NCBI RefSeq assembly: GCF_000820185.1
Contig: NZ_CDCA01000020.1
Coordinates: forward strand, 124,714-188,713
Source: Aeromonas tecta
GTDB lineage: Bacteria > Pseudomonadota > Gammaproteobacteria > Enterobacterales > Aeromonadaceae
DNA length: 64,000 nt
Reading direction: 5' to 3'
The position numbers were made by a program, and so were the translations under genes. Positions 1-64,000 of the stretch are shown here, piece by piece; positions within the stretch are counted from its first letter, which is position 1; each line of letters opens with the position of its first letter. The notes under the pieces are model-generated. The model had not been told where the DNA came from, made no database searches, and saw only the letters and a list, made by a program, of their open reading frames with translations.

Positions 1-579
1 ATGAAAAAATATCTTTATCTTAGTGAGAAATGGTACTGTGAAGCGTGGGTAAATGGTGGTGAGATCCCAATAAAACTTGCAAGCACATATTTAAGTGATG
101 AGCGTAATGGAATCCTAACTCCAGATGAGAACCTAATTCATAAAAGTGAATATCCGGTACCTAGCCTGATGCAATATGGAATTTTAATCCAAGGGGTTAA
201 AAACTTTACAATAACGAACTCATACCATGGAACCCAGAGAATCCCTGATATTATTGGCGCTGATTATTATAAAGAAGATGGATTGATACTATCTTTTTGT
301 AATGTATTTAACCCTGAGATAGCAAAACGAATGGGAAAAGTTGCATGCGTTGAAATACTCGACATAAACACATTAAAGGATATTATAAGCAAGCAATTAT
401 CTTGCGATGTAATTGCGGATGATTGCAAATATACTAAAAACCACGAAAGAAATCACTTTCTCAAGTCAGTCAATGATGAATGGCAACATGAATATAGGTT
501 GTTTTGGAAATTACTAGAAAATAAAAATGTAACATTACCACCTGATATAGCTAGAGTTGTGCCGTTGCCAGAAAAGTAA
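1..579 (+). CDS. AT-rich accessory gene next to cos, function unknown
   Basis: The 192-residue product (starts MKKYLYLSEKWY) has no signal peptide or membrane segment. It is visibly AT-rich with many AAA, ATA and TTA codons, unlike the GC-rich phage genes beside it, which suggests separate acquisition. It lies just left of cos, where P2 carries its non-essential tin and old genes, so an exclusion or anti-phage role is a reasonable guess. Near the C-terminus it has KSVNDEWQHEYRLFW. The spacing of W, E and R there faintly recalls the end of DUF2971 proteins, but I do not claim membership. The ATG is the first base of the window, so an upstream start cannot be excluded. Confidence 0.7.
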   Translation: MKKYLYLSEKWYCEAWVNGGEIPIKLASTYLSDERNGILTPDENLIHKSEYPVPSLMQYGILIQGVKNFTITNSYHGTQRIPDIIGADYYKEDGLILSFCNVFNPEIAKRMGKVACVEILDINTLKDIISKQLSCDVIADDCKYTKNHERNHFLKSVNDEWQHEYRLFWKLLENKNVTLPPDIARVVPLPEK

Positions 580-741
580 AGCACTGACAGAGAGACTACT
601 AGGAGTGCGTGAAAGGAACTGACAGAAAGTGAAGGATCGGAAAGAGGATCTGAGGCTCGGCTCGCGGCCAGTGCTGGTGCAGGGCGCCATCGTCTGTCAC
701 CAATCTTTCAAGTGCATGGAAATCGACACATAAAGTGGGCA

Positions 742-753
742 GGCGAGGCGGGG
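742..753 (+). other. cos: cos-like site (cohesive-end core)
   Basis: The sequence GGCGAGGCGGGG matches, from memory, the first 12 bases of the 19-base cohesive end of P2. It lies between the portal gene and the left part of the genome, where cos lies in P2. The bases that follow (TCCCGAT) differ from P2, so the nick positions are inferred, not seen. Confidence 0.75.
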
Positions 754-903
754 TCCCGATTGCGCGCCAGCGGTGCTGGCAGGGGTCGGCAGGCGGCGCC
801 TGCCGCTCTGGGACGATGCTCGAGAATCAGTGAGTATGCTGGGCGCTGTTAGCGGGTAGATGCGGTAGCGGAGCACTCAAGCCGCCAGATGAGATACAAA
901 ACT

Positions 904-927
904 AAGCCCCCTCAGATGAGGGGGCTT
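904..927. terminator. Terminator after portal gene
   Basis: An 11-bp perfect stem (AAGCCCCCTCA / TGAGGGGGCTT) has a two-base loop. It is followed by TTTTCTT on the plus strand and TTAGTTTT on the minus strand. It probably ends the leftward P-Q transcript and may also stop rightward transcription. Confidence 0.8.
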
Positions 928-984
928 TTCTTACGCCATACGACGCACACAAACTCCAAGCGCTTGGTGTAACTCTAGCCTCGC

Positions 985-2031
985 CTATTCCGCCTGTACT
1001 GTCAGATCTGACAGTCGGTAGGGGTTGAAGCGGATAATCTCTTCCCCTGCCCAGTCATTGAGCGCCAGCAGGCTGGCCTTGATGCTGTCGATCTCGTTGA
1101 TGTCGAACACCTGGGCGGCCTTGGTCACATCGCCGAAGCCGCCGGTACTGTTCGGCATCACCCCCATCAGCTGGGGCGGTACCCGGTGAGTCGCCAGCTG
1201 GTCATCCCGGCTCACGTTCTTGATGCTGAGAAAATCATCCTTGGCTGCCACCTCGGCCACCGGGATCAGCTTCACCCCGTCCTTGCTGCCGCCCGGGGTG
1301 TAGAGCAGCAGGTTGCGGAAGTTGCCGGGGCCCTTACTCTGGCGCAGCGCTTCTTTCAGCTTGGCGATATCCCCCTCGTTCTGCACCGCATCGGTGATGT
1401 GCATGATGAAGCCGGCATGGCTGCCGTTCTCGTAGTAGCGGCGGCGAAACAGGGTGGCCGACTCGTTGAGCAGGGTGGAGTTGAGCCCGCCGACATAGTC
1501 AGGGATGCCGTAGATCTCCTGGTTGATGTCGGCCTCCAATACATGGCCCACACGCCCCGCGGGCAGGGCCTGCTCCTGCCCTGGCTGGGCAATCCACCAA
1601 TAGGCATCCAGATCCAGTCCGCGCCGAGTGTACTTGGCGCGCAGATGGTCATAGCGCAGCACCCCACCGATCCGGTTCTGCACCGCCTGCAGGTAGCCGT
1701 TGCCGAAGATCAGATAGTCCAGCGCCAGCCCGGTGAAACTGGCCAGGTTCAGCTTCGGATGGGGGATGAAGCACGAACGCAGGATGTTGCGTTTCACCTG
1801 GATGGCCGAGGCATGGTGCACCCCGGCCCGATAGACCCGCGATAAACCATTGAGCGAGAGCGGCGGCTCATACCAACGGCCGTTGTGCATCGCCTCCAGA
1901 TAGTCGAACACCTCCCGCTGGGAGAGCACCGGTACCGGCTCACCAAAGCTGAACGCCTCGATGGCCTCGGCTCCGGGTTGTTGGGTCGCCGTCACCGGCG
2001 AGGTATGGCGCTGCTGGCGGCGCTTTGTCAT
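985..2031 (-). CDS. Q: Phage portal protein (gpQ)
   Basis: The 348-residue product is a P2 gpQ-type portal, the dodecameric ring at the capsid vertex through which DNA enters and to which the tail joins. Family features seen are an N-terminal basic stretch, the FSFGEPVPVL segment, a long central domain (FGNGYLQ, near residue 110) and GGFGDVTKAAQVF near residue 300. Its ATG overlaps the stop of the terminase gene by four bases, so the two are translationally coupled in one leftward operon. Length is normal for the family. Confidence 0.93.
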   Translation of the reverse strand: MTKRRQQRHTSPVTATQQPGAEAIEAFSFGEPVPVLSQREVFDYLEAMHNGRWYEPPLSLNGLSRVYRAGVHHASAIQVKRNILRSCFIPHPKLNLASFTGLALDYLIFGNGYLQAVQNRIGGVLRYDHLRAKYTRRGLDLDAYWWIAQPGQEQALPAGRVGHVLEADINQEIYGIPDYVGGLNSTLLNESATLFRRRYYENGSHAGFIMHITDAVQNEGDIAKLKEALRQSKGPGNFRNLLLYTPGGSKDGVKLIPVAEVAAKDDFLSIKNVSRDDQLATHRVPPQLMGVMPNSTGGFGDVTKAAQVFDINEIDSIKASLLALNDWAGEEIIRFNPYRLSDLTVQAE

Positions 2032-3800
2032 GCGAAAATCTCCATCATGCTGGTATTAGCACCGGTGGCACCTGCCAGCGGCTCATGTAACAGGGCCTGC
2101 ATCGTCGCCCAAGCGATGTCTGCGTGGCTGGTTTCTTCGGAGCGGCTGGCCTCAAAGGTCGGCATCTTGCCGCCTGCGGTCACGGCGCGGCGGATACTCA
2201 TAAAGGCGGCCGCCAGATCGGTCCAGCCGCTGTCGAACTCCAGCCGCCCCTTGTTCATCACATCCTGCGCCTTCATCACCATCTGGATTTTCACGCTCGG
2301 GTTGTACTGGATGGCCGTCACCGCCGGATAGAACTGCTTCACCAGCTGATAAACCCCCTCCCCGATGCCAGTGGTATCGATACCGATGTACCCCACGTTG
2401 TAGCGATCGCACATGGCCCGGATGGCTCGCGCCTGGGCGTCGAAGTCCATACCGCTCCAGCGGTGGCGCTCGAGCACCCGGAACTTGCCACCAGGTACTG
2501 CCGGCGGGGCCAGTACGACACACCCTGCGCTGTCACTACCGACAGCGCCTTTGGCGGGGTCATAACCGATCCACACCGACCTGTTGCCCAGCGGGCGCAG
2601 GGCAAAGGGCTTGTAGTCGTCCCACAACTCCCAGCTGTCCACCATGCAGCGCTGCAAAGTCGCGAGCGGGAACACGCTGGACGTATCGTCCATGAACTCG
2701 CACATCAACAGGTTGCGATATTCCTCCTCGGAGTACTCGCCACGTAGCTGATCCAGGTCAAACAGGTCGCAGCCGCCGCGCACCGCATCCTCGACCGTGA
2801 CGATCTGCCTCCACTGGCCATCGGCGCACAGCTTGCCGCCAGACAAATTGGCGTGGCTGAGGTCAATCTCGACCCGGTCAGCCTTGGGCTTGCCACGGTT
2901 GAAATTTTCCCCTGACCAGAACTTATAAGCGGGATGGGAGAGGCTGGACGGGGTGGAGATGTAGGTCTGGCGCCACTTCTTGTGCATCGCCATGCCCGAC
3001 GCCACCTTGCGAAAATCCTGAAAACCATGGATCCAGAAATACTCATCCATGTAGATGTTGCCGTGATAGCCCTGAGCGGTGCGCGTATTGGTACCGAGAA
3101 AATACATGTGAGCCCCGTTCGGCAGCACCATGGGGTCGCCCTTGAGATCAACTCCCTCCTCTTTGGCAAACTGGATGATGTATTGCTTGAACATGTGGGC
3201 CTGCGCCTTGCTGGCCGACAGAAATATCTGATTGCGTCCAGTGACCAAGGCATCGATGAACGCCTCGAAGGCAAAATAAAACGTCGCCCCGATCTGGCGC
3301 GACTTGAGCAGGTCGCGGATCCGGTGCAGCTTGCCCGCCTCGTACCAGGTGCGTTGATAGCCAAACATGGTCGACTCGAATCGCTCGATTAACCGTTCCT
3401 GCTGCTCGGGCTCGACCACATTGCGCTCGGGCGTCTTCTTTGGCCCCTTGTTGCGGTTCGCCACCTTGGGATTGAGGTCGGCCTCATTGCCGCCATTGCT
3501 GTACTTGTTGACCCGGGCAATCCGCTCAAGCTGGCGGCCCAGCAGGTCAATCTCCTTGAAGTCGCCGCCGCTTTTCACATCCTTGGCAATCAACTGGCAC
3601 ATCCGCGATTCGATGGCGAAGTCGACCCGGTCAATGGGTTTGATGTCATCCCAGCCGTCGCGCTTCTTCCAGGTCGAGACTGTCCCCTCCGGCGTTTGCA
3701 GCAATTCAGCAATGGCGCGGAGCTGGTAGCCCTGAAAGAACAGGTGCATGGCCTGCCGTCTGGGTTCGATATGGGGGAAAACTAAGGGTGTTGTCGTCAT
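2028..3800 (-). CDS. P: Terminase large subunit, ATPase/nuclease (gpP)
   Basis: The 590-residue product packages DNA into the prohead and cuts cos. Residues 12-50 form a helix-turn-helix-like segment (LRAIAELLQTPEGTVSTWKKR) typical of gpP. The Walker A-type KSRQIGAT is at 166-173 and Walker B (IYMDEY) at 249-254. The C-terminal half has RNase H-like nuclease acidic motifs (WIGYDPAKG and IGIDTTGIGEG). It is first in a leftward operon with the portal gene. Its start is 43 bases from the inverted-repeat operator at 3843-3869, shared with the divergent O gene. Confidence 0.95.
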   Translation of the reverse strand: MTTTPLVFPHIEPRRQAMHLFFQGYQLRAIAELLQTPEGTVSTWKKRDGWDDIKPIDRVDFAIESRMCQLIAKDVKSGGDFKEIDLLGRQLERIARVNKYSNGGNEADLNPKVANRNKGPKKTPERNVVEPEQQERLIERFESTMFGYQRTWYEAGKLHRIRDLLKSRQIGATFYFAFEAFIDALVTGRNQIFLSASKAQAHMFKQYIIQFAKEEGVDLKGDPMVLPNGAHMYFLGTNTRTAQGYHGNIYMDEYFWIHGFQDFRKVASGMAMHKKWRQTYISTPSSLSHPAYKFWSGENFNRGKPKADRVEIDLSHANLSGGKLCADGQWRQIVTVEDAVRGGCDLFDLDQLRGEYSEEEYRNLLMCEFMDDTSSVFPLATLQRCMVDSWELWDDYKPFALRPLGNRSVWIGYDPAKGAVGSDSAGCVVLAPPAVPGGKFRVLERHRWSGMDFDAQARAIRAMCDRYNVGYIGIDTTGIGEGVYQLVKQFYPAVTAIQYNPSVKIQMVMKAQDVMNKGRLEFDSGWTDLAAAFMSIRRAVTAGGKMPTFEASRSEETSHADIAWATMQALLHEPLAGATGANTSMMEIFA

Positions 3801-3842
3801 GGCGCCAGTCTACCGACCCAAGCAAACCCTCTGACGCCCGCG

Positions 3843-3869
3843 CCAGTGTATCCGCCGTAGATACACTGG
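3843..3869. promoter_or_regulatory. Late-operon inverted repeat 1 (P/O divergent control region)
   Basis: Perfect 10-bp arms, CCAGTGTATC and GATACACTGG, are separated by seven bases (CGCCGTA). Identical arms occur at 10940-10966 and 15225-15251, each in front of a late operon. P2 late promoters carry a TGT-N12-ACA dyad bound by Ogr; this one is TGT-N13-ACA. Function as an activator site is inferred from position and repetition. This copy lies between divergent P and O, and so could serve both. Confidence 0.75.
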
Positions 3870-3948
3870 CCGCTGATTGCGCGATCCCGCCTGTCACCCA
3901 GACCATAACCGCGACATCACCATCCAATCACCAAAGGGATCCCAGCTC

Positions 3949-4770
3949 ATGGCTAAGTCCAAATTTTTCCGTGTTGCCGTCGAAGGGGGCACGACCGATG
4001 GCCGCACCATCACCCGCGAATGGATTGAACAGATGGCCAAGCGCTACAGCCAGTCCACCTACGGCGCCCGGGTCAATATGGAACACATTCGAGGCTTCGA
4101 CCCCAACGGTCAGTTCAAGATGTACGGCGACATCACCGCAGCCAAGACCGAAGAGGTCGACATGGAAGGTGAGAAGCGCCTGGCCCTGTTCGTACAGATC
4201 GACCCGACCCCTGAATTGGTCGAACTGAACAAGAAGCGCCAGAAGGTGTTCACCTCTGTCGAAATCCACCCGAACCTGAACGAGAAAGGCGCCTACCTGA
4301 TGGGGCTGGCCGTCACCGACAGCCCGGCCAGCCTCGGCACCGAAATGCTCCAATTCTGCAGCAAGGCCTCGACCAACCCGCTGGCCGAGCGCAAACAGCA
4401 CAAGGAGTGCCTGTTCACCGCGGCGCTGGAAACCGTCATCGAATTCGAAAACGAAGCCGACAAAGGCCCCGGCCTGCTGGAACGGGTCACCGCGCTGTTT
4501 TCCACCCACACGAAGCAATCCACCGCGGACTTAAGCGATGTGCATCAGGCCGTCGAGGCCGTGGCCAAAGAAGTGACCGCCATCGATAACGACCTGCAGA
4601 AGAAGTTCAGCGAGCAGGCCCTGACCATCACCGCACTGACCAGCCAACAGGAAGCCACTGCCAAGGCACTGGCCAACCTCACAGCCCAGCTGGAAGACCA
4701 GGAAGATTTCAGCCACAAACGCCAGCCCGCCACTGGCGCCCAAGGCACCACCATCGAAACCGATTGCTAA
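3949..4770 (+). CDS. O: Capsid scaffolding protein with protease domain (gpO)
   Basis: The 273-residue product combines an internal scaffold with a serine protease that matures the capsid proteins. D17, H46 and S103 line up with the catalytic triad of P2 gpO (Asp19, His48, Ser107). The C-terminal part (about 200-255) is a heptad-rich coiled coil expected of the scaffold. The ATG at 3949 gives MAKSKFFRVAVEGG, which matches the family N-terminus; an in-frame extension upstream to 3877 would run to within 8 bases of the operator and is not used. Confidence 0.94.
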   Translation: MAKSKFFRVAVEGGTTDGRTITREWIEQMAKRYSQSTYGARVNMEHIRGFDPNGQFKMYGDITAAKTEEVDMEGEKRLALFVQIDPTPELVELNKKRQKVFTSVEIHPNLNEKGAYLMGLAVTDSPASLGTEMLQFCSKASTNPLAERKQHKECLFTAALETVIEFENEADKGPGLLERVTALFSTHTKQSTADLSDVHQAVEAVAKEVTAIDNDLQKKFSEQALTITALTSQQEATAKALANLTAQLEDQEDFSHKRQPATGAQGTTIETDC

Positions 4771-4781
4771 GGACCCCATCC

Positions 4782-5813
4782 ATGCGTAATGAAACCCGCC
4801 AGAAGTTCAACGAGTTCACCGGCAAGGTAGCCAAACTCAACGCCATCACCAGCGCCATGGTGCAATTCAACGTGCAGCCCAGTGTCCAACAGACCCTGGA
4901 AACCAAGATGCAGGAGTCGGTCGCCTTCCTCGCCATGATCAACATGGTGCCGGTGGATGAACTCAAGGGGCAGAAAGTCGGCATCGGTATCAGCAGCACC
5001 ATCGCGGGCCGAACCAATACCGATACCAAAGACCGCCAGCCCAACAACCCGGCCGCCCTGTATGACCACAACTACGAGTGCGCCCAGACCAACTACGACA
5101 CCATGATCGGCTATGCCCAGCTCGATTCGTGGGCCAAGTTCCCTGACTTCCAGACCCGTATCCGCGACGCCATCATCACCCGCCAGGGACTGGATCGCAT
5201 CATGATTGGCTGGCACGGCACCAGTGCGGCACCAGACACTGATCGCAATGCCAACCCCTTGCTGCAAGACGTCAACATCGGCTGGCTGCAGCACATTCGC
5301 ACGGATGCCCCGGCCCAGGTCATGAGCGAAGGCATTGATGGCAGCGGCAAGATCTACGTGGATGCCGCCGACGGCGACTACAAGAACCTCGACGCCCTGG
5401 TGTTCGACGCCGTCAACGAGCTGATCAAACCCTGGTTCCAGGACGACACCGAACTGGTGGTCATCTGCGGCCGTAAGCTGCTGTCCGACAAGTATTTCCC
5501 CATCATCAACGACGCCAGCGACAACCAGAACAAGCTGGCCGGTCAGGTGCTCGTGAGCCAGAAGCAGATCGGCGGCCTCAAGGCCGTGCGCGTCCCCTTC
5601 TTCCCCGACAACGCCCTGCTGATCACCAAGCTCAGCAACCTCTCCATCTACTGGCAAGACGGTGCCCGCCGCCGCCACATTGAGGAAGAACCCAAGCGCA
5701 ACCGTATCGTCAACTACGAAAGCTCCAACGACGCCTACGTGGTGGTGGATTACGACTGTGTCGCTCTGGTCGAAAACATCGTCATGGGGCCGAACCCGGC
5801 CCCCGGCGCATAA
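4782..5813 (+). CDS. N: Major capsid protein precursor (gpN)
   Basis: The 343-residue product begins MRNETRQKFNEFTGKVAKLN, the typical start of P2-type HK97-fold capsid proteins, and keeps the family blocks GIGISSTIAGRTNT and YYDT-type loops through the body. gpO is expected to trim the N-terminus during maturation. It lies 11 bases after O, with GGA upstream of the ATG. The ATG at 4764 in the same frame overlaps O and lacks a better ribosome site. Confidence 0.95.
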   Translation: MRNETRQKFNEFTGKVAKLNAITSAMVQFNVQPSVQQTLETKMQESVAFLAMINMVPVDELKGQKVGIGISSTIAGRTNTDTKDRQPNNPAALYDHNYECAQTNYDTMIGYAQLDSWAKFPDFQTRIRDAIITRQGLDRIMIGWHGTSAAPDTDRNANPLLQDVNIGWLQHIRTDAPAQVMSEGIDGSGKIYVDAADGDYKNLDALVFDAVNELIKPWFQDDTELVVICGRKLLSDKYFPIINDASDNQNKLAGQVLVSQKQIGGLKAVRVPFFPDNALLITKLSNLSIYWQDGARRRHIEEEPKRNRIVNYESSNDAYVVVDYDCVALVENIVMGPNPAPGA

Positions 5814-5822
5814 GGGGGTGAC

Positions 5823-6503
5823 ATGACTCCCGCTCGTCGACACCGCGAAAAAGCACTGGCCGCCCTGCAAGGGGCGGCCTCTCCTCAATTCGACCAGGTA
5901 CGCGCCAACGCCTATGAACTCCAGCTGATGCAGTTGGCCGAACACCGCCGCACCCTCAAGGGCATCCAGAGCATCGAGCGCAAGATAGACGCCAAGCGCC
6001 CCATGCTGACCGTCTACAAACCTTGGATTGATGGCCTGTTGGCCGCCGACCGAGGCGGACAAGATGACGTCCTGGTCACCGTCATGCTCTGGCACCTCGA
6101 CACTGGCGATCTCGAAGGGGCTTTCCCTATGGCCGACTACGTGATCCGCCATGGCCTCAGCACCCCGGACCGCTACGAGCGCACCGCCGCCACCATGATT
6201 GCCGAAGAGGTGGCCGACACAGCCATCAAGCTGCAAGAGGCAGGCAATGGCCCCATCTGCGGGTTGCTCTATACGTACCTCGGCCTGCTTGAACCCTGCG
6301 ACATCTTCGACCAGGTGCGCGCCAAGCTGCACAAGGCCGTGGGCCGCGCCGCGCTGGCCGAAGGGCACAAGCCGCAAGCCGCCGAGCACTACCGCCGCGC
6401 CATCGAACTGCACGACAAGGTGGGCATCAAGAAGGAGCTCGAAGTGCTCGAGCGCGAGCTGAAAAAAGAACAAGGAGAGAGCCATGCCGCGCTATCGCAA
6501 TAA
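5823..6503 (+). CDS. M: Terminase small (endonuclease) subunit (gpM)
   Basis: The 226-residue product works with gpP to recognise and cut cos. It has the family N-terminus (MTPARRHREKALAALQ) and a helical central region with LMQLAEHRRTLKGIQSIERK, followed by the conserved VYKPWIDGLL and VMLWHLDTGD blocks. Its start lies nine bases after the capsid stop with GGGGGTGAC as ribosome site. Its 3' end overlaps the next small gene by 20 bases. Confidence 0.94.
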   Translation: MTPARRHREKALAALQGAASPQFDQVRANAYELQLMQLAEHRRTLKGIQSIERKIDAKRPMLTVYKPWIDGLLAADRGGQDDVLVTVMLWHLDTGDLEGAFPMADYVIRHGLSTPDRYERTAATMIAEEVADTAIKLQEAGNGPICGLLYTYLGLLEPCDIFDQVRAKLHKAVGRAALAEGHKPQAAEHYRRAIELHDKVGIKKELEVLERELKKEQGESHAALSQ

Positions 6504-6765
6504 ACCGGTTGAGATCGAAGCCCTGCAATGGACGGGTCACAACCTCACAGAGATCCAAAGGCTCGTGAAGCCATGTCACCTGTTCTTTGACCAAGAGGGC
6601 ATGAAGTTCCGCACTGCGATAGGAACGATACCAGCCAATATTGGCGACTTCATTGTCAAGGCAGTGGACGGTAGTTGTTGCCCTTGCCCTCCGAAATTAT
6701 TCGCCGCCGTCTATGAGCGAGTCACACCAGAACAGCAGCCCGACGCCCAAGGCGGCGGCAGCTAA
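6484..6765 (+). CDS. Small phage protein of unknown function
   Basis: The 93-residue product starts MPRYRNKPVEIEALQWTG and contains GDFIVKAVDGSCCPCPPKLFAAVYE. I recognise this pattern (PVEIEALQW, then GDFIVKG and a C-terminal YE) from small uncharacterised proteins in many phages, but no function is known to me. It is inserted between M and L, where P2 has no gene, and overlaps the end of M. A CCPCP cluster might bind metal; that is speculation. Confidence 0.75.
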   Translation: MPRYRNKPVEIEALQWTGHNLTEIQRLVKPCHLFFDQEGMKFRTAIGTIPANIGDFIVKAVDGSCCPCPPKLFAAVYERVTPEQQPDAQGGGS

Positions 6766-6862
6766 CCGAGCGAACCCCGCACCCTGGGCGGCTCGGGCCT
6801 GACGAATGCGTTTCGCATACCAGACGGCCCGACCACCGCCCAACAAGCGGAGAAGGAACAAC

Positions 6863-7333
6863 ATGAGCACCGGATTCATTGCCAATGCACCAACTGCACC
6901 AGCCGAAGGAGAGATAACCTCCAACCCTTTCTGGCCGGCGATCTCGCTGTCTGATCTACGCGAAACCGTCCGGCTCGATGGCACCGTCACCACCGCACGC
7001 CTCACCCATGCAGTGATCGACGCCATCACCAGCGTCAACCGGGATCTGGCTGATTGGCGCACTGCCCGCCAGGACGAAGGCCACACCACTCTGGCCGCCG
7101 TGCCGAGCGAGCGCATCAACAACGAATCGGTGTACCTGCACAGCTACCGGCGCGCCGTCTATGCCATGGCCCGCGCCAACCTGCTGGAACGCTACACCGA
7201 CTACAGCGCCACCGGTGACGGCGTCAAAGGGGCCGATGCCAAGATCGTGAGCTCTGACGACCTCTACCGGGATGCCCGTTTTGCCATCCGCGACATCCTC
7301 GGCACCACCCACAACACGGTGGAGCTGATCTGA
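6863..7333 (+). CDS. L: Head completion/stabilisation protein (gpL)
   Basis: The 156-residue product stabilises the DNA-filled head and provides the tail connection. Family blocks seen are ITSNPFWPAISLSDLRETVR and, later, ERINNESVYLHSYRRAVYA. The ATG at 6863 has GGAGAAGGAAC upstream and gives the normal family length; an in-frame start at 6806 would add a proline/arginine-rich tail unlike the family. The stop overlaps the X start (TGATG). Confidence 0.92.
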   Translation: MSTGFIANAPTAPAEGEITSNPFWPAISLSDLRETVRLDGTVTTARLTHAVIDAITSVNRDLADWRTARQDEGHTTLAAVPSERINNESVYLHSYRRAVYAMARANLLERYTDYSATGDGVKGADAKIVSSDDLYRDARFAIRDILGTTHNTVELI

Positions 7334-7536
7334 TGCAACTGCGCAGCCAACAGGGCGACACCCTCGATCTCATCCTGTTCCGGCACTACGGCTACACCGC
7401 AGGCATCACTGAGCAAGTGCTCAACCTCAACCCCGGTTTGGCCGCGCTCGGCCCCATCATCCCGACCGGGACCCTTATCACAATGCCAGCGGCCCCCACC
7501 CAGGCCGAGCAACCGCTGATCCAGCTATGGGACTGA
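7333..7536 (+). CDS. X: Tail protein X (LysM-like)
   Basis: The 67-residue product matches gpX: MQLRSQQGDTLDLILFRHYG, then a LNPGLAALGPIIPTGTLITMP segment resembling a LysM repeat. It is a small baseplate-associated protein needed for tail assembly. The start is coupled to the L stop. Confidence 0.92.
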   Translation: MQLRSQQGDTLDLILFRHYGYTAGITEQVLNLNPGLAALGPIIPTGTLITMPAAPTQAEQPLIQLWD

Positions 7537-7553
7537 CCCATGAGAACACCGAC

Positions 7554-7784
7554 ATGAGCCGCCTCGACGACGAACTCGAACGACTGGCCGACATCAGCGA
7601 ACAGAAAATCGCTGCCCGCATTCATGCCGCCCGCATCAGTGGCACCGGCCCTCACTACTGCATCGACTGCGAAAACCCCATCCCGCAGGCCCGCCGTGAA
7701 GCGATCCGGGGCTGCGAACGCTGTGCCGAGTGCCAGACCATCCATGAATTCCAAACCGCTCGCCATTACGGCGGCAAACGATAA
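7554..7784 (+). CDS. TraR/DksA-type zinc-finger protein
   Basis: The 76-residue product has a C4 zinc finger (CIDCENPIP...CERCAEC) after a helical N-terminus, the layout of phage and plasmid TraR proteins. These bind the secondary channel of RNA polymerase and mimic DksA/ppGpp. The ATG at 7554 gives the usual TraR length; an in-frame ATG at 7527 overlapping X is the alternative. It sits between X and the holin genes, so it is expressed late. A role in shifting host transcription is inferred from the family. Confidence 0.85.
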   Translation: MSRLDDELERLADISEQKIAARIHAARISGTGPHYCIDCENPIPQARREAIRGCERCAECQTIHEFQTARHYGGKR

Positions 7785-7799
7785 CAACAGGAGAGCACG

Positions 7800-8165
7800 A
7801 TGCCAGAACCGATCTCATCCAGTGCAGCAACCAGCACCCTCACCGGTCTGGCGCTGCTGTCACTGTTCCCCGGCCTTGATATCGAAGTGGTACTGGCAGC
7901 ATTCGCCGGAGCCATGGTATTCATCGCCACCACCACCGAACTCGGCAATCTGCGCAAAGCAGGGCTGTTTGTCGCGGCCTTCATCATCGGGATCCTCTTT
8001 GCCGATCAGGTAGCCGCCATCATGACAACCGTTCTACCTGCCAAGGCTGCCGGCAGCCCGCGTGCTATCGGTGCCTTGCTGGCATCGGCGATGGCCGTCC
8101 ATTTGTTGCAATGGGCCTTGCGCAAAGCGCCGGAAGACCTGTTCAAACTCCGCAAAGGGGGCTGA
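7800..8165 (+). CDS. Putative phage holin
   Basis: The 121-residue product has three hydrophobic segments (about 12-50, 55-75 and 85-105) and a charged C-terminal tail (RKAPEDLFKLRKGG). It has GGAG six bases before the ATG and comes first of the lysis genes. It is assigned as a pore-forming holin or antiholin from topology and position ahead of the muramidase, not from a specific motif. Confidence 0.75.
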   Translation: MPEPISSSAATSTLTGLALLSLFPGLDIEVVLAAFAGAMVFIATTTELGNLRKAGLFVAAFIIGILFADQVAAIMTTVLPAKAAGSPRAIGALLASAMAVHLLQWALRKAPEDLFKLRKGG

Positions 8166-8166
8166 C

Positions 8167-8475
8167 ATGCTGACCATCCTCTACGCCATGATCTGCGCCG
8201 CCATCGCCCTGCGACTGGCTACCTTCAACCGCAACGGGGGCGACTACCGCCCCCTGCCTGCCATGCTGGCATGGGTCATCACTGTGGCCGCCGGCTCCGT
8301 GCCACTGCGCGCCATGCTGGGTGCCTTGCCATCACCGGATCCCGCCGCTGTCCTGTTGGCCGCCGTGCTGCTCACTGCCCTGATCGGTTCTCGCGGCTCC
8401 GTCATGCGCCTGCTGCCACGCCGTCGCCAGCAACCGACCACCGCCAGCCACCTGAACGGGAGGTATCAACCATGA
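8167..8475 (+). CDS. Second holin-like membrane protein
   Basis: The 102-residue product has three hydrophobic segments (1-18, about 30-50 and 60-78) and a basic tail. Its opening and its RNGGDYRP segment resemble the 3TM holin family Pfam Phage_holin_3_7. The start follows the previous stop by one base and the end overlaps the endolysin start by four bases. With its neighbour it probably forms a holin/antiholin pair; which is which cannot be told from sequence. Confidence 0.75.
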   Translation: MLTILYAMICAAIALRLATFNRNGGDYRPLPAMLAWVITVAAGSVPLRAMLGALPSPDPAAVLLAAVLLTALIGSRGSVMRLLPRRRQQPTTASHLNGRYQP

Positions 8476-9296
8476 GTCTGAAAAAAGGGGATACCGGCAC
8501 CACCGTAGCCGATCTGCAGCGTCGCCTGACCAAAGCCGGCTATCCGGTCGAGCCGGACGGCTGGTTTGGCGATGCCACCGAGCTCGCCCTGCTCGCCTTC
8601 CAGCGGGACTACATGATCACCGCCATCGGCCAGGCAGGCCCGCGCACCCTGGCCGCCCTGCTCGGCAGCGAGCGCGGCAACCAGCTGACCGTCAACCATA
8701 TGCAGGCCGGTGCCGATCTGCTGGCCGTGCCACTGGCCATCATGGCCAGCGTCGCCCAGGTCGAGAGCATCGGCGAAGGTTTCACCGACGCCACGCGCCC
8801 CGTAGTGCTGTTCGAGCGGCATGTGTTCTACAAGCAACTCACCAAGCACCAGGGCAAGGCCACCGCTGACCAGATGGCCGCCAATTACCCCAACCTGGTC
8901 AACCCCAGGCGCGGCGGCTATGCCGGCGGCGCGGCAGAATGGGAACGGCTGCAACTGGCCCTCAGTCTGTGTCGGGTTGCCGCCATCGAGTCGGCCAGCT
9001 GGGGCATGTTTCAGATCATGGGCTACCACTGGCAGGCGCTGGGCTTTACCTCGGCCAGCGACTGGATGGGTGCCATGCAGCGAAGCGAGGTCGAACACCT
9101 CACAGCTCTGTGCCGCTTCATCCAACAAGACGCAGTCATGCACAAGGCGCTGCAGGGGCGAAAATGGGCCGACTTCGCCCGCCGCTACAACGGTCCCGCT
9201 TACAAAGACAACGACTACGACACCAAGCTGGCCAAGGCATACGACCACTTTGCCAAGGTTTACCAGGTGAAGGAGGTGGCAGATGCCTCGGCCTAA
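8472..9296 (+). CDS. Endolysin: N-acetylmuramidase with PG-binding domain
   Basis: The 274-residue product degrades the cell wall at lysis. Residues 1-70 are a peptidoglycan-binding type 1 domain (LKKGDTGTTVADLQRRLTKAG, then DGWFGDATELALLAFQ). The rest is a DUF3380-type muramidase, with the likely catalytic glutamate in ASVAQVES (about residue 96) or FERH (about 118), and ESASWGMFQIMGYHW near 178. There is no signal peptide, so release depends on the holins. The ATG at 8472 overlaps the previous stop and gives the full PG-binding domain. Confidence 0.93.
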   Translation: MSLKKGDTGTTVADLQRRLTKAGYPVEPDGWFGDATELALLAFQRDYMITAIGQAGPRTLAALLGSERGNQLTVNHMQAGADLLAVPLAIMASVAQVESIGEGFTDATRPVVLFERHVFYKQLTKHQGKATADQMAANYPNLVNPRRGGYAGGAAEWERLQLALSLCRVAAIESASWGMFQIMGYHWQALGFTSASDWMGAMQRSEVEHLTALCRFIQQDAVMHKALQGRKWADFARRYNGPAYKDNDYDTKLAKAYDHFAKVYQVKEVADASA

Positions 9297-9441
9297 GTGC
9301 GGTCACTTGTCAGGGAAAACCTGCATCAAGCTGGGTGCGAAATGTCTGGAGTTGCGCTGGTTTGGTGGCTGCGTGGTCTGTCCGTTCAGAGGATGTGGCC
9401 AGAAAAAGCCGCAGCCAACCCCCCCCCCCGAGGAAACCGTA
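9283..9441 (+). CDS. Small cysteine-rich ORF, open into the spanin gene
   Basis: Starting inside the end of the endolysin gene, it encodes MPRPKCGHLSGKTCIKLGAK and a Cys-rich middle (CLELRWFGGCVVCPFRGC), six cysteines in about 40 residues. It then runs through an 11-C tract straight into the i-spanin frame with no stop. With one C fewer it would end at a TAA overlapping the spanin ATG (TAATG), a normal coupled junction. So it is probably a 52-residue separate gene whose frame is altered here by a length change or a sequencing error in the tract. Function unknown. Confidence 0.55.
9419..9429 (+). repeat. C11 homopolymer
   Basis: Eleven consecutive C residues lie at the 3' end of the small cysteine-rich ORF and 13 bases before the i-spanin ATG. 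Long mononucleotide runs are prone to slippage, and a one-base change alters whether the upstream ORF stops or fuses. Confidence 0.9.
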
Positions 9442-9909
9442 ATGACATTACTGCGCTCCCCCATCACCTGGTTGCTGATCGCTCTGGCCATCGCCTTGGG
9501 CGGCTGGGGCTGGTCGGCCACCTCGGCCGCCACTGCAGCGGGCCAGGTCACCACCCTGCAAGCGGACCTCAAGGCAGCCGACGACAAGGCCAAAGAGGCC
9601 GAACATCGTGAAAAGCTCAAAGACGGGACTATCAGCACCCTCACCAGTGAGCTGGACACCCAGGCAACCGCTGCCGCACAGCTGCAGCGCCAGCTTGGCG
9701 ATCTGACCATCACGGCCGCGACTCGCGCCGACACAATCAAGAGGCTCAAACGTGAAAATGCCGAGCTCCAAGCCTGGGCTGATAGCCCTCTGCCTGATCC
9801 TGTTGTCAGGCTGCTCCAGCGCCCCGCCCTCACCGGCGCCGCAGATTATCAGGCTTACCTGTCAAAGCCTGACACCCTGCCAACTGCCACCGGCCAACCC
9901 GGCCAATAA
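9442..9909 (+). CDS. Inner-membrane spanin (Rz-like)
   Basis: The 155-residue product has an N-terminal signal anchor (about residues 8-25, WLLIALAIALGGWGW) followed by a long periplasmic coiled coil rich in A, L, K and E. This is the Rz-type i-spanin that bridges to the outer membrane and completes lysis. The ATG at 9442 has GAGGAAA upstream. Its 3' third contains the o-spanin gene in another frame. Confidence 0.85.
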   Translation: MTLLRSPITWLLIALAIALGGWGWSATSAATAAGQVTTLQADLKAADDKAKEAEHREKLKDGTISTLTSELDTQATAAAQLQRQLGDLTITAATRADTIKRLKRENAELQAWADSPLPDPVVRLLQRPALTGAADYQAYLSKPDTLPTATGQPGQ

Positions 9910-10045
9910 CGGCGATCTACTCGACCAGCTGACCCAGACCGAGGCCGCCTGGGCCAGCTGCGCCGCCCAGGTCGACAGCCTTATCGCCTGCCAACAACGA
10001 AACCCGAACGGGAGGGAATATGGAAAAACCAAAACAGATCCGTGA
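9752..10045 (+). CDS. Outer-membrane spanin lipoprotein (Rz1-like)
   Basis: The 97-residue product has a lipoprotein signal with lipobox LLSGC and lipidated Cys near residue 21. A proline-rich stretch (SSAPPSPAPQ) follows, typical of Rz1 partners. It begins inside the i-spanin gene in the +1 frame and extends beyond it. GTG at 9752 is preferred because GAGG lies seven bases upstream; ATG at 9758 is possible. The 3' end overlaps gene R by 26 bases. Confidence 0.85.
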   Translation: MKMPSSKPGLIALCLILLSGCSSAPPSPAPQIIRLTCQSLTPCQLPPANPANNGDLLDQLTQTEAAWASCAAQVDSLIACQQRNPNGREYGKTKTDP

Positions 10046-10469
10046 GGTGCTGACCCGCTGCGTGCCGCACCTCAAGACCAATCCGGACAAGCTGCACATC
10101 TTCATCGCCCCGGGCAATGTCGAAAGCACCGGCGCCCGCTCGCTCTCGTTCGAGTGGCAATACCCGCTCACCATCGGCATCGAGGACTTTGCCGGTCACC
10201 CGGATCAGATCATGGTGCCGCTGCTGGCCTGGCTGCGCCAACACCAGCCCGAACTGATGACCAACGACGAGCTGCGCAAGGATGGCATCACCTTCGAGGC
10301 CGAATACCTCGCGAGCGACCTAATGGACCTCATCATCACCGTCAAGCTGACCGAGCGGGTTCGCGTGTGGCAGAACGAACAGGGGATTGGCTGGGAGCAC
10401 CTGCCGGAGCCGCCAGAAGACCCCTACGACGGCATCACCTGGGAATTGTTCCAGCACGAGGACAACTGA
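10020..10469 (+). CDS. R: Tail completion protein (gpR)
   Basis: The 149-residue product matches P2 gpR, which acts at the end of tail assembly. Conserved features are MEKPKQIREVLTRCVPHLK and a C-terminal block with EYDGITWELF-like ending (YDGITWELFQHE). GGGAGG precedes the ATG. It overlaps the o-spanin end and is followed two bases later by S. Confidence 0.92.
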   Translation: MEKPKQIREVLTRCVPHLKTNPDKLHIFIAPGNVESTGARSLSFEWQYPLTIGIEDFAGHPDQIMVPLLAWLRQHQPELMTNDELRKDGITFEAEYLASDLMDLIITVKLTERVRVWQNEQGIGWEHLPEPPEDPYDGITWELFQHEDN

Positions 10470-10471
10470 CG

Positions 10472-10930
10472 ATGGCCGCCGACGACCTGAGCCGCCTGAC
10501 CAGCTGGGCCGATGGCCTGCTGGTCAGCATGGAACCCGCCGCCCGCCGCCAATTAGCCGAGGACATGGCGCGCAAGCTGCGAGACAGCCAAGCCAGTCGG
10601 ATCCGGGCCAACATCCTGCCAGATGGATCCCCCATGGCCCCCCGCAAGCCTCAGCCCAAGTTGAAGAAAGGCCGGGGAAGATTGCGCCACAAGATGTTCT
10701 TCAAAATCAGCAATAAAACCTGGCTCAAGGCCCGAGCCAGTGAACATCAAGCTGTGGTCGAGTTTGTCGGCACGGCCAATCGCATTGCCACCATTCACCA
10801 ATATGGCCTCAAAGACCGTATCAAGGGTCGTGAGATTTCATACCCGGTGCGGGGGCTGCTTGGCATTACAGCACAAGAGTACGACCAGCTCGAAACCACC
10901 TTGCTCGCTCACCTCACCAACGGGTTGTAA
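10472..10930 (+). CDS. S: Tail completion/virion morphogenesis protein (gpS)
   Basis: The 152-residue product is a gpS-type virion morphogenesis protein. It has a basic middle (RKPQPKLKKGRGRLRHKMF), then a domain with ATIHQYGLKDRI and SYPVRGLLGIT, as in family members. ATG at 10472 is chosen because it fits the family length and follows R directly. It is the last gene of the O operon; the next operator begins ten bases after its stop. Confidence 0.92.
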   Translation: MAADDLSRLTSWADGLLVSMEPAARRQLAEDMARKLRDSQASRIRANILPDGSPMAPRKPQPKLKKGRGRLRHKMFFKISNKTWLKARASEHQAVVEFVGTANRIATIHQYGLKDRIKGREISYPVRGLLGITAQEYDQLETTLLAHLTNGL

Positions 10931-10939
10931 TCATCGCGG

Positions 10940-10966
10940 CCAGTGTATCCACCGTGGATACACTGG
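10940..10966. promoter_or_regulatory. Late-operon inverted repeat 2 (before V)
   Basis: The arms CCAGTGTATC and GATACACTGG are the same as at 3843 and 15225. Here the spacer CACCGTG extends the symmetry so that all 27 bases are palindromic except the central one. The centre is 56 bases before the V start codon, closer than the -55-from-transcript-start geometry of P2 Ogr sites would allow with a normal leader. Confidence 0.75.
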
Positions 10967-11008
10967 CCGCAACTCGCCTTGCCTGCCATTGCCCAAAACA
11001 ATGGCCCC

Positions 11009-11560
11009 ATGCAACCGACCCCGACTGAACTCCAACGCCTGATAGACAACCTGATCCGCATCGGCACCGTCACCGCCGTGCGCTCCGGGGAATGTCGCGT
11101 CAAGACCGGCGACCTTGAAACCAACTGGCGGCCCTACGCAGCAGCGCGGGCCGGGAAGAATCGCACCCGCAGTCGCCTCTCCATCAACGAGCAGGTACTG
11201 CTGCTGTCGGTCAGCGGCGATCTGCGTAATGCCTACATTGTCGGCCCCATCAATTGCGCCGCCTTCCCCGAACCGCTGGCGAATGATGACAACCCGGATC
11301 TCGACCGCACCGAATACAGCGACGGCGCAGTGATCGAATACAACCCGCAAACCGGCGAGCTCAATGCCAACGGCATCATGGCGGCCAGGATCAAGGCCAG
11401 CGTCAGCGTGACCTTCGACGCCCCCAAGGTCATCTGCACCAACCTGCTGCAGGCCAAGCGGGTGATGAGTGAAACCGCCAAAGTCGGTGCAGTCGAGGTC
11501 ACCACCCACGGCCATGAAAATGTACAACCAGGCAGTGGCCAGTCAGGGGGCCCGATATGA
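11009..11560 (+). CDS. V: Baseplate assembly protein, spike (gpV)
   Basis: The 183-residue product is the baseplate central spike that pierces the host membrane. It has an N-terminal OB-fold (VTAVRSGECRVKTGDLETNW) and a C-terminal beta-helix-like part ending in THGHENVQPGSGQSGGP, as in gpV. First gene of the baseplate operon. ATG at 11009 matches the family N-terminus. Confidence 0.93.
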   Translation: MQPTPTELQRLIDNLIRIGTVTAVRSGECRVKTGDLETNWRPYAAARAGKNRTRSRLSINEQVLLLSVSGDLRNAYIVGPINCAAFPEPLANDDNPDLDRTEYSDGAVIEYNPQTGELNANGIMAARIKASVSVTFDAPKVICTNLLQAKRVMSETAKVGAVEVTTHGHENVQPGSGQSGGPI

Positions 11561-11916
11561 ACTGGCTCGGCATGAACGCTGCCAGCGGGCGCACCATCAG
11601 CGCCACCGACCACATCATCCAGTCGGTGCGCGACATCCTCATCACCCCGGTGGGCTCCCGCGTCATGCGCCGCGACTACGGCAGCGAGCTGTTTTACCTC
11701 ATCGACCATCCCCAGCATCAGGCGACCCGCCTGCGCCTGATGGCTGCCACCGTGCAGGCCCTCATCAACTGGGAACCCCGCATTACTATCACCCGAGTCG
11801 ATGTGCTAGGCGGCGACATGAATGGCGCCCTCACCGTCGAACTCACCTGGCAGCGCAAAGATGGCGGCGCGCCGGAATCTGCCAGCTTCACCATCCCAAC
11901 CGGAGCCGTCCAGTGA
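11557..11916 (+). CDS. W: Baseplate wedge protein (gpW)
   Basis: The 119-residue product is a gp25/lysozyme-like baseplate wedge protein of the gpW family, with DHIIQSVRDILITPVGSRVM followed by RRDYGSELF. It overlaps V by four bases (ATGA) and J by four (GTGA). Confidence 0.93.
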   Translation: MNWLGMNAASGRTISATDHIIQSVRDILITPVGSRVMRRDYGSELFYLIDHPQHQATRLRLMAATVQALINWEPRITITRVDVLGGDMNGALTVELTWQRKDGGAPESASFTIPTGAVQ

Positions 11917-12812
11917 GCACCATCACCCTCTCCCAACTGCCCCAACCCGATGTGATCGAGCTGCTGGATTACGAAGCCATCTTGGCCGAGCGCAAGGCGT
12001 ATCTCATCAGCCTCTATCCGACAGACCAACAAGCCAGCATCACCGCCACCCTGGCGCTCGAGTCCGAGCCCATCACCAAGCTGCTGCAAGAGAATGCCTA
12101 CCGGGAGCTGATCCTGCGCCAACGCATCAACGATGCGGCAGTGGCCAACATGCTGGCGTGGGCCAAGGGGAGCGACCTCGACAACCTGGTGGCCAACTGG
12201 AATGTGCAGCGCCTCATCATCCAACCGGGTGACCCCATCGCCAGCCCGCCGGTACCGGAAATCAAAGAAGATGACGAAGCCCTGATCCTGCGCGCGCTGA
12301 TGGCGTGGGATGGCCTCAGCGTAGCGGGCCCGACGGGCGCCTATGAATATTTTGCCCTCTCGGCAGACGGCAAGGTGGCTGACGCCAAAGGATCCAGTCC
12401 AGCCCCTGCAGAGGCACTGGTCACCATCCTCAGCACTGAAGGGGACGGCAGCGCCGACGCAGCGCTGATCACCAAGGTCACCCAAGCCCTGAGCCATGAA
12501 GACAAGCGCCCTGTAGCCGACCGGCTCACCGTGCAGAGCGCCGGCATCATCCACTACACCATCACCGCCAAGCTGCACATCAGCAGCCAGGGGGCAGAGG
12601 GTGACGTGATCCTGCTGGCAGCCCGTGACAAGCTCGCCGCCTTTATCAACCCGCGTCGCCGCATCGGGGTAGAGGTGCCGCGCTCTGCCATTGATGCCGC
12701 CCTGCACGTGCAGGGGGTAAGCAAGGTTGACCTGATAGGCTGGGACGACATCATCCCCAGCGCCACCCAAGCCGCCTACTGCACCGGCTTCACGGTTGGG
12801 CGAGCCCTATGA
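11913..12812 (+). CDS. J: Baseplate protein (gpJ)
   Basis: The 299-residue product is a gpJ-type baseplate wedge component. Conserved N-terminal features are STITLSQLPQPDVIELLDYE and LQENAYRELILRQRIND, followed by LAWAKGSDLDNL. The GTG start at 11913 overlaps the W stop and gives full family length. Confidence 0.93.
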   Translation: MSTITLSQLPQPDVIELLDYEAILAERKAYLISLYPTDQQASITATLALESEPITKLLQENAYRELILRQRINDAAVANMLAWAKGSDLDNLVANWNVQRLIIQPGDPIASPPVPEIKEDDEALILRALMAWDGLSVAGPTGAYEYFALSADGKVADAKGSSPAPAEALVTILSTEGDGSADAALITKVTQALSHEDKRPVADRLTVQSAGIIHYTITAKLHISSQGAEGDVILLAARDKLAAFINPRRRIGVEVPRSAIDAALHVQGVSKVDLIGWDDIIPSATQAAYCTGFTVGRAL

Positions 12813-13441
12813 ATACTCTGCTGCCGCCCAGCACCACCCGCACCGAACGCAACCTGGCCACGGCGGGCGCAGCCGCCCAGCTGTTGCCGATCCCGTTTCG
12901 CACGCTCTGGTCACCCTGGACTTGTCCCGCTCACCTGCTGCCCTATCTGGCTGCCAGCTGGAGCGTCGATCGCTGGGATGACAAATGGCCAGAAGCCACC
13001 AAACGCCAGGTCATCGCCAACAGCTACTTTGTGCATAGCCGCAAGGGCACCATCGGAGCCATTCGTCGGGTGGTGGAACCCCTCGGCTTTCTGATCAAGG
13101 TGCTGGAGTGGTGGCAAGAAACCCCACATGCCACGCCAGGCACTTTCAAGCTCGACATCGGCGTACTCGACACCGGTATTACCGAAGCCATGTACCAGGA
13201 GCTGGAGCGGCTGATTGCCGACGCCAAACCCATGACCCGCCACCTGACCGGCCTTGCCATCAGCATGGAGACCCGCGGCCCGCTCTATCTTGGGGCCGCT
13301 TGTTACCTCGGCGACGAGCTGACCATCTACCCCTACAGCCCCGAAGCCATCGAGATCCACGGCCAGCAGTGGCACGGCGGCATCCTGCACACCATCGACA
13401 CCCTCACCATTCAACCGCAACCGACAGGAGGTGCCGCTTGA
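12809..13441 (+). CDS. I: Tail protein I
   Basis: The 210-residue product matches gpI: LLPPSTTRTERNLA, then PIPFRTLWSPWTCPAHLLPY and LAASWSVDRWD. It joins the baseplate wedge and probably anchors the fibres. It overlaps J (ATGA) and H (TTGA). Confidence 0.93.
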   Translation: MNTLLPPSTTRTERNLATAGAAAQLLPIPFRTLWSPWTCPAHLLPYLAASWSVDRWDDKWPEATKRQVIANSYFVHSRKGTIGAIRRVVEPLGFLIKVLEWWQETPHATPGTFKLDIGVLDTGITEAMYQELERLIADAKPMTRHLTGLAISMETRGPLYLGAACYLGDELTIYPYSPEAIEIHGQQWHGGILHTIDTLTIQPQPTGGAA

Positions 13442-14529
13442 GCGCCATCTATTTCGCCATCCCCACCCAGGCGGGGCAGGCCAAAATCGCCAACGCCATC
13501 GCGCTGGGGATCCCGCTGAAAATCACCCACATGGCGGTGGGCGACGGCAACGGCCAGCCGGTCACCCCCAACCCGGCACAGAACACCCTGGTGCGCGAGC
13601 AACGCCGCGCCCCACTCAACACCCTGTTTCAAGACCCGCTCAACCCGGCGCAACTGGTGGCCGAGCAGATCATCCCTGAGACCGTTGGCGGGTGGTGGAT
13701 CCGTGAAGTGGGCCTGTTCGATGACAGCGGCACCCTGATTGCCATTGCCAACAGCCCGGACACCTACAAGCCTCAGCTGTCGGAAGGTTCAGGCCGCACC
13801 CAGACCATCCGCATGGTGCTGATCGTCAGCGACACCAGCGCGGTAGAGCTCAAGATTGACCCGTCCGTGGTGCTGGCCACCCGCAAATATGTCGATGATG
13901 TGATGAAGCTGCACCGAGAGGGTCGAGATCATCCTGCGAGCACTAAAACGGAAAAGGGCATGCTTCGGCTGGCCACTGAGGCAGAAGCCATCGCCGGTGA
14001 ACGGGAAGATTGCGCCGTGGCCCCCAAGCAGATGCGGGCCGCTATGGAAGCCCTGCTCGATGCTGTTTTACCCATCGGCCAGTTCATTTACTACGATGGT
14101 CCGACCGTACCGAACGACCGATTCATTGTCTGGAAAGCGCAAGCCTTTGACATGTTGATGTACCCCAAGCTGGCCGCCAAATACCCATCGGGTCGTTTGC
14201 CCGCAGACCTGCGTGGCGAGTTCATTCGCGGTGCCGACGAGGGCAGAGGCATTGTGAATGGGCTGCTCCCACTGATGAGCAAACCGGATCAGACTCGCGC
14301 CCATACTCACCAGTTTCAAAACCGTTTCGGGGCAAACCAGATTGCCCTGACATCCATTGATGGGCGCATAGGCACAACGGCCCTGCAGCCCGTCGATAAC
14401 GACTCGGTGCACGTTGCCACCGTACCGATGGCCGGTGCGGCCTCGTTTTCCATTGCCGTTGCCGCGTCTGGTGGGTCAGAAACGACGCCACGCTATGTCG
14501 CTGCCCTGATCCTGTGCCGAGCCAAGTAA
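13438..14529 (+). CDS. H: Tail fibre protein (gpH-like, short)
   Basis: The 363-residue product starts at TTG 13438, which overlaps the I stop and has AGGAGGT six bases upstream. Residues 1-150 are the conserved P2-type fibre attachment domain (SAIYFAIPTQAGQAKIANA, HMAVGDGNG, WWIREVGLFD). The C-terminal part is a tail-collar-like domain (PIGQFIYYDG, LPADLRGEFIRGADEGRG) that probably binds the receptor. It is much shorter than P2 gpH (about 670 residues), so it lacks most of the shaft. The C-terminal half is the host-range determinant in this family. Confidence 0.9.
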   Translation: MSAIYFAIPTQAGQAKIANAIALGIPLKITHMAVGDGNGQPVTPNPAQNTLVREQRRAPLNTLFQDPLNPAQLVAEQIIPETVGGWWIREVGLFDDSGTLIAIANSPDTYKPQLSEGSGRTQTIRMVLIVSDTSAVELKIDPSVVLATRKYVDDVMKLHREGRDHPASTKTEKGMLRLATEAEAIAGEREDCAVAPKQMRAAMEALLDAVLPIGQFIYYDGPTVPNDRFIVWKAQAFDMLMYPKLAAKYPSGRLPADLRGEFIRGADEGRGIVNGLLPLMSKPDQTRAHTHQFQNRFGANQIALTSIDGRIGTTALQPVDNDSVHVATVPMAGAASFSIAVAASGGSETTPRYVAALILCRAK

Positions 14530-14538
14530 GGAGCCACC

Positions 14539-15147
14539 ATGATTGAAATTGACGAAAAGGGGTTTGCCACATCATCAGGTGTCATGACAGTGCATCGTAT
14601 CAGTGATACGACCCGCGAATGGTTGGGCCCCCATGATGAATACATGAGCATTGGCACCGGCTTGGCACGAGGTAGCTACCTGACTGGGCCAGATGAACTT
14701 GTTGCACTCGGCTGCGTGTGGTGCAGGGCTCTGGATGACAGTGGTTGGCACCAGGTTGAAGACCACCGCGGGAAACTGGCCTACGACACAGCAACCAGGG
14801 CTGCGAGCGAACTTACGGCACTTGGCCCTGTGCCAAAGACGCATACCCTGCTGGTACCCGCTTCGCCATTCGACCGCTGGAATGGGCAAGCATGGGAGCT
14901 GGATGAGGCGGCTGAGCTGCAAGCAAAACTGAGTGCGGCACAATCCGAACAATCCAGGCGTATCGCCGTCGCCAGCCAGCAAATCGCCATCATCAGCCCA
15001 GCCGTCGACGGCGGCTACGCCAAGCCGGAGCACACCCAGCTGCTGGCAGACTGGCAGCGCTATCGCTACGGTCTGACGCTGATGTCAGAGCAACCCGACT
15101 GGCCTGGATCACCGCAGTGGCCCACCGAGCCGGCCAAGCTCATCTAG
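14539..15147 (+). CDS. G: Tail fibre assembly chaperone (gpG-like)
   Basis: The 202-residue product helps fold and attach the fibre. Its C-terminus (LLADWQRYRYGLTLMSEQPD, then WPGSPQWPTEP) is the signature of the Caudo_TAP tail fibre assembly family. The N-terminal 90 residues are less conserved and probably specific to the partner fibre. It is followed by a terminator, not by a Z/fun-like gene as in P2. Confidence 0.9.
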   Translation: MIEIDEKGFATSSGVMTVHRISDTTREWLGPHDEYMSIGTGLARGSYLTGPDELVALGCVWCRALDDSGWHQVEDHRGKLAYDTATRAASELTALGPVPKTHTLLVPASPFDRWNGQAWELDEAAELQAKLSAAQSEQSRRIAVASQQIAIISPAVDGGYAKPEHTQLLADWQRYRYGLTLMSEQPDWPGSPQWPTEPAKLI

Positions 15148-15162
15148 CAGCACCATCACGAC

Positions 15163-15185
15163 ACACCCCGCCCCGTGCGGGGTGT
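15163..15185 (+). terminator. Terminator after the fibre operon
   Basis: A nine-bp stem (ACACCCCGC / GCGGGGTGT) with a five-base loop lies 16 bases after the G stop. The T tract that follows is weak (ATTGTTA), so termination may be partial. Confidence 0.65.
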
Positions 15186-15224
15186 ATTGTTACCGCCGCC
15201 GCTTGCACTCTTGTCACCGCCGTT

Positions 15225-15251
15225 CCAGTGTATCCACGCCAGATACACTGG
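15225..15251. promoter_or_regulatory. Late-operon inverted repeat 3 (before FI)
   Basis: The arms CCAGTGTATC and GATACACTGG, spacer CACGCCA, repeat the sites before P/O and V. The centre is 102 bases before the sheath gene start. It also shares the downstream GGCCGC with the other two copies. Confidence 0.75.
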
Positions 15252-15339
15252 CCGCCGCTCGCCTGCCATCCCCTGCCACTGCATCCTGACCCTGCTCGCA
15301 TCACATGCACCAAGCTCCGTCCGGACAACAGGAGAACCT

Positions 15340-16518
15340 ATGGCACTGGACCAATTTCACCACGGCGTACGCGTCGTGGAAGCCAACGAAGGCACCCGCA
15401 CCATCCGCACCGTCGCCACGGCGGTGATCGGCATGGTCTGCACCGCCGCCGATGCGGATGCCGCCTACTTCCCGCTCGATAAGCCGGTACTGATTGCCAA
15501 CTTGCCGGCGGCCATTGCCAAAGCGGGCAGCGAGGGCAACCTCAAGAAGTCGCTACAAACCATCTATGACACCGTCAACACCATCGTCATTGCCGTGCGC
15601 GTGGCGGATGGTGCTGACGCGGCCGCCCTGACCAGCAATATCATCGGTACCATCAAGCCCAATGGCAGCTACACCGGCCTCAAGGCGCTGGAGCGGGCCG
15701 CCCCGATGACCGGCATCAAGCCGCGCATCCTCTGCGTGCCGGACAACTGCACCTTGCCGGTGGCTACTGCGCTGGGTGGTGTGGCCAAGAAGCTGCGCGC
15801 CTTTGCCTACGTACCGACCATCGCCGACACCGTCGAGGCGGCCCTGGCCTACCGCGAAAACTTCGCCAGCCGCGAACTGATGCCGATCCATGGTGACTGG
15901 ACTGCGTGGGACGTTGCGGCCAATGCCAGCGTCAAGCTCGATGCCTGCCTCAAGGCCGCCGCCATGCGGGCACTCATCGACAAGGAAATCGGCTGGCACA
16001 AGACCCTGTCGAACGTCGGTGTGACCGGGGTGGACGGCATGACCAAAGCGCTGTTCTGGGATCTGCAAGACCCCGACACCGAGGTCGGCCTCCTCAATGC
16101 CAACGAGATCACTGCTCTGATCCGTGCCGACGGTTTCCGTTACTGGGGCAACCGCACCTGTTCCGATGACCCGCTGTTCGCCTTCGAGAACTACACCCGC
16201 ACCGCCCAGATCCTGGCCGACACCATGGCCGAGGCGCATATGTGGGCCAACGACAAGCCCATGACCCCCACCCTGGTGAAAGACATCATCGAGGGCCTCA
16301 AGGCCAAGGGCCGCGAACTGGTGACCGGTGGATACCTGCTCGGCTTTGACTGCTGGTACAACGAAGAGCTCAACGACAAAGACACTCTTAAGGCCGGCAA
16401 GCTGCGCATTGATTACAACTACACCCCGGTACCGCCGCTTGAAGACCTCGGCTTCCAGCAGCGCATCACCGACCACTACCTCATCGACTTCGGCGTCCGC
16501 GTCGCGGCCGCAGCATAA
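15340..16518 (+). CDS. FI: Contractile tail sheath protein (gpFI)
   Basis: The 392-residue product forms the contractile sheath. Family features are the N-terminal FHHGVRVVEANEGTRTIRTV followed by VIGMVCTA, and C-terminal blocks including FRYWGNRTCSDDP and YNYTPVPPLEDLGF. ATG at 15340 has CAGGAGAACC upstream and gives the full family length. First gene of the FI-D operon. Confidence 0.95.
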   Translation: MALDQFHHGVRVVEANEGTRTIRTVATAVIGMVCTAADADAAYFPLDKPVLIANLPAAIAKAGSEGNLKKSLQTIYDTVNTIVIAVRVADGADAAALTSNIIGTIKPNGSYTGLKALERAAPMTGIKPRILCVPDNCTLPVATALGGVAKKLRAFAYVPTIADTVEAALAYRENFASRELMPIHGDWTAWDVAANASVKLDACLKAAAMRALIDKEIGWHKTLSNVGVTGVDGMTKALFWDLQDPDTEVGLLNANEITALIRADGFRYWGNRTCSDDPLFAFENYTRTAQILADTMAEAHMWANDKPMTPTLVKDIIEGLKAKGRELVTGGYLLGFDCWYNEELNDKDTLKAGKLRIDYNYTPVPPLEDLGFQQRITDHYLIDFGVRVAAAA

Positions 16519-16527
16519 GGAGTAACC

Positions 16528-17043
16528 ATGGCACTGCCACGCAAACTCAAACACGGCAATATCTTCATGGATGGCGAGAATTGGATAGGCGTCGCCGAAG
16601 ACTTCACACCGGCCAAGCTGAGCCAGAAATTCGAAGCCTATCGCGGCGGCGGCATGATGGGCGCCGCCAACATTCACATGGGGCTGGAAGATGGCGCCCT
16701 CGACACCTCCTTCACCTTCGGTGGCGCAGAGGCGGCCCTGGTCAAGCGCATGGGCCTCGCCAAGATTGACGGCGTCGCCCTTCGCTTCGCCGGCTCATTC
16801 CAGCGCGACGACACCGGCGAAGTGGTCGCCGTCGAAATCGTCCAGCGCGGCCGCTTCAAAGAGCTCGACCGGGGCACCTTCAAGAGCGGCGACAACTCCC
16901 AGAGCAAGGTCAGTATGGTCAACACCTACTACAAGGAGACCATGAACGGCGTTGTTCTTTGCGAAATCGATCTGCTCAACATGATCTGGATAGTCGATGG
17001 CGTCGACCTGATGGCCGAGCACCGCAAAGCCATCGGCCTCTAA
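16528..17043 (+). CDS. FII: Major tail tube protein (gpFII)
   Basis: The 171-residue product polymerises into the inner tail tube. It has MALPRKLKHGNIFMDGENWI and VAEDFTPAKLSQKFEAYRGG, both typical of gpFII, at normal length. It starts nine bases after FI with AAGGAG upstream. Confidence 0.95.
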   Translation: MALPRKLKHGNIFMDGENWIGVAEDFTPAKLSQKFEAYRGGGMMGAANIHMGLEDGALDTSFTFGGAEAALVKRMGLAKIDGVALRFAGSFQRDDTGEVVAVEIVQRGRFKELDRGTFKSGDNSQSKVSMVNTYYKETMNGVVLCEIDLLNMIWIVDGVDLMAEHRKAIGL

Positions 17044-17109
17044 CCCACCCAAAAACCCAACGGGCGGTCAACAGCCGCCCTCACCACATCAACATCAGGA
17101 ACAAGCACC

Positions 17110-17394
17110 ATGGAAAACAAGACCGTAACCCTCGACCAGACCATCCAGCGCGGCGACACCACCATCACCGAAGTACAGCTGCGCAAGCCCAAGGCAGGCG
17201 AAATGCGCGGCCTCAACATGGCCGACGTGCTGCAGATGGACGTCAACGCTCTCACCAAACTGCTGCCCCGTATCACCACCCCGATCCTGACCGAAGCCGA
17301 GATCGGCAACCTGGACCCGGCTGACTTGCTGCAGCTGGGTAGTGAGGTAGCCGGTTTTTTGATGCCGAAGAAAATGGGTTACCTGGCTGCGTAG
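17110..17394 (+). CDS. E: Tail assembly protein E
   Basis: The 94-residue product matches gpE (VTLDQTIQRGDTTITEVQLR, then KPKAGEMRGLNM) and ends with PKKMGYLAA. It is the zero-frame product of the E/E' pair, which assists tape-measure chaperoning and tail length control. Length is close to the roughly 91 residues of P2 gpE. Confidence 0.92.
   Translation: MENKTVTLDQTIQRGDTTITEVQLRKPKAGEMRGLNMADVLQMDVNALTKLLPRITTPILTEAEIGNLDPADLLQLGSEVAGFLMPKKMGYLAA
17355..17361 (+). other. Programmed -1 frameshift site in E
   Basis: The heptamer T TTT TTG sits in the correct phase (codons GGT TTT TTG) about 11 codons before the E stop. It fits the X XXY YYZ rule for -1 slippage. P2 and its relatives make E-E' through such a site. 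Confidence 0.85.
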
Positions 17395-17534
17395 ATGACC
17401 TGATGGCAGAGATTGCCATCATCGCCCACTGGCCGCCGTCCGACATGGCGGCCATGGAAATCAGCGAGCTGATGGGCTGGCACCAACGCCTCGTTGAGAT
17501 TCACAACCGCATCAACGGGGCAGAAGAACAATGA
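17361..17534 (+). CDS. E': E' frameshift extension of E
   Basis: Reading -1 after the slippery heptamer gives DAEENGLPGCVDDL, then MAEIAIIAHWPPSDMAAMEI and a C-terminus ending NGAEEQ. This is the expected gpE' domain (AHWPPS, WHQRLVEIHNR). The fused E-E' product would be about 141 residues, matching the P2 fusion (about 142). There is no independent start with a good ribosome site at its beginning. Its TGA overlaps the ATG of T. Confidence 0.88.
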   Translation, partial: DAEENGLPGCVDDLMAEIAIIAHWPPSDMAAMEISELMGWHQRLVEIHNRINGAEEQ

Positions 17535-20050
17535 ACCCTCTCAAACTTCAAATCCTGCTCGGGGCGGTCGACAAGCTCACCGCCCCCCTCAAAGCAGTCA
17601 GCGGCCAGAGCCGCACGACAGCTCAAGACCTGCTCGTCACCAAGAAGCGCATCAAAGAACTGGAAACCCAAAGCAGCCAGATTGACGGCTATCGCACCCT
17701 AGGCCGCCAGATTGGCGCCACCCGCGCCCAACTTAACCAAGCCCAGCGTGATGCCCAGCAGATGGCCCAGCAGTTCGCCAAGGTAGAGCAGCCGACCAAG
17801 GCCATGACCCGCGCTATGGAGCAGGCCAAGCAGAAGGTGCGCGACCTCTCCCAGCAAGAGCGTGAAATGGTCGCCCGTCACGGCAGCCTGAAACGGGCCA
17901 TGAACGAGGCTGGCATCAACACCAAACAGTTGGGGGATCACCAGCGCCGCCTCAAGACTGACCTGGTAGCCGCCAACGGCCAGCTCGATCAGCAGCGCGC
18001 CAAGCTCGGCCAGCTGGCTGACCAGCAAAAGCGCCTCAACCAGGTCAAAGCTAACTACCGGCAGACCCAGGAGCTGCGTGGCCAGATGGCAGGCCACGGC
18101 GCCACCGCCATCGCAGCCGGTACCGCGATCGGCATGCCGGTTTACAGTGCCATCAAGGAGTATTCCAGCTTCGAGGATGCCATGAAGGGAGTGGCCAAGC
18201 AGGTAGATGGCGCCAGAACAGATTCTGGGGAGCTCACCTCCGTCTACTACGACATGGCCAAAGAGATAAAGGCAATTTCAGAAGAGCTCCCCCAGCTCAA
18301 CGGCGCAATCGACATCGCAGCCCTGGTTGAAGGGGCCGCCCGCATGGGGGTGCAAGGTAAAGACAACTTGCTCAACTTCGCCAAAACCGCCGCCAAGGCG
18401 GCCACCGCCTTTGAGCTGCCAGCCGGTCAGCTCGCCGAAGACATGGGCAAGATTGCCAACCTCTACAAGATCCCCATCGGCAACATCGAACAGCTCGGCG
18501 ATGCCATCAACTACCTCGACGACAACGCCCAATCCAAGGGGGCAGACATCATCGACGTGCTGCAACGTCTGGGGGGCGTCGCCGACAAGCTCGACTACCG
18601 AAAAGCCGCGGCGCTGGGCTCCACCTTCCTCAGCCTGGGGGCTGCCCCAGAGATCGCCGCCAGCGCTTCCAACGCCATGGTGCGCGAGCTATCCATTGCC
18701 ACCATGCAGAGCAAACGCTTCCAGGCTGGCATGCAGGCGATCGGCCTGAAATCGACCGACGTGGAGAAAGCCATGGCCACCGACGCCATGGGTACCATCA
18801 CCAAGGTGCTGGAGAAAATCAAAAAGCTCAAAGCAGAAGACCAGCTCAGGGTCACCACCCAGATATTCGGCAAGGAATACGGCAAAGATGCGGCCAAGCT
18901 CTCCAACAACCTGGACGAGCTCTATCGCCAGCTGAAACTGGTGAATGCCGAGAAATCGAAGGGCTCGATGCAACGTGAATCCGACATCGACAAAGACTCG
19001 CTCTCATCCCAATGGCTGATCCTGCAGGCCGGGATAAAGAACGTGAAGGCAGACCTTGGCGAGCTGCTGCGTGGCTCCCTGATGGACATCATCAAATTCA
19101 CCAAAGAGATCGTCGCCGGTACCCGGAACTGGGTTGAAGCAAATCCCGAGCTGGCGAACACCCTGGTCAGGATTGCGGCCGTGACATCCATCATCGCCAT
19201 TGCACTGGGCGGGCTGTCGTTGACCATCGCAGCCCTGCTTGGTCCACTGGCCATCATGAAACTCATTTTTGGAGTGTTAGGGATAAAGGGCACGGTATTG
19301 GGCACCGTGCTTAAATGGCTACTGGCTCCGTTCAGGCTATTGCTTGGTGTCGTGCGCTTGTTGACTGGTGCATTTATCCGAATGGGCATCGCTCTGCTCA
19401 CCAACCCACTCACCTGGCTCATCGGACTAGTCGCCGCCCTCGCCTATGGTGCATACCTGCTCTACACGAATTGGGATGGGGTGTCCGCATGGTTTACCGA
19501 ACTCTGGGCCAAGTGCAAGGGCCCTGCGCTGGCTTGGTGGGAGCTGGTCAAAGAGCTGGCCAGCTGGACGCCTATCGGCTTGTTCATGACCTCATGGGAC
19601 AAGGTATGGCTCTTCTTCGACACCCTACCAGATGGCGCAGTCAATAAGGGCAAAGCCATCGTGCAGGGACTGATTGACGGCATCACTGCCAAGTGGAAGA
19701 CCCTGATGGATAAAATCAAAGCTTTCACCCAGTACCTGCCGGACTGGTTCACCGGCGGCAACGTCACCATAGGCCAAGACAAAACCCAAGGCCAGAGCTA
19801 CCTCACCGGTAACTACAACCAGCCAGCCATGGCGGGAGGTTACAGCTACGGCCCCCGCATTGTACCGACACAGGTCCCCAAACCAGTCGCAGCCAAGGGG
19901 GGGAACTCTACTACCCATCATCAGTGGACCATCGTGCAGCAGCCAGGGGAATCACCTGATGATCTCGTTCGCAAGATTGACCAGCGGCTAGACCAGCGCG
20001 ATCGGCAGGCCGCCGCCCGTGCCCGCGCTACTCTCGGCGATCGCAACTAA
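17531..20050 (+). CDS. T: Tape measure protein (gpT)
   Basis: The 839-residue product sets tail length. Residues 40-200 are coiled coil rich in Q, A, R and K. Residues about 200-480 form the TP901-type tail tape measure domain (TAIAAGTAIGMPVYSAIKEY, SFEDAMKGVAKQVDG). Hydrophobic, membrane-active segments lie at about 550-660. The GGNVTIGQD segment near 745 and a charged C-terminus complete the usual layout. It is coupled to E' by ATGA overlap. Confidence 0.95.
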   Translation: MNPLKLQILLGAVDKLTAPLKAVSGQSRTTAQDLLVTKKRIKELETQSSQIDGYRTLGRQIGATRAQLNQAQRDAQQMAQQFAKVEQPTKAMTRAMEQAKQKVRDLSQQEREMVARHGSLKRAMNEAGINTKQLGDHQRRLKTDLVAANGQLDQQRAKLGQLADQQKRLNQVKANYRQTQELRGQMAGHGATAIAAGTAIGMPVYSAIKEYSSFEDAMKGVAKQVDGARTDSGELTSVYYDMAKEIKAISEELPQLNGAIDIAALVEGAARMGVQGKDNLLNFAKTAAKAATAFELPAGQLAEDMGKIANLYKIPIGNIEQLGDAINYLDDNAQSKGADIIDVLQRLGGVADKLDYRKAAALGSTFLSLGAAPEIAASASNAMVRELSIATMQSKRFQAGMQAIGLKSTDVEKAMATDAMGTITKVLEKIKKLKAEDQLRVTTQIFGKEYGKDAAKLSNNLDELYRQLKLVNAEKSKGSMQRESDIDKDSLSSQWLILQAGIKNVKADLGELLRGSLMDIIKFTKEIVAGTRNWVEANPELANTLVRIAAVTSIIAIALGGLSLTIAALLGPLAIMKLIFGVLGIKGTVLGTVLKWLLAPFRLLLGVVRLLTGAFIRMGIALLTNPLTWLIGLVAALAYGAYLLYTNWDGVSAWFTELWAKCKGPALAWWELVKELASWTPIGLFMTSWDKVWLFFDTLPDGAVNKGKAIVQGLIDGITAKWKTLMDKIKAFTQYLPDWFTGGNVTIGQDKTQGQSYLTGNYNQPAMAGGYSYGPRIVPTQVPKPVAAKGGNSTTHHQWTIVQQPGESPDDLVRKIDQRLDQRDRQAAARARATLGDRN

Positions 20051-20062
20051 GGAGCAACCACC

Positions 20063-20554
20063 ATGATGATGACCCTGGGCTGGTTCGTGTTTCAGCGCTC
20101 GACCGTTGCCCCCCTCTCCCAGCAAGACGAATGGGCATGGCGCCACCCGGGCAACAACCGGGTCGGCGCCCGCCCTGCTTACCAGTTCCTCGGCCCTGAC
20201 GACGAAACCAGCACCTTTAGTGGGGAGCTATACCCAGAGCTGACCGGCGGCCCAGTCTCCCTCGATATGCTGCGCCAGATGGGTGACAGCGGCGAAGCCT
20301 TCCCCCTGATCCAGGGCGATGGTGTGATGCGCGGCTCCTTCGTCATCGAGGGCATCAGCACCACCCGCACCGAGTTTTTCCAAGATGGCGCCGCCCGCAA
20401 GATAGAGTTCAGCATCAAGCTCAAGCGGGTGGACGACAACGACAACTCCTTGGGCAGTACCCTCCTCAATCGCACCGCGGGTAATCTGTTTGGCCGCCTC
20501 GGAGTGGGCAAGCTGATCGGCAGTATCGGCAGCAAACTCGGGGGGATCCTCTGA
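20063..20554 (+). CDS. U: Tail terminator-like protein (gpU)
   Basis: The 163-residue product matches P2 gpU, with FVFQRSTVAPLSQQDEWAW, FLGPDDETSTFSGELYPEL and IEFSIKLKRVDD. It caps or joins the tail. Three ATG codons are in tandem at 20063, 20066 and 20069; GGAGCAACC upstream fits any of them. Confidence 0.92.
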   Translation: MMMTLGWFVFQRSTVAPLSQQDEWAWRHPGNNRVGARPAYQFLGPDDETSTFSGELYPELTGGPVSLDMLRQMGDSGEAFPLIQGDGVMRGSFVIEGISTTRTEFFQDGAARKIEFSIKLKRVDDNDNSLGSTLLNRTAGNLFGRLGVGKLIGSIGSKLGGIL

Positions 20555-21714
20555 TGGGCGCCTTCGACCAGTTCGGCAGTCGCCTGGCCGAGAATCTGGG
20601 CATTACCAACCCACTCGACGCCCAGCGCCAAGGTCACCCGGTGCCGGTTTACCAGGTACTGGTCGATGGTAAAGACATCTCAGCAGCCATTCGCCCGCGC
20701 CTGATGTCGATGACCATCACCGATAACCGGGGCTTCACCGCCGACACCATCGAGATCACCCTCGACGATAGTGACGGTCAGCTCGACATGCCGCGCCGGG
20801 GTGCCACCCTGCGGGCCCTCATCGGCTGGCAAGGTAGCGCCTTGGTCGACAAGGGGACCTACAAGATCGATGAAGTGGAACACGGCGGGGCCCCGGACGT
20901 GCTCACCATCAGGGGCAAATCGGCCGACCTGCGCGGCGGCATGAACAAGCTTCGCGAACGCAGCTGGCACCAAACCACCATCAGCAGCATCGTCGACCAG
21001 GTCGCCGCACCCTACCAGCTCACCCCCTGCGTGGGTGACTCCCTCAAGGGCCAGCTGATCGACCACATAGACCAGACCAACGAGAGCGATCTCGCCTTCC
21101 TAACCCGGCTGGCGGGGCAGTGTGATGCCATCGCTACAATCAAGTCTGGCCGCCTGATGTTCATCAAGGCAGGCCAGGGCACAACTGCCAAGGGCCAGCC
21201 GCTGCCGCCCGCCACCATCACCCGCAGGGACGGCGATCAGCACCGCTTCTCCGTGGCAGACCGCGACGCCTACACCGGCGTGACGGCTTACTGGCAAGAC
21301 AACAAGGCAGCCGAGAAAAAGAAAATCGAAGTGAAGCGCAAGAAGAAGGCCAAACCGAAACCGGAGCGGCCACTGCCACCGGGTGTCGTCGTCAACAAGA
21401 AGGGACACGAACTGCTGGTCGGCGACAGCGAGAACGTCAAAGAGCTGCGCCATGTTTACGCCAACCAGACCAACGCCATGCGGGCCGCCCGTGCAGAGTG
21501 GGAACGGATCCAGCGCGGGGTGGCTGAGTTCGACATCACCCTGGCCAAGGGCCGACCTGAGTTCTACCCGGAGCAACCCACCACCGTCAGCGGCTTCAAA
21601 CCCGACATCGACGCCGCCCCCTGGTTGCTCACCCAGGTGGTGCACGACCTCACCAACCAGGGCTACACCAATCGCCTACAACTCGAAGTGAAGTTAGAAG
21701 AGCTGCCAGAATAA
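20554..21714 (+). CDS. D: Baseplate hub protein (gpD)
   Basis: The 386-residue product is gpD, the baseplate hub that carries the spike (called late control protein D in older annotation). Seen are HPVPVYQVLVDGKDISAAIR, MTITDNRGFTADTIEITLDD and IDHIDQTNESDLAFLTRLAG. A highly basic linker (KKKIEVKRKKKAKPKPERPL) lies near 250-270. It overlaps U by one base. A terminator follows directly, with no ogr gene between it and the tRNA. Confidence 0.94.
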   Translation: MGAFDQFGSRLAENLGITNPLDAQRQGHPVPVYQVLVDGKDISAAIRPRLMSMTITDNRGFTADTIEITLDDSDGQLDMPRRGATLRALIGWQGSALVDKGTYKIDEVEHGGAPDVLTIRGKSADLRGGMNKLRERSWHQTTISSIVDQVAAPYQLTPCVGDSLKGQLIDHIDQTNESDLAFLTRLAGQCDAIATIKSGRLMFIKAGQGTTAKGQPLPPATITRRDGDQHRFSVADRDAYTGVTAYWQDNKAAEKKKIEVKRKKKAKPKPERPLPPGVVVNKKGHELLVGDSENVKELRHVYANQTNAMRAARAEWERIQRGVAEFDITLAKGRPEFYPEQPTTVSGFKPDIDAAPWLLTQVVHDLTNQGYTNRLQLEVKLEELPE

Positions 21715-21726
21715 TTCCCGAATGCG

Positions 21727-21755
21727 AAAAGGACCCCACAATGTGGGGCCCTTTT
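21727..21755 (+). terminator. Terminator of the FI-D late operon
   Basis: The hairpin AAAAGG-A-CCCCACA / TGTGGGG-C-CCTTTT with a one-base apex (longer loop in practice) lies 12 bases after the D stop and ends in TTTTC. It probably stops phage late transcripts before the tRNA. Confidence 0.85.
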
Positions 21756-21926
21756 CTATCTGCCTGACTACGTACCGAGACATGGCCAGGGAAAGCGCCG
21801 CATGAAGTACACCACCAGGCAGATGCGGCATCATACAAGAAGGAACATTCAGCACCAAAAACATAGCGTGTGGTCGGTACAGTCTAAAACTCTGCCGCCA
21901 CTTTGCCGCCACCTTGTGCCAGAAAA

Positions 21927-21958
21927 ACTTAAGGCCACCCGTCTGGGTGGCCTTAAGT
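21927..21958 (-). terminator. Terminator of the tRNA-Leu transcript
   Basis: A perfect 14-bp stem (ACTTAAGGCCACCC / GGGTGGCCTTAAGT) with a four-base loop is followed on the minus strand by TTTTT. It lies 14 bases beyond the tRNA 3' end. It may be phage-supplied, replacing the native terminator after integration. Confidence 0.85.
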
Positions 21959-21972
21959 CATTGAATTCTAAA

Positions 21973-22057
21973 TGGTGCCCGGGGTCGGACTCGAACCGAC
22001 ACGTCTTTCAACGGCGGATTTTGAATCCGCTGCGTCTACCGATTTCGCCACCCGGGC
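21973..22057 (-). tRNA. tRNA-Leu(CAA), probable prophage attachment site
   Basis: This is an 85-base tRNA with encoded CCA, long variable arm and anticodon loop TTCAAAA (anticodon CAA, reads UUG). The acceptor GCCCGGG pairs with CCCGGGC. The prophage abuts its 3' end, so the attachment core probably lies in the 3' half and the gene is restored on integration. Confidence 0.95.
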
Positions 22058-22200
22058 AACTGCGAGGGATTATACGAATGGCGCTTGGGCATGCAAGGTG
22101 TTTTTCTCGCACAGGCTCCCGTTTGCTCATTTATTCAACGCCTTGCCGATGTTAGGCCAGTTACATAGAATGCCCGCATCATATTAATGGAATAAGCACC

Positions 22201-22722
22201 ATGGCCAAGCGCAAGACAGTCCCTTCTCCCCAGACTCCTCCTCCACAGCACAAGTACCCTTCCGCCGGCCTGCTGCGCCGCCTGGGGGCCCTGCTCTATG
22301 ACTACTTGGTCGTCATCGCGTTGCTGATCATCGCCGGCTTTATCGGCATGGGAGTGGCCCAGCTGCTGCTGGCCACCGGCCTGGCCACCATTCCCGAAGG
22401 GAGAGATGCCAGCTGGCTGCTGACCAGCCCGCTCTACAGTGCCTGGCTGGCCCTGGTGATCTGCGGTTTCTACACCTGGTTCTGGACCCGTGCCGGTCAG
22501 ACTATCGGCATGCGTGCCTGGCGTTTGCGCATCCAGAATGAGGATGGCAGCAACATCCGCATCACTCAGGCCCTGATCCGGCTCGCCACCGCCGCCTTCG
22601 GGCTCGGCAACTTGCTTTGCGTGTTCAACCGCGAGCGCCCGCGTGCCTTCCAGGATATCTGGTCCGAGTGTGAGGTCGTGGTGTTGAACAAGCAGGAAAA
22701 TCTGGAGCAGCTGAACAAATAA
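22201..22722 (+). CDS. RDD family membrane protein
   Basis: The 173-residue product has the RDD pattern: SAGLLRRLGALLYDYLVVIA in the first membrane segment (Arg and Asp residues), a second segment at about 80-105, and GQTIGMRAWRLRI in the third part. The N-terminal 25 residues are Pro/Lys-rich and cytoplasmic. Function of this small family is mostly unknown; some members affect ion exchange. It converges with lptG over a shared terminator. Confidence 0.85.
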   Translation: MAKRKTVPSPQTPPPQHKYPSAGLLRRLGALLYDYLVVIALLIIAGFIGMGVAQLLLATGLATIPEGRDASWLLTSPLYSAWLALVICGFYTWFWTRAGQTIGMRAWRLRIQNEDGSNIRITQALIRLATAAFGLGNLLCVFNRERPRAFQDIWSECEVVVLNKQENLEQLNK

Positions 22723-22799
22723 GGCTCACTGCCAGCATGACCCGCAAGGCACCTTGCGGGTTGACGACGCAGCGCATCAGATAGAGGCACGACTCAAAC

Positions 22800-22829
22800 A
22801 AAAAGGGCCCCCAGGGGCCCTTTTTTTTT
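22800..22829. terminator. Bidirectional terminator between RDD gene and lptG
   Basis: The stem AAAAAGGGCCC / GGGCCCTTTTT with a four-base loop and T tracts in both directions lies between the two convergent genes. Confidence 0.85.
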
Positions 22830-22840
22830 GCTTCATCCCG

Positions 22841-23911
22841 CTACTGCTTTCGGCTCAGGATATAGAAGGAGATCCCGCCGAACAGCAGACTGGGCGCGAT
22901 GGCCGCTAGTATGGGCGGCACCGAATAAACCAGGCTGACCGGGCCAAATACCCGATCGCTCACATAGACGGCAAAACCGGTCATGATCCCCATCAGCATC
23001 CGGGCCCCCATGCTCACCGAGCGCAGCGGCCCGAAGATGAAGGAGGAGGCCAACAGTATCATCGCCACCACCGAGAGCGGGGAGAGCAGCTTGCGCCACA
23101 TCTCCAGCTTGTAGCGACCGGCGTCCTGCTTGTTCGCATCCAGATAGCCGATGTAGTCACGCAGGCCCGAGATGGGCAGGTTCTCGGGATCGATGCTGAC
23201 CACCCCCAGCTGCTTGGGCGTCAGCTCCGAGCTCCACTCCAGCTGCGCATGTTGCTCGTCCTGGATCTGCTTGGGATCGTCGAAACGGGTGACGTGCACC
23301 TGCTTGAGCAGCCAGTGATGCTGCTCGAACACCCCCTCCTCCGCCTGAATGACGTCGATCAGGTTGCGGGATGGCGTGAAGCGATACAGGGTGATCCCGG
23401 TCAGGGCGCCGTCGTTACGCACCCCGTTGATATTGACGAAGTTGTTGCCATCTCGGGCCCAGACCCCATAGGCAGAGACGGTCAAACGCCCCTCCGACAT
23501 GGAGCCAGCCTTGATGTCATCCGCCATCCGCTTGGCAACCGGGGCAACGTATTCTCCCATCAGCCCCACCAGCAGCATCAGCGGGATCGCCGTCTTGAGC
23601 GCCGCCATCACTATGCTGAGCTTGGAGCGCCCCGCCGCCTGCATCACCACCAGTTCGGAACTGGTCGCCAGCTGGCCGAGACCGATCAGGCCACCGAGCA
23701 GGGCGGCCAGCGGGAAGAACAACACCGCTTCTTTGGGCATGGAAAGCAGCACGAAATAGAGCGCATTGAGCATGTCATAGTTGCCTTCCCCCACGGCTTT
23801 GAGCTGCTCCACGTACTTGATGAGCGCCGCCAGTCCGACCAGGGTCAGCTCGCACAGCAGGATCGACATGAAAATGACCCGGCCGATATATCTGTCGAGA
23901 ATCCCAAACAT
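22841..23911 (-). CDS. lptG: LPS export ABC transporter permease LptG
   Basis: The 356-residue product pairs with LptF in the inner-membrane LptB2FG complex that extracts lipopolysaccharide. It starts MFGILDRYIGRVIFMSILLC and keeps the YjgP/YjgQ layout: three N-terminal membrane segments, a periplasmic beta-jellyroll (about 130-270) and three C-terminal segments. GLGQLATSSELVVMQAAGRS is the coupling helix region. It lies 25 bases after lptF in one leftward operon. Confidence 0.95.
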   Translation of the reverse strand: MFGILDRYIGRVIFMSILLCELTLVGLAALIKYVEQLKAVGEGNYDMLNALYFVLLSMPKEAVLFFPLAALLGGLIGLGQLATSSELVVMQAAGRSKLSIVMAALKTAIPLMLLVGLMGEYVAPVAKRMADDIKAGSMSEGRLTVSAYGVWARDGNNFVNINGVRNDGALTGITLYRFTPSRNLIDVIQAEEGVFEQHHWLLKQVHVTRFDDPKQIQDEQHAQLEWSSELTPKQLGVVSIDPENLPISGLRDYIGYLDANKQDAGRYKLEMWRKLLSPLSVVAMILLASSFIFGPLRSVSMGARMLMGIMTGFAVYVSDRVFGPVSLVYSVPPILAAIAPSLLFGGISFYILSRKQ

Positions 23912-23936
23912 CAGCCGAGCCTCCTATGTTGTTGCA

Positions 23937-25049
23937 TCATGCTGATTTTCTCTTGAAAAAGTGGCCCTTCACCCCGTTCCACCAGCTGGTTCCCTGCAAA
24001 TTGAGCGGCAAGCCGATCAGCAGCAGATAGACCAGCGGCACCAGGAACATGCCGGGCCAGTGGGGCAGACGCCCGCTGTCGATGGCCGAGCGGGCGGCAC
24101 TGAGCAACAGGAAGTAGGACAGATAGAGCAAGATGGCCGGCAGCAACTTGGCGTAACGGCCCTGGCGAGGATTAACCCTGGCCAGTGGCACCACCAGGAA
24201 GGTGAGCACCAAGATCGACAAGGGCAGCGACAGGCGCCACTGCAGCTCGGCCATCAACTGATTGTCCTGGGTCCCCAGCAACGCCATGGTCGGCTTGGCC
24301 GCCGCCTTGCGGTTGGAGCGCTCCATCTCCTGCTGACGGATCACCAAGCTGTACTCGCTAAACTCCGAGACCTGGAACTGCTTGCCGGTGAACTGACCCT
24401 CGTAGCGAGAGCCGTCGATCAAGGTCAGCCACTGCAAGCCATTACTGTCGGCGGTGACATGACCCTCGCTGGCGACCACCACGGAGGGCGGCGATGTGCC
24501 TTCGGCCCGTTGCAGCACGAAGATCTTCTGCAACTGGGAGCCCTTGTCGTTCAGATCCTGGATATAGGCAACCAGCCGTCCCTTGTCGAGCTCCATGAAG
24601 CGTCCCGCCTGCAGGAAGGAGATGCCCGGGTCGGCCTTGAACTCATCGATCACCTGATACTCACGCTCCTTGGCCTGAGGGGCGACCCAGCCGGTGTTGA
24701 AGGCCGCTACTACGGCCGTCAACAAGGCCAGCAGCATGGCGCTGCGCATCACGAAGCGGTGGCTGAAACCCACCGCATGCATCACCGTCATCTCGCTTTC
24801 GGCGTACAAACGACCATGAGCAAACAAAATGGCCAGAAACAGACTGATAGGCAGCATCAACAGCGCCATATTGGGCAGGTTGAGCAGCAGCAGGGTGGAA
24901 ACCAGGCGCGTCGGCACCTCGCCATCGGCGGCATCGCCGATGATCTGGATAAATTGCTGACTGACGAAGATAAGCAGCAGCACGAACAACACCGCCAGCT
25001 GGGTTTTCAGGGTCTCCCTGAACAAATATCGGAAAACGATCACAGTCAT
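23937..25049 (-). CDS. lptF: LPS export ABC transporter permease LptF
   Basis: The 370-residue product begins MTVIVFRYLFRETLKTQLAV, the LptF N-terminus. It has six membrane segments around a periplasmic jellyroll and the coupling region YAESEMTVMHAVGFSH. ATG 25049 is chosen over the in-frame TTG at 25055 by family match. It is divergent from pepA across a 172-base gap, as in E. coli and Vibrio. Confidence 0.95.
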   Translation of the reverse strand: MTVIVFRYLFRETLKTQLAVLFVLLLIFVSQQFIQIIGDAADGEVPTRLVSTLLLLNLPNMALLMLPISLFLAILFAHGRLYAESEMTVMHAVGFSHRFVMRSAMLLALLTAVVAAFNTGWVAPQAKEREYQVIDEFKADPGISFLQAGRFMELDKGRLVAYIQDLNDKGSQLQKIFVLQRAEGTSPPSVVVASEGHVTADSNGLQWLTLIDGSRYEGQFTGKQFQVSEFSEYSLVIRQQEMERSNRKAAAKPTMALLGTQDNQLMAELQWRLSLPLSILVLTFLVVPLARVNPRQGRYAKLLPAILLYLSYFLLLSAARSAIDSGRLPHWPGMFLVPLVYLLLIGLPLNLQGTSWWNGVKGHFFKRKSA

Positions 25050-25221
25050 TCCCAAGTAAACTTGTGTTTTTAGTCGAATGCCTGAAAAATAGGGCCCTAT
25101 ATTGGATTTTTACCAGTTTGAACTGCGGAGCCTGTGGCTGTTCGCTCCGCCTCTGATACCCCAACAAGCACCGCATTATTCAATAAAAGGTGCCTTTTGT
25201 CTTTAGGATGTAGGAGATTCC

Positions 25222-26733
25222 ATGGAGTTCAGTGTAAAGAGTGGCAGTCCTGAGAAGCAACGTAGTGCCTGCGTCGTGGTCGGCGTATTTGAGCCCCGTC
25301 GCCTCTCTCCGGTCGCCGAACAGCTGGACAAGATCAGCGACGGCTACATCAGCTCGCTGCTGCGCCGCGGCGATCTGGAAGGCAAACCAGGCCAGATGCT
25401 GTTGCTGCATCAAGTACCGGGCGTGCTCAGCGAGCGCGTACTGCTGGTCGGTTGCGGCAAGGAGCGGGAACTCGACGAACGCCAGTACAAGCAGATCATC
25501 AACAAGACCATCACCACCCTCAACGAGACCGGGTCCATGGAAGCCGTCTGCTTCCTGACCGAGCTGCACGTCAAGGGGCGGGATACTTACTGGAAGGTAC
25601 GCCAGGCGGTGGAAACCACCAAGGCGGGCCTCTACAGCTTCGATCAGTTCAAGACCAACAAGGCCGAGCCGCGCCGCCCGCTGCGCAAGCTGGTGTTCAA
25701 CGTGCCGACCCGTCGGGAACTGACCATCGGTGAGCGCGCCATCGCCCACGGCCTGGCTGTGGCGAAAGGGGTGCGCGTCTGTCGCGACGTGGCGAACATG
25801 CCGCCCAACGTCTGCAACCCGGCCTATCTGGCCTCCCAGGCGCGCCGTCTGGCGGATGCCTACGACAACATCAGCACCAAGGTGATCGGTGAGCAGGAGA
25901 TGGCCGAGCTCGGCATGAACTCCTATCTGGCGGTGGCCCGCGGCTCCGACAACGAAGCCATGATGGCCATCATCGAGTACAAGGGCAACGGCGATGCCAA
26001 GCCCATCGTACTGGTCGGCAAGGGACTGACCTTCGACTCCGGTGGCATCTCCATCAAGCCGGCCGAAGGCATGGACGAGATGAAGTACGACATGGGTGGC
26101 GCCGCCTCCGTGCTCGGTACCATGCACGCCCTTGCCCAGTTGCAACTGCCCATCAACGTCATCGGCGTGCTGGCGGGTTGCGAGAACATGCCGGGTGGCA
26201 ACGCCTATCGCCCGGGTGACATCCTCACCACCATGTCCGGCCAGACCGTCGAGGTGCTCAACACCGACGCGGAAGGTCGCCTGGTACTGTGCGATGCCCT
26301 CACCTATGTGGACCGCTACGATCCCGAGGTCGTCATCGACGTGGCGACCCTGACCGGGGCCTGCATCATCGCCCTTGGCCACCACACCTCGGGTCTGCTG
26401 GCGAACCACAACCCATTGGCCCACGAGCTGCTCAACGCCTCCGAGCAGGCTGGCGATCGCGCCTGGCGCCTGCCGCTGTTCGACGAGTACCAGGAACAGC
26501 TGGAGAGCCCGTTCGCCGACATGACCAACCTCGGGGGCCGTCCGGCCGGCACCATCACCGCTGCCGCCTTCCTGTCGCGCTTCACCAAGAAGTACAACTG
26601 GGCGCACCTGGATATCGCAGGCACCGCCTGGAAGAGCGGCAAGGACAAGGGCTCCACCGGTCGTCCGGTGCCCCTGCTGACCCAGTTCCTGTTGAACCGG
26701 GCTGGCGTGGCGGACGCCGACGACAAGGAGTGA
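25222..26733 (+). CDS. pepA: Leucyl aminopeptidase PepA
   Basis: The 503-residue M17 metallo-aminopeptidase hydrolyses N-terminal residues of peptides; in E. coli it also binds DNA at Xer sites and carAB. The metal-binding core is present, with [16 protein letters not shown] and the signature NTDAEGR at 347-353. [11 protein letters not shown] and [16 protein letters not shown] complete the active site. GTAGGAG precedes the ATG. First gene of pepA-holC-valS. Confidence 0.96.
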
Positions 26734-26786
26734 TGCCTCATCGCCCAGACAGGCTCTGAGTGGCGAGCAGGCGTTACCCTGTATCA

Positions 26787-26812
26787 CAAGGAAGAGGCTC
26801 GCCTCTTCCTTG
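26787..26812 (+). terminator. Hairpin after pepA
   Basis: An 11-bp perfect stem (CAAGGAAGAGG / CCTCTTCCTTG) with loop CTCG is followed by TTTCATT. The T tract is weak, so it may only attenuate transcription into holC. Confidence 0.65.
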
Positions 26813-26902
26813 TTTCATTGAGAGAACCGGGGGTCAGCGCCTGACAGACCACCCCACCGACGGCCAATCGCTGTCCGTCACAGCCAAACGGGACCCAACC
26901 TG

Positions 26903-27358
26903 ATGAGCCAAGTGACTTTTTACCTGATGAACGAACAGGATGACCAGCAAGGCAGTGCCTGTGAGCGACTCGCCTGCCAGTTGACGGCCGATGGCTGGAA
27001 CACGGGGCACATCTACCTGTTCTGCGCCGATGAGGCCCAGGCCATGCGCCTCGACGAGCTGCTGTGGCAACTGCCGCCAGATCGCTTCGTGCCGCACCAG
27101 CTGCAGGGCGAGACGGGGCAGGCACCGGTGGAAATCGGCTGTCAGCCGCCGAAGCGGCGCTATGCCTGCCTCATCAATCTGGCCGGGCAGACACCTTTGT
27201 TTGCAGGACACTTCGCTCAAGTGGTAGATTTTGTCCCCACTGACGAAACGCAAAAGCAGCAAGCCCGCGAGCGCTACAAGCACTATCGCCAGGCAGGCCA
27301 CGCCCTCGAGATGAGGGATCAACCCGCCCTTGCCGCCCCGGATCCGGCGCAGCCCTGA
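26903..27358 (+). CDS. holC: DNA polymerase III chi subunit
   Basis: The 151-residue product links the clamp loader to SSB. The family N-terminus is seen (VTFYLMNEQDDQQGSACERL followed by ACQLTADGW), along with IYLFCADEAQAMRLDELLW. It lies between pepA and valS, the standard gammaproteobacterial position. The C-terminal 15 residues (PALAAPDPAQP) are an Ala/Pro tail. Confidence 0.93.
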   Translation: MSQVTFYLMNEQDDQQGSACERLACQLTADGWNTGHIYLFCADEAQAMRLDELLWQLPPDRFVPHQLQGETGQAPVEIGCQPPKRRYACLINLAGQTPLFAGHFAQVVDFVPTDETQKQQARERYKHYRQAGHALEMRDQPALAAPDPAQP

Positions 27359-27424
27359 CTGCCGCCCCTTGTGATCCAGAACCCATCAACATCAGCATCC
27401 ATTCATCCAGATTACGGCGAGACC

Positions 27425-30277
27425 ATGGAAAAGACTTTTAATCACAACGCCATCGAACAGGCGCTCTACCAACACTGGGAATCCCAGGGTTACTTCAAGC
27501 CCCACGGTGACACCAGCAAAGACTCCTTCTGTATCATGATCCCGCCGCCGAACGTCACCGGCAGCCTGCACATGGGTCACGCCTTCCAGCAGACCCTGAT
27601 GGACACCCTGATCCGCTACAACCGCATGCAGGGCAAGAACACCCTGTGGCAGGCGGGCTGTGACCACGCCGGCATCGCCACCCAGATGGTGGTGGAGCGC
27701 AAGATCGCCGCCGAAGAGGGCAAGACCCGTCACGACTACGGTCGCGAGGCGTTCATCGACAAGATCTGGCAGTGGAAGGAAGAGTCTGGTGGCACCATCT
27801 CCCGCCAGATGCGCCGTCTGGGCGACTCCGTGGATTGGGAGCGCGAGCGCTTCACCATGGATGAGGGTCTGTCCGAAGCCGTGCAGGAAGTGTTCGTGCG
27901 GCTGTACGAAGATGGCCTGATGTACCGTGGCAAGCGTCTGGTGAACTGGGATCCCAAGCTCAACACCGCCATCTCCGATCTGGAAGTGGAAAACCGCGAG
28001 ATCAAGGGCCACATGTGGCACCTGCGTTACCCGCTGGCGAACGGTGCCAAGACTGCCGAGGGTCAGGATCACCTGATCGTCGCCACCACCCGCCCCGAGA
28101 CCATGCTGGGTGACACCGCCGTCGCCGTAAACCCGGAAGATCCACGCTATAAAGCACTAATCGGACAGCATATTCTGCTGCCGCTGGTGAACCGTCTGAT
28201 CCCCATCGTCGCCGATGAACACGCCGACATGGAGAAGGGCACCGGTTGCGTGAAGATCACCCCGGCCCACGACTTCAACGATAACGAAGTGGGCAAGCGC
28301 CACAACCTGCCGATGATCAACATCTTCACCCTGGACGCCCACGTGCGCGCCGAGGCAGAAGTGGTCGATTGCAACGGCAACCCCAGCACCGCCTATGACG
28401 CCGCCCTGCCGAGCGAGTTCGCAGGTCTTGAGCGCTTCGCCGCCCGCAAGGCCATCCTGGCCAAGCTGGACGAGCTGGGCCTGTTGGCCGAAACCAAGGA
28501 TCACGTGCTGCAACAGCCCTACGGCGATCGCGGTGGCGTGCCCATCGAACCCATGCTGACCGACCAGTGGTATGTGCGCGTGGCCCCCATGGCCAAGGAC
28601 GCCATCGCGGCGGTGGAAGATGGCCGCATCCAGTTCGTGCCCAAGCAGTACGAGAACATGTACTTCTCCTGGATGCGCGACATTCAGGACTGGTGCGTCT
28701 CCCGTCAACTGTGGTGGGGTCACCGCATCCCGGCCTGGTATGACGAGGCCGGCAAGGTCTACGTCGGTCGCGACGAGGCCGAGGTGCGCGCCAAGCACAA
28801 TATTCCGTCCGTGACCGTGCTGCGTCAGGACGAAGACGTGCTGGACACCTGGTTCAGCTCCGCCCTGTGGACCTTCTCCACCCTGGGCTGGCCGAACAAC
28901 ACCGAGGCGCTCAAGACCTTCCACCCGACCGACGTGCTGATGAGCGGCTTCGACATCATCTTCTTCTGGATTGCCCGGATGATCATGATGACCATGCACT
29001 TCATCAAGAACGAGGATGGCACCCCGCAGGTTCCCTTCAAGACCGTCTACATCACCGGCCTCATCCGTGATGAAGAGGGCCAGAAGATGTCCAAATCCAA
29101 GGGCAACGTGCTGGACCCGCTCGACATGATCGACGGCATCAGCCTGGAAGACCTGCTGGAGAAGCGCACCGGCAACATGATGCAGCCGCAGATGGCCGAG
29201 AAGATCGGCAAGCGTACCGCCAAGCAGTTCCCGGAAGGGATCGACGCCCACGGCACCGACGCCCTGCGCTTCACCCTGGCGGCGCTGGCCTCGACCGGCC
29301 GTGACATCAACTGGGACATGAAGCGCCTGGATGGTTACAACAACTTCTGCAACAAGCTGTGGAACGCCTCCCGCTACGTGCTGATGAACACCGAAGAGCA
29401 GGATTGTGGCCTCAGCGGCGGCGAGATGCAGTTCAGCCTGGCGGATCGCTGGATCCAGTCCCAGCTGCAGGTTGCCATCCGCGATTTCCGTACCGCCCTC
29501 GACACCTATCGCTTCGACATGGCCGCCGGCATCCTGTACGAGTTTATCTGGAACCAGTTCTGTGACTGGTATCTGGAGCTGACCAAGCCGGTGCTGGGCA
29601 AGGGCTCGGAAGCTGAGCAGCGTGCCACCCGCCACACCCTTGTGACTGTGCTGGAAACCTTGCTGCGTCTGGCGCACCCCATCATTCCGTTCATCACCGA
29701 GACCATCTGGAAGTCGGTGGCGCCGCTGACCGGCATTCATGCCGACACCATCATGCTGCAAGCCTTCCCCGAGTTCGACGGCGCCAAGCTCGACGAAACC
29801 GCCATGGCAGATCAGGAGTGGGTGAAGGAGTTCATCGTCGGTATCCGCAACATCCGCGCCGAGATGAACGTGGCACCGAGCGTACAACTCAATGTGCTGC
29901 TCACATGCGACGCCAAGGATGCCGAGCGCGCCCAGGACAACGAGGCCTTCCTCAAGTCCCTGGCACGTCTGGAGTCCATCCGCGTGCTGGGCGAAGGTGA
30001 AACCGCTCCGCTGTCGGTGAAGAAGCTGATCGGCAACACCGAGTTGATGATCCCGATGGCCGGTCTCATCGACAAGGAAGCCGAGCTGGCCCGCCTGGCC
30101 AAAGAAGTAGCCAAGCTGGCCGGTGAATGCGCCCGCATCGAAGGCAAGCTCGGCAACGAGGCCTTCGTGGCCAAGGCGCCGGATGCCGTCATCGCCAAGG
30201 AGCGCGAGAAGCTGGAAGAGTACCGTCTCCAACTGACCAAGCTGGAAGCCCAGCAACTGGAAATCGCCGCCCTGTAA
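27425..30277 (+). CDS. valS: Valyl-tRNA synthetase
   Basis: The 950-residue class I synthetase charges tRNA-Val. The HIGH-type motif is HMGH at 49-52 within [19 protein letters not shown] is at 554-558. The editing domain (about 200-340) removes Thr-tRNA-Val, and the C-terminal coiled coil (about 885-950) is rich in K, E and A. ATG 27425 fits the family start; upstream in-frame codons overlap the holC spacer. Confidence 0.97.
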
Positions 30278-30292
30278 GCGAGCCTTGCCTGC

Positions 30293-30322
30293 AAAAAAGC
30301 CCCCGTTTATCGGGGGCTTTTT
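30293..30322 (+). terminator. valS terminator
   Basis: GCCCCCG / CGGGGGC with a five-base loop and flanking A and T tracts, 15 bases after the valS stop. Confidence 0.9.
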
Positions 30323-30517
30323 ATTTTGCGGCGGCCAAACGGGGTCATGAAACGGCGCCTCATGGGGGATGGCGGCGTGGCCACCGGGTATCGGCTGCGT
30401 TTTTCCCGCCCGAAAAATTGAAAAATTCACGAACCAAATCACCCGCTTTCACAAGCGCATCGCCCGTAAATTCATTACACTGCCAGCGATCTTTTCTATT
30501 TGGAGTGCTGTCGCAGT

Positions 30518-31810
30518 ATGGAAATATTGATCCTGCTTGGATTGATTTTGCTCAATGGCGTGTTCGCCATGTCGGAAATCGCCATCGTCACCGCGCGCAA
30601 GGCGCGCCTCAGCAAGATGGCGAATGAAGGGAGCCGCTCTGCCGCCATTGCGCTCAAGCTGGGCGAGAATCCGACCCACTTCCTCTCTGCCGTCCAGATA
30701 GGCATTACCAGTATCGGCCTGCTCAACGGTATCTACGGTGAATCCCTGCTGGCCCAACCGTTCGCACTCTGGTTGCAGGAGTGGGGTCTGTCTGCCAACA
30801 GCAGCAGCCTGCTCGCCACCATCATAGTGGTGGTGCTGGTCACCTACCTCTCCATCGTCGTCGGCGAACTGGTGCCCAAACGCCTCGGTCAGCTCAACGC
30901 CGAGCGCATCGCCTGCCTGGTTGCGCGCCCCATGCTGTGGCTGGCGACCCTGACCCGCCCCTTCGTCTGGCTGCTGTCGGCCTCCACCCACGCCAGCCTG
31001 CGCCTGCTGCGGGTCGATCAGAACAACAGTAACAACGTCACCCAGGAAGAGATCCACGCCATGCTGGTGGAAGGCTCCGAGGCCGGCATCATCGAGGATC
31101 AGGAACACACCATGCTAAGGAATGTGTTCCGTCTCGACGAGCGCAGCCTGGCCTCCCTGATGGTGCCCCGCAGCGACATCCGTTATCTGGACCTGTCCTT
31201 GCCGCTCGAGACCAACCTGCAGCGACTGGTGGAGTATCGCCACAGCTTCTTCCCGGTCTGTGACGGCAGCCTGTCGGATCTGGTGGGCATCCTCAACGTC
31301 AACAAGGTGCTGCACGCCTACATCAAGGGGGAGCCCATCGATCTGGCGACCCTGACCCAGGATGGCAGCCTGTTGCCGGAGACCCTCAACGGCCTGGAGT
31401 TGCTCAATCATTTCCGCGCCCACTCCGAGCACATGGTGCTGGTGGTGGACGAATATGGCGAGCTGCAGGGGCTGGTCACTCAGCAGGATCTGCTGGAGAC
31501 CCTGGCCGGTGACTTCCAGCAGGAAGATGGCGAGGACAACTGGGCCTTCCAGCGCGCCGACGGCAGCTGGCTGCTCGATGGCCTCATTCCCCTGCCGGAG
31601 CTGAAGGACTGTCTGGAGCTGGTACGACTGCCGGAAGAAGAAAAACATCACTATCACACCCTTGGAGGGCTTATTATGCTGCTCCTTGGTCGCCTTCCCC
31701 GGACCGGAGACATCGTCACCCTGGAACAGTGGCAACTGGAAATTGTAGATATGGACGGCCTGCGCATCGACAAGGTGCTTGCCATGCCCTTGACCGACCA
31801 ACCCAGCTAA
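30518..31810 (+). CDS. CNNM/CorC-HlyC family membrane CBS protein
   Basis: The 430-residue product has an N-terminal CNNM domain with four hydrophobic segments (starts MEILILLGLILLNGVFAMSE, with the AFFVASEFA-like motif AMSEIAIVTARKARL). A CBS pair (about 210-340: MVPRSDIRYLDLS, HMVLVVDEYGELQGLVT) and a C-terminal CorC/HlyC domain follow. Relatives such as YtfL transport or regulate divalent cations or diamines; the hemolysin label is historical. ATG 30518 is preferred; a TTG at 30500 in frame is possible. Confidence 0.88.
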   Translation: MEILILLGLILLNGVFAMSEIAIVTARKARLSKMANEGSRSAAIALKLGENPTHFLSAVQIGITSIGLLNGIYGESLLAQPFALWLQEWGLSANSSSLLATIIVVVLVTYLSIVVGELVPKRLGQLNAERIACLVARPMLWLATLTRPFVWLLSASTHASLRLLRVDQNNSNNVTQEEIHAMLVEGSEAGIIEDQEHTMLRNVFRLDERSLASLMVPRSDIRYLDLSLPLETNLQRLVEYRHSFFPVCDGSLSDLVGILNVNKVLHAYIKGEPIDLATLTQDGSLLPETLNGLELLNHFRAHSEHMVLVVDEYGELQGLVTQQDLLETLAGDFQQEDGEDNWAFQRADGSWLLDGLIPLPELKDCLELVRLPEEEKHHYHTLGGLIMLLLGRLPRTGDIVTLEQWQLEIVDMDGLRIDKVLAMPLTDQPS

Positions 31811-31828
31811 TCTGCGGAGTTTGCACGT

Positions 31829-32494
31829 ATGGAGCAGTTTTACCACCTGGCTCACGCCTTCATTAATCAGGATCTGGCGACCTTGTCCGATCCCAAGATG
31901 GTCTTCATGGTCTATATCGTCCTGCTGACCTTCCTGGTGTTGGAGAATGGCTTCATCCCGACCGCCTTCCTGCCAGGCGATACGCTGCTGATCCTGACTG
32001 GCGTGCTCATCTATCAGGGCGTGCTACCGCTGGCGATCATCCCGCTGCTGATCATGGCCACCTTCGTCGGCACCTGGTGCGGTTACATGCAGGGGCGCTT
32101 CCTCGGCCATACCCAGATGTACCACAGGCTGATGTCCCACCTGGATGACAAGCACAAGGAGAAGGTGCACTACCTGCTCAACAAATACGGCATCATCACC
32201 CTGATCACCGCCCGCTACATCGCCTTCGTGCGCACCGCCTATCCCTACATCGTCGGCGCCAGCGAGATCCCGCAGGGACGCTTCCTCATCGTCAACCTGG
32301 TCAGCTCCATCATGTGGATCTGCCCGCTGGTGGGCCTGGGTTATTACCTGAGCCACACCAAGCTGGCCGCGCAGTATGAGTCCCAGTTCCTCAGCATCAT
32401 CCTCTGTCTGCCACTGGTGCTGCTGGTCGGCGGGCTGATCGCGCTGATCTGGCGCTGGCTGAGCAAGCGCAAGGCCGCCGCCTCCAAGGAGTGA
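31829..32494 (+). CDS. DedA family membrane protein
   Basis: The 221-residue product has the DedA/SNARE-associated layout: re-entrant helix near FIPTAFLPGDTLLILTGVLI, then GTWCGYMQGRFLG and the basic motif ITARYIAFVRTAYPYIVGAS. A hydrophobic C-terminal helix follows. Members act in lipid carrier recycling (undecaprenyl phosphate or PE flipping) and membrane potential. It starts 18 bases after the CBS protein gene, so the two probably form an operon. Confidence 0.9.
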   Translation: MEQFYHLAHAFINQDLATLSDPKMVFMVYIVLLTFLVLENGFIPTAFLPGDTLLILTGVLIYQGVLPLAIIPLLIMATFVGTWCGYMQGRFLGHTQMYHRLMSHLDDKHKEKVHYLLNKYGIITLITARYIAFVRTAYPYIVGASEIPQGRFLIVNLVSSIMWICPLVGLGYYLSHTKLAAQYESQFLSIILCLPLVLLVGGLIALIWRWLSKRKAAASKE

Positions 32495-32517
32495 CATCCG
32501 GGGTGAGGCAAAAAACA

Positions 32518-32543
32518 GGGTCGCCAACAGGCGGCCCTTTTTT
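32518..32543 (+). terminator. Terminator after dedA-type gene
   Basis: GGGTCGCC / GGCGGCCC (one wobble pair) with loop AACA and a run of six T. Confidence 0.8.
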
Positions 32544-32642
32544 ATGGAAAAAAATAACGAAATCCCTGCTGGTGCTCTTGTAAAGCGAGGGCAAAAATGA
32601 GTGAATCTAGCGCCTTTTTTCGCTGTGGATGGAGTCGGTTGT

Positions 32643-33470
32643 ATGGGGTGTCGGATTCGCGCAATCGCGCTGCTGTGTGGGTTGGTTGGCTTGCTTGGAA
32701 TACCTGCGGCACAGGCGGCGCCAGACCCTGCCAAGTTGAAGTTGCAATCGGGCAGCGCCCTGGTGATGGACGTCAACACCGGTAAAACGCTCTATCAGAA
32801 GAATCCGTCACGGGTGCGTCCCATCGCCTCCCTCACCAAGCTGATGACGGCCCTGGTGGTACTGGATGCCAAGCAGAGCCTGAACCAGGTGCTGACCATC
32901 GATCAAAACGACAGAGACAACATCAAGCACACCTACTCTCGCGTCCGTTTTGGTACCAAGGTAACCCGCCACGATGCCCTGCACCTGGCGCTGATGTCCT
33001 CCGAGAACCGAATGGCCTCGGCGCTTGCGCGTCACTACCCCGGTGGCCGCGCGGCCTTCATTCGCGCCATGAACAACAAGGCCAAGCAGCTCGGCATGCG
33101 CAACAGCCGCTTCTATGACTCCACCGGCCTGTCGACCCGCAACGTCTCTACCGCCCAGGATCTGGCCAAGCTCATCTCGGCGGCCTATCGCCAGCCATTG
33201 ATCCGCCAGTTCACGCAGGACAGCAACATGGAGATGCGCTTTGCGACGCCGGCCTACAGCCTGATGTTCAACAACACCAACCCGCTGGTGAAGAACCCGG
33301 ACTGGGACGTGCGCCTCTCCAAGACCGGTTACACCGACGAGGCGGGCCGCTGCCTGCTGATGCGGGCCAAGCCGGACAACAAGGAGCTGGCCATCGTACT
33401 GCTCAACTCGGTGGGCAAGCGCACCCCGATCGGCGATGCCAACCGCATTCGCAAGTGGCTCAAAAGCTAA
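32643..33470 (+). CDS. pbpG: D-alanyl-D-alanine endopeptidase PBP7
   Basis: The 275-residue periplasmic S11 peptidase cleaves D-Ala-DAP crosslinks in peptidoglycan. A signal peptide (residues 1-25, ending PAAQAA) is seen from ATG 32643, which has GGAG upstream; an in-frame GTG at 32601 would bury the signal. The active-site triad motifs are SLTK at 63-66, SEN at 119-121 and KTG at 226-228. Length fits PBP7, without the C-terminal anchor domain of DacA. Confidence 0.93.
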   Translation: MGCRIRAIALLCGLVGLLGIPAAQAAPDPAKLKLQSGSALVMDVNTGKTLYQKNPSRVRPIASLTKLMTALVVLDAKQSLNQVLTIDQNDRDNIKHTYSRVRFGTKVTRHDALHLALMSSENRMASALARHYPGGRAAFIRAMNNKAKQLGMRNSRFYDSTGLSTRNVSTAQDLAKLISAAYRQPLIRQFTQDSNMEMRFATPAYSLMFNNTNPLVKNPDWDVRLSKTGYTDEAGRCLLMRAKPDNKELAIVLLNSVGKRTPIGDANRIRKWLKS

Positions 33471-33487
33471 GCGGATCACGGAAATGG

Positions 33488-33515
33488 AAAAAAGGATGCC
33501 TCGGCATCCTTTTTT
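33488..33515 (+). terminator. pbpG terminator
   Basis: AAAAAAGGATGCC / GGCATCCTTTTTT hairpin with a two- to four-base loop, 18 bases after the stop. Confidence 0.9.
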
Positions 33516-33959
33516 ATTGCCCAGCGCCCGCCATACCAGCCTGAATCCATGTCAGAGGGGTGGCCGGCGTCTCTGTCATGGTATCGAGATAGGAGGCGCT
33601 CACAGGCTCCTCCTGCCTGCTTGAGCATATCCCCCGAGGATGACAGGCGTCCCTGTGATGATATGGAGACAGGATGTGTTCGGTGACAAGGGGTCTTGTC
33701 ATGGTACGGACATAGGGTGTGCTCACGAGCCGCTATGCCTGCCTGAGCCAGCGCCCCAAAGGTTGGGCACGCACATATGAGAGGGTCGGGGCTAGAACGC
33801 GCTCAGAGCAGCCTGAGAGAGGGTTTTGCACGGTAGAAGGGAGGTGCCGGGACTTGTCGGCCAGACGACAACACGGCTCATTAGACAGAGGAAAATAGAC
33901 TTCAATAAGGAAACAGCAGCATAACTTAATGCTAAAAACCGAATTTGGCACATAAAAAA
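33516..33959. other. Gene-free spacer with degenerate repeats
   Basis: No credible coding sequence was found on either strand between pbpG and the tRNA operon end. The middle (33567-33757) holds imperfect repeats described separately. The right part (33840-33955) shows nothing recognisable. Confidence 0.6.
33567..33757. repeat. Imperfect repeat cluster
   Basis: Unit A (33567-33635) and unit C (33690-33757) are each about 68 bases. They align through GTCATGGTA, ATAGG, GCTCAC, GCCTGC and TGAGC with scattered differences. A shorter unit B (33645-33692) shares GTCCCTGTGATGATATGGAGACAGG with their left parts. Not coding. Its origin (decayed sRNA, element or tRNA-distal repeats) is unknown. Confidence 0.6.
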
Positions 33960-33985
33960 ACAGCCCCGACCGAAGTCGAGGCTGT
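33960..33985 (-). terminator. Terminator of the tRNA-Ser/Arg operon
   Basis: The hairpin ACAGCC...GGCTGT lies just downstream of the last tRNA-Arg on the minus strand and is followed by TTTTTTT. Confidence 0.9.
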
Positions 33986-33990
33986 CTATA

Positions 33991-34067
33991 TGGTGCGCCC
34001 GGGAGGATTCGAACCTCCGACCACCTGGTTCGTAGCCAGGTACTCTATCCAGCTGAGCTACGGGCGC
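33991..34067 (-). tRNA. tRNA-Arg(ACG), copy 1 (last transcribed)
   Basis: 77 bases with encoded CCA and anticodon loop CTACGAA (anticodon ACG, A34 expected to be edited to inosine by TadA). Identical in sequence to the next four copies. Corresponds to the E. coli argVYZQ cluster by its neighbours. Confidence 0.97.
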
Positions 34068-34096
34068 TCATCAACTTTTAACACTGCCTTCAGAAA

Positions 34097-34173
34097 TGGT
34101 GCGCCCGGGAGGATTCGAACCTCCGACCACCTGGTTCGTAGCCAGGTACTCTATCCAGCTGAGCTACGGGCGC
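34097..34173 (-). tRNA. tRNA-Arg(ACG), copy 2
   Basis: 77 bases, same sequence as copy 1. The 28-29-base spacers on both sides resemble each other (ACTTTT-ACACTGC-TTCA), which shows tandem duplication of a unit of about 105 bases. Confidence 0.97.
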
Positions 34174-34201
34174 TCACAAACTTTTGACACTGCTTTCAAC
34201 A

Positions 34202-34278
34202 TGGTGCGCCCGGGAGGATTCGAACCTCCGACCACCTGGTTCGTAGCCAGGTACTCTATCCAGCTGAGCTACGGGCGC
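34202..34278 (-). tRNA. tRNA-Arg(ACG), copy 3
   Basis: 77 bases, same sequence as copy 1, with encoded CCA and anticodon ACG. Confidence 0.97.
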
Positions 34279-34304
34279 TCATAAATCATTGATTTCGTTT
34301 TAAA

Positions 34305-34381
34305 TGGTGCGCCCGGGAGGATTCGAACCTCCGACCACCTGGTTCGTAGCCAGGTACTCTATCCAGCTGAGCTACGGGCGC
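34305..34381 (-). tRNA. tRNA-Arg(ACG), copy 4
   Basis: 77 bases, same sequence as copy 1. It is separated from copy 5 by a 100-base spacer that contains a terminator hairpin. Confidence 0.97.
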
Positions 34382-34397
34382 CCTGATTTAAAACGAT

Positions 34398-34428
34398 AAA
34401 AAAAGCTTACTTATCAGTAAGCCTTTTT
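34398..34428 (-). terminator. Terminator inside the tRNA cluster
   Basis: GCTTACT / AGTAAGC with a four-base loop is followed on the minus strand by seven T. It lies between copy 5 and copy 4, so it would end or attenuate the tRNA-Ser plus first tRNA-Arg transcript before the other four. Confidence 0.8.
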
Positions 34429-34481
34429 CAAAGTGTCGACTTGCTGATGGTCAACACATGACTCTTGCTTGAGTCGTAATA

Positions 34482-34558
34482 TGGTGCGCCCGGGAGGATT
34501 CGAACCTCCGACCACCTGGTTCGTAGCCAGGTACTCTATCCAGCTGAGCTACGGGCGC
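34482..34558 (-). tRNA. tRNA-Arg(ACG), copy 5 (first transcribed)
   Basis: 77 bases, same sequence as copy 1. It lies three bases after tRNA-Ser on the same transcript. Confidence 0.97.
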
Positions 34559-34561
34559 AAA

Positions 34562-34654
34562 TGGCGGAGAAGGGGGGATTCGAACCCCCGATGCGGGTAT
34601 AAGCCGCATACTCCCTTAGCAGGGGAGCGCCTTCAGCCTCTCGGCCACCTCTCC
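34562..34654 (-). tRNA. serV: tRNA-Ser(GCU)
   Basis: 93 bases with CCA, long variable arm and anticodon loop CTGCTAA (anticodon GCT, reads AGC/AGU). The symbol is by synteny with E. coli serV next to argV and csrA. Confidence 0.95.
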
Positions 34655-34667
34655 GTTTGCGGGGCTG

Positions 34668-34695
34668 ATAATACTTCACAGGGATTTTTAGTCAA
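34668..34695 (-). promoter_or_regulatory. Promoter of the tRNA operon
   Basis: On the minus strand TTGACT and TATTAT are separated by 16 bases. A GC-rich discriminator (CAGCCCCGC) follows, as in stringently controlled stable-RNA promoters. The -10 is 14 bases before the tRNA-Ser 5' end. Confidence 0.8.
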
Positions 34696-34824
34696 ACACT
34701 TTTTTGGAGAAAACAGCGCGTTCGCTCAGCATTTGGCCAAAGAGTGGAATATTCAAGCAATATGGGCACTTACCCCGTAATTTCATGCCCTGCTGGGCCT
34801 TTTCTCCGGGCCCAGAAAAACAAA

Positions 34825-34847
34825 AGGCGACACGGTAGGTGTCGCCT
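34825..34847 (-). terminator. csrA terminator
   Basis: AGGCGACAC / GTGTCGCCT with a five-base loop, then TTTTGTTTTT on the minus strand, 22 bases after the csrA stop. Confidence 0.9.
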
Positions 34848-34868
34848 AATAGCAGCCATGAGTGCGGC

Positions 34869-35057
34869 TTAGAAAGCCGGTTGGCCTGGCACTTTCTCAG
34901 CTTGTATCCGCATGTAGATCTCTTCGCGGTGCACGGAGACCTCTTTCGGTGCGTTCACACCGATACGAACCTGATTGCCTTTAACGCCCAGTACGGTGAC
35001 CGTCACTTCGTCACCAATCATCAGGGTTTCCCCAACACGACGAGTCAAAATAAGCAT
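34869..35057 (-). CDS. csrA: Carbon storage regulator CsrA
   Basis: The 62-residue RNA-binding dimer controls translation of many mRNAs. The family core [20 protein letters not shown] is intact, with the RNA-contact residues L4, R6 and R44 region ([15 protein letters not shown]). It lies between the tRNA cluster and lysC/alaS, as in other gammaproteobacteria. Confidence 0.97.
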
Positions 35058-35150
35058 TCGCTTGCTCCTGTATCCTGTTTTGTATTTATATCGATATGCG
35101 ACATTATCTTACAAAGATACCGATATGGTAAATGGTTGAAACTAAATCAA

Positions 35151-35660
35151 TCAGGGATTGTTCCCCAAGGGCTGCTCATGAGGCTCATTATCCAGCCCGA
35201 ACGCGGCGTGCAACGACCGCACTGCCAGCTCCAGGTACTTCTCGTCAATCACCACCGATATTTTGATTTCCGAGGTAGAGATCAACTGCATGTTGATCCC
35301 CTCCTCGCCCAATACCTTGAACATGGTGCGTGCGACACCCGGATGATTCCACATACCGACCCCGACGATGGAGACCTTGGCGATCTCCCCGTTGCCCTGC
35401 ACGCAGGCGGCCCCCAACTCGGTGGCGGTCTCCTCCAGCAGCGCCCGGGCCCGGCGATAGTCATCGCGATTCACCGTGAAGGTGAAATCGGCGGTGCCAT
35501 CTCCCAGGGTGTTCTGCACTATCATGTCGACATCAATGTTGGCATCGCTGATCGGATTGAGGATCTGCGCTGCCACAGTGGGCCTGTCCGGCACACCCAG
35601 AATGGTCAGGCTAGCCTCGTTGCGATTGAACGCGATGCCAGATACCAGGGGTGCTTCCAT
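35151..35660 (-). CDS. Possible LysC beta subunit from internal start
   Basis: An in-frame ATG at codon 247 ([16 protein letters not shown]) is preceded by GGAGGT with a six-base spacing, a near-ideal ribosome site inside a coding region. The product (169 residues) would be the ACT-domain regulatory part. Bacillus, Corynebacterium and Thermus aspartokinases are known alpha2beta2 enzymes with such an in-phase overlapping beta subunit. Confidence 0.7.
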   Translation of the reverse strand: MEAPLVSGIAFNRNEASLTILGVPDRPTVAAQILNPISDANIDVDMIVQNTLGDGTADFTFTVNRDDYRRARALLEETATELGAACVQGNGEIAKVSIVGVGMWNHPGVARTMFKVLGEEGINMQLISTSEIKISVVIDEKYLELAVRSLHAAFGLDNEPHEQPLGNNP

Positions 35661-36398
35661 CCTCTCACCTCCATATGTGATTAAGGTTCCCTCTCCGTCG
35701 ACAAAGCTCGACAGCACCCGCAGTGGCACGCGGTACTTGCCCGCGAACTCCACCGAACGGATCTGCAGCACCTTGGCCCCCAGGCTTGCCATCTCCAGCA
35801 TCTCCTCGAAGGTGATGGTCGAGAGGCGACGAGCCTTGGGCTCGATACGCGGATCCGTGGTATAGACCCCATCCACATCGGTAAAGATCTGGCATTCATC
35901 GGCCTTGATGGCTGCCGCCACCGCCACCGCCGTGGTGTCAGAGCCGCCACGTCCCAGGGTGGTGATGGCATTGTGCTCATCACGTCCCTGGAAACCGGCG
36001 ATCACCACCACCTTGCCCGCCCCCAGCGCAGCCCGAACCTGTTCGGTATCGATGTGGCTGATGCGCGCCTTGCCATAGGCGGAGTCGGTATGAATACGAA
36101 CCTGGTCACCGGTCATTGAGACCGCAGGACAACCCCGTTTGTTCAACGCGATCGCCAGCAGAGCAATGGTGACCTGCTCACCGGTGGAGACCAGCACATC
36201 CATCTCACGCCGGTTGGCATCCGGATCCAGCTGCTGGGCCATGCCCAGCAACCGGTTGGTTTCGCCCGACATGGCGGAGACAACCACCACCACGTCGTGT
36301 CCCTGGGCCCGGCTCAGCTGAACCCGTTCAGCCACCGCCGCGATCCGCTCCAGCGTGCCGACCGAGGTGCCGCCGTACTTCTGTACATAAAGTGCCAC
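35151..36398 (-). CDS. lysC: Aspartate kinase LysC
   Basis: The 415-residue product phosphorylates aspartate at the head of the Lys/Thr/Met pathway. The catalytic domain starts [19 protein letters not shown] and contains [20 protein letters not shown]. Two ACT domains (about 265-340 and 345-410) give feedback control. It is a monofunctional class III-like enzyme of the type split into alpha and beta subunits. It lies 16 bases from alaS and probably shares its transcript. Confidence 0.94.
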
Positions 36399-36414
36399 AG
36401 ATCACCTCGCCCGT

Positions 36415-39039
<2,625 letters not shown>

Positions 39040-39359
39040 GGAAAATCCTGCTTGATTCGGATACGGACTTTTAATCGCAATAATGTAAGTTTTCTGCGGG
39101 GTAAAGTAAAACGCGCAGGCCCGTCATGGGCGAAAAAGCACACATCGCCGAGGGAGTGCCAGATTGGCAGGGGAAGGACTATCGTACGGGAGGAGGAGGA
39201 CACGGCAGGAGGGTGCCGTTTATGGCCAAGGGCCGGGCGAATATGAACTGACTCGGCAGAAGCCACAAGACATGCCACTTTGCCGGGTTTCATATTCGGC
39301 CATCTTGTTGCACCTGCGTATCGCCAAATGCTCAGGACATGACTGGCCTGGCCGGACAG
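39040..39359. other. Gene-free spacer between recX and alaS
   Basis: This 320-base stretch has no ORF with convincing composition or ribosome site. It must contain the alaS leader and promoter for leftward transcription and the end of recX. Purine-rich GGAGG runs occur at 39185-39210. No clear terminator hairpin with a T tract was found. Confidence 0.5.
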
Positions 39360-39878
39360 TTACTCACCCCGCTCCTGCATGGCCGAGATCGCATAACGGG
39401 CCTGATCCTGATTAAAACCCCGCCCGAGCAGATATTTGAGCCACTTCATGCGCAATTTGAAGTCTTCCAGGTCGCTCGCCCTGGCCCGGCGCTGCAACAA
39501 CTCGAACGCCAGCTCGAACCAGTCCAGCTCAGGTTGATCGAATGCCGTTTCAATCTGGCTATCGCACAGCCCCTTGCGGCGCAGCTCGAAGCGGATCTTA
39601 ATGGGCCCATGGCCCTTGCTCGCGCCGGCTCGCACCGCCATGGCGCCATAGCGTTCGTCATCGATCCAGTGGTAGCCACGGCAATAGTCGAGTACCGCTC
39701 CTATCACCTCGTCATTGAAGCTATGTTTGCGCAGCCGGTTGGCCAGCTCGGACTCGGCACTCTCCCGGCGCGCCAGACTGCGCATGGCAAAGGCGCGGGC
39801 CGCGGCAAACATCTCTTCGAATGAGGGTTCTGGGAGGACTGGGATATCGGCGGATTCTGACATGGATTCATCGACCAT
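39360..39878 (-). CDS. recX: RecA regulator RecX
   Basis: The 172-residue product modulates RecA filaments. It is made of helical RecX repeats: AMRSLARRESAESELANRLR, then DYCRGYHWIDDERYGAM, and the C-terminal KLRMKWLKYLLGRGFNQDQ type block. It lies just downstream of recA on the same strand. The start is uncertain: ATG 39878 is used; ATG 39863 and TTG 39887 are alternatives without a clear ribosome site to decide. Confidence 0.9.
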   Translation of the reverse strand: MVDESMSESADIPVLPEPSFEEMFAAARAFAMRSLARRESAESELANRLRKHSFNDEVIGAVLDYCRGYHWIDDERYGAMAVRAGASKGHGPIKIRFELRRKGLCDSQIETAFDQPELDWFELAFELLQRRARASDLEDFKLRMKWLKYLLGRGFNQDQARYAISAMQERGE

Positions 39879-39916
39879 AAATGACAAGGCCGGGGGTTAG
39901 CCCGGCCTTTCTGTTA

Positions 39917-40975
39917 CTAGAGTTCCTCGCCTTCGGGCTCGAACTCGTCGGCCTCGATGGCGGCAGGCTTGCCATCCACCGGCGCGGCGCCCGAGAGCAG
40001 CAGCTCACGCAGTCTGGCTTCCACTTCGGCGGCCATGGCCTTGTTCTCGGTGAACAGCTTCATGACGTTGGCCTTGCCCTGGCCGATCTTCTCGCCATTG
40101 TAGCTGTACCAGGCACCCGCCTTGTCGATCAGCTTGTGCTTGACGCCCAAGTCCACCAGCTCACCCTCTTTGGAGATGCCGGCACCGTAGAAGATCTGGA
40201 ATTCAGCCTGCTTGAAGGGCGGCGCCACCTTGTTCTTGACGACCTTGACACGGGTCTCGTTACCGACCACTTCGTCACCATCCTTGATGGCACCGATACG
40301 GCGGATGTCGAGACGCACGGAAGCGTAGAACTTCAAGGCGTTACCACCGGTGGTGGTCTCCGGGCTACCGAACATGACGCCGATCTTCATCCGGATCTGG
40401 TTGATGAAGATGCACAGGCAGTTGGCGTTCTTGATGTTGGCAGTCAGCTTACGCAGGGCCTGAGACATCAGACGGGCTTGCAGGCCGACGTGGGAATCCC
40501 CCATCTCGCCTTCGATTTCCGCTTTCGGTGTCAGGGCGGCCACGGAGTCGACGATGATGACGTCGACCGCGTTGGAGCGCACCAGCATGTCGCAGATCTC
40601 CAGCGCCTGTTCACCCGTATCAGGCTGGGAGATCAGCAGCTCATCGACGTTGACGCCCAGCTTGGCGGCATAAATGGGATCGAGCGCGTGTTCCGCATCG
40701 ACGAAGGCGCAGGTTTTGCCCTTCTTCTGGGCTTCCGCGATGACCTGCAGGGTCAGAGTCGTCTTACCGGATGATTCCGGACCGTAGATCTCGACGATAC
40801 GACCGCACGGCAGACCACCGATCCCCAGCGCAACGTCCAGGGAGAGGGAGCCGGTGGAGATGGCTTCGATATCCATGGTCTTGCTGTCGCCCAGACGCAT
40901 GATGGAGCCCTTGCCGAACTGCTTTTCAATCTGGCCCAGCGCAGCCGCCAGTGCCTTCTGTTTGTTCTGATCCAT
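39917..40975 (-). CDS. recA: Recombinase RecA
   Basis: The 352-residue product performs strand exchange and triggers LexA cleavage in the SOS response. Walker A GPESSGKT is at 65-72. [20 protein letters not shown] is the L2 DNA-binding loop, and the acidic C-terminus ([12 protein letters not shown]) is intact. A perfect LexA box is 52 bases upstream. Confidence 0.98.
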
Positions 40976-41026
40976 GCCAATCTCCGCTGGGAATCGTGAT
41001 GAAGAAGTGAAGTCGGGTTAAGTATA

Positions 41027-41042
41027 CTGTTTATGCATACAG
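41027..41042. promoter_or_regulatory. LexA (SOS) box of recA
   Basis: CTGTTTATGCATACAG fits CTGT-N8-ACAG exactly and is flanked by TA on both sides, giving an extended palindrome. It lies between recA and pncC, upstream of recA. Confidence 0.93.
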
Positions 41043-41055
41043 TATCAAGCCCAAT

Positions 41056-41547
41056 TTATCTGAGTAGGGCCAGCAGACCGGACAATGCCTGTCTGACCGC
41101 CTGTTGTCGAACCTGCCGCCGGTCGCCATCGAAGCGGGCCAGCAAGGAGTGCTGACGGCCGCTCTGATCCGCCCAGGCGAACCAGATGGTACCCACCGGC
41201 TTGTCGTCACTGCCGCCCCCGGGCCCAGCAATCCCGCTGATGGCCACGCAGATCCCGGCACTGGAGCGGGCCAGTCCCCCCCTTGCCATCTCCAGCACCA
41301 CGGCCTCGCTGACGGCGCCATGACGCAACAGGCTATCGACGCTGACCCCCAGCATCTGCTGCTTGGCCTCGTTGGTGTAGGTGACGAAGCCCCGATCGAA
41401 CCAGCCGGAGCTGCCCGCGATGTCGGTGATGGCGGTGGCGACGCCGCCGCCGGTACAGGATTCCGCCGTGGCGGCCAACCAGCCTCGCGCCATCAGCGCC
41501 TCACCCAACTCCTGAGATAAGCGGGCGATCTCTGCCTCAAGTCCCAT
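41056..41547 (-). CDS. pncC: Nicotinamide-nucleotide amidohydrolase PncC (CinA C-terminal family)
   Basis: The 163-residue product deamidates NMN in pyridine nucleotide salvage. The CinA signature is clear: TAESCTGGGVATAITDIAGS, then GFVTYTNEAKQQMLGV and AISGIAGPGGGSDDKPVGT. The start is set at 41547 because GAGGGG lies at the right distance; two further ATGs directly upstream are possible. It is upstream of recA as in E. coli (ygaD). Confidence 0.93.
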   Translation of the reverse strand: MGLEAEIARLSQELGEALMARGWLAATAESCTGGGVATAITDIAGSSGWFDRGFVTYTNEAKQQMLGVSVDSLLRHGAVSEAVVLEMARGGLARSSAGICVAISGIAGPGGGSDDKPVGTIWFAWADQSGRQHSLLARFDGDRRQVRQQAVRQALSGLLALLR

Positions 41548-41791
41548 CATCATGCCCTCACTGGCCAAATCAGCGCTCATTATGCAGTCGCCTCCCAGCC
41601 CTCGCAACCAACCGCAGGCTCCGGTGACAACGACCCCGGTCCTGGGACAACGGCTGTCGCAGGCTTGCCCCATAACGACCGGCACATCAACTAGTTGTCG
41701 TTGCTTAAGCTCCAGTACATGGCTGCTTTCTATAATCAGCAAGCACCGCCATGACCGCGGTTTTTATCCGATGGAACTAGGAGAAAGACAG

Positions 41792-42199
41792 ATGAAGCAT
41801 CAATTCAAAGTCGCCATGACCGCTCTGGCGATGTGTTTTGCCACCAACACCTTCGCCGCGGACAGCGCTCCCGAGCTGCAAACCGAAACCACCCTAGCGC
41901 AAGAGTTGAACCTGTCCAGCGCACAAGTGGAACAGATCAAAGGCCTGCGTGAGCAAGCCGCCAAGGAGTTGGGCTCGGTCAAGCTCGACGCCATCGGTCA
42001 GGATGTGATCATCAACATGATCAAGACCGGCAAGTGGGACGAAGCCGCCGCCAAGAAGCAGTTGCAGACCATCAGCAACATCCAGGCGGAAGCCCGCTAC
42101 TATCGCGCCCATTACCTGTTTGAGGTGAGCAAGGTGCTGACCGCCGAGCAGAAAACCAAGCTGCACGAGATGCTGAGCGGCAGCGAAGCCATGTACTAA
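41792..42199 (+). CDS. Spy/CpxP-like periplasmic protein
   Basis: The 135-residue product has a signal peptide (MKHQFKVAMTALAMCFATNT, cleavage near AFAA). The mature helical part contains two LTxxQ-type motifs (LSSAQVEQIKGL near residue 40 and LTAEQKTKLHEML near 118), the hallmark of Spy/CpxP chaperones. Relatives protect periplasmic proteins or control Cpx signalling. AGGAGAAAGACAG precedes the ATG. It stands alone, between pncC and mutS. Confidence 0.75.
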   Translation: MKHQFKVAMTALAMCFATNTFAADSAPELQTETTLAQELNLSSAQVEQIKGLREQAAKELGSVKLDAIGQDVIINMIKTGKWDEAAAKKQLQTISNIQAEARYYRAHYLFEVSKVLTAEQKTKLHEMLSGSEAMY

Positions 42200-42215
42200 G
42201 AGCCCCGTCTCTGTG

Positions 42216-42246
42216 CAAGATCCCCGCGCCTGTGGCGGGGATCTTG
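42216..42246 (+). terminator. Hairpin after Spy-like gene
   Basis: A 12-bp stem (CAAGATCCCCGC / GCGGGGATCTTG) with a seven-base loop. No T run follows, so it is a weak intrinsic terminator or mRNA-stabilising hairpin. Confidence 0.6.
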
Positions 42247-42475
42247 TCATCCCTTCTCCCCTCCACGCTCGCCCTACGACCGGGCTGAACAAGACGGCGC
42301 CGCCTCATCCCTGGCGACGCGCAGCACCAGCAGCTTGCCCAGCGCGCTCACAGAACTGGCTCTTGCACCGCCCCAAAACGAACAGATAATCTCGCCTCCA
42401 GCATGTAGAATGGCCTCCAGATTCAGACCCATCAAGGCAGACGTTTGCCCGCAAGAGCACCTTCTGGAAGAGAAC

Positions 42476-45052
42476 ATGACAGCACAACACCAAGCTTCCG
42501 GCGCCATCCTCAGCGCCCACACCCCCATGATGCAGCAGTACCTTGGCCTCAAGGCCGAGAACCCGGAGATCCTGTTGTTCTACCGGATGGGTGACTTCTA
42601 TGAACTCTTCTATGACGACGCCCGCAAGGCCTCCCAACTGCTCGATATCTCTCTGACCAAGCGTGGCCAGTCGGCAGGCAGCCCCATTCCCATGGCGGGT
42701 GTGCCCTACCATGCCATCGAGGGTTATCTGGCCAAGCTGGTGCAGCTCGGCGAGTCTGCCGCCATCTGCGAGCAGGTGGGGGATCCCGCCACCAGCAAGG
42801 GGCCGGTAGAGCGCAAGGTTGTTCGCATCATCACCCCGGGCACCGTCTCCGACGAGGCGCTGCTCAGCGAGCGGCAGGACAACCTGATCGCCGCCGTCTA
42901 CCACGATGGCCGCCGCTTTGGCTACGGCACCATGGACGTCAGCTCCGGCCGCTTCTTCATCAATCAGTTCGACAAGGAAGAGACGCTGCTGGCGGAGCTG
43001 CAACGCACCAACCCGGCCGAACTGCTCTATCCGGAATCCTTCGCGTTCCTGCACCACGTCGAGGGCCGCCGCGGCTTGCGCCGCCGCCCCGAGTGGGAGT
43101 TCGAACTCGGTACCGCCCGCAAGCTGTTGTGCCAGCAATTCGGCACTCAGGATCTGGTGGGTTTTGGCGTCGAGCAGAGCGAGACCGCCCTGTGCGCCGC
43201 CGGCTGCCTGATGCAGTACGTCAAAGACACCCAGCGCACCGCCCTGCCCCATATCCGTGGGGTACGCCTGGAGCAGCCGGATCATGCCGTGATCATGGAT
43301 GCCGCCACCCGTCGCAACCTGGAGCTGACCCAGAATCTGGCGGGCGGCTATGACAACACGCTGGCCGAAGTGCTGGACAAGACCGCCACCCCCATGGGCA
43401 GCCGGTTGCTCAAGCGCTGGATCCATCAGCCGATCCGCGATCGGGTGATCCTCAAGGGGCGCCAGAGCACCATACAGAGCCTGATCGAACAAAACCTCTA
43501 CGACGATCTCGGCGGCTTGCTGCGCCAGGTCGGTGACGTGGAGCGGGTGCTGGCTCGCCTCGCCCTGCGCAGTGCCCGCCCACGGGATCTCACCCGTCTA
43601 CGCCAGGCCTTCCAGCAACTGCCCGAGCTGCAACAACTGCTGGCAGATAGCCAGCACGAGGCGGTGCAACAACTGCGCGATCGCGCCAGCACCTTCCCGG
43701 AACTGCTCGATCTGCTGGAAAGATCGGTGATGGAGGTGCCGCCGGTGCTGATCCGCGATGGCGGCGTCATTCGCGACGGCTTCAATCAGGAGCTGGATGA
43801 GCTGCGGGATCTGGCCAACGGTGCTACCGCCAGCCTCGCCCGCATCGAGGAGCGCGAGCGCCTGCTGACCGGCATCAATACCCTCAAGGTGGGTTACAAC
43901 AGGGTACACGGCTTCTATATCGAGGTGAGCCGGGCCAACAGCCAACTGGTACCGGCCCACTACATTCGCCGCCAGACGCTCAAGAACAACGAGCGTTACA
44001 TCATCGACGAGCTGAAGGTGTACGAGGACAAGGTGCTCACCGCCCAGGCCCAGGCGCTGGCACTGGAAAAGCGGCTCTATGAAGAGTTGCTCGATAGCCT
44101 CTTGCCTCACCTCGGCGATCTGCAAGAATCCGCTGCGGCGCTCGCCGAGCTGGACGTGCTGGCGAACCTCGCCGAGCGGGCCGAGACCCTGAACTACTGC
44201 TGCCCGCACCTCATCGACGAGGATCAGATCCTGATCGAAGGGGGCCGCCACCCGGTGGTGGAGCAGGTGATGAGCGATCCCTTCATCGCCAACCCGATCC
44301 GGCTGGCACGGGAACGGCGCATGCTGATCATCACGGGTCCCAACATGGGCGGTAAATCCACCTACATGCGCCAGACCGCCCTCATCGTACTGCTGGCTCA
44401 CATCGGTGCTTATGTACCCGCCACCAGCGCCAGCATCGGCTCCATCGATCGCATCTTCACCCGCATCGGCGCATCGGACGATCTCGCCTCGGGCCGTTCC
44501 ACCTTTATGGTGGAGATGACGGAGACCGCCAACATCCTCAACAACGCCACCGCCAAGAGCCTGGTGTTGATGGACGAAATAGGCCGCGGCACCAGCACTT
44601 ACGACGGCCTGTCTCTGGCCTGGGCTTGCGCCGAGCAACTGGCGAGCAAGATCGGCGCCTACACCCTGTTTGCCACCCACTACTTCGAGCTGACCCGGCT
44701 GCCTGAGCTGATCGACGGCCTGGCCAACGTTCACCTGGACGCGGTGGAACACGGTGACACCATCGCCTTTATGCACGCGGTGCAGGAGGGGGCGGCCAGC
44801 CGCTCTTACGGCCTGCAGGTCGCGGCGCTGGCCGGGGTGCCCAAGACGGTGATCAATCAAGCACGCCACAAGCTGGCGGAGCTGGAAAGCGCGACCCCGG
44901 CCCATGTCGAGAACGTGCCGAGCGGCACGCGCCCCGCCCCCCAGATAACCCATCCCCATCCGGTGGTGGAAGAGCTGGCGGCCCTTCGCCCCGACGAGCT
45001 CAGCCCCCGCCAGGCGCTGGACTTGCTCTATCGCCTCAAGCAGCTGCTGTAA
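42476..45052 (+). CDS. mutS: DNA mismatch repair protein MutS
   Basis: The 858-residue ATPase recognises mismatches. The N-terminal mismatch-binding domain has [15 protein letters not shown] (the Phe-x-Glu motif, F and E). Walker [10 protein letters not shown] is at 621-629, and [20 protein letters not shown] and [12 protein letters not shown] complete the ATPase site. ATG 42476 matches the family start; codons upstream in frame are not conserved in style. Confidence 0.97.
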
Positions 45053-45071
45053 CCGGCACCGCCCGGGATGC

Positions 45072-45101
45072 AAAAAGGGGAACCTCGCGGTTCCCCTTTT
45101 T
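45072..45101. terminator. mutS terminator, shared with convergent BCCT gene
   Basis: AAAAAGGGGAACC / GGTTCCCCTTTTT with a four-base loop, symmetrical T tracts. Confidence 0.92.
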
Positions 45102-45127
45102 CATGTCACTTCATGCCCGCATCGTTG

Positions 45128-46726
45128 TCAGGCCGGGCCAATCCGATCCGCCAGGCTCATGTGTGAGGAGCCATCGTGGCGCTTGAGATTTTGCCGGTAT
45201 TCAATCTGGCGCTGACTCTCCTGTTTGAGCCCCAGCATCAGTGAATAGCACATGGCCAGCATGATCACCGAGAACGGCAGTGCGGCTATAATGCTGGCCG
45301 CCTGCAGCGCGGCCAACCCCCCCGACACCAGCAAGATGGCGGCCACCAGTCCCTGTCCCAGCCCCCAGATGGCGCGGTGCAGCACGGGAGGCTCCTTGTC
45401 ACCGATGGAGAGCAAGGTGGTGATGACCAGGGTGCCCGAGTCACTGGAGGTGATGAAGTAGGTGCAGATCAACAGGGTCAGTACCCCCTTGGCAATCCAG
45501 CCGAAGGTTTCCCAGTGCAGCAGCTCCACGGTTTTGTAGAGGGCAAGGGTCACGTCCTGATTGACCGCGGCAACCACACCACCGCCGCCAAACAGCTCCA
45601 GGTTCATGGCGGTACCGCCAAACACGGTGAGCCAGAACATGCCGAGCAGGGAGGGCACCAGCAGCACGCCGAGCACGAACTCACGGATGGTGCGGCCCTT
45701 GGAGATACGGGCGATAAACATGCCGACGAAGGGAGCCCAGGCAATCCACCAGCCCCAGTAAAAGGCGGTCCAGCTCGATTGCCAGGCCGAGGTACCGTTG
45801 GCCTCGGTGTTGGTCCAGAAACTCAGCTTGATGATGTTCTGCAGGTAGTCACCGATGTTCTGCACATAAGCGTTGAGAATGTAAGTGGTCGGGCCCAGCA
45901 CCAGGAACAGGGCGAGCACGAACACGCTCAGCCAGATATTGAGCTCGGAGAGCAGCTTGACCCCGCGCCCCACCCCCGAGACCGCCGACAGGGTCGCGAT
46001 CAGGCTGATGCCGCCGATGAGCCAGAGCTGGTTGTTTTGCGACACCGCCATGCCAAACATCTGGTTGAGGCCGGTGTTCATCTGGGAGACGCCAAGGCCG
46101 AGGGAAGTCGCCACCCCGAACACGGTGCCAAACACCGCCAGCACATCGGCGGCATGACCCCAGAAGCCATAAATACGCTCACCGAGAATGGGATAGAGCA
46201 CCGAGCGGATCGCCAGCGGCAACTTGCGACGATAGCTGAAGAAGGCCAGCGACAGGCCGACGATCACATAGATGGCCCAGGGGTGCAGGCCCCAGTGGAA
46301 GAAGGTGAGCCGCATGGCGACCTGGGCCGCTTCCGGTGTCATCCCCTCGGTGATGAAGGGATTGCCTTGCAGGTGGTTCATCGGCTCGGCGATGCTCCAG
46401 AACACCAGACCTATGCCCATGCCGGCGCTGAACAGCATGGAGAACCAGGCGAAGTAGCCAAACTCCGGTACCTGGTCGTCGTCGCCCAGCCGGATGCTGC
46501 CAAAACGGCTGAACATCAGATAGACGGCGAAGAACAGAAACAGGGCGACTACCAGGATGTAGTACCACTTGAAGCCAGCAATGATGGTGTCCTTGGCGCC
46601 GACGAACCAGGCCGCCGCCGTTTCGGGCACAAAGACGCCAAACAGCAGAAACAGGGTCACGACGGTGAGGGCTGTCATGGCCATGGTAGGATTGAGGCCT
46701 TTCAGTAGCCCTTTGGTTGCTCTCAT
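45128..46726 (-). CDS. BCCT family osmolyte transporter
   Basis: The 532-residue inner-membrane protein has about 12 hydrophobic segments. It carries the BCCT signature in segment 8 (WTAFYWGWWIAWAPFVGMFI, then ARISKGRTIREF) and the glycine-rich segment 3 (FSAGMGIGLVFWSIAEPMNH). The family imports glycine betaine, choline, carnitine or related compounds with Na+ or H+; the substrate cannot be told here. It follows an unrecognised small gene by nine bases and is divergent from a MarR regulator, so it is probably osmotically controlled. Confidence 0.92.
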   Translation of the reverse strand: MRATKGLLKGLNPTMAMTALTVVTLFLLFGVFVPETAAAWFVGAKDTIIAGFKWYYILVVALFLFFAVYLMFSRFGSIRLGDDDQVPEFGYFAWFSMLFSAGMGIGLVFWSIAEPMNHLQGNPFITEGMTPEAAQVAMRLTFFHWGLHPWAIYVIVGLSLAFFSYRRKLPLAIRSVLYPILGERIYGFWGHAADVLAVFGTVFGVATSLGLGVSQMNTGLNQMFGMAVSQNNQLWLIGGISLIATLSAVSGVGRGVKLLSELNIWLSVFVLALFLVLGPTTYILNAYVQNIGDYLQNIIKLSFWTNTEANGTSAWQSSWTAFYWGWWIAWAPFVGMFIARISKGRTIREFVLGVLLVPSLLGMFWLTVFGGTAMNLELFGGGGVVAAVNQDVTLALYKTVELLHWETFGWIAKGVLTLLICTYFITSSDSGTLVITTLLSIGDKEPPVLHRAIWGLGQGLVAAILLVSGGLAALQAASIIAALPFSVIMLAMCYSLMLGLKQESQRQIEYRQNLKRHDGSSHMSLADRIGPA

Positions 46727-46735
46727 CAGGCCTCC

Positions 46736-47266
46736 TTAGTCAATGTTGAAAAAATCTTCGCCCACGTGATCGCCCGCCCCACCGATGGCGCGATAGACCA
46801 TCTGGCCTGCCATCTCGGTGCGATGATCCACCAGGGTGACCGACGGCTGGCCGTTCACCGCATGGCGCTTACCGAGGAAGATGGCCATGGGCACGCCCAG
46901 ATTGGAGATGCCACTGGTGATCCACAGACGGTTGAAGTCGTAGGAACCCCCGATGAACTCGAGCTGGGCCAGGCCGGTATCGAGGCCGGTCAGATAGAAG
47001 TTCATGGCGCTCTCGTCGGGGAACAGGTGCACCAGCACATAGGCATAGCGCAATTCATTCACCAACTCCTTTAGGCTGAAAGCACCTGTCTCGCTACAAG
47101 AGAGCGGTAGCTCACCATCATAGTGGTGCACTTTCAGGTTGTTGGGGTCTTCATCGTACTTCGGCTGGTAACGCACGAATGCCGAGGTATCAGGCAATTC
47201 ATAACGCACCCTGACCACGCGTAGATCGGCAACCAGAGACTTGATATCCAGATCGTTATTCATCAT
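46736..47266 (-). CDS. Unrecognised protein in operon with BCCT transporter
   Basis: The 176-residue product is soluble: no signal or membrane segment. Blocks seen include VVRVRYELPDTSAFVRYQPK, ELRYAYVLVHLFPDESAMNF and VDHRTEMAGQMVYRAIGG. I do not recognise the family. GAGGAG lies four to seven bases before ATG 47266/47263, either of which may be used. Placement directly ahead of the transporter suggests a role in osmolyte uptake or use. Confidence 0.75.
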   Translation of the reverse strand: MMNNDLDIKSLVADLRVVRVRYELPDTSAFVRYQPKYDEDPNNLKVHHYDGELPLSCSETGAFSLKELVNELRYAYVLVHLFPDESAMNFYLTGLDTGLAQLEFIGGSYDFNRLWITSGISNLGVPMAIFLGKRHAVNGQPSVTLVDHRTEMAGQMVYRAIGGAGDHVGEDFFNID

Positions 47267-47426
47267 ATCGCTCCTCAAATATCGGGGTAAAATTCGGTAA
47301 TTGTCCGATAACCTAACATAAAAATCATTAGAGCTAAAATGATTACACCAAAAACCATATTGACCTTGTGACGAATTAGGCGGAGAATTTTGCGCCTCTC
47401 AACAGCTCCTCTATGACCCAGACCCC

Positions 47427-47906
47427 ATGGAAAAACATGATGAAGTGCTGGTCGCACTGCGCCAGATCATCCGTGCCATCGACATGCACTCCAAGCGCTT
47501 GATCAAGGAAGCCGGGCTGACCTCGCCGCAGCTCCTGCTACTCAAGGGGATCGACGAGTTGGGGCAGATCTCCATGCGCCAGCTCGCCGACCACACCAAC
47601 ATGAGTCAAGCCACCGCCACCACCATCATGGATCGTCTGGAGAGCCGCCAGCTGGTGAAACGCATTCGCAGTGAAACCGACAAGCGCAAGGTCCACGCGA
47701 CGCTGACTGACGCAGGGCGAGCCTTGCTGGCGCAGGCGCCCACCCCGCTGCAGGAGAGTTTCATCCTGCGCTTCCAGGCGCTGGAAGCCTGGGAGCAGAG
47801 TCTGCTGCTCTCCTCCCTGCAACGGATCTCATCGATGATGAACGCCAGTGAGATCGACGCCGCCCCCGTGCTGAGCGTCAGGCCGCTCACCGAAGAGCGG
47901 GCATAA
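47427..47906 (+). CDS. MarR family regulator (CosR-like by context)
   Basis: The 159-residue product has a winged helix (LGQISMRQLADHTNMSQATA, then TTIMDRLESRQLVKRIRSETDKRKVHATLT). Its N-terminus (VLVALRQIIRAIDMHSKRLI) is like that of the Vibrio compatible-solute regulator CosR. Being divergent from a BCCT transporter fits such a role. The CosR assignment is inference; MarR membership is clear. Confidence 0.85.
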   Translation: MEKHDEVLVALRQIIRAIDMHSKRLIKEAGLTSPQLLLLKGIDELGQISMRQLADHTNMSQATATTIMDRLESRQLVKRIRSETDKRKVHATLTDAGRALLAQAPTPLQESFILRFQALEAWEQSLLLSSLQRISSMMNASEIDAAPVLSVRPLTEERA

Positions 47907-47933
47907 AAAAAGCTCCCGAATGGGAGCTTTTTT
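47905..47933 (+). terminator. Terminator after MarR gene (also for convergent yjaG)
   Basis: AAAAAAAGCTCCC / GGGAGCTTTTTT with a four-base loop. Confidence 0.9.
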
Positions 47934-47953
47934 CTATGGGGCCATCAGCGGAA

Positions 47954-48610
47954 TCACTCTTCCAGGCTGATACCGATGTTGGAGACACCTTCCTGGGCCG
48001 CAAACTCGCGGATGGCCAGGATGCGATCGCTGTCGCGCTCGTGCGCCACGCGCTTGAGCAGCTCGACCTGGAATTCCAGCTCGGCCTCGATGTACTCATG
48101 CTCGTAGAGCTCTTCGTCGGTCAGCTCGCGCCCTTCCAGCATCTCGATGAAACCGGCTACCGTGCCCACCGAGGCATGGCTGGCATCTTCGGCCTCTTCA
48201 CCCACCCGGCAGATCACCGAGTTATAGGCGCAGCCCAGCGCTACACAGGCATCCAGGGCCGGATAAGCACCGTAAGACTCAAACTTGTGGGGCTCCGGAA
48301 TGTAGACTTCAAACGCCTCCAGAATGGCTCCCAGATTGACGCGGGATCCCTTCACGGTGAGGTAGTTCCACATCTGATCCAGCGCGTTGCGAAACGCCTT
48401 TGCATCACCGAAACCGGTAGCCTGAGTAAACAGCACGTAGTTGGGGTACATGCGCTCTGCCAGCGCCAGGGTGTAGACGGTCTGTTGCCAAGGCTGTAGC
48501 TCGGCCAGTCGCTTATAAAACTTGTCACCAAACACTGGAGTCGGATCCTTTGCAAAATGTGGGGCAGATTGTAGCCCACGAGGGGCTTGGCGAAAACGAA
48601 AAAGCGGCAT
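47954..48610 (-). CDS. yjaG: YjaG family (DUF416) protein
   Basis: The product (up to 218 residues) matches DUF416: ERMYPNYVLFTQATGFGD, WNYLTVKG and YGAYPALDACVALGCAY in the middle, SNIGI at the end. Function is unknown. The first 25 residues are not family-like; a GTG at 48535 would give a product of about 193 residues, close to E. coli YjaG (about 196), and may be the true start. Confidence 0.85.
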   Translation of the reverse strand: MPLFRFRQAPRGLQSAPHFAKDPTPVFGDKFYKRLAELQPWQQTVYTLALAERMYPNYVLFTQATGFGDAKAFRNALDQMWNYLTVKGSRVNLGAILEAFEVYIPEPHKFESYGAYPALDACVALGCAYNSVICRVGEEAEDASHASVGTVAGFIEMLEGRELTDEELYEHEYIEAELEFQVELLKRVAHERDSDRILAIREFAAQEGVSNIGISLEE

Positions 48611-48696
48611 GGTCGACTATCTTGGTCGATCAACTCGAGTAAGATGAGGACAAGACCCGTCTCCGCCGTGCCGTAAACATGATAAGGAACAAGAGT

Positions 48697-49641
48697 ATGA
48701 GCCAACGTACCCTGCTTCTGCTCAGCCAGGATAATAGCCATTATGAACGCCTGCTCAAGGCGGCCCACCTTCCCCATCTGCGCATTCTGCGGGCCGACAA
48801 CCAGACCGACGCCGAACGACTGATTGGAGAGGCCCACATCCTGATGGCCGAACCGGCGCGGGCCAAGCCGCTGCTGGCCAAGGCCAGCAAGCTCAGCTGG
48901 TTGCAATCTACCTATGCCGGGGTCGATGTGTTGCTGGATGCCAGCTGCCGCCGTGACTATCTGCTGACCAATGTGCGCGGCATCTTCGGCCCGCTGATGA
49001 GTGAATATGTATTCGGTCATCTGCTCAGCCTGACCCGCCAGTTGCCGCTCTATCGCGAGCAACAGCAGCAACAGCTGTGGCAAAGCCACCCCTATCAAGG
49101 GCTCAAGGGACGCACCCTGCTGATCCTGGGCACCGGCAGCATAGGGCAGCACATTGCTCACACCGCCAGACACTTCGGCATGAAGGTGCTCGGCATCAGC
49201 CACAGTGGCCGCGAGCGAGCCGGTTTTGATCAGGTCTACCAGTTGCCGGCCCTCAACAAGATGCTGGCCCAGGCCGATGTCATCGTCAGCGTCCTGCCCT
49301 CGACCCGCGAGACGCGTCACCTGTTCACCGCGGCCCGTTTCGCGCACTGCAAGCCGAACGCCATCCTGTTCAACGTCGGCCGGGGCAGTGCCATCCATGA
49401 GGCTGACCTGCTTGAGGCACTGCGCACTGGCAAACTCGCCATGGCGGTATTGGATGTGTTCGAACAAGAACCCCTGCCCGCCGATAGCCCGCTCTGGCAT
49501 CAACCCAATCTCATCATCACCCCGCACAACAGCGCCTACAGCTTCCCCGAAGACGTGGCCCAGATCTTCGTGCGCAACTACGTCCGCTTCATCGACGGCC
49601 AGCAGCTCGATGGTCGCATCGACTTTGACAAGGGCTACTGA
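48697..49641 (+). CDS. D-2-hydroxyacid dehydrogenase
   Basis: The 314-residue NAD(P)-dependent enzyme has the Rossmann motif LGTGSIGQHIA near 143. Its catalytic residues are Arg in NVGRGSAIHEADL, Glu in EQEPLPADSPLW and His in ITPHNSAYS. It probably reduces a 2-keto acid such as glyoxylate or hydroxypyruvate (GhrA/SerA-like); the exact substrate is not set. ATG 48697 has AAGGA eight bases upstream. Confidence 0.9.
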   Translation: MSQRTLLLLSQDNSHYERLLKAAHLPHLRILRADNQTDAERLIGEAHILMAEPARAKPLLAKASKLSWLQSTYAGVDVLLDASCRRDYLLTNVRGIFGPLMSEYVFGHLLSLTRQLPLYREQQQQQLWQSHPYQGLKGRTLLILGTGSIGQHIAHTARHFGMKVLGISHSGRERAGFDQVYQLPALNKMLAQADVIVSVLPSTRETRHLFTAARFAHCKPNAILFNVGRGSAIHEADLLEALRTGKLAMAVLDVFEQEPLPADSPLWHQPNLIITPHNSAYSFPEDVAQIFVRNYVRFIDGQQLDGRIDFDKGY

Positions 49642-49656
49642 GCCCTCTGCGCCAAC

Positions 49657-49688
49657 AAAAAGGCCCCGCCAAACTGGCGGGGCCTTTT
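49657..49688. terminator. Terminator between the dehydrogenase and mepM
   Basis: AAAAAGGCCCCGCC / GGCGGGGCCTTTT with a five-base loop, between convergent genes. Confidence 0.9.
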
Positions 49689-49711
49689 CATGTCCGGGAG
49701 GCTGAACGGGA

Positions 49712-51049
49712 TCAACCCGCCTCCATCTCCTTGCGATAGTCCTTCACCTTGGCGAGGAACTGACGTTTCTCCTTGCCGCTGAGCGGTTCGGCCATCGGCA
49801 GTTTGACCTTCATGGGATCGACCGGGCGGTTATTGATCCGCACCTCATAGTGCAGGTGGGCACCGGTGGAGCGGCCGGTGTTACCTGACAGGGCTATCTT
49901 GTCACCCATCTTCACCCGCTGGCCGGGTTTCACCAGCAGCTTGCTCAGGTGCAGATAGCGGGTCATCAGGGTACGGCCATGCTTGATCACCACATAGGTA
50001 CCGGCCAGCGGGTGACGGGTTGCCTTCAGCACCACGCCATCCCCGGTCGCCATCACGGCGGTGCCCACGGGCAGCGCGAAGTCGGTGCCCTCATGGGGGC
50101 GAACCTGACCGGTGATCGGGTGACGACGGCTCGGGTTGAAGTTGGAGCTGACCCGGTAGCGACTGTGGGTCGGATAGCGGCGGAAACCCCGTTCCAGACT
50201 GCTCGCCTGCCCGTCATAGTAGTTGCCATCTTCCGACAACCAGGCCGACATCGCCTTGCCCTGGCTAAAGACCTCGACACCCAACAGCTGGGTGTTGCCA
50301 GTACTCTTGCCCTCGACCGTCTCTTGGCGTACCAACACCTTGAATTTATCGCCTTTTTGCAGATCCTTTGCGAAATTCAGCCGCCACTGGAACAGGTTGG
50401 CAATCTTCTGGATGTGGGCCGATGGAATCCCTGCGTTGCGGGCACTGACATAGAAGCTGCCATTGATGACACCGTCATAACTCTTCTTCTGCCACTGCAC
50501 CTCTTCATTGAGCATGTTGGCGCTGTAGCTGTCGTCGGTACGCTCCAGCACTAGCGTCTGCTTGATGTTCAGCCGGATCTTAAGCTGCTGCAGTATGTTG
50601 TCCTGATCGATCAGCAACTCTATGGTCTGACCGGGCTTGAGCCGGGCCAGATTGTTCTTGGTATCCGCATCCAGCACCTTGTAGAGGGTGGTGGTAGAGA
50701 GACCCAGGTTGTTGAAGATGGTGGTCAGGTTTTCGCCGTTACGCACCCGGTAATCCTGCCACTGGGGCGCCACATCCGCCGGGATGTCATCTTCCGGGGC
50801 CGCAGCCTCGACCAGCTCGTGATCCGGGATATCGTTAAAGTCGGTGTTGTCTTCATTGGTTGCCGTACCAGTGGTGGCAATGGGCAACTCCAGACGCAGT
50901 GGCCGCTCAAGGATGTCACCTGGAGCTGGCAATACCGCTACCGCTGACAGCGTCATGGCCGTGAGCAATAGCATGGCGTAAAAATGCTTGCGGGGAACCG
51001 GGGGTTCCCAGTTGGCAGCCTGTGCTACCAAGGGACGGAGACGTTTCAT
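49712..51049 (-). CDS. mepM: Murein DD-endopeptidase MepM (M23)
   Basis: The 445-residue peptidoglycan crosslink hydrolase has an N-terminal membrane anchor (about 23-43) and an OapA/LysM-like region (about 95-150). The C-terminal LytM domain has zinc ligands H319, D323 and H400, and H398 in the active site. ATG 51049 has AGGA in place; ATG 51064 is the alternative. In E. coli mepM is beside znuA; here three genes separate them. Confidence 0.92.
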   Translation of the reverse strand: MKRLRPLVAQAANWEPPVPRKHFYAMLLLTAMTLSAVAVLPAPGDILERPLRLELPIATTGTATNEDNTDFNDIPDHELVEAAAPEDDIPADVAPQWQDYRVRNGENLTTIFNNLGLSTTTLYKVLDADTKNNLARLKPGQTIELLIDQDNILQQLKIRLNIKQTLVLERTDDSYSANMLNEEVQWQKKSYDGVINGSFYVSARNAGIPSAHIQKIANLFQWRLNFAKDLQKGDKFKVLVRQETVEGKSTGNTQLLGVEVFSQGKAMSAWLSEDGNYYDGQASSLERGFRRYPTHSRYRVSSNFNPSRRHPITGQVRPHEGTDFALPVGTAVMATGDGVVLKATRHPLAGTYVVIKHGRTLMTRYLHLSKLLVKPGQRVKMGDKIALSGNTGRSTGAHLHYEVRINNRPVDPMKVKLPMAEPLSGKEKRQFLAKVKDYRKEMEAG

Positions 51050-51319
51050 CCGCTTTCCTGTCATTAGATCTAAGGGTGGTGTTAGTCGGTCTGTCTTTAT
51101 GATTTTTTATTATTAAAACCAAATGTCTGGGTTTTAGACCTAAATACTCACAAAAAGTTCATAGCAATCTGCATGAACCTCACATTTTATGCATAACCTT
51201 CCTTCATGGGCAGAAATGATCGCCGCTTTTAACCATTTTTTTCTATTTTTAAGAACCGGGTCCGGTTGTTTCCGGCCCAAAACGACCTGATGTTGCAGAA
51301 ACATTTCCATGGAGTGGGT

Positions 51320-52618
51320 ATGTCATTAGCAAGATTGTTAAATGTGATCATCCTGATCCTGTTCACCATAGGTGCCATCCTGCTGCTCATGCTGGAAATC
51401 ACCACGGTGCGACAATCCATCCTCGATCAGATGTCGGCCAACCTGGAGACGGCCATCACCGCCCTCGGGCTGGTACTGCAAGGTACGCTGCTCAACGATG
51501 ACAAGGTGCTGGCGGAAACTATCGTCAACGCCATGTTCGATGGTGGCTTCGTCAGCTCAGTCACCCTGCTGGATCCCGATGGTCAGTTACTGTTCCAGAA
51601 GGTGTTCCAGACGGCCCAGCAAAATATTCCCGGCTGGCTGCCGAGCGTCATCCACATGCCGCCAGTCAAGGTTGAGCAAGAGCTTACCGATGGCTGGCGC
51701 ATTCTTGGCACCCTCACCCTCGAGGGTCACAAGGGCTACGCCTACCAGCATCTGTGGAATGCCATCAGCCGGACCGGGCTCGCCCTGTTGTCCGGCATGC
51801 TGATCCTGACCCTTATCATCCAATGGGTCTGCAACCGTCTGTTGCGGCCACTCGAACAGGTCAGCCTGCAGTTGGTGCAGGTTCGCCAACGCCGATTCAG
51901 CGGCAACCTGCCCACCCCCTGGTTACGGGAGCTGCAGGAGGTCGTGGTGTCGATCAATCAGCTGGTCACCGAACGCAAACGGGATCTGCTGCAACAGCGG
52001 CTCAAGATCACCCAACTTGGCAAGCAGCACGACCTTCAGACCGACCAGGCACTGATGGGATTGGCCAACACCGCGAGTGGCATGTACCTGCAGCACTTTG
52101 TCTCCACTCAGGGCGACATCAGGCTATACAGTCGACTGCTCCCCCAGATACCGCCGACTGTCGACAGCTCACCGGACGAGATCCGGGCCCTGCTCAATCA
52201 GTGGCTGGCGCAGAAAGTGGAAGGGCTCCAGCTCCCCCTCAGCCTACTCGGTCATCCCGATTGGGCGCAGTTCTCCGCAGCCTTGGCCAGTGGCAAGGGC
52301 AAGACGCTGGATTGGCGCTGGGATCAAACCAACTTCCCGCCTCTGGCCGAAGAACGGCTAACGGCCCTGCAGTCCCAGGGCATCGAGATGGCATTCAGCA
52401 ATGTGCCCATGAACAACGACAGCCTGGCAAAACTAGACCCCATCAATCCGGTGTTTATCAGCTGCCAGCTGACCGAGGCCCCACTCTACTGGAATCTGCT
52501 CTCCCAATGCCTCCATGCATCCGGCTATACCTTGCTGGCAGAAGCCAGTGAAATCAATGATATAGACACACTTCGTCACTGGGGCATTGATGGCTATGCC
52601 AGCCAGGAGGCATCATGA
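51320..52618 (+). CDS. LapD-like receptor lacking GGDEF, degenerate EAL
   Basis: The 432-residue product has the LapD/MoxY N-terminal layout. Segments are TM1 (about 7-27), a periplasmic domain (28-150) with the W106 and W126 blocks typical of LapD (PGWLPS and DGWRILG), TM2 (about 152-172) and a HAMP-like linker (173-222). No GGDEF domain follows. Residues 340-430 read like the tail of an EAL domain (LLAEASEINDIDTLRHWGID) but lack the EAL motif and metal residues. LapD senses cyclic di-GMP and sequesters the LapG protease; a LapG-like gene is two genes away. ATG 51320 has GGAG five bases upstream. Confidence 0.75.
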   Translation: MSLARLLNVIILILFTIGAILLLMLEITTVRQSILDQMSANLETAITALGLVLQGTLLNDDKVLAETIVNAMFDGGFVSSVTLLDPDGQLLFQKVFQTAQQNIPGWLPSVIHMPPVKVEQELTDGWRILGTLTLEGHKGYAYQHLWNAISRTGLALLSGMLILTLIIQWVCNRLLRPLEQVSLQLVQVRQRRFSGNLPTPWLRELQEVVVSINQLVTERKRDLLQQRLKITQLGKQHDLQTDQALMGLANTASGMYLQHFVSTQGDIRLYSRLLPQIPPTVDSSPDEIRALLNQWLAQKVEGLQLPLSLLGHPDWAQFSAALASGKGKTLDWRWDQTNFPPLAEERLTALQSQGIEMAFSNVPMNNDSLAKLDPINPVFISCQLTEAPLYWNLLSQCLHASGYTLLAEASEINDIDTLRHWGIDGYASQEAS

Positions 52619-53556
52619 GAATCACTCTGCCGTTACTCAGCTTGCTGTGGCTGCCTGCATTGCAGGCCACTACCGTCACCATAGGAACCGGAGGCGAACA
52701 GGGCATCTACTACCAGGTCATCAAAGAATTCTGCCACCTGGCCAGCAAGAGCGACCCGGATCTCAAATGCAAACTGCAGGCCAGCTCGGGCTCCATCGAG
52801 AATCTTCGCTCGTTGCAGGCGGGAGAGATCCCCTACGCCCTCGTGCAGTCGGACTGGCTCTATCAGGCCAGCCACGGCACAGGGCCTTTTACCCAGCAGC
52901 CCCAACCCGAGTTGAGAGCACTGTTTGCCACCCATGCCGAACCCTTCACCCTGGTGGTGCGGGCTGACGGTGACATCACCAAGCTGGAGCAACTCAAACT
53001 GGCCCCCATCGATATGGGGCTGAAGAGCTCGGGTACCCGCCAGACCGCACTGGCGCTATTTTCCGCGTTAGGTGCAAAAGAACAGGATCTGGATCTGAAG
53101 AGCATGGCCAATCTGGCCGAAGCACTGTGCAGCAAGCAGATTGATGCCTATGGGCTGGTGATGGGGCACCCTAACCGGATCGTGCTGGACACAGCCAAGC
53201 GCTGCGCCATCAGCTTCCTGCCCATCGACGGGCCGGTCCGGGATCAACTGCTGAAGGGGGTGAAGTACTATCAACGCAGCCAGGTACCCGCTCGCATCTA
53301 TCCCGGCAACCTGAAAGCCACGCCGACCTTTGCCATTGCCGCCACTCTGGTCACTAATGCCAGCACCCCGGATGCCGATGTCTATCGCCTGACCAAAGCC
53401 ATGTTGAGCCAACAGACCAGCTTCAACGAGCAGACCTACGGCTACGCCAACCTGTTCCACAAGGCGCGCAACAAGATAGGCCCGGTGCTGAGCGTGGAGC
53501 TGCATCCGGGCGCGGCAAAGTATTTCGAGGAGCTGAAAGCGGCTGGCAAGCTATAG
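52615..53556 (+). CDS. TAXI family periplasmic solute-binding protein
   Basis: The 313-residue product has a signal peptide (1-18, ending LQA) and the TAXI signature TIGTGGEQGIYYQVIKEFCH. It keeps the family layout to the end (TYGYANLFHKARNKIG). TAXI proteins normally feed TRAP transporters, but no TRAP membrane genes are near. Its ATGA overlap with the LapD-like gene points to joint expression and possibly sensing rather than transport. Confidence 0.87.
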   Translation: MRITLPLLSLLWLPALQATTVTIGTGGEQGIYYQVIKEFCHLASKSDPDLKCKLQASSGSIENLRSLQAGEIPYALVQSDWLYQASHGTGPFTQQPQPELRALFATHAEPFTLVVRADGDITKLEQLKLAPIDMGLKSSGTRQTALALFSALGAKEQDLDLKSMANLAEALCSKQIDAYGLVMGHPNRIVLDTAKRCAISFLPIDGPVRDQLLKGVKYYQRSQVPARIYPGNLKATPTFAIAATLVTNASTPDADVYRLTKAMLSQQTSFNEQTYGYANLFHKARNKIGPVLSVELHPGAAKYFEELKAAGKL

Positions 53557-54222
53557 CTGACGACGGGGAGCGCGCAGGTGCTCGCTGGAGAAGCGGCTCT
53601 GCATCGAGGTCCATTGGGTCAGACGATCGGCGCTCCCCGCCAAGGTCCCCTCGCGGCGTGACTTCATGACCCAGATGCTTTTGGCATCGAAGCTGTAAAC
53701 GGGTTGCAGATCATTGCGCTGGCTGCCGGGCAGGATGCGGCCATTGATATTGTCGAGCACCAGAGGATCGGACTTGGTGGTCGAGAAGTAGAGCGTCACC
53801 ATATGAAACTGGTTGTATTTGATCGCCTTGACGTAGGCCAAGCGCAATTTCTTCTCGTCGACTCCCAGCTCCATCAGGGTGTAGTACTTGGAGATGCTGT
53901 AGTCCTCACAGTCCCCTCCTCGCGCACCGATGAACTCCAGTGGATTAGCCCAGTAATCCTCCAGCCCCCATAACTTGGGATCGTCGCTGAAGGTCAGGTT
54001 GTTGAAGTAATTGTTCACCAGCTCGAGCTTCTGCTGATCCGTAGTGCCCGCCCTGGGAGTGAGCAGGCGGGAGTAGGCCTCCGCCCGCTGCAGCACCCGG
54101 CCGCCATAGACCTCCTGCAGCTTGGTTTTGAGATCGGGGCTGGCGATGTATTTGGATAGTTGGGAAGCCTGCACGGTGGCACATATCATTGCCAGCGTGC
54201 AGGCGGGGACGAGCCATTTCAT
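53551..54222 (-). CDS. lapG: LapG-like periplasmic cysteine protease
   Basis: The 223-residue transglutaminase-like protease (BTLCP family) has a signal peptide (1-19) and the triad C105 (RGGDCEDYSI), H140 (NQFHMVT) and D157 (LVLDNINGR). LapG cleaves a di-alanine site of giant RTX adhesins and so releases biofilm cells, and is held back by LapD. It overlaps the TAXI gene by six bases on the opposite strand. No large adhesin is in the window. Confidence 0.88.
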   Translation of the reverse strand: MKWLVPACTLAMICATVQASQLSKYIASPDLKTKLQEVYGGRVLQRAEAYSRLLTPRAGTTDQQKLELVNNYFNNLTFSDDPKLWGLEDYWANPLEFIGARGGDCEDYSISKYYTLMELGVDEKKLRLAYVKAIKYNQFHMVTLYFSTTKSDPLVLDNINGRILPGSQRNDLQPVYSFDAKSIWVMKSRREGTLAGSADRLTQWTSMQSRFSSEHLRAPRRQL

Positions 54223-54296
54223 ACGGGACGCTCCATGTCATGCGCTGGAGGTCAGTATAGTCAGCCCTGACTGTCACATCGACGCAGCCACCGCCT

Positions 54297-55211
54297 TTAA
54301 CGACATTGGGCGAAGGCATCGGCCAATTGCTGCATGAATTGCTGGTAGCCGTCAGGTCCAAGCGGAACCCGCTCTCCCACTTCATCCAGCAACAGCACCT
54401 TGGCGCCGGTGTTACGGGCCACCGACTCGATCACCGCCGGTGAGAACTGCGGTTCGGCATAGATGCAGCTCGCCTGTTTCTCTTCCAGCGCCTTGCGGAT
54501 CTCCACCAGCGTCTTGGCGCCCGGGCGGCGCTCCGGGCTCACGGTAAAGTGTCCCTTGGAGCTCATACCATAGTGGCGCTCCCAGTAACCATAAGCCTCG
54601 TGGAAGACGAAGTACCCCTTCTGGTTCACCGCCTTCATCTGTCCGGCGATCACCTTGTCCTTGGCATCGACTTTGGCCCTGAAGGCCAGCAGGTTGGCAC
54701 GATATTGCTCCGCGTTGGCCGGATCCTGAGCACTCAGGGTCTCACTCAGCGCCTGAGCGATCACCAGAGCCTGGCTCGGGCCCAGCCAGATATGAGGATC
54801 CACCCCTTCGTGATGGTGCCCTTCATGGTCGCCATGGTCATGACCCTCATGGGCCTCATCACCATGGTCCTTGTCTCCCCCTTGCTTGCTGTAGTCAAAC
54901 AGCGGCATCCCCTTGACCTGAGTCAGGGTCAGCACATGAGGATGCTGGGCCAGCGGCTTGGCCATGAAGCCTTCCAGCTCGGGGCCGACCCAGACCACCA
55001 GATCGGCATCGTTGATGCTGCGAATATCGGAGGGGCGCAGGGCGAAGTCATGGGGAGAGGCACCGGTCGGCAGCAACACCTTGGGCTCACTCACCCCCTC
55101 GGTGATCGCGGCGGCAATGAAACCAAGGGGCTTGATGGTGGTCAGCACCTCAAAGGCACGGACAGGCAGACTCACCACCAGCAGGGCAGTGATCAGGGTA
55201 AGAATTCGCAT
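54297..55211 (-). CDS. znuA: Zinc ABC transporter binding protein ZnuA
   Basis: The 304-residue periplasmic protein has a signal peptide (1-19). Zinc ligands are H54 (ASPHDF), H140 (VDPHIW) and a His in FHEAYGYW, and a His/Asp-rich loop lies at 113-135. It delivers zinc to ZnuBC. ATG 55211 starts right at the signal peptide. It is divergent from znuCB over two Zur-like palindromes. Confidence 0.95.
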   Translation of the reverse strand: MRILTLITALLVVSLPVRAFEVLTTIKPLGFIAAAITEGVSEPKVLLPTGASPHDFALRPSDIRSINDADLVVWVGPELEGFMAKPLAQHPHVLTLTQVKGMPLFDYSKQGGDKDHGDEAHEGHDHGDHEGHHHEGVDPHIWLGPSQALVIAQALSETLSAQDPANAEQYRANLLAFRAKVDAKDKVIAGQMKAVNQKGYFVFHEAYGYWERHYGMSSKGHFTVSPERRPGAKTLVEIRKALEEKQASCIYAEPQFSPAVIESVARNTGAKVLLLDEVGERVPLGPDGYQQFMQQLADAFAQCR

Positions 55212-55236
55212 AGAGATCTCGTCAGGGAGTGAGTGT

Positions 55237-55249
55237 GTGATAATATAAC
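55237..55249. promoter_or_regulatory. Zur-like operator 1 (znuA side)
   Basis: GTGATAATATAAC is one base from the perfect palindrome GTTATAATATAAC, the core of gammaproteobacterial Zur boxes. It lies 26 bases before the znuA start. Confidence 0.8.
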
Positions 55250-55263
55250 AAACCAACGTTATT

Positions 55264-55276
55264 GTTATATTATAAC
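55264..55276. promoter_or_regulatory. Zur-like operator 2 (znuC side)
   Basis: GTTATATTATAAC is a perfect odd palindrome that matches the Zur core. It lies 29 bases before the znuC start and 27 bases centre-to-centre from operator 1. Confidence 0.88.
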
Positions 55277-55305
55277 TCTCACTGGCTGTAAACCCCGGAG
55301 CTGTC

Positions 55306-56070
55306 ATGACCCAACTGGTGGAGCTGAAAGAGGTCTGTCTCTCATTCGATGGACGATCCGTGCTCGACAAGGTCTCCTTTACCCTGAATAGAGGCAAAAT
55401 TACTACCCTGGTTGGCCCCAATGGGGCGGGCAAGAGTACCCTGAGCAAGCTGGTACTGGGCCTGCTCAACCCGGATTCCGGCAAGATCACCCGGCGCCGC
55501 GATCTGCGGGTGGGCTACGTGCCTCAGCGCCTCTTTCTGGATCCCACCCTGCCGCTGACGGTGCGCCGCTTTCTGCAGCTGGGCAAGAACGGTCGCCTCT
55601 CCATCGACGAGGCGCTGAACCGCGTCGGTGCCCAGGAGCTGCTGGACAACCGAATGCAGAAACTCTCCGGTGGCGAGATGCAGCGGGTGCTACTGGCCCG
55701 CGCCCTGCTGGTCAAACCCGAGCTGCTGGTGCTGGACGAACCCGTGCAGGGGGTCGACATCACTGGCCAGATCGAGCTCTACGCCCTCATCAGCCAGCTC
55801 GCCGCCGAACTCAACTGCGCCGTGCTGATGGTCTCTCACGATCTGCACCTGGTGATGGCCAGCACCCATGAGGTGATCTGCCTCAACCGCCACGTCTGCT
55901 GTCACGGCGAGCCGGAGAGTGTGGCCCGTCATCCCGAATTTGCCCGTCTGTTCGGGCGCCCTGAGCAGGAAGTGCTGGCGGTCTACACCCACCATCACCA
56001 CTGCGACGGCGAACACCATCATCATGAACCGCAGGCCCCCGTCATCCGCCTGCCTTCTCGCAAGCAATAG
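55306..56070 (+). CDS. znuC: Zinc ABC transporter ATPase ZnuC
   Basis: The 254-residue ATPase has Walker [10 protein letters not shown] near 42, signature [16 protein letters not shown] near 120, and Walker [13 protein letters not shown] near 140. The C-terminal His-rich tail ([12 protein letters not shown]) is usual for ZnuC. First gene of znuCB. Confidence 0.96.
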
Positions 56071-56079
56071 GACATTTCA

Positions 56080-56859
56080 GTGGACAGCTTTCTGTTATAT
56101 GCCCTCGCGGCCGGCCTCGGCATCGCCCTGCTGGCCGGCCCCCTCGGCAGCTTCGTGGTGTGGCGCAAGATGGCCTATTTTGGCGACACCCTCTCCCACG
56201 CCTGCCTGTTCGGCATAGCGCTGGGTATCCTGCTGCAGGTAGATTTGACCCTGGCGGTGGTGGTCTGCTGCCTTGCCATGGCCATGCTGCTGGTGGTCAT
56301 GAGCCGCAACCAACAGGTGGCGACCGACACCCTGCTCGGCATCCTGGCTCACAGCGCCCTGTCGCTTGGCCTGGTCACCCTGAGTTTTATGGATAACGTG
56401 CGGGTGGATCTGATGGCCTACCTGTTCGGTGACCTGCTCTCGGTACAACCCATGGATCTGCTCTGGATCTACGGTGGTGGCGCCCTGGTGCTGCTCACCC
56501 TGTGGCGGCTGTGGGATCCCCTGCTCTCCATGACCATCTCCGAGGAGCTGGCGCGGGTGGAAGGAGTGCGGGTCGATGTGCTGCGCTGTGTGCTGATGCT
56601 GCTGATTGGCTTGGTGATCGCGGTGGCCATGAAGTTCGTCGGCGCGCTGATCATCACCTCCCTGCTGATCATCCCCGCCGCCACCGCCCGGCGCTTCAGC
56701 CAGACGCCGGAGCAGATGGCCGGCCTGGCGGCACTGATCGGCTGCCTGGCCGTACTAGGCGGGCTCTCCCTCTCCTGGTATCAGGACACGCCGGCCGGCC
56801 CCTCGGTCGTGGTCTGTGCCACCAGCCTGTTTGTGCTGAGCCAGTTCAAACGGGCATAG
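56080..56859 (+). CDS. znuB: Zinc ABC transporter permease ZnuB
   Basis: The 259-residue membrane protein has about eight hydrophobic segments and the family blocks [20 protein letters not shown] and [20 protein letters not shown]. The start is GTG 56080, nine bases after znuC. Confidence 0.95.
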
Positions 56860-56992
56860 ATAGCAAAAGGGTCGGATAGCAATAACCACCATCGCCATCC
56901 GACCCCATAGCAAAACCACTCAATACAGCCTCAACAAACCCTCATTTCACAGTGTTTTATTTCAAATTCCCAGAATAAAACACTGATGAATG

Positions 56993-57880
56993 CTAGCTAA
57001 TACTCTGCCTCGTCTCCATCATCAGCCATTGTCGCAAGCGGCTGATGGCGGGCTCGTGTGCCCGTGCACGCTTGCAGGTAAAATAGAAGGCATCTCCCGT
57101 CACCAGCTGATGCACCGGCAGCGCCACCAGCTGGGGATCGTCCGGCCGCAGCATGTAATCGTTCACGAACGCCACCCCCTGATCCCAGGCCGCCGCCTCC
57201 ATGGCGAGCAGCACGTGGCTGAAGTGGTGCATGCGTGCCTCCTCCGGGATGACCAGGCCGCCGGCTTTGGCCCAGCGCTGCCAATCCTCTCCCCGCGCCT
57301 TGTAGATGGATTGCACCGATAACAGCGGCAACTGCCAGATGGCCGCCGGCCACTCCCCTTCCACCTGTTGCAGCAGACGGCGGCTGCAGACCGGGAACAG
57401 TCGCTCCAGATAGATGAGATCGTGGCAGTAACCACGGCCATGGGGGGAGACGGTGATGAAGCAGTCCGCCACCCGATCCGAGAGCTCGGGGTCTTCCGCC
57501 ACCATCTCCAGGCTCAAGTCCAGCTCGGGGTAGAGTTGGCGCAGCCCCGCTAGGCGGGGGATCAGCCACTTCACCGCGAACGAGCTGTAGACCGCGAGCC
57601 GCAGCCGCATCTCGCCGCCCCCGCGCAGCTGCTCGCTGCTCTGGGCAATCTGGCCGAGCCCGGCCGCGATGCCCTCGAAGTAGAGCTCTCCCTGCGCGGT
57701 CAGCGACAACAGCCGCCCCTGGCGCAGCAGTAATCGCTCACCCAGAAAGTCCTCAAGCAGCCGGATCTGGTGGCTGACCGCGCTCTGGCTGACGTTCAAC
57801 TCGAGCGCCGCGCGGGAGAAACTGAGCAGGCGGGCGACTGCCTCGAAGTATTGGACGGCGCGCAAGGGGGGCAGCTTCAT
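56993..57880 (-). CDS. LysR family regulator (GcvA-like)
   Basis: The 295-residue product has an N-terminal helix-turn-helix of the GcvA type (PPLRAVQYFEAVARLLSFSR followed by AALELNVSQSAVSHQIRLLE) and a LysR substrate domain (about 95-290). It is divergent from the EamA transporter gene across 91 bases and probably controls it. Confidence 0.9.
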   Translation of the reverse strand: MKLPPLRAVQYFEAVARLLSFSRAALELNVSQSAVSHQIRLLEDFLGERLLLRQGRLLSLTAQGELYFEGIAAGLGQIAQSSEQLRGGGEMRLRLAVYSSFAVKWLIPRLAGLRQLYPELDLSLEMVAEDPELSDRVADCFITVSPHGRGYCHDLIYLERLFPVCSRRLLQQVEGEWPAAIWQLPLLSVQSIYKARGEDWQRWAKAGGLVIPEEARMHHFSHVLLAMEAAAWDQGVAFVNDYMLRPDDPQLVALPVHQLVTGDAFYFTCKRARAHEPAISRLRQWLMMETRQSIS

Positions 57881-57971
57881 TATCCAAAATTCTCATAGAT
57901 GATGATTTTTTATCATTTTACTGGATAACTGGCCCCAGGCTACCCTCCCCTCATCTGACATGGGAGGTGGT

Positions 57972-58829
57972 ATGAATGCAGTCGGGATCGGCATCCTTTA
58001 TCTGGTGCTGGGCAACATGGTGGCGGTCTTTTCCGATGCGCTGGTCAAGGTACTGGATCCGAGCCAGCCGGTGTTCCAGTTCGTGTTCTTTCGCCAGCTC
58101 TCCGCCGCCCTGCTGCTGACCCCCTGGCTGCTCTGGTCCTGGCGCCGCAATCCACCGGTCGCCCTCAAGTGGCATCTGCTGCGCGCCCATATCTGGGCCA
58201 TCGGCGTCTGCCTGATGGTGGTCGCCCTCACCCGGCTGCCGCTCGCCACCGCCAACGCCCTGTTTTACGCGGCGCCGCTGCTGATGGTGCCACTCGCGGT
58301 CTGGCTGGCGGGGGAAGCGCTGTCGCGCCAGAAGGTGGTGACGGCGCTGATCGGTTTTCTCGGGGTATTGATCGTGCTGCGACCGACCGAGGTGAACTGG
58401 GCTGCCCTTGCGGCGCTCGGGGTGGCCCTCTCCATGGCGGTCAACAACCTGCTGATCAAGCGGATCCCGCTCAAGCAACCCATCGCCCAGACCCTGTTTT
58501 TCACCAACGTACTGAGCATGCCCATCATATTGGCGCTGGCCTGGTGGGAAGGGGGGGATTGGCAGTGGCAGATGTGGTGGCCTGCGCTCGGCTCATCGGC
58601 GCTGATCATGGTCTACGCAGGGCTCTGTGTGGTGGCCTACCGCAAGGCGGAGGCGAGCAAGATCGCCTCGGCAGAGTACACCGGCCTGTTGATGGCGGTC
58701 GCCATCGGGGTCTGGTTCTTCGACGAGCAGCCGGGGTTGCCGCTGCTGCTGGGGTGTCTGTGCATCATACTGCCGCTCATCGCCATGGCCCGTGGCAAGT
58801 CAAAGCCCGTCCCCGAGCCGGTAGGCTAA
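57972..58829 (+). CDS. EamA/DMT family transporter
   Basis: The 285-residue membrane protein has ten hydrophobic segments in two EamA repeats (about 5-135 and 145-280). Blocks such as FFRQLSAALLL and LPLATANALFYAAPLLMVPL are typical. Substrate unknown; metabolite export is usual. ATG 57972 has GGGAGGTGG upstream. Confidence 0.88.
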   Translation: MNAVGIGILYLVLGNMVAVFSDALVKVLDPSQPVFQFVFFRQLSAALLLTPWLLWSWRRNPPVALKWHLLRAHIWAIGVCLMVVALTRLPLATANALFYAAPLLMVPLAVWLAGEALSRQKVVTALIGFLGVLIVLRPTEVNWAALAALGVALSMAVNNLLIKRIPLKQPIAQTLFFTNVLSMPIILALAWWEGGDWQWQMWWPALGSSALIMVYAGLCVVAYRKAEASKIASAEYTGLLMAVAIGVWFFDEQPGLPLLLGCLCIILPLIAMARGKSKPVPEPVG

Positions 58830-58839
58830 CCCAACGGCG

Positions 58840-59427
58840 CTAGGATAGAGCCAGCAAAGGGGCGACCCGCTGCTGCAAGTGAGGAACCACTTCCCGTTCA
58901 AACCAGGGATTCTTGCTGAGCCAGAGGGTGTTGCGCGGCGAGGGATGCGGCAACGGTAACCAGGCGGGGCCGTAGTCTGCCCAGTGTCTGACCGTCTCGG
59001 TGAGCGTGCCTTTGGCTGCCCGGCCCAGGTAATGGTGCTGGGCATATTGGCCAATGAGCAGGGTCAGCTCGATATGGGGTAGCAACATCAATACCTTGTC
59101 GTGCCAGGTCGGCGCGCATTCCGGGCGCGGCGGCAGATCCCCCGACTTGCCCCGGCCCGGGTAGCAGAGCCCCATCGGCATGATGGCGATGCGTGACTCG
59201 TCGTAGAAGGTTTCCTTGTCCACCCCGAGCCAGCGCCGCAATCGATCGCCGGAAGGATCGTCCCAGGGAATGCCGCTGGCATGCACCCGGGTGCCCGGCG
59301 CCTGGCCGATGATCAGCAAACGGGCACTCTCGGCGCCACAGATCACCGGGCGGGGCCCGAGCGGCAAATGGGCCTCGCACAACCGGCAGGCCCGGATCTG
59401 TTCAAACAGGATATCGAGTCGATTCAT
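58840..59427 (-). CDS. Uracil-DNA glycosylase superfamily protein
   Basis: The 195-residue product has the UDG fold motifs: GQAPGTRVHASGIPWDDPSG (motif 1 region) and LPHPSPRNTLW (motif 2 HPSPRN). CRLCEAHLPLG near the start resembles the cysteines of Fe-S UDGs, though only two are seen. Whether it is an active glycosylase is open. ATG 59427 is chosen by family start. Confidence 0.85.
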   Translation of the reverse strand: MNRLDILFEQIRACRLCEAHLPLGPRPVICGAESARLLIIGQAPGTRVHASGIPWDDPSGDRLRRWLGVDKETFYDESRIAIMPMGLCYPGRGKSGDLPPRPECAPTWHDKVLMLLPHIELTLLIGQYAQHHYLGRAAKGTLTETVRHWADYGPAWLPLPHPSPRNTLWLSKNPWFEREVVPHLQQRVAPLLALS

Positions 59428-59528
59428 CGCCCGATGGTAACAGACTTTCCTGCTCCATCCTGCTTGTGAAACCGCCAGCGGATACTTATCATGCGCGCAC
59501 ATTTGTTTAATTTAATAAACGGAATCCG

Positions 59529-60434
59529 ATGAAGAACTGGATGGGCCCCGGCAGTGCGGCTCTCTCCTTCGTGCTCTGGGGCATGCTGCCGCTCTATTAC
59601 CAGTTCATGCCCAAGGTCAACATGTGGGAGCTGCTCTCCCACCGGGTACTCTGGTCGGTCGTCCTGCTCGGCGGGATCTTCCTGCTGCTCGGGGTGCGCG
59701 TGCCCTGGGCACGCCTGCGCAGCGAGCCGCGCCAGCTCGGCCTCATCCTGCTGGCGGGCCCCGTCATGTCCATCAGCTGGTGCATGTTCACCTGGTGCCT
59801 GACCACGGGCCAGGTGCTGGCCACCAGCCTCGCCTTCTTCATGACCCCGCTGTTCAACATCGTGTTTGCCGTGCTCTTCCTGAAAGAAAAACTCAGCCCG
59901 CAGAAGCATCTGGCGGTCGCGCTGGCGCTGGCGGGCCTCGCCTACATGCTGTTCTCCTACGGCCAGCTGCCCTGGTTCTCCCTCATCATGGGGGCCAACT
60001 TCGCCTTCTACGGCCTCATCAAGAAGAAGGTGCGCTACGACGCCGGGGTCAGCCTCTATCTCGAATCCCTGGCGCAGCTCCCCATCGCCCTGCTGGTTAT
60101 CGGCTATCTGGCCCTGCAGGGCAGCAGCCAGTTTATGGCCGGGGACTGGAGCGAGCGCCTGCTGATGATGGGCAGCGCCCCTGCGACCCTGTTGCCGGTT
60201 GGGCTGTTCTGCTACGCCGTGGCGCGCACCCGCATGAGCACGGTCGGCCTGCTGCAATATATCGAGCCGAGCCTCGCCTTCCTGCTCGCCATCTTCTGGT
60301 TCGGGGAGATCCCGGATCCGGTGAAATCCGTGGGCTTCGCCTTCGTCTGGGCCGGCCTGCTGATCAGCCTGCTGATCAGCCTGCTGCCCCTGCATCGGTT
60401 AAAACGGAGTCGAGTTCAGTGGAAAGCGTCATGA
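59529..60434 (+). CDS. rarD: EamA family transporter RarD
   Basis: The 301-residue membrane protein with ten hydrophobic segments shows the RarD style: [34 protein letters not shown] and [21 protein letters not shown]. Substrate unproven (chloramphenicol-sensitivity name is historical). The stop overlaps the GIY-YIG gene (ATGA). Confidence 0.92.
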
Positions 60435-60781
60435 AGGCGGACGTTTGCACTAATAAACCAACAACTAACTGGTTTATCTATCTGGTGCGCACCAATGCGG
60501 GCGCACTTTACGCTGGTATCAGCACGGATCCGGACAGGCGTCTGCGCCAGCATCAGAGCGGCAAGGGGGCCCGTGCCCTGCGCGGCAAAGGGCCATTGAC
60601 CTTGGTGTGGCGCCAAGAGGTCGAAGACAAGGGGCAGGCCCTGCGCCTCGAATATCGCCTCAAGCAGCAGAGCAAGGCCTTCAAAGAGCAACTGGTGCAA
60701 ACCCCGACCCTGTGGGATGAGTGGAGTCAGCCCTGGCTGACCAGCTTCTCCAAACCCGAGTCAGTCAGCCCGGCGCCATAA
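60431..60781 (+). CDS. GIY-YIG domain protein (YhbQ/UPF0213 type)
   Basis: The 116-residue product has a single GIY-YIG fold: [20 protein letters not shown] (the GIY and YIG elements are FIY and YAG), Arg in [16 protein letters not shown], and Glu in LRLEYRLKQ. Small single-domain members act on DNA structures in stress. It is coupled to rarD. Confidence 0.88.
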
Positions 60782-60787
60782 AAAAGA

Positions 60788-60803
60788 CCACCGCAAGCGG
60801 TGG
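60788..60803 (-). terminator. Terminator of the psp operon
   Basis: The hairpin CCACCGC / GCGGTGG is followed by CTTTTTTA on the minus strand, 20 bases after the pspG stop. It also lies right after the GIY-YIG stop. Confidence 0.8.
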
Positions 60804-60823
60804 CCGCAAAGTGCCAGGGAGGC

Positions 60824-61042
60824 CTAACGATAGGGATTGGAGTGCTTGCGCCTGTTGCTGAGCAACCAGCACACCACCAGCAATAACAGCAGCCAGGGCG
60901 CCAGCTTGATGATGAGGGCAAACATGCCAGCCAGGATGCCGAACAGCACGAAGACCCCGCTCACCAGCAGCATGGCCAGCACGGTAAAACCGGTCAGCGC
61001 CATGGTCACCAGCACCAGCATCAAAACAATAAATTCCAGCAT
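60824..61042 (-). CDS. pspG: PspG-like phage shock protein
   Basis: The 72-residue protein has two membrane segments (3-25 and 30-62) with the PspG pattern MLEFIVLMLVLVTMALTGFT and IIKLAPWLLLLLVVCWLLS. ATG 61042 has GAGGAG six bases upstream. In E. coli pspG is a separate locus; here it ends the pspA operon. Confidence 0.82.
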   Translation of the reverse strand: MLEFIVLMLVLVTMALTGFTVLAMLLVSGVFVLFGILAGMFALIIKLAPWLLLLLVVCWLLSNRRKHSNPYR

Positions 61043-61087
61043 GTGTTGCTCCTCACGCATCTCACTTGCCAGCGGGAAGACTCGGGG

Positions 61088-61294
61088 TCAATCCAGCCAG
61101 CGTTTCAACTCACGACGGGGCGGCATCACCAGCACCGCCAGCAGGTAAGCGGCCAGGGCCAACGGCGGCATCAGGATCAGGGTGAGCAGCGCCACCACCC
61201 GCACCGTCACCCTCGAGATCCCCAGCCCGTTGGCCAGACCGGCGCACACGCCTGTCAGCTTGCGATGGGCCAGATCTTTGGGCCAGGGTGTCAT
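61088..61294 (-). CDS. pspC: PspC-like phage shock protein (short)
   Basis: The 68-residue product is the PspC domain alone (HRKLTGVCAGLANGLGISRV followed by a membrane segment at about 33-57). E. coli PspC is 119 residues, so the C-terminal leucine-zipper part is missing. It lies two bases after pspA. No pspB is present. Confidence 0.87.
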   Translation of the reverse strand: MTPWPKDLAHRKLTGVCAGLANGLGISRVTVRVVALLTLILMPPLALAAYLLAVLVMPPRRELKRWLD

Positions 61295-61296
61295 GA

Positions 61297-61959
61297 TTAC
61301 ACCTCGACCTTCTGGCCCTTCAGACGGGCCAGTTCACGTTCGATCTCGTCATTGAGTTCCAGCTCGCGGAACTGGGCCTCGAGGGACGGATTTTGCCCCA
61401 GGGTCGCCGCCTCCAGCTGGGCTTCCAGCTGATCCACCCGGCCCTGAAAGCCGTCGAAACGGGCCATCAGCTCGTGCATGCGCTGGTTGTCGACCTGGGC
61501 ACGGGCCCGGATCCGGCTGTGGGCAGTCTGCTCGCGCAGGGTCAGCATCTTCTGCTTCTCCCGCGCCTCGGTCAGCTTGGCGGCCAGCCGCTCGCTGTCG
61601 GCACTGAGCTGGGCCAGCACCTCGGCCACCCTGGCCTTGTCCTGCTCCAGTTGCTCACATTTTTTGACCTCTGCCAGCTTCTCGGTGAGGGCGGCGCGGG
61701 CCAGGTCTTCACGACCCTTCTGGATGGCGAGCTCGGCCTTGGCCGACCACTCCTGGATCTGGTGGCGTAGCGCCTGCTGGTGGCGCTCCAACTGCTTCTG
61801 CTCGGCGATGATGCGGGCGGCCTGGGTTCTCATCTCGACCTGCACCTGTTCCATCTCTTCGATCATCAGTCGCAGCATCTTCTCCGGCTCTTCGCTCTTG
61901 TCGAGCAGGCTGTGCAGGTTGGCATTGATCACATCGGTCAGGCGGCTAAATACGCTCAT
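61297..61959 (-). CDS. pspA: Phage shock protein A
   Basis: The 220-residue IM30/ESCRT-III-type coiled-coil protein protects a damaged inner membrane and restrains PspF. Family N-terminus: SVFSRLTDVINANLHSLLDK, then SEEPEKMLRLMIEEME. It is helical throughout. A sigma-54 promoter lies 47 bases upstream. Confidence 0.95.
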   Translation of the reverse strand: MSVFSRLTDVINANLHSLLDKSEEPEKMLRLMIEEMEQVQVEMRTQAARIIAEQKQLERHQQALRHQIQEWSAKAELAIQKGREDLARAALTEKLAEVKKCEQLEQDKARVAEVLAQLSADSERLAAKLTEAREKQKMLTLREQTAHSRIRARAQVDNQRMHELMARFDGFQGRVDQLEAQLEAATLGQNPSLEAQFRELELNDEIERELARLKGQKVEV

Positions 61960-62005
61960 GGTCTGGCTCCTTGTTCATAGGGATGACGTCTCTTCTCATA
62001 CCGTT

Positions 62006-62020
62006 ACAAGAGCCGTGCCA
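62006..62020 (-). promoter_or_regulatory. Sigma-54 promoter of pspA
   Basis: TGGCACGGCTCTTGT on the minus strand fits the -24/-12 consensus TGGCAC-N5-TTGC with one change at the last base, as in E. coli pspA. AT-rich sequence upstream could bind IHF and PspF. Confidence 0.88.
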
Positions 62021-62122
62021 AGATGATTTATCCTTTCTTTACAACTAGATGGGGGTTGGTAGTGAGAATTCAACAAGCAGAATGTGGTGAAAAAAACCAA
62101 TAGAATGGTGATTTTCACCAAT

Positions 62123-62145
62123 AAAAAAGGGAGCCGGCGGCTCCC
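62123..62145 (-). terminator. plsC terminator
   Basis: GGGAGCC / GGCTCCC with a three-base loop and a T6 run on the minus strand, 24 bases after the plsC stop. Confidence 0.85.
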
Positions 62146-62168
62146 TCAATCACTTAGAGAATTCTGAC

Positions 62169-62897
62169 TCAAGCAGCCGGTCTATGACCCAGCTTGCTGT
62201 CCAGCTCGGCCAGCTTGGCCTCCATCCGGGCGCGGCAGTTGTCAGACAACTCGCGAATGCCGGCTGCGCCATGCTCCTTGCTGCACAGGGGCGGCAGCAT
62301 CTCCAGCAAGACTTCACCATTGTCCCAGCGGTTCAGGTCAACCTGACCGAAGTAGCTGGAGCAAACGATGGGCACCACTGGTACCTCGGCCTGCACGGCG
62401 GTGTGGAAGGCGCCGGCCTTGAACGGCAACAGGCCGCGGCCCTGGGAGCGGGTCCCTTCCGGGAACATCCAGATGGAGGTGCCGCGGTTCTTGATGCGAT
62501 CCACCACCTGACCTATGGTGCCGATGGCACGGGAGCGGTTGGATCTGTCGATCAGCACGTTGCCGGAGAGCCAGAAGATCAGGCCGAAGAACGGCAGCCA
62601 CAGCAGGCTCTTCTTGCCCACCGCCACCACGCCGGGGCGCACGGCGCCGGTGACGGTGAAGATGTCGAAGTTGCTCTGGTGGTTGCAGACATAGACCGCC
62701 GGGCCGACGTTCTTCACCTCGTCCGGGATGATGACCCTGACCTTGAGCCCGATCAGCGGGCAGACCGCATGGTACATGCGAGCGAAAACATAGACGTTGT
62801 TGGGGTGGCGCGGGCGCACCAGACAGAGCAACAGACCAAACACGAACCAGAAGACGAGCAGCAGCGTTAGCAGCAGCACACGGGCAAGTTTGAGCAT
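62169..62897 (-). CDS. plsC: 1-acyl-sn-glycerol-3-phosphate acyltransferase PlsC
   Basis: The 242-residue membrane enzyme makes phosphatidic acid. It has an N-terminal membrane segment (5-27), catalytic NH-x4-D (N72, H73, D78 in NHQSNFD) and the substrate-binding FPEGTRS at 145-151. It is transcribed alone. Confidence 0.94.
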   Translation of the reverse strand: MLKLARVLLLTLLLVFWFVFGLLLCLVRPRHPNNVYVFARMYHAVCPLIGLKVRVIIPDEVKNVGPAVYVCNHQSNFDIFTVTGAVRPGVVAVGKKSLLWLPFFGLIFWLSGNVLIDRSNRSRAIGTIGQVVDRIKNRGTSIWMFPEGTRSQGRGLLPFKAGAFHTAVQAEVPVVPIVCSSYFGQVDLNRWDNGEVLLEMLPPLCSKEHGAAGIRELSDNCRARMEAKLAELDSKLGHRPAA

Positions 62898-63073
62898 CGA
62901 ACACCTCGAAATTTAACTCAGCGCAGTATACTGGTCCCCCTTTTAGCGAACAAGCGTTCGCCAAACAGAACCGACCACAACGGATCCGCCTGGAGAGGCG
63001 CAAGCCACCCTCCCGACTTGCCCCACCCGCCATTGGCCGTTAGGATGTGCCCATCTTGATGGACGGGGCGAGC

Positions 63074-63451
63074 ATGATGTTGCAACAACGCGCGGCGAAA
63101 CGACTCCTGCTGCTGGTCTGCCTGCTGGTGCTCAACTGTGCGGCCCAGCCGCTGGCCCGGCTAGCCATGCTCGATCACGCCCTCAGCTGCCAGACACTGC
63201 CGCAACAGAACAGTGCCGAGGATCAGGATGGCGCCCACCCCCTCAGCCCGCAGCCAAACAGCTGCCAGCTCAATGGCAAGTGGCTGAGTGCTGCCACCCT
63301 GCTCTGCGTCGAGCAACTGTTCTTCGCCATCGCGCTGGTGATAGCCCTGCTGGCACCGCTCTGGCGCCATACCCCCCCCTTACCGCCCCCCAGGGTCATC
63401 TCGCCGCCCGAGCGGCGTCTGCATCTTCGTTTTTGCGTCTGGCGGGAATGA
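63074..63451 (+). CDS. Small Cys-containing membrane protein next to scsB-like gene
   Basis: The 125-residue product has a signal-anchor-like N-terminus (about 8-30), Cys residues in LSCQTL and SCQLNG, a second membrane segment (about 80-98) and a basic tail (ERRLHLRFCVWRE). I do not recognise it with certainty; it has the style of small envelope proteins found beside copper-tolerance genes. It precedes the ScsB-like gene by 53 bases on the same strand. ATG 63074 has GGGGCGAGC upstream; GTG 63047 is possible. Confidence 0.6.
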   Translation: MMLQQRAAKRLLLLVCLLVLNCAAQPLARLAMLDHALSCQTLPQQNSAEDQDGAHPLSPQPNSCQLNGKWLSAATLLCVEQLFFAIALVIALLAPLWRHTPPLPPPRVISPPERRLHLRFCVWRE

Positions 63452-63504
63452 GTTCGGCTGCGTTCTTTTATTAGCCGTCATTCATTTTTTGCGAGACAAA
63501 ACCG

Positions 63505-64000
63505 ATGTCAAATTTCTTCAAGGCAACCCTGTTACTGGGCTGCTTGCTGTGGCAATCCTCAGGATTGGCCAGTGACACGGGCTGGCTCACCAGCCCCCAG
63601 AACGATCACGCCAAGGTGCGACTGCAAGCCGACCGCAGCCACCCCGAGCAGACCCGTATCTTGCTCGAAGTCACCCTCGAGTCAGGCTGGAAAACCTATT
63701 GGCACAGCCCGGGTGAAGGGGGCATAGCGCCCCAGATACTGTGGGATAAACCCGTCAACGATCTGCAGTGGCACTGGCCGGTGCCCCAACACTTCGAGGT
63801 GGCCGGGCTCAGCACCCAGGGCTACCAGCAGCATGTCAGCTTCCCCATCAGCCTGCACTACCCGGCCGATGAGGCGCTCAGGGGCACCCTGCGCCTCTCT
63901 ACCTGCAGCAACGTCTGCATCCTGACCGATTATCCCTTCACCCTGGAGGCGGGTGGCGCGGCGCCAGCCGGTTTCGACTTTGCCTACGCCAAGGGCATGA
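63505..64000 (+). CDS. scsB: ScsB/DsbD-like protein, N-terminal part (cut by window end)
   Basis: Only the first 165 residues are present. A signal peptide (1-23, ending GLAS) leads to an N-terminal domain with GWKTYWHSPGEGGIAPQIL and a Cys pair in STCSNVCILTDYPF. This is the ScsB-type DsbD-alpha domain that passes electrons to periplasmic partners in copper and peroxide tolerance. The membrane and thioredoxin domains would lie beyond the window. The gene is open to position 64000. Confidence 0.82.
   Translation, partial: MSNFFKATLLLGCLLWQSSGLASDTGWLTSPQNDHAKVRLQADRSHPEQTRILLEVTLESGWKTYWHSPGEGGIAPQILWDKPVNDLQWHWPVPQHFEVAGLSTQGYQQHVSFPISLHYPADEALRGTLRLSTCSNVCILTDYPFTLEAGGAAPAGFDFAYAKGM

Follow-up and report, generated by a model that had tools for sequence, protein, structure and literature searches.

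A candidate anti-phage gene with a putative ADP-ribosyltransferase-like core in the cos-proximal slot of an Aeromonas P2-like prophage

Introduction

What is the function of the AT-rich gene that lies beside the cos site of a P2-like prophage in Aeromonas tecta? The gene stands at the very start of the stretch of DNA analysed here (the window; 64,000 nucleotides, positions 124,714 to 188,713 of contig NZ_CDCA01000020.1, assembly GCF_000820185.1). A preliminary description had called it an orphan and a candidate anti-phage or exclusion gene, and had taken its slot for a known hotspot of phage-encoded defence. Phage P2 carries tin and old in the same slot beside cos. For the P2-like phages of E. 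coli the hotspot is indeed described: in PMC9122126, the slot between gpA and gpQ harbours anti-phage systems, including a single-gene DUF4238 system.

Results

The window gene is cargo of a P2-like prophage

The open reading frame covers positions 1-579 of the forward strand, with an ATG at base 1, a TAA at 577-579 and 192 codons. In a longer copy of the locus (provirus record L003) an in-frame stop is found two codons upstream of the ATG; the gene is therefore complete and not cut by the window edge. As described before, it is clearly AT-rich beside GC-rich neighbours: its GC content is 0.344, compared to 0.611 in the flank (985-20000), and none of 625 sampled 579-base segments elsewhere in the 64 kb is as low (minimum 0.478). 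Seven pairs of relatives were compared for dN/dS: four gave values of 0.09-0.13, and the other three, including the window gene and its nearest relative, are saturated at synonymous sites. A chance open reading frame was rejected on the basis of these four pairs and of the 40-member family described below. The open reading frame is thus a real coding gene that belongs to a conserved family, with purifying selection in its relatives. A promoter scan beside the gene was no better than chance (two found, 3.3 expected), and open reading frames of 51-59 amino acids are present on the opposite strand.

The P2-type cos core GGCGAGGCGGGG is located 162 bp from the gene, at 742-753 of the forward strand, where 0.09 occurrences are expected by chance. 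The P2-type end given in PMC3931495 has 19 letters, and the core is identical to the first 12; such ends are also given in PMC5261728. A terminator-like hairpin with T-runs on both sides (904-927; L003 8904-8927) lies between the gene and gpQ. The right border of the slot is the P2-type portal protein gene gpQ (985-2031, reverse strand), which is followed by the P2-type gene for the large terminase subunit gpP (2028-3800, reverse strand). The best record for the gpQ-gpP DNA is Aeromonas phage vB_AsaM_LPM4 (Peduoviridae), with 78.9% identity over 99% of the 3816-base query. To the left of the window a gpA-type replication gene is found, the protein of which shows 89.8% identity over 95% to rep of Aeromonas phage phiO18P. 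The window gene, encoded on the strand opposite to gpQ, is accordingly a cargo gene of an Aeromonas P2-like prophage and occupies the gpA-gpQ slot, in the cos-proximal position that had been assigned to it.

The left part of the slot also contains umuD and umuC (Pfam; L003 6021-7759). A link of the gene to the SOS response via umuDC was considered and dropped: the CTG-N10-CAG box, a motif no more frequent than expected by chance, is found on the umuD side, 249 bp before the ATG, and umuDC also occurs in the slot beside other cargo (L092, L093 and L098, by eye). We therefore read umuDC as a resident of the slot. Beside members of the gene family, umuC is found in L024 (Pfam) and L032 (by eye). 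An open reading frame of 133 amino acids with a nucleotidyltransferase domain (L003 5585-5986; PF01909, 37.8 bits) is located between umuC and the gpA side and is possibly a further cargo gene of the slot.

Some additional features were observed in the window. A perfect 16-base palindrome, CTGTCAGATCTGACAG, lies at 999-1014 inside the 3′ end of gpQ. A tRNA-Leu gene (21973-22057) is found approximately 260 bases past the end of the provirus record (window position ~21714 by coordinates) and is a possible attachment site. Five consecutive tRNA-Arg (acg) genes followed by one for tRNA-Ser are encoded at 33991-34654.

The slot carries different cargo in other Aeromonas loci

Relatives of gpQ with an E value of 1e-100 or better were collected from 37 genomes of the genus. 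They are present in ten genomes, including our own, at 11 places, 10 of which are in nine other genomes. The cos core GGCGAGGCGGGG was found again in six of these ten other gpQ regions (L092-L094 and L097-L099). The window gene is present at none of the ten loci and nowhere in the nine genomes; in the genus it occurs in two of the 37 genomes, our own and G004, which is without such a gpQ. The survey of the slot that had been suggested earlier thus refutes conservation of the gene at this site.

The content of the slot varies between related phages, several of the ten loci carrying different cargo. The slot of L092 encodes PD-T7-4 (PADLOC E 3.1e-89), which is named as a system in PMC9519451. 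L098 carries an ApeA-domain protein (PF18862, 94.4 bits) that is the PADLOC candidate PDC-S58 (E 2.4e-11), together with a DUF4062 protein (101 bits). In L093 a Sel1 protein with a C-terminal DUF2971 was identified (23.3 bits, cut-off 22), the start of which is resembled by that of a 634 amino acid protein in L094, and L099 carries a DUF4760 protein. When eight slot proteins were scanned with PADLOC, four had no match and two (L093 and L094) had weak ATPase-type matches alone. An AT-rich open reading frame adjoining gpQ is absent from L096, L097, L100 and L101; L095 reaches the contig end inside the slot, and L100 apparently runs into host genes (by eye). Slot genes were named by eye except for those scanned with profiles. 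In Aeromonas P2-like prophages, too, the gpA-gpQ slot thus appears to be a hotspot of defence genes, as in the P2 phages of E. coli.

The window gene belongs to a family of lone cargo genes

A tblastn search of 50,697 phage records gave no match, neither with the window protein nor with its relative L042. A first single-sequence search of the genome contigs with the window protein returned nothing; such searches yielded six of 394 genomes of the order, our own included, one plasmid, and one viral contig, which is the provirus itself. A seven-row profile (A2) found one of 369 genomes at class level, our own alone. Alignment-based searches revealed 12 loci in genome contigs and 23, later 32, in viral contigs (one a fragment). 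The gene is therefore no orphan: 39 relatives were collected, which together with the window's gene give a pooled set of 40 distinct members. The relatives were found with peptide patterns of the KYLYL, TPDENL and HFLKS types, and conservation of these stretches is inflated, since they served as search patterns; the WQ-x-E-x-R block was no part of the patterns. The alignment A3 contains 31 rows. Left out were the near-copies L036, L047 and L049 as well as two damaged copies. One of these, from an Ewingella plasmid prophage (L002 8001-8560), has a frameshift near its end; the other, from Ghiorsea (L028 2094-2692), is broken, and another copy in the same assembly (L022) is intact.

Searches of Pfam, NCBIfam and PADLOC gave no significant match for the family. 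None of the 31 members was listed by the DUF2971 model PF11185 even at E 1, none was listed at E 1 by the PADLOC models for PDC-S31, and a PDB sequence search with A3 gave nothing up to E 10. PADLOC matches of single members (MTase_II 0.002, Cyclase 0.0069, Cas3b 0.008, JetD 0.026) were taken as chance, as were NCBIfam PRK05809 (0.0084 for the window protein, 15.6 bits against a cut-off of 394), Avs5 (0.032), and Pfam IF-2 (0.018) and Beta_helix (0.037, two members). A structural or replication protein of the phage was rejected, because there is no significant Pfam or PHROG match and none in the phage records. Old is an AAA protein, and an Old-like protein was rejected as well because the window protein has no Pfam match. 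That no family could be named for the protein thus holds after the searches too.

The gene has a lower GC content than its own locus in all 37 loci counted (difference 0.024 to 0.268, median 0.123); L117 and L118 (near-copies) and L027 (no open reading frame picked) were not counted and are also below their locus. The relatives stand alone as cargo genes; some are found in prophages and others at sites in the chromosome. In prophages resembling the lambdoid ones of E. coli they are located between the antiterminator gene Q and the holin gene, as seen in L042 (Pfam), L002 (annotation of the record) and, by eye, L044, L116, L118, L123 and L125. In L104 the relative is flanked by a tail tube gene (Pfam) on one side and, by eye, a probable tape measure gene on the other, and in L046 it lies after a probable Rz gene and before a DUF2280 gene. 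Chromosomal relatives are found among non-phage genes, for example beside glyS (L017) and scpA (L023; both by eye). Most of those seen stand beside no named defence gene (by eye). Elsewhere, in L026, the relative is located 40 bp downstream of a Septu pair on the same strand (L026 6074-8582; PtuA E 3.7e-152, PtuB E 1.2e-63), of which it might be a third component, and in L020 it follows a DUF2971/PDC-S31 gene at a distance of 108 bp (L020 7218-7892; PADLOC E 4.7e-26, Pfam 25.5 bits). Among the open reading frames of at least 50 amino acids listed beside the relatives, no constant partner, antitoxin, immunity gene or trigger was recognised; neighbours were named by eye unless scanned with profiles.

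These surroundings bear on the question of whom the gene serves. The ADP-ribosyltransferases (ARTs) of phage T4 serve T4's own growth or counter host defences, and an ART-like enzyme that acts in lytic growth or against host defences, and not in protection of the lysogen, would fit the relatives between Q and holin and the one between the tail genes of L104. We regard this as rather improbable, since the window gene occupies a cargo slot with an orientation opposite to that of gpQ, is missing from the ten other gpQ loci and from the phage records searched with tblastn, and has chromosomal relatives among non-phage genes, one of them beside Septu. An addiction module, a bacteriocin-like gene or a host-fitness gene without bearing on phages could likewise stand by itself, among ordinary genes, at unrelated places in the chromosome. 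The repeated occurrence in slots that swap defence genes and the lack of a recognisable partner among the listed open reading frames make this very unlikely.

Conserved residues and predicted structure

In A3 the invariant residues are L5, Y6, L7, W16, G19, P23, S28, Y30, R35, T40-P-D-E-N-L45, G94, K113, C142, Y144, R150, H152, F153, K155, D159, W161, Q162, E164, R166, F168 and W169. The polar residues S28, Y30, R35, D42, E43, K155, Q162, E164 and R166 are thus invariant in 31 of 31 rows, with the bias that TPDENL was a search pattern. They lie in two stretches. The first (codons 28-45; 82-135, forward strand) follows beta strand 2 of the model and reads S28-x-Y30-x4-R35 plus T40-P-D-E-N-L45. 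The S-x-Y-x4-R part is present in all 40 members and TPDENL in 35, a count biased upwards by its use as a pattern; the stretch is a possible active-site loop. The second (codons 155-169; 463-507, forward strand) reads K155-x5-W161-Q162-x-E164-x-R166-x-F168-W169, and all 40 members have K-x5-W-Q-x-E-x-R (motifs were counted by text search at any position of a sequence). It contains the W-x2-E-x-R block that had been noticed near the end of the protein (W161-Q-H-E164-Y-R166). A Q/E-x-E motif at the start of the late core strand is characteristic of ARTs. Q162-x-E164 agrees with this motif and lies at the start of a late strand (164-169), which would correspond to a strand of the ART core. Judged from the sequence, block 155-169 may be read as a putative ADP-ribosyltransferase Q-x-E motif.

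The structure prediction that had been suggested for the window protein gave a confident model (pLDDT 91.1, pTM 0.83; only residues 33-40 are under 50) without a significant structural match. Foldseek against the PDB reached a best E value of 0.34, with no ART among the best 50 of 81 rows. Against BFVD the best value was 0.14, and the best 50 of 186 rows contained one DarT at noise level (rank 45, E 2.6, TM 0.17). VIA-align gave Z values of at most 3.2 and no ART among the best 50 of 68 rows with Z of at least 2; the best rows are a mitoribosomal protein, kinase N-lobes, eIF1 and I-DmoI. Since the Foldseek list used there contained no ARTs, this neither excludes an ART fold nor shows a new one. 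The link of the window protein to ARTs is therefore indirect.

An anti-phage or exclusion gene that is no ART enzyme has to be weighed at this point: catalysis might have been lost and the protein act by binding, as a sensor, decoy or inhibitor, or the fold might be a different one. This would agree with the missing structural match, with the TPDEN loop in place of NDPFE and with the extra beta strands at 66-91. ARTs usually carry a His or Arg in the first core strand, and no conserved His or Arg is found in strand 1 of A3 (K3-Y-L-Y-L7), as judged from the alignment. On the other hand, polar residues that are invariant in all 31 rows are expected of an active site (TPDENL again being a search pattern), and we consider the alternative without ART activity unlikely.

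A bridge group connects the family with DUF2971

Two PHROG families lead from the window family to DUF2971. Eight of the 31 members weakly match phrog_13198 (best E 0.0019) and eight weakly match phrog_26561 (best E 0.0075), both without an assigned function. Members of this bridge group were fetched from 14 and 6 of 247 genomes of the order, and 14 proteins were used; L221 and L222 (internal stop) and L231 and L233 (copies) were left out. With hhalign the family matches the bridge group with 96.7% probability (E 3.3e-10, score 70.3), compared to scores of at most 21.3 for column shuffles and 17.2 for the reversed alignment. The bridge group in turn matches 67 DUF2971 proteins with 91.6% (E 8.3e-7, score 49.7) and 48 with 92.0% (score 50.5), shuffles reaching at most 17.4 in both cases; it matches the first genome-derived DUF2971 set with 88.5% and 20 phage DUF2971 sequences with 61.5%. 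Family and bridge group pooled gave 69.8-84.6% against DUF2971. The number of distinct shuffles is below 60 in at least three of the four comparisons made with shuffles. The profile-profile kinship with the wider DUF2971-like superfamily is thus above the shuffles made, and it runs via the bridge. Eight bridge proteins were scanned with PADLOC; L228 matches PDC-S31 (E 1.2e-4) and seven match nothing.

The direct comparison of family and DUF2971 is unstable. It gave 65.7, 62.9, 31.4 and 21.9% with genome-derived sets, 0.5, 0.7, 0.7, 0.5 and 2.2% with five other sets, and 0.6-59.1% with twelve random sets, in which the real score was above the reversed one every time. With all 67 sequences the score of 20.2 is barely above the best of 100 shuffles (19.5). 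In one direct alignment K155 falls on K, Q162/E164 on E-x-E and R166 on R without a gap. The motif K-x6-E-x-E-x-R is present in 67 of 67 DUF2971 rows, and the family has the same spacing with Q for the first E. The narrower form K-x5-[YWFH]-[EQ]-x-E-x-R was found in 57 of the 67 rows, compared to 11 of 6700 shuffled sequences.

DUF2971 (PF11185; PDC-S31; phrog_1762) and the window family share the order of secondary structure elements and the collinear blocks LSF, CVEI, CKYT and K-x5-W-[QE]-x-E-x-R, and DUF2971, too, occurs as cargo: L093 carries it in this slot, and in L020 it neighbours a family member. In contrast, the window family has no Pfam or PADLOC match to DUF2971, has Q in the first position of E-x-E, carries the extra beta strands and has a shorter C-terminus. 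ND[PS] occurs in 59 and W-x-[HG]-Y in 54 of 67 DUF2971 rows, whereas NDPFE and WxHY are absent from A3, and phrog_1762 is matched by 20 of 20 DUF2971 rows tested and not by the window family. The bridge group shares Q-x-E-[YF]-R with the family in nine of its 14 proteins but is a separate group of mostly longer proteins (150-300 amino acids as excised), in which no TPDENL was seen. Viral-contig searches with two DUF2971 proteins gave nothing new. DUF2971 is carried by 51 of 148 genomes sampled in the order and by 22 of 229 in the class.

These profile comparisons connect the window family with DUF2971, of which it would be a remote sister group joined via phrog_13198/26561. The faint likeness to DUF2971 in the preliminary description therefore pointed in the right direction; membership did not hold, given the missing PF11185 and PDC-S31 matches. 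Because the DUF2971 and PDC-S31 models and the two motifs were tested and not found, we assign the family, which has no name, to a DUF2971-like superfamily, as a sister family and not as DUF2971 or PDC-S31 itself.

A DUF2971 protein models as an ART-like fold

A compact phage-borne DUF2971 protein (L177 1507-2181; PDC-S31 E 1.5e-24) was modelled from 20 rows with a pLDDT of 90.0 and a pTM of 0.87. The first five Foldseek rows for this model are TreTu and four DarT structures, with E values of 0.05-0.21, none of them significant at 0.001. VIA-align of 394 Foldseek chains gave 156 with Z of at least 2 and 24 with at least 5; none reached 8. We take the best 50 of the 156 all to be ARTs, many of them PARP1/2 entries. 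At the top are Tpt1 with Z 7.5 (102 residues, 3.1 Å) and 6.2 and DarT with 5.7-6.9; the Rhs toxins TreTu/TreX have 6.0-6.8, and PARPs and the ART domains of protein toxins follow. All ART Z values are under 8 and thus middling according to the note of VIA-align. That a single superfamily makes up the whole of these best 50 rows would nevertheless hardly arise by chance, and DUF2971 (PDC-S31) models as an ART-like fold.

The models of L177 and of the window protein have, by eye from the strand lists, the same start (beta1, helix, beta2, motif loop) and the same end: beta (LSF/LCFS), helix, beta (CVEI/CLGF), beta (KYT/EYR), K, helix (W) and beta (E-x-R). K-x5-W-Q-x-E-x-R and K-x6-E-x-E-x-R hold the same place in this strand order. 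DarT, Tpt1 and TreTu thus share the fold with the model of the DUF2971 relative (Z up to 7.5) and the Q/E-x-E signature with the window family; in contrast to them, the window protein shows no sequence match, its own model has no significant ART match, and no DarG-like antitoxin was recognised.

Discussion

We propose that the window gene is a single-gene prophage anti-phage or exclusion factor (moron) with a divergent DUF2971-like ART core, a candidate function that we consider about evenly balanced. The anti-phage part of this proposal is supported by the location in a published P2 hotspot, by the defence cargo at other loci and by relatives beside Septu and PDC-S31.

The ART-like core would be formed by beta1 (YLYL), a helix and beta2 (S28/Y30) in front and by K-x5-W-Q-x-E-x-R behind. 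E164 is the presumed catalytic glutamate, and Q162, S28, Y30, R35 and the TPDEN loop would be arranged around the active site. The protein might be expressed by the dormant prophage and be silent or harmless in healthy cells, and infection by another phage would turn it on. ADP-ribose from NAD+ would then be attached to a nucleic acid or to a component of translation or replication, of the phage or the host, and the rival phage could no longer finish its cycle. Since no antitoxin was recognised, control would sit in the protein itself or in its expression.

DarTG is an ART defence with an antitoxin. The mRNA ADP-ribosyltransferase defence CmdTAC, as presented in PMC11618068, would be close in logic to the proposal, with an ART effector that is released upon infection, but it consists of three parts, including an antitoxin and a chaperone, compared to a single gene here. 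DarTG and CmdTAC are thus the nearest known logic, and both have an antitoxin whereas none was recognised beside the window gene. Within a limited literature search DUF2971 was mentioned only in a genome reannotation. Tentatively, and with somewhat less than even confidence, we suggest that a large and so far unrecognised superfamily unites the window family with phrog_13198/26561 and DUF2971, and that its members are effectors with an ART fold which serve bacteria and prophages against phages as stand-alone, antitoxin-free weapons.

A family that no model in Pfam, NCBIfam or PADLOC matches significantly would thereby gain a testable function, and the common family DUF2971 and the PADLOC candidate PDC-S31 would be tied to the ART fold. 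If it is true that prophage ARTs act without an antitoxin, the picture of ART defence derived from DarTG and CmdTAC would be too narrow.
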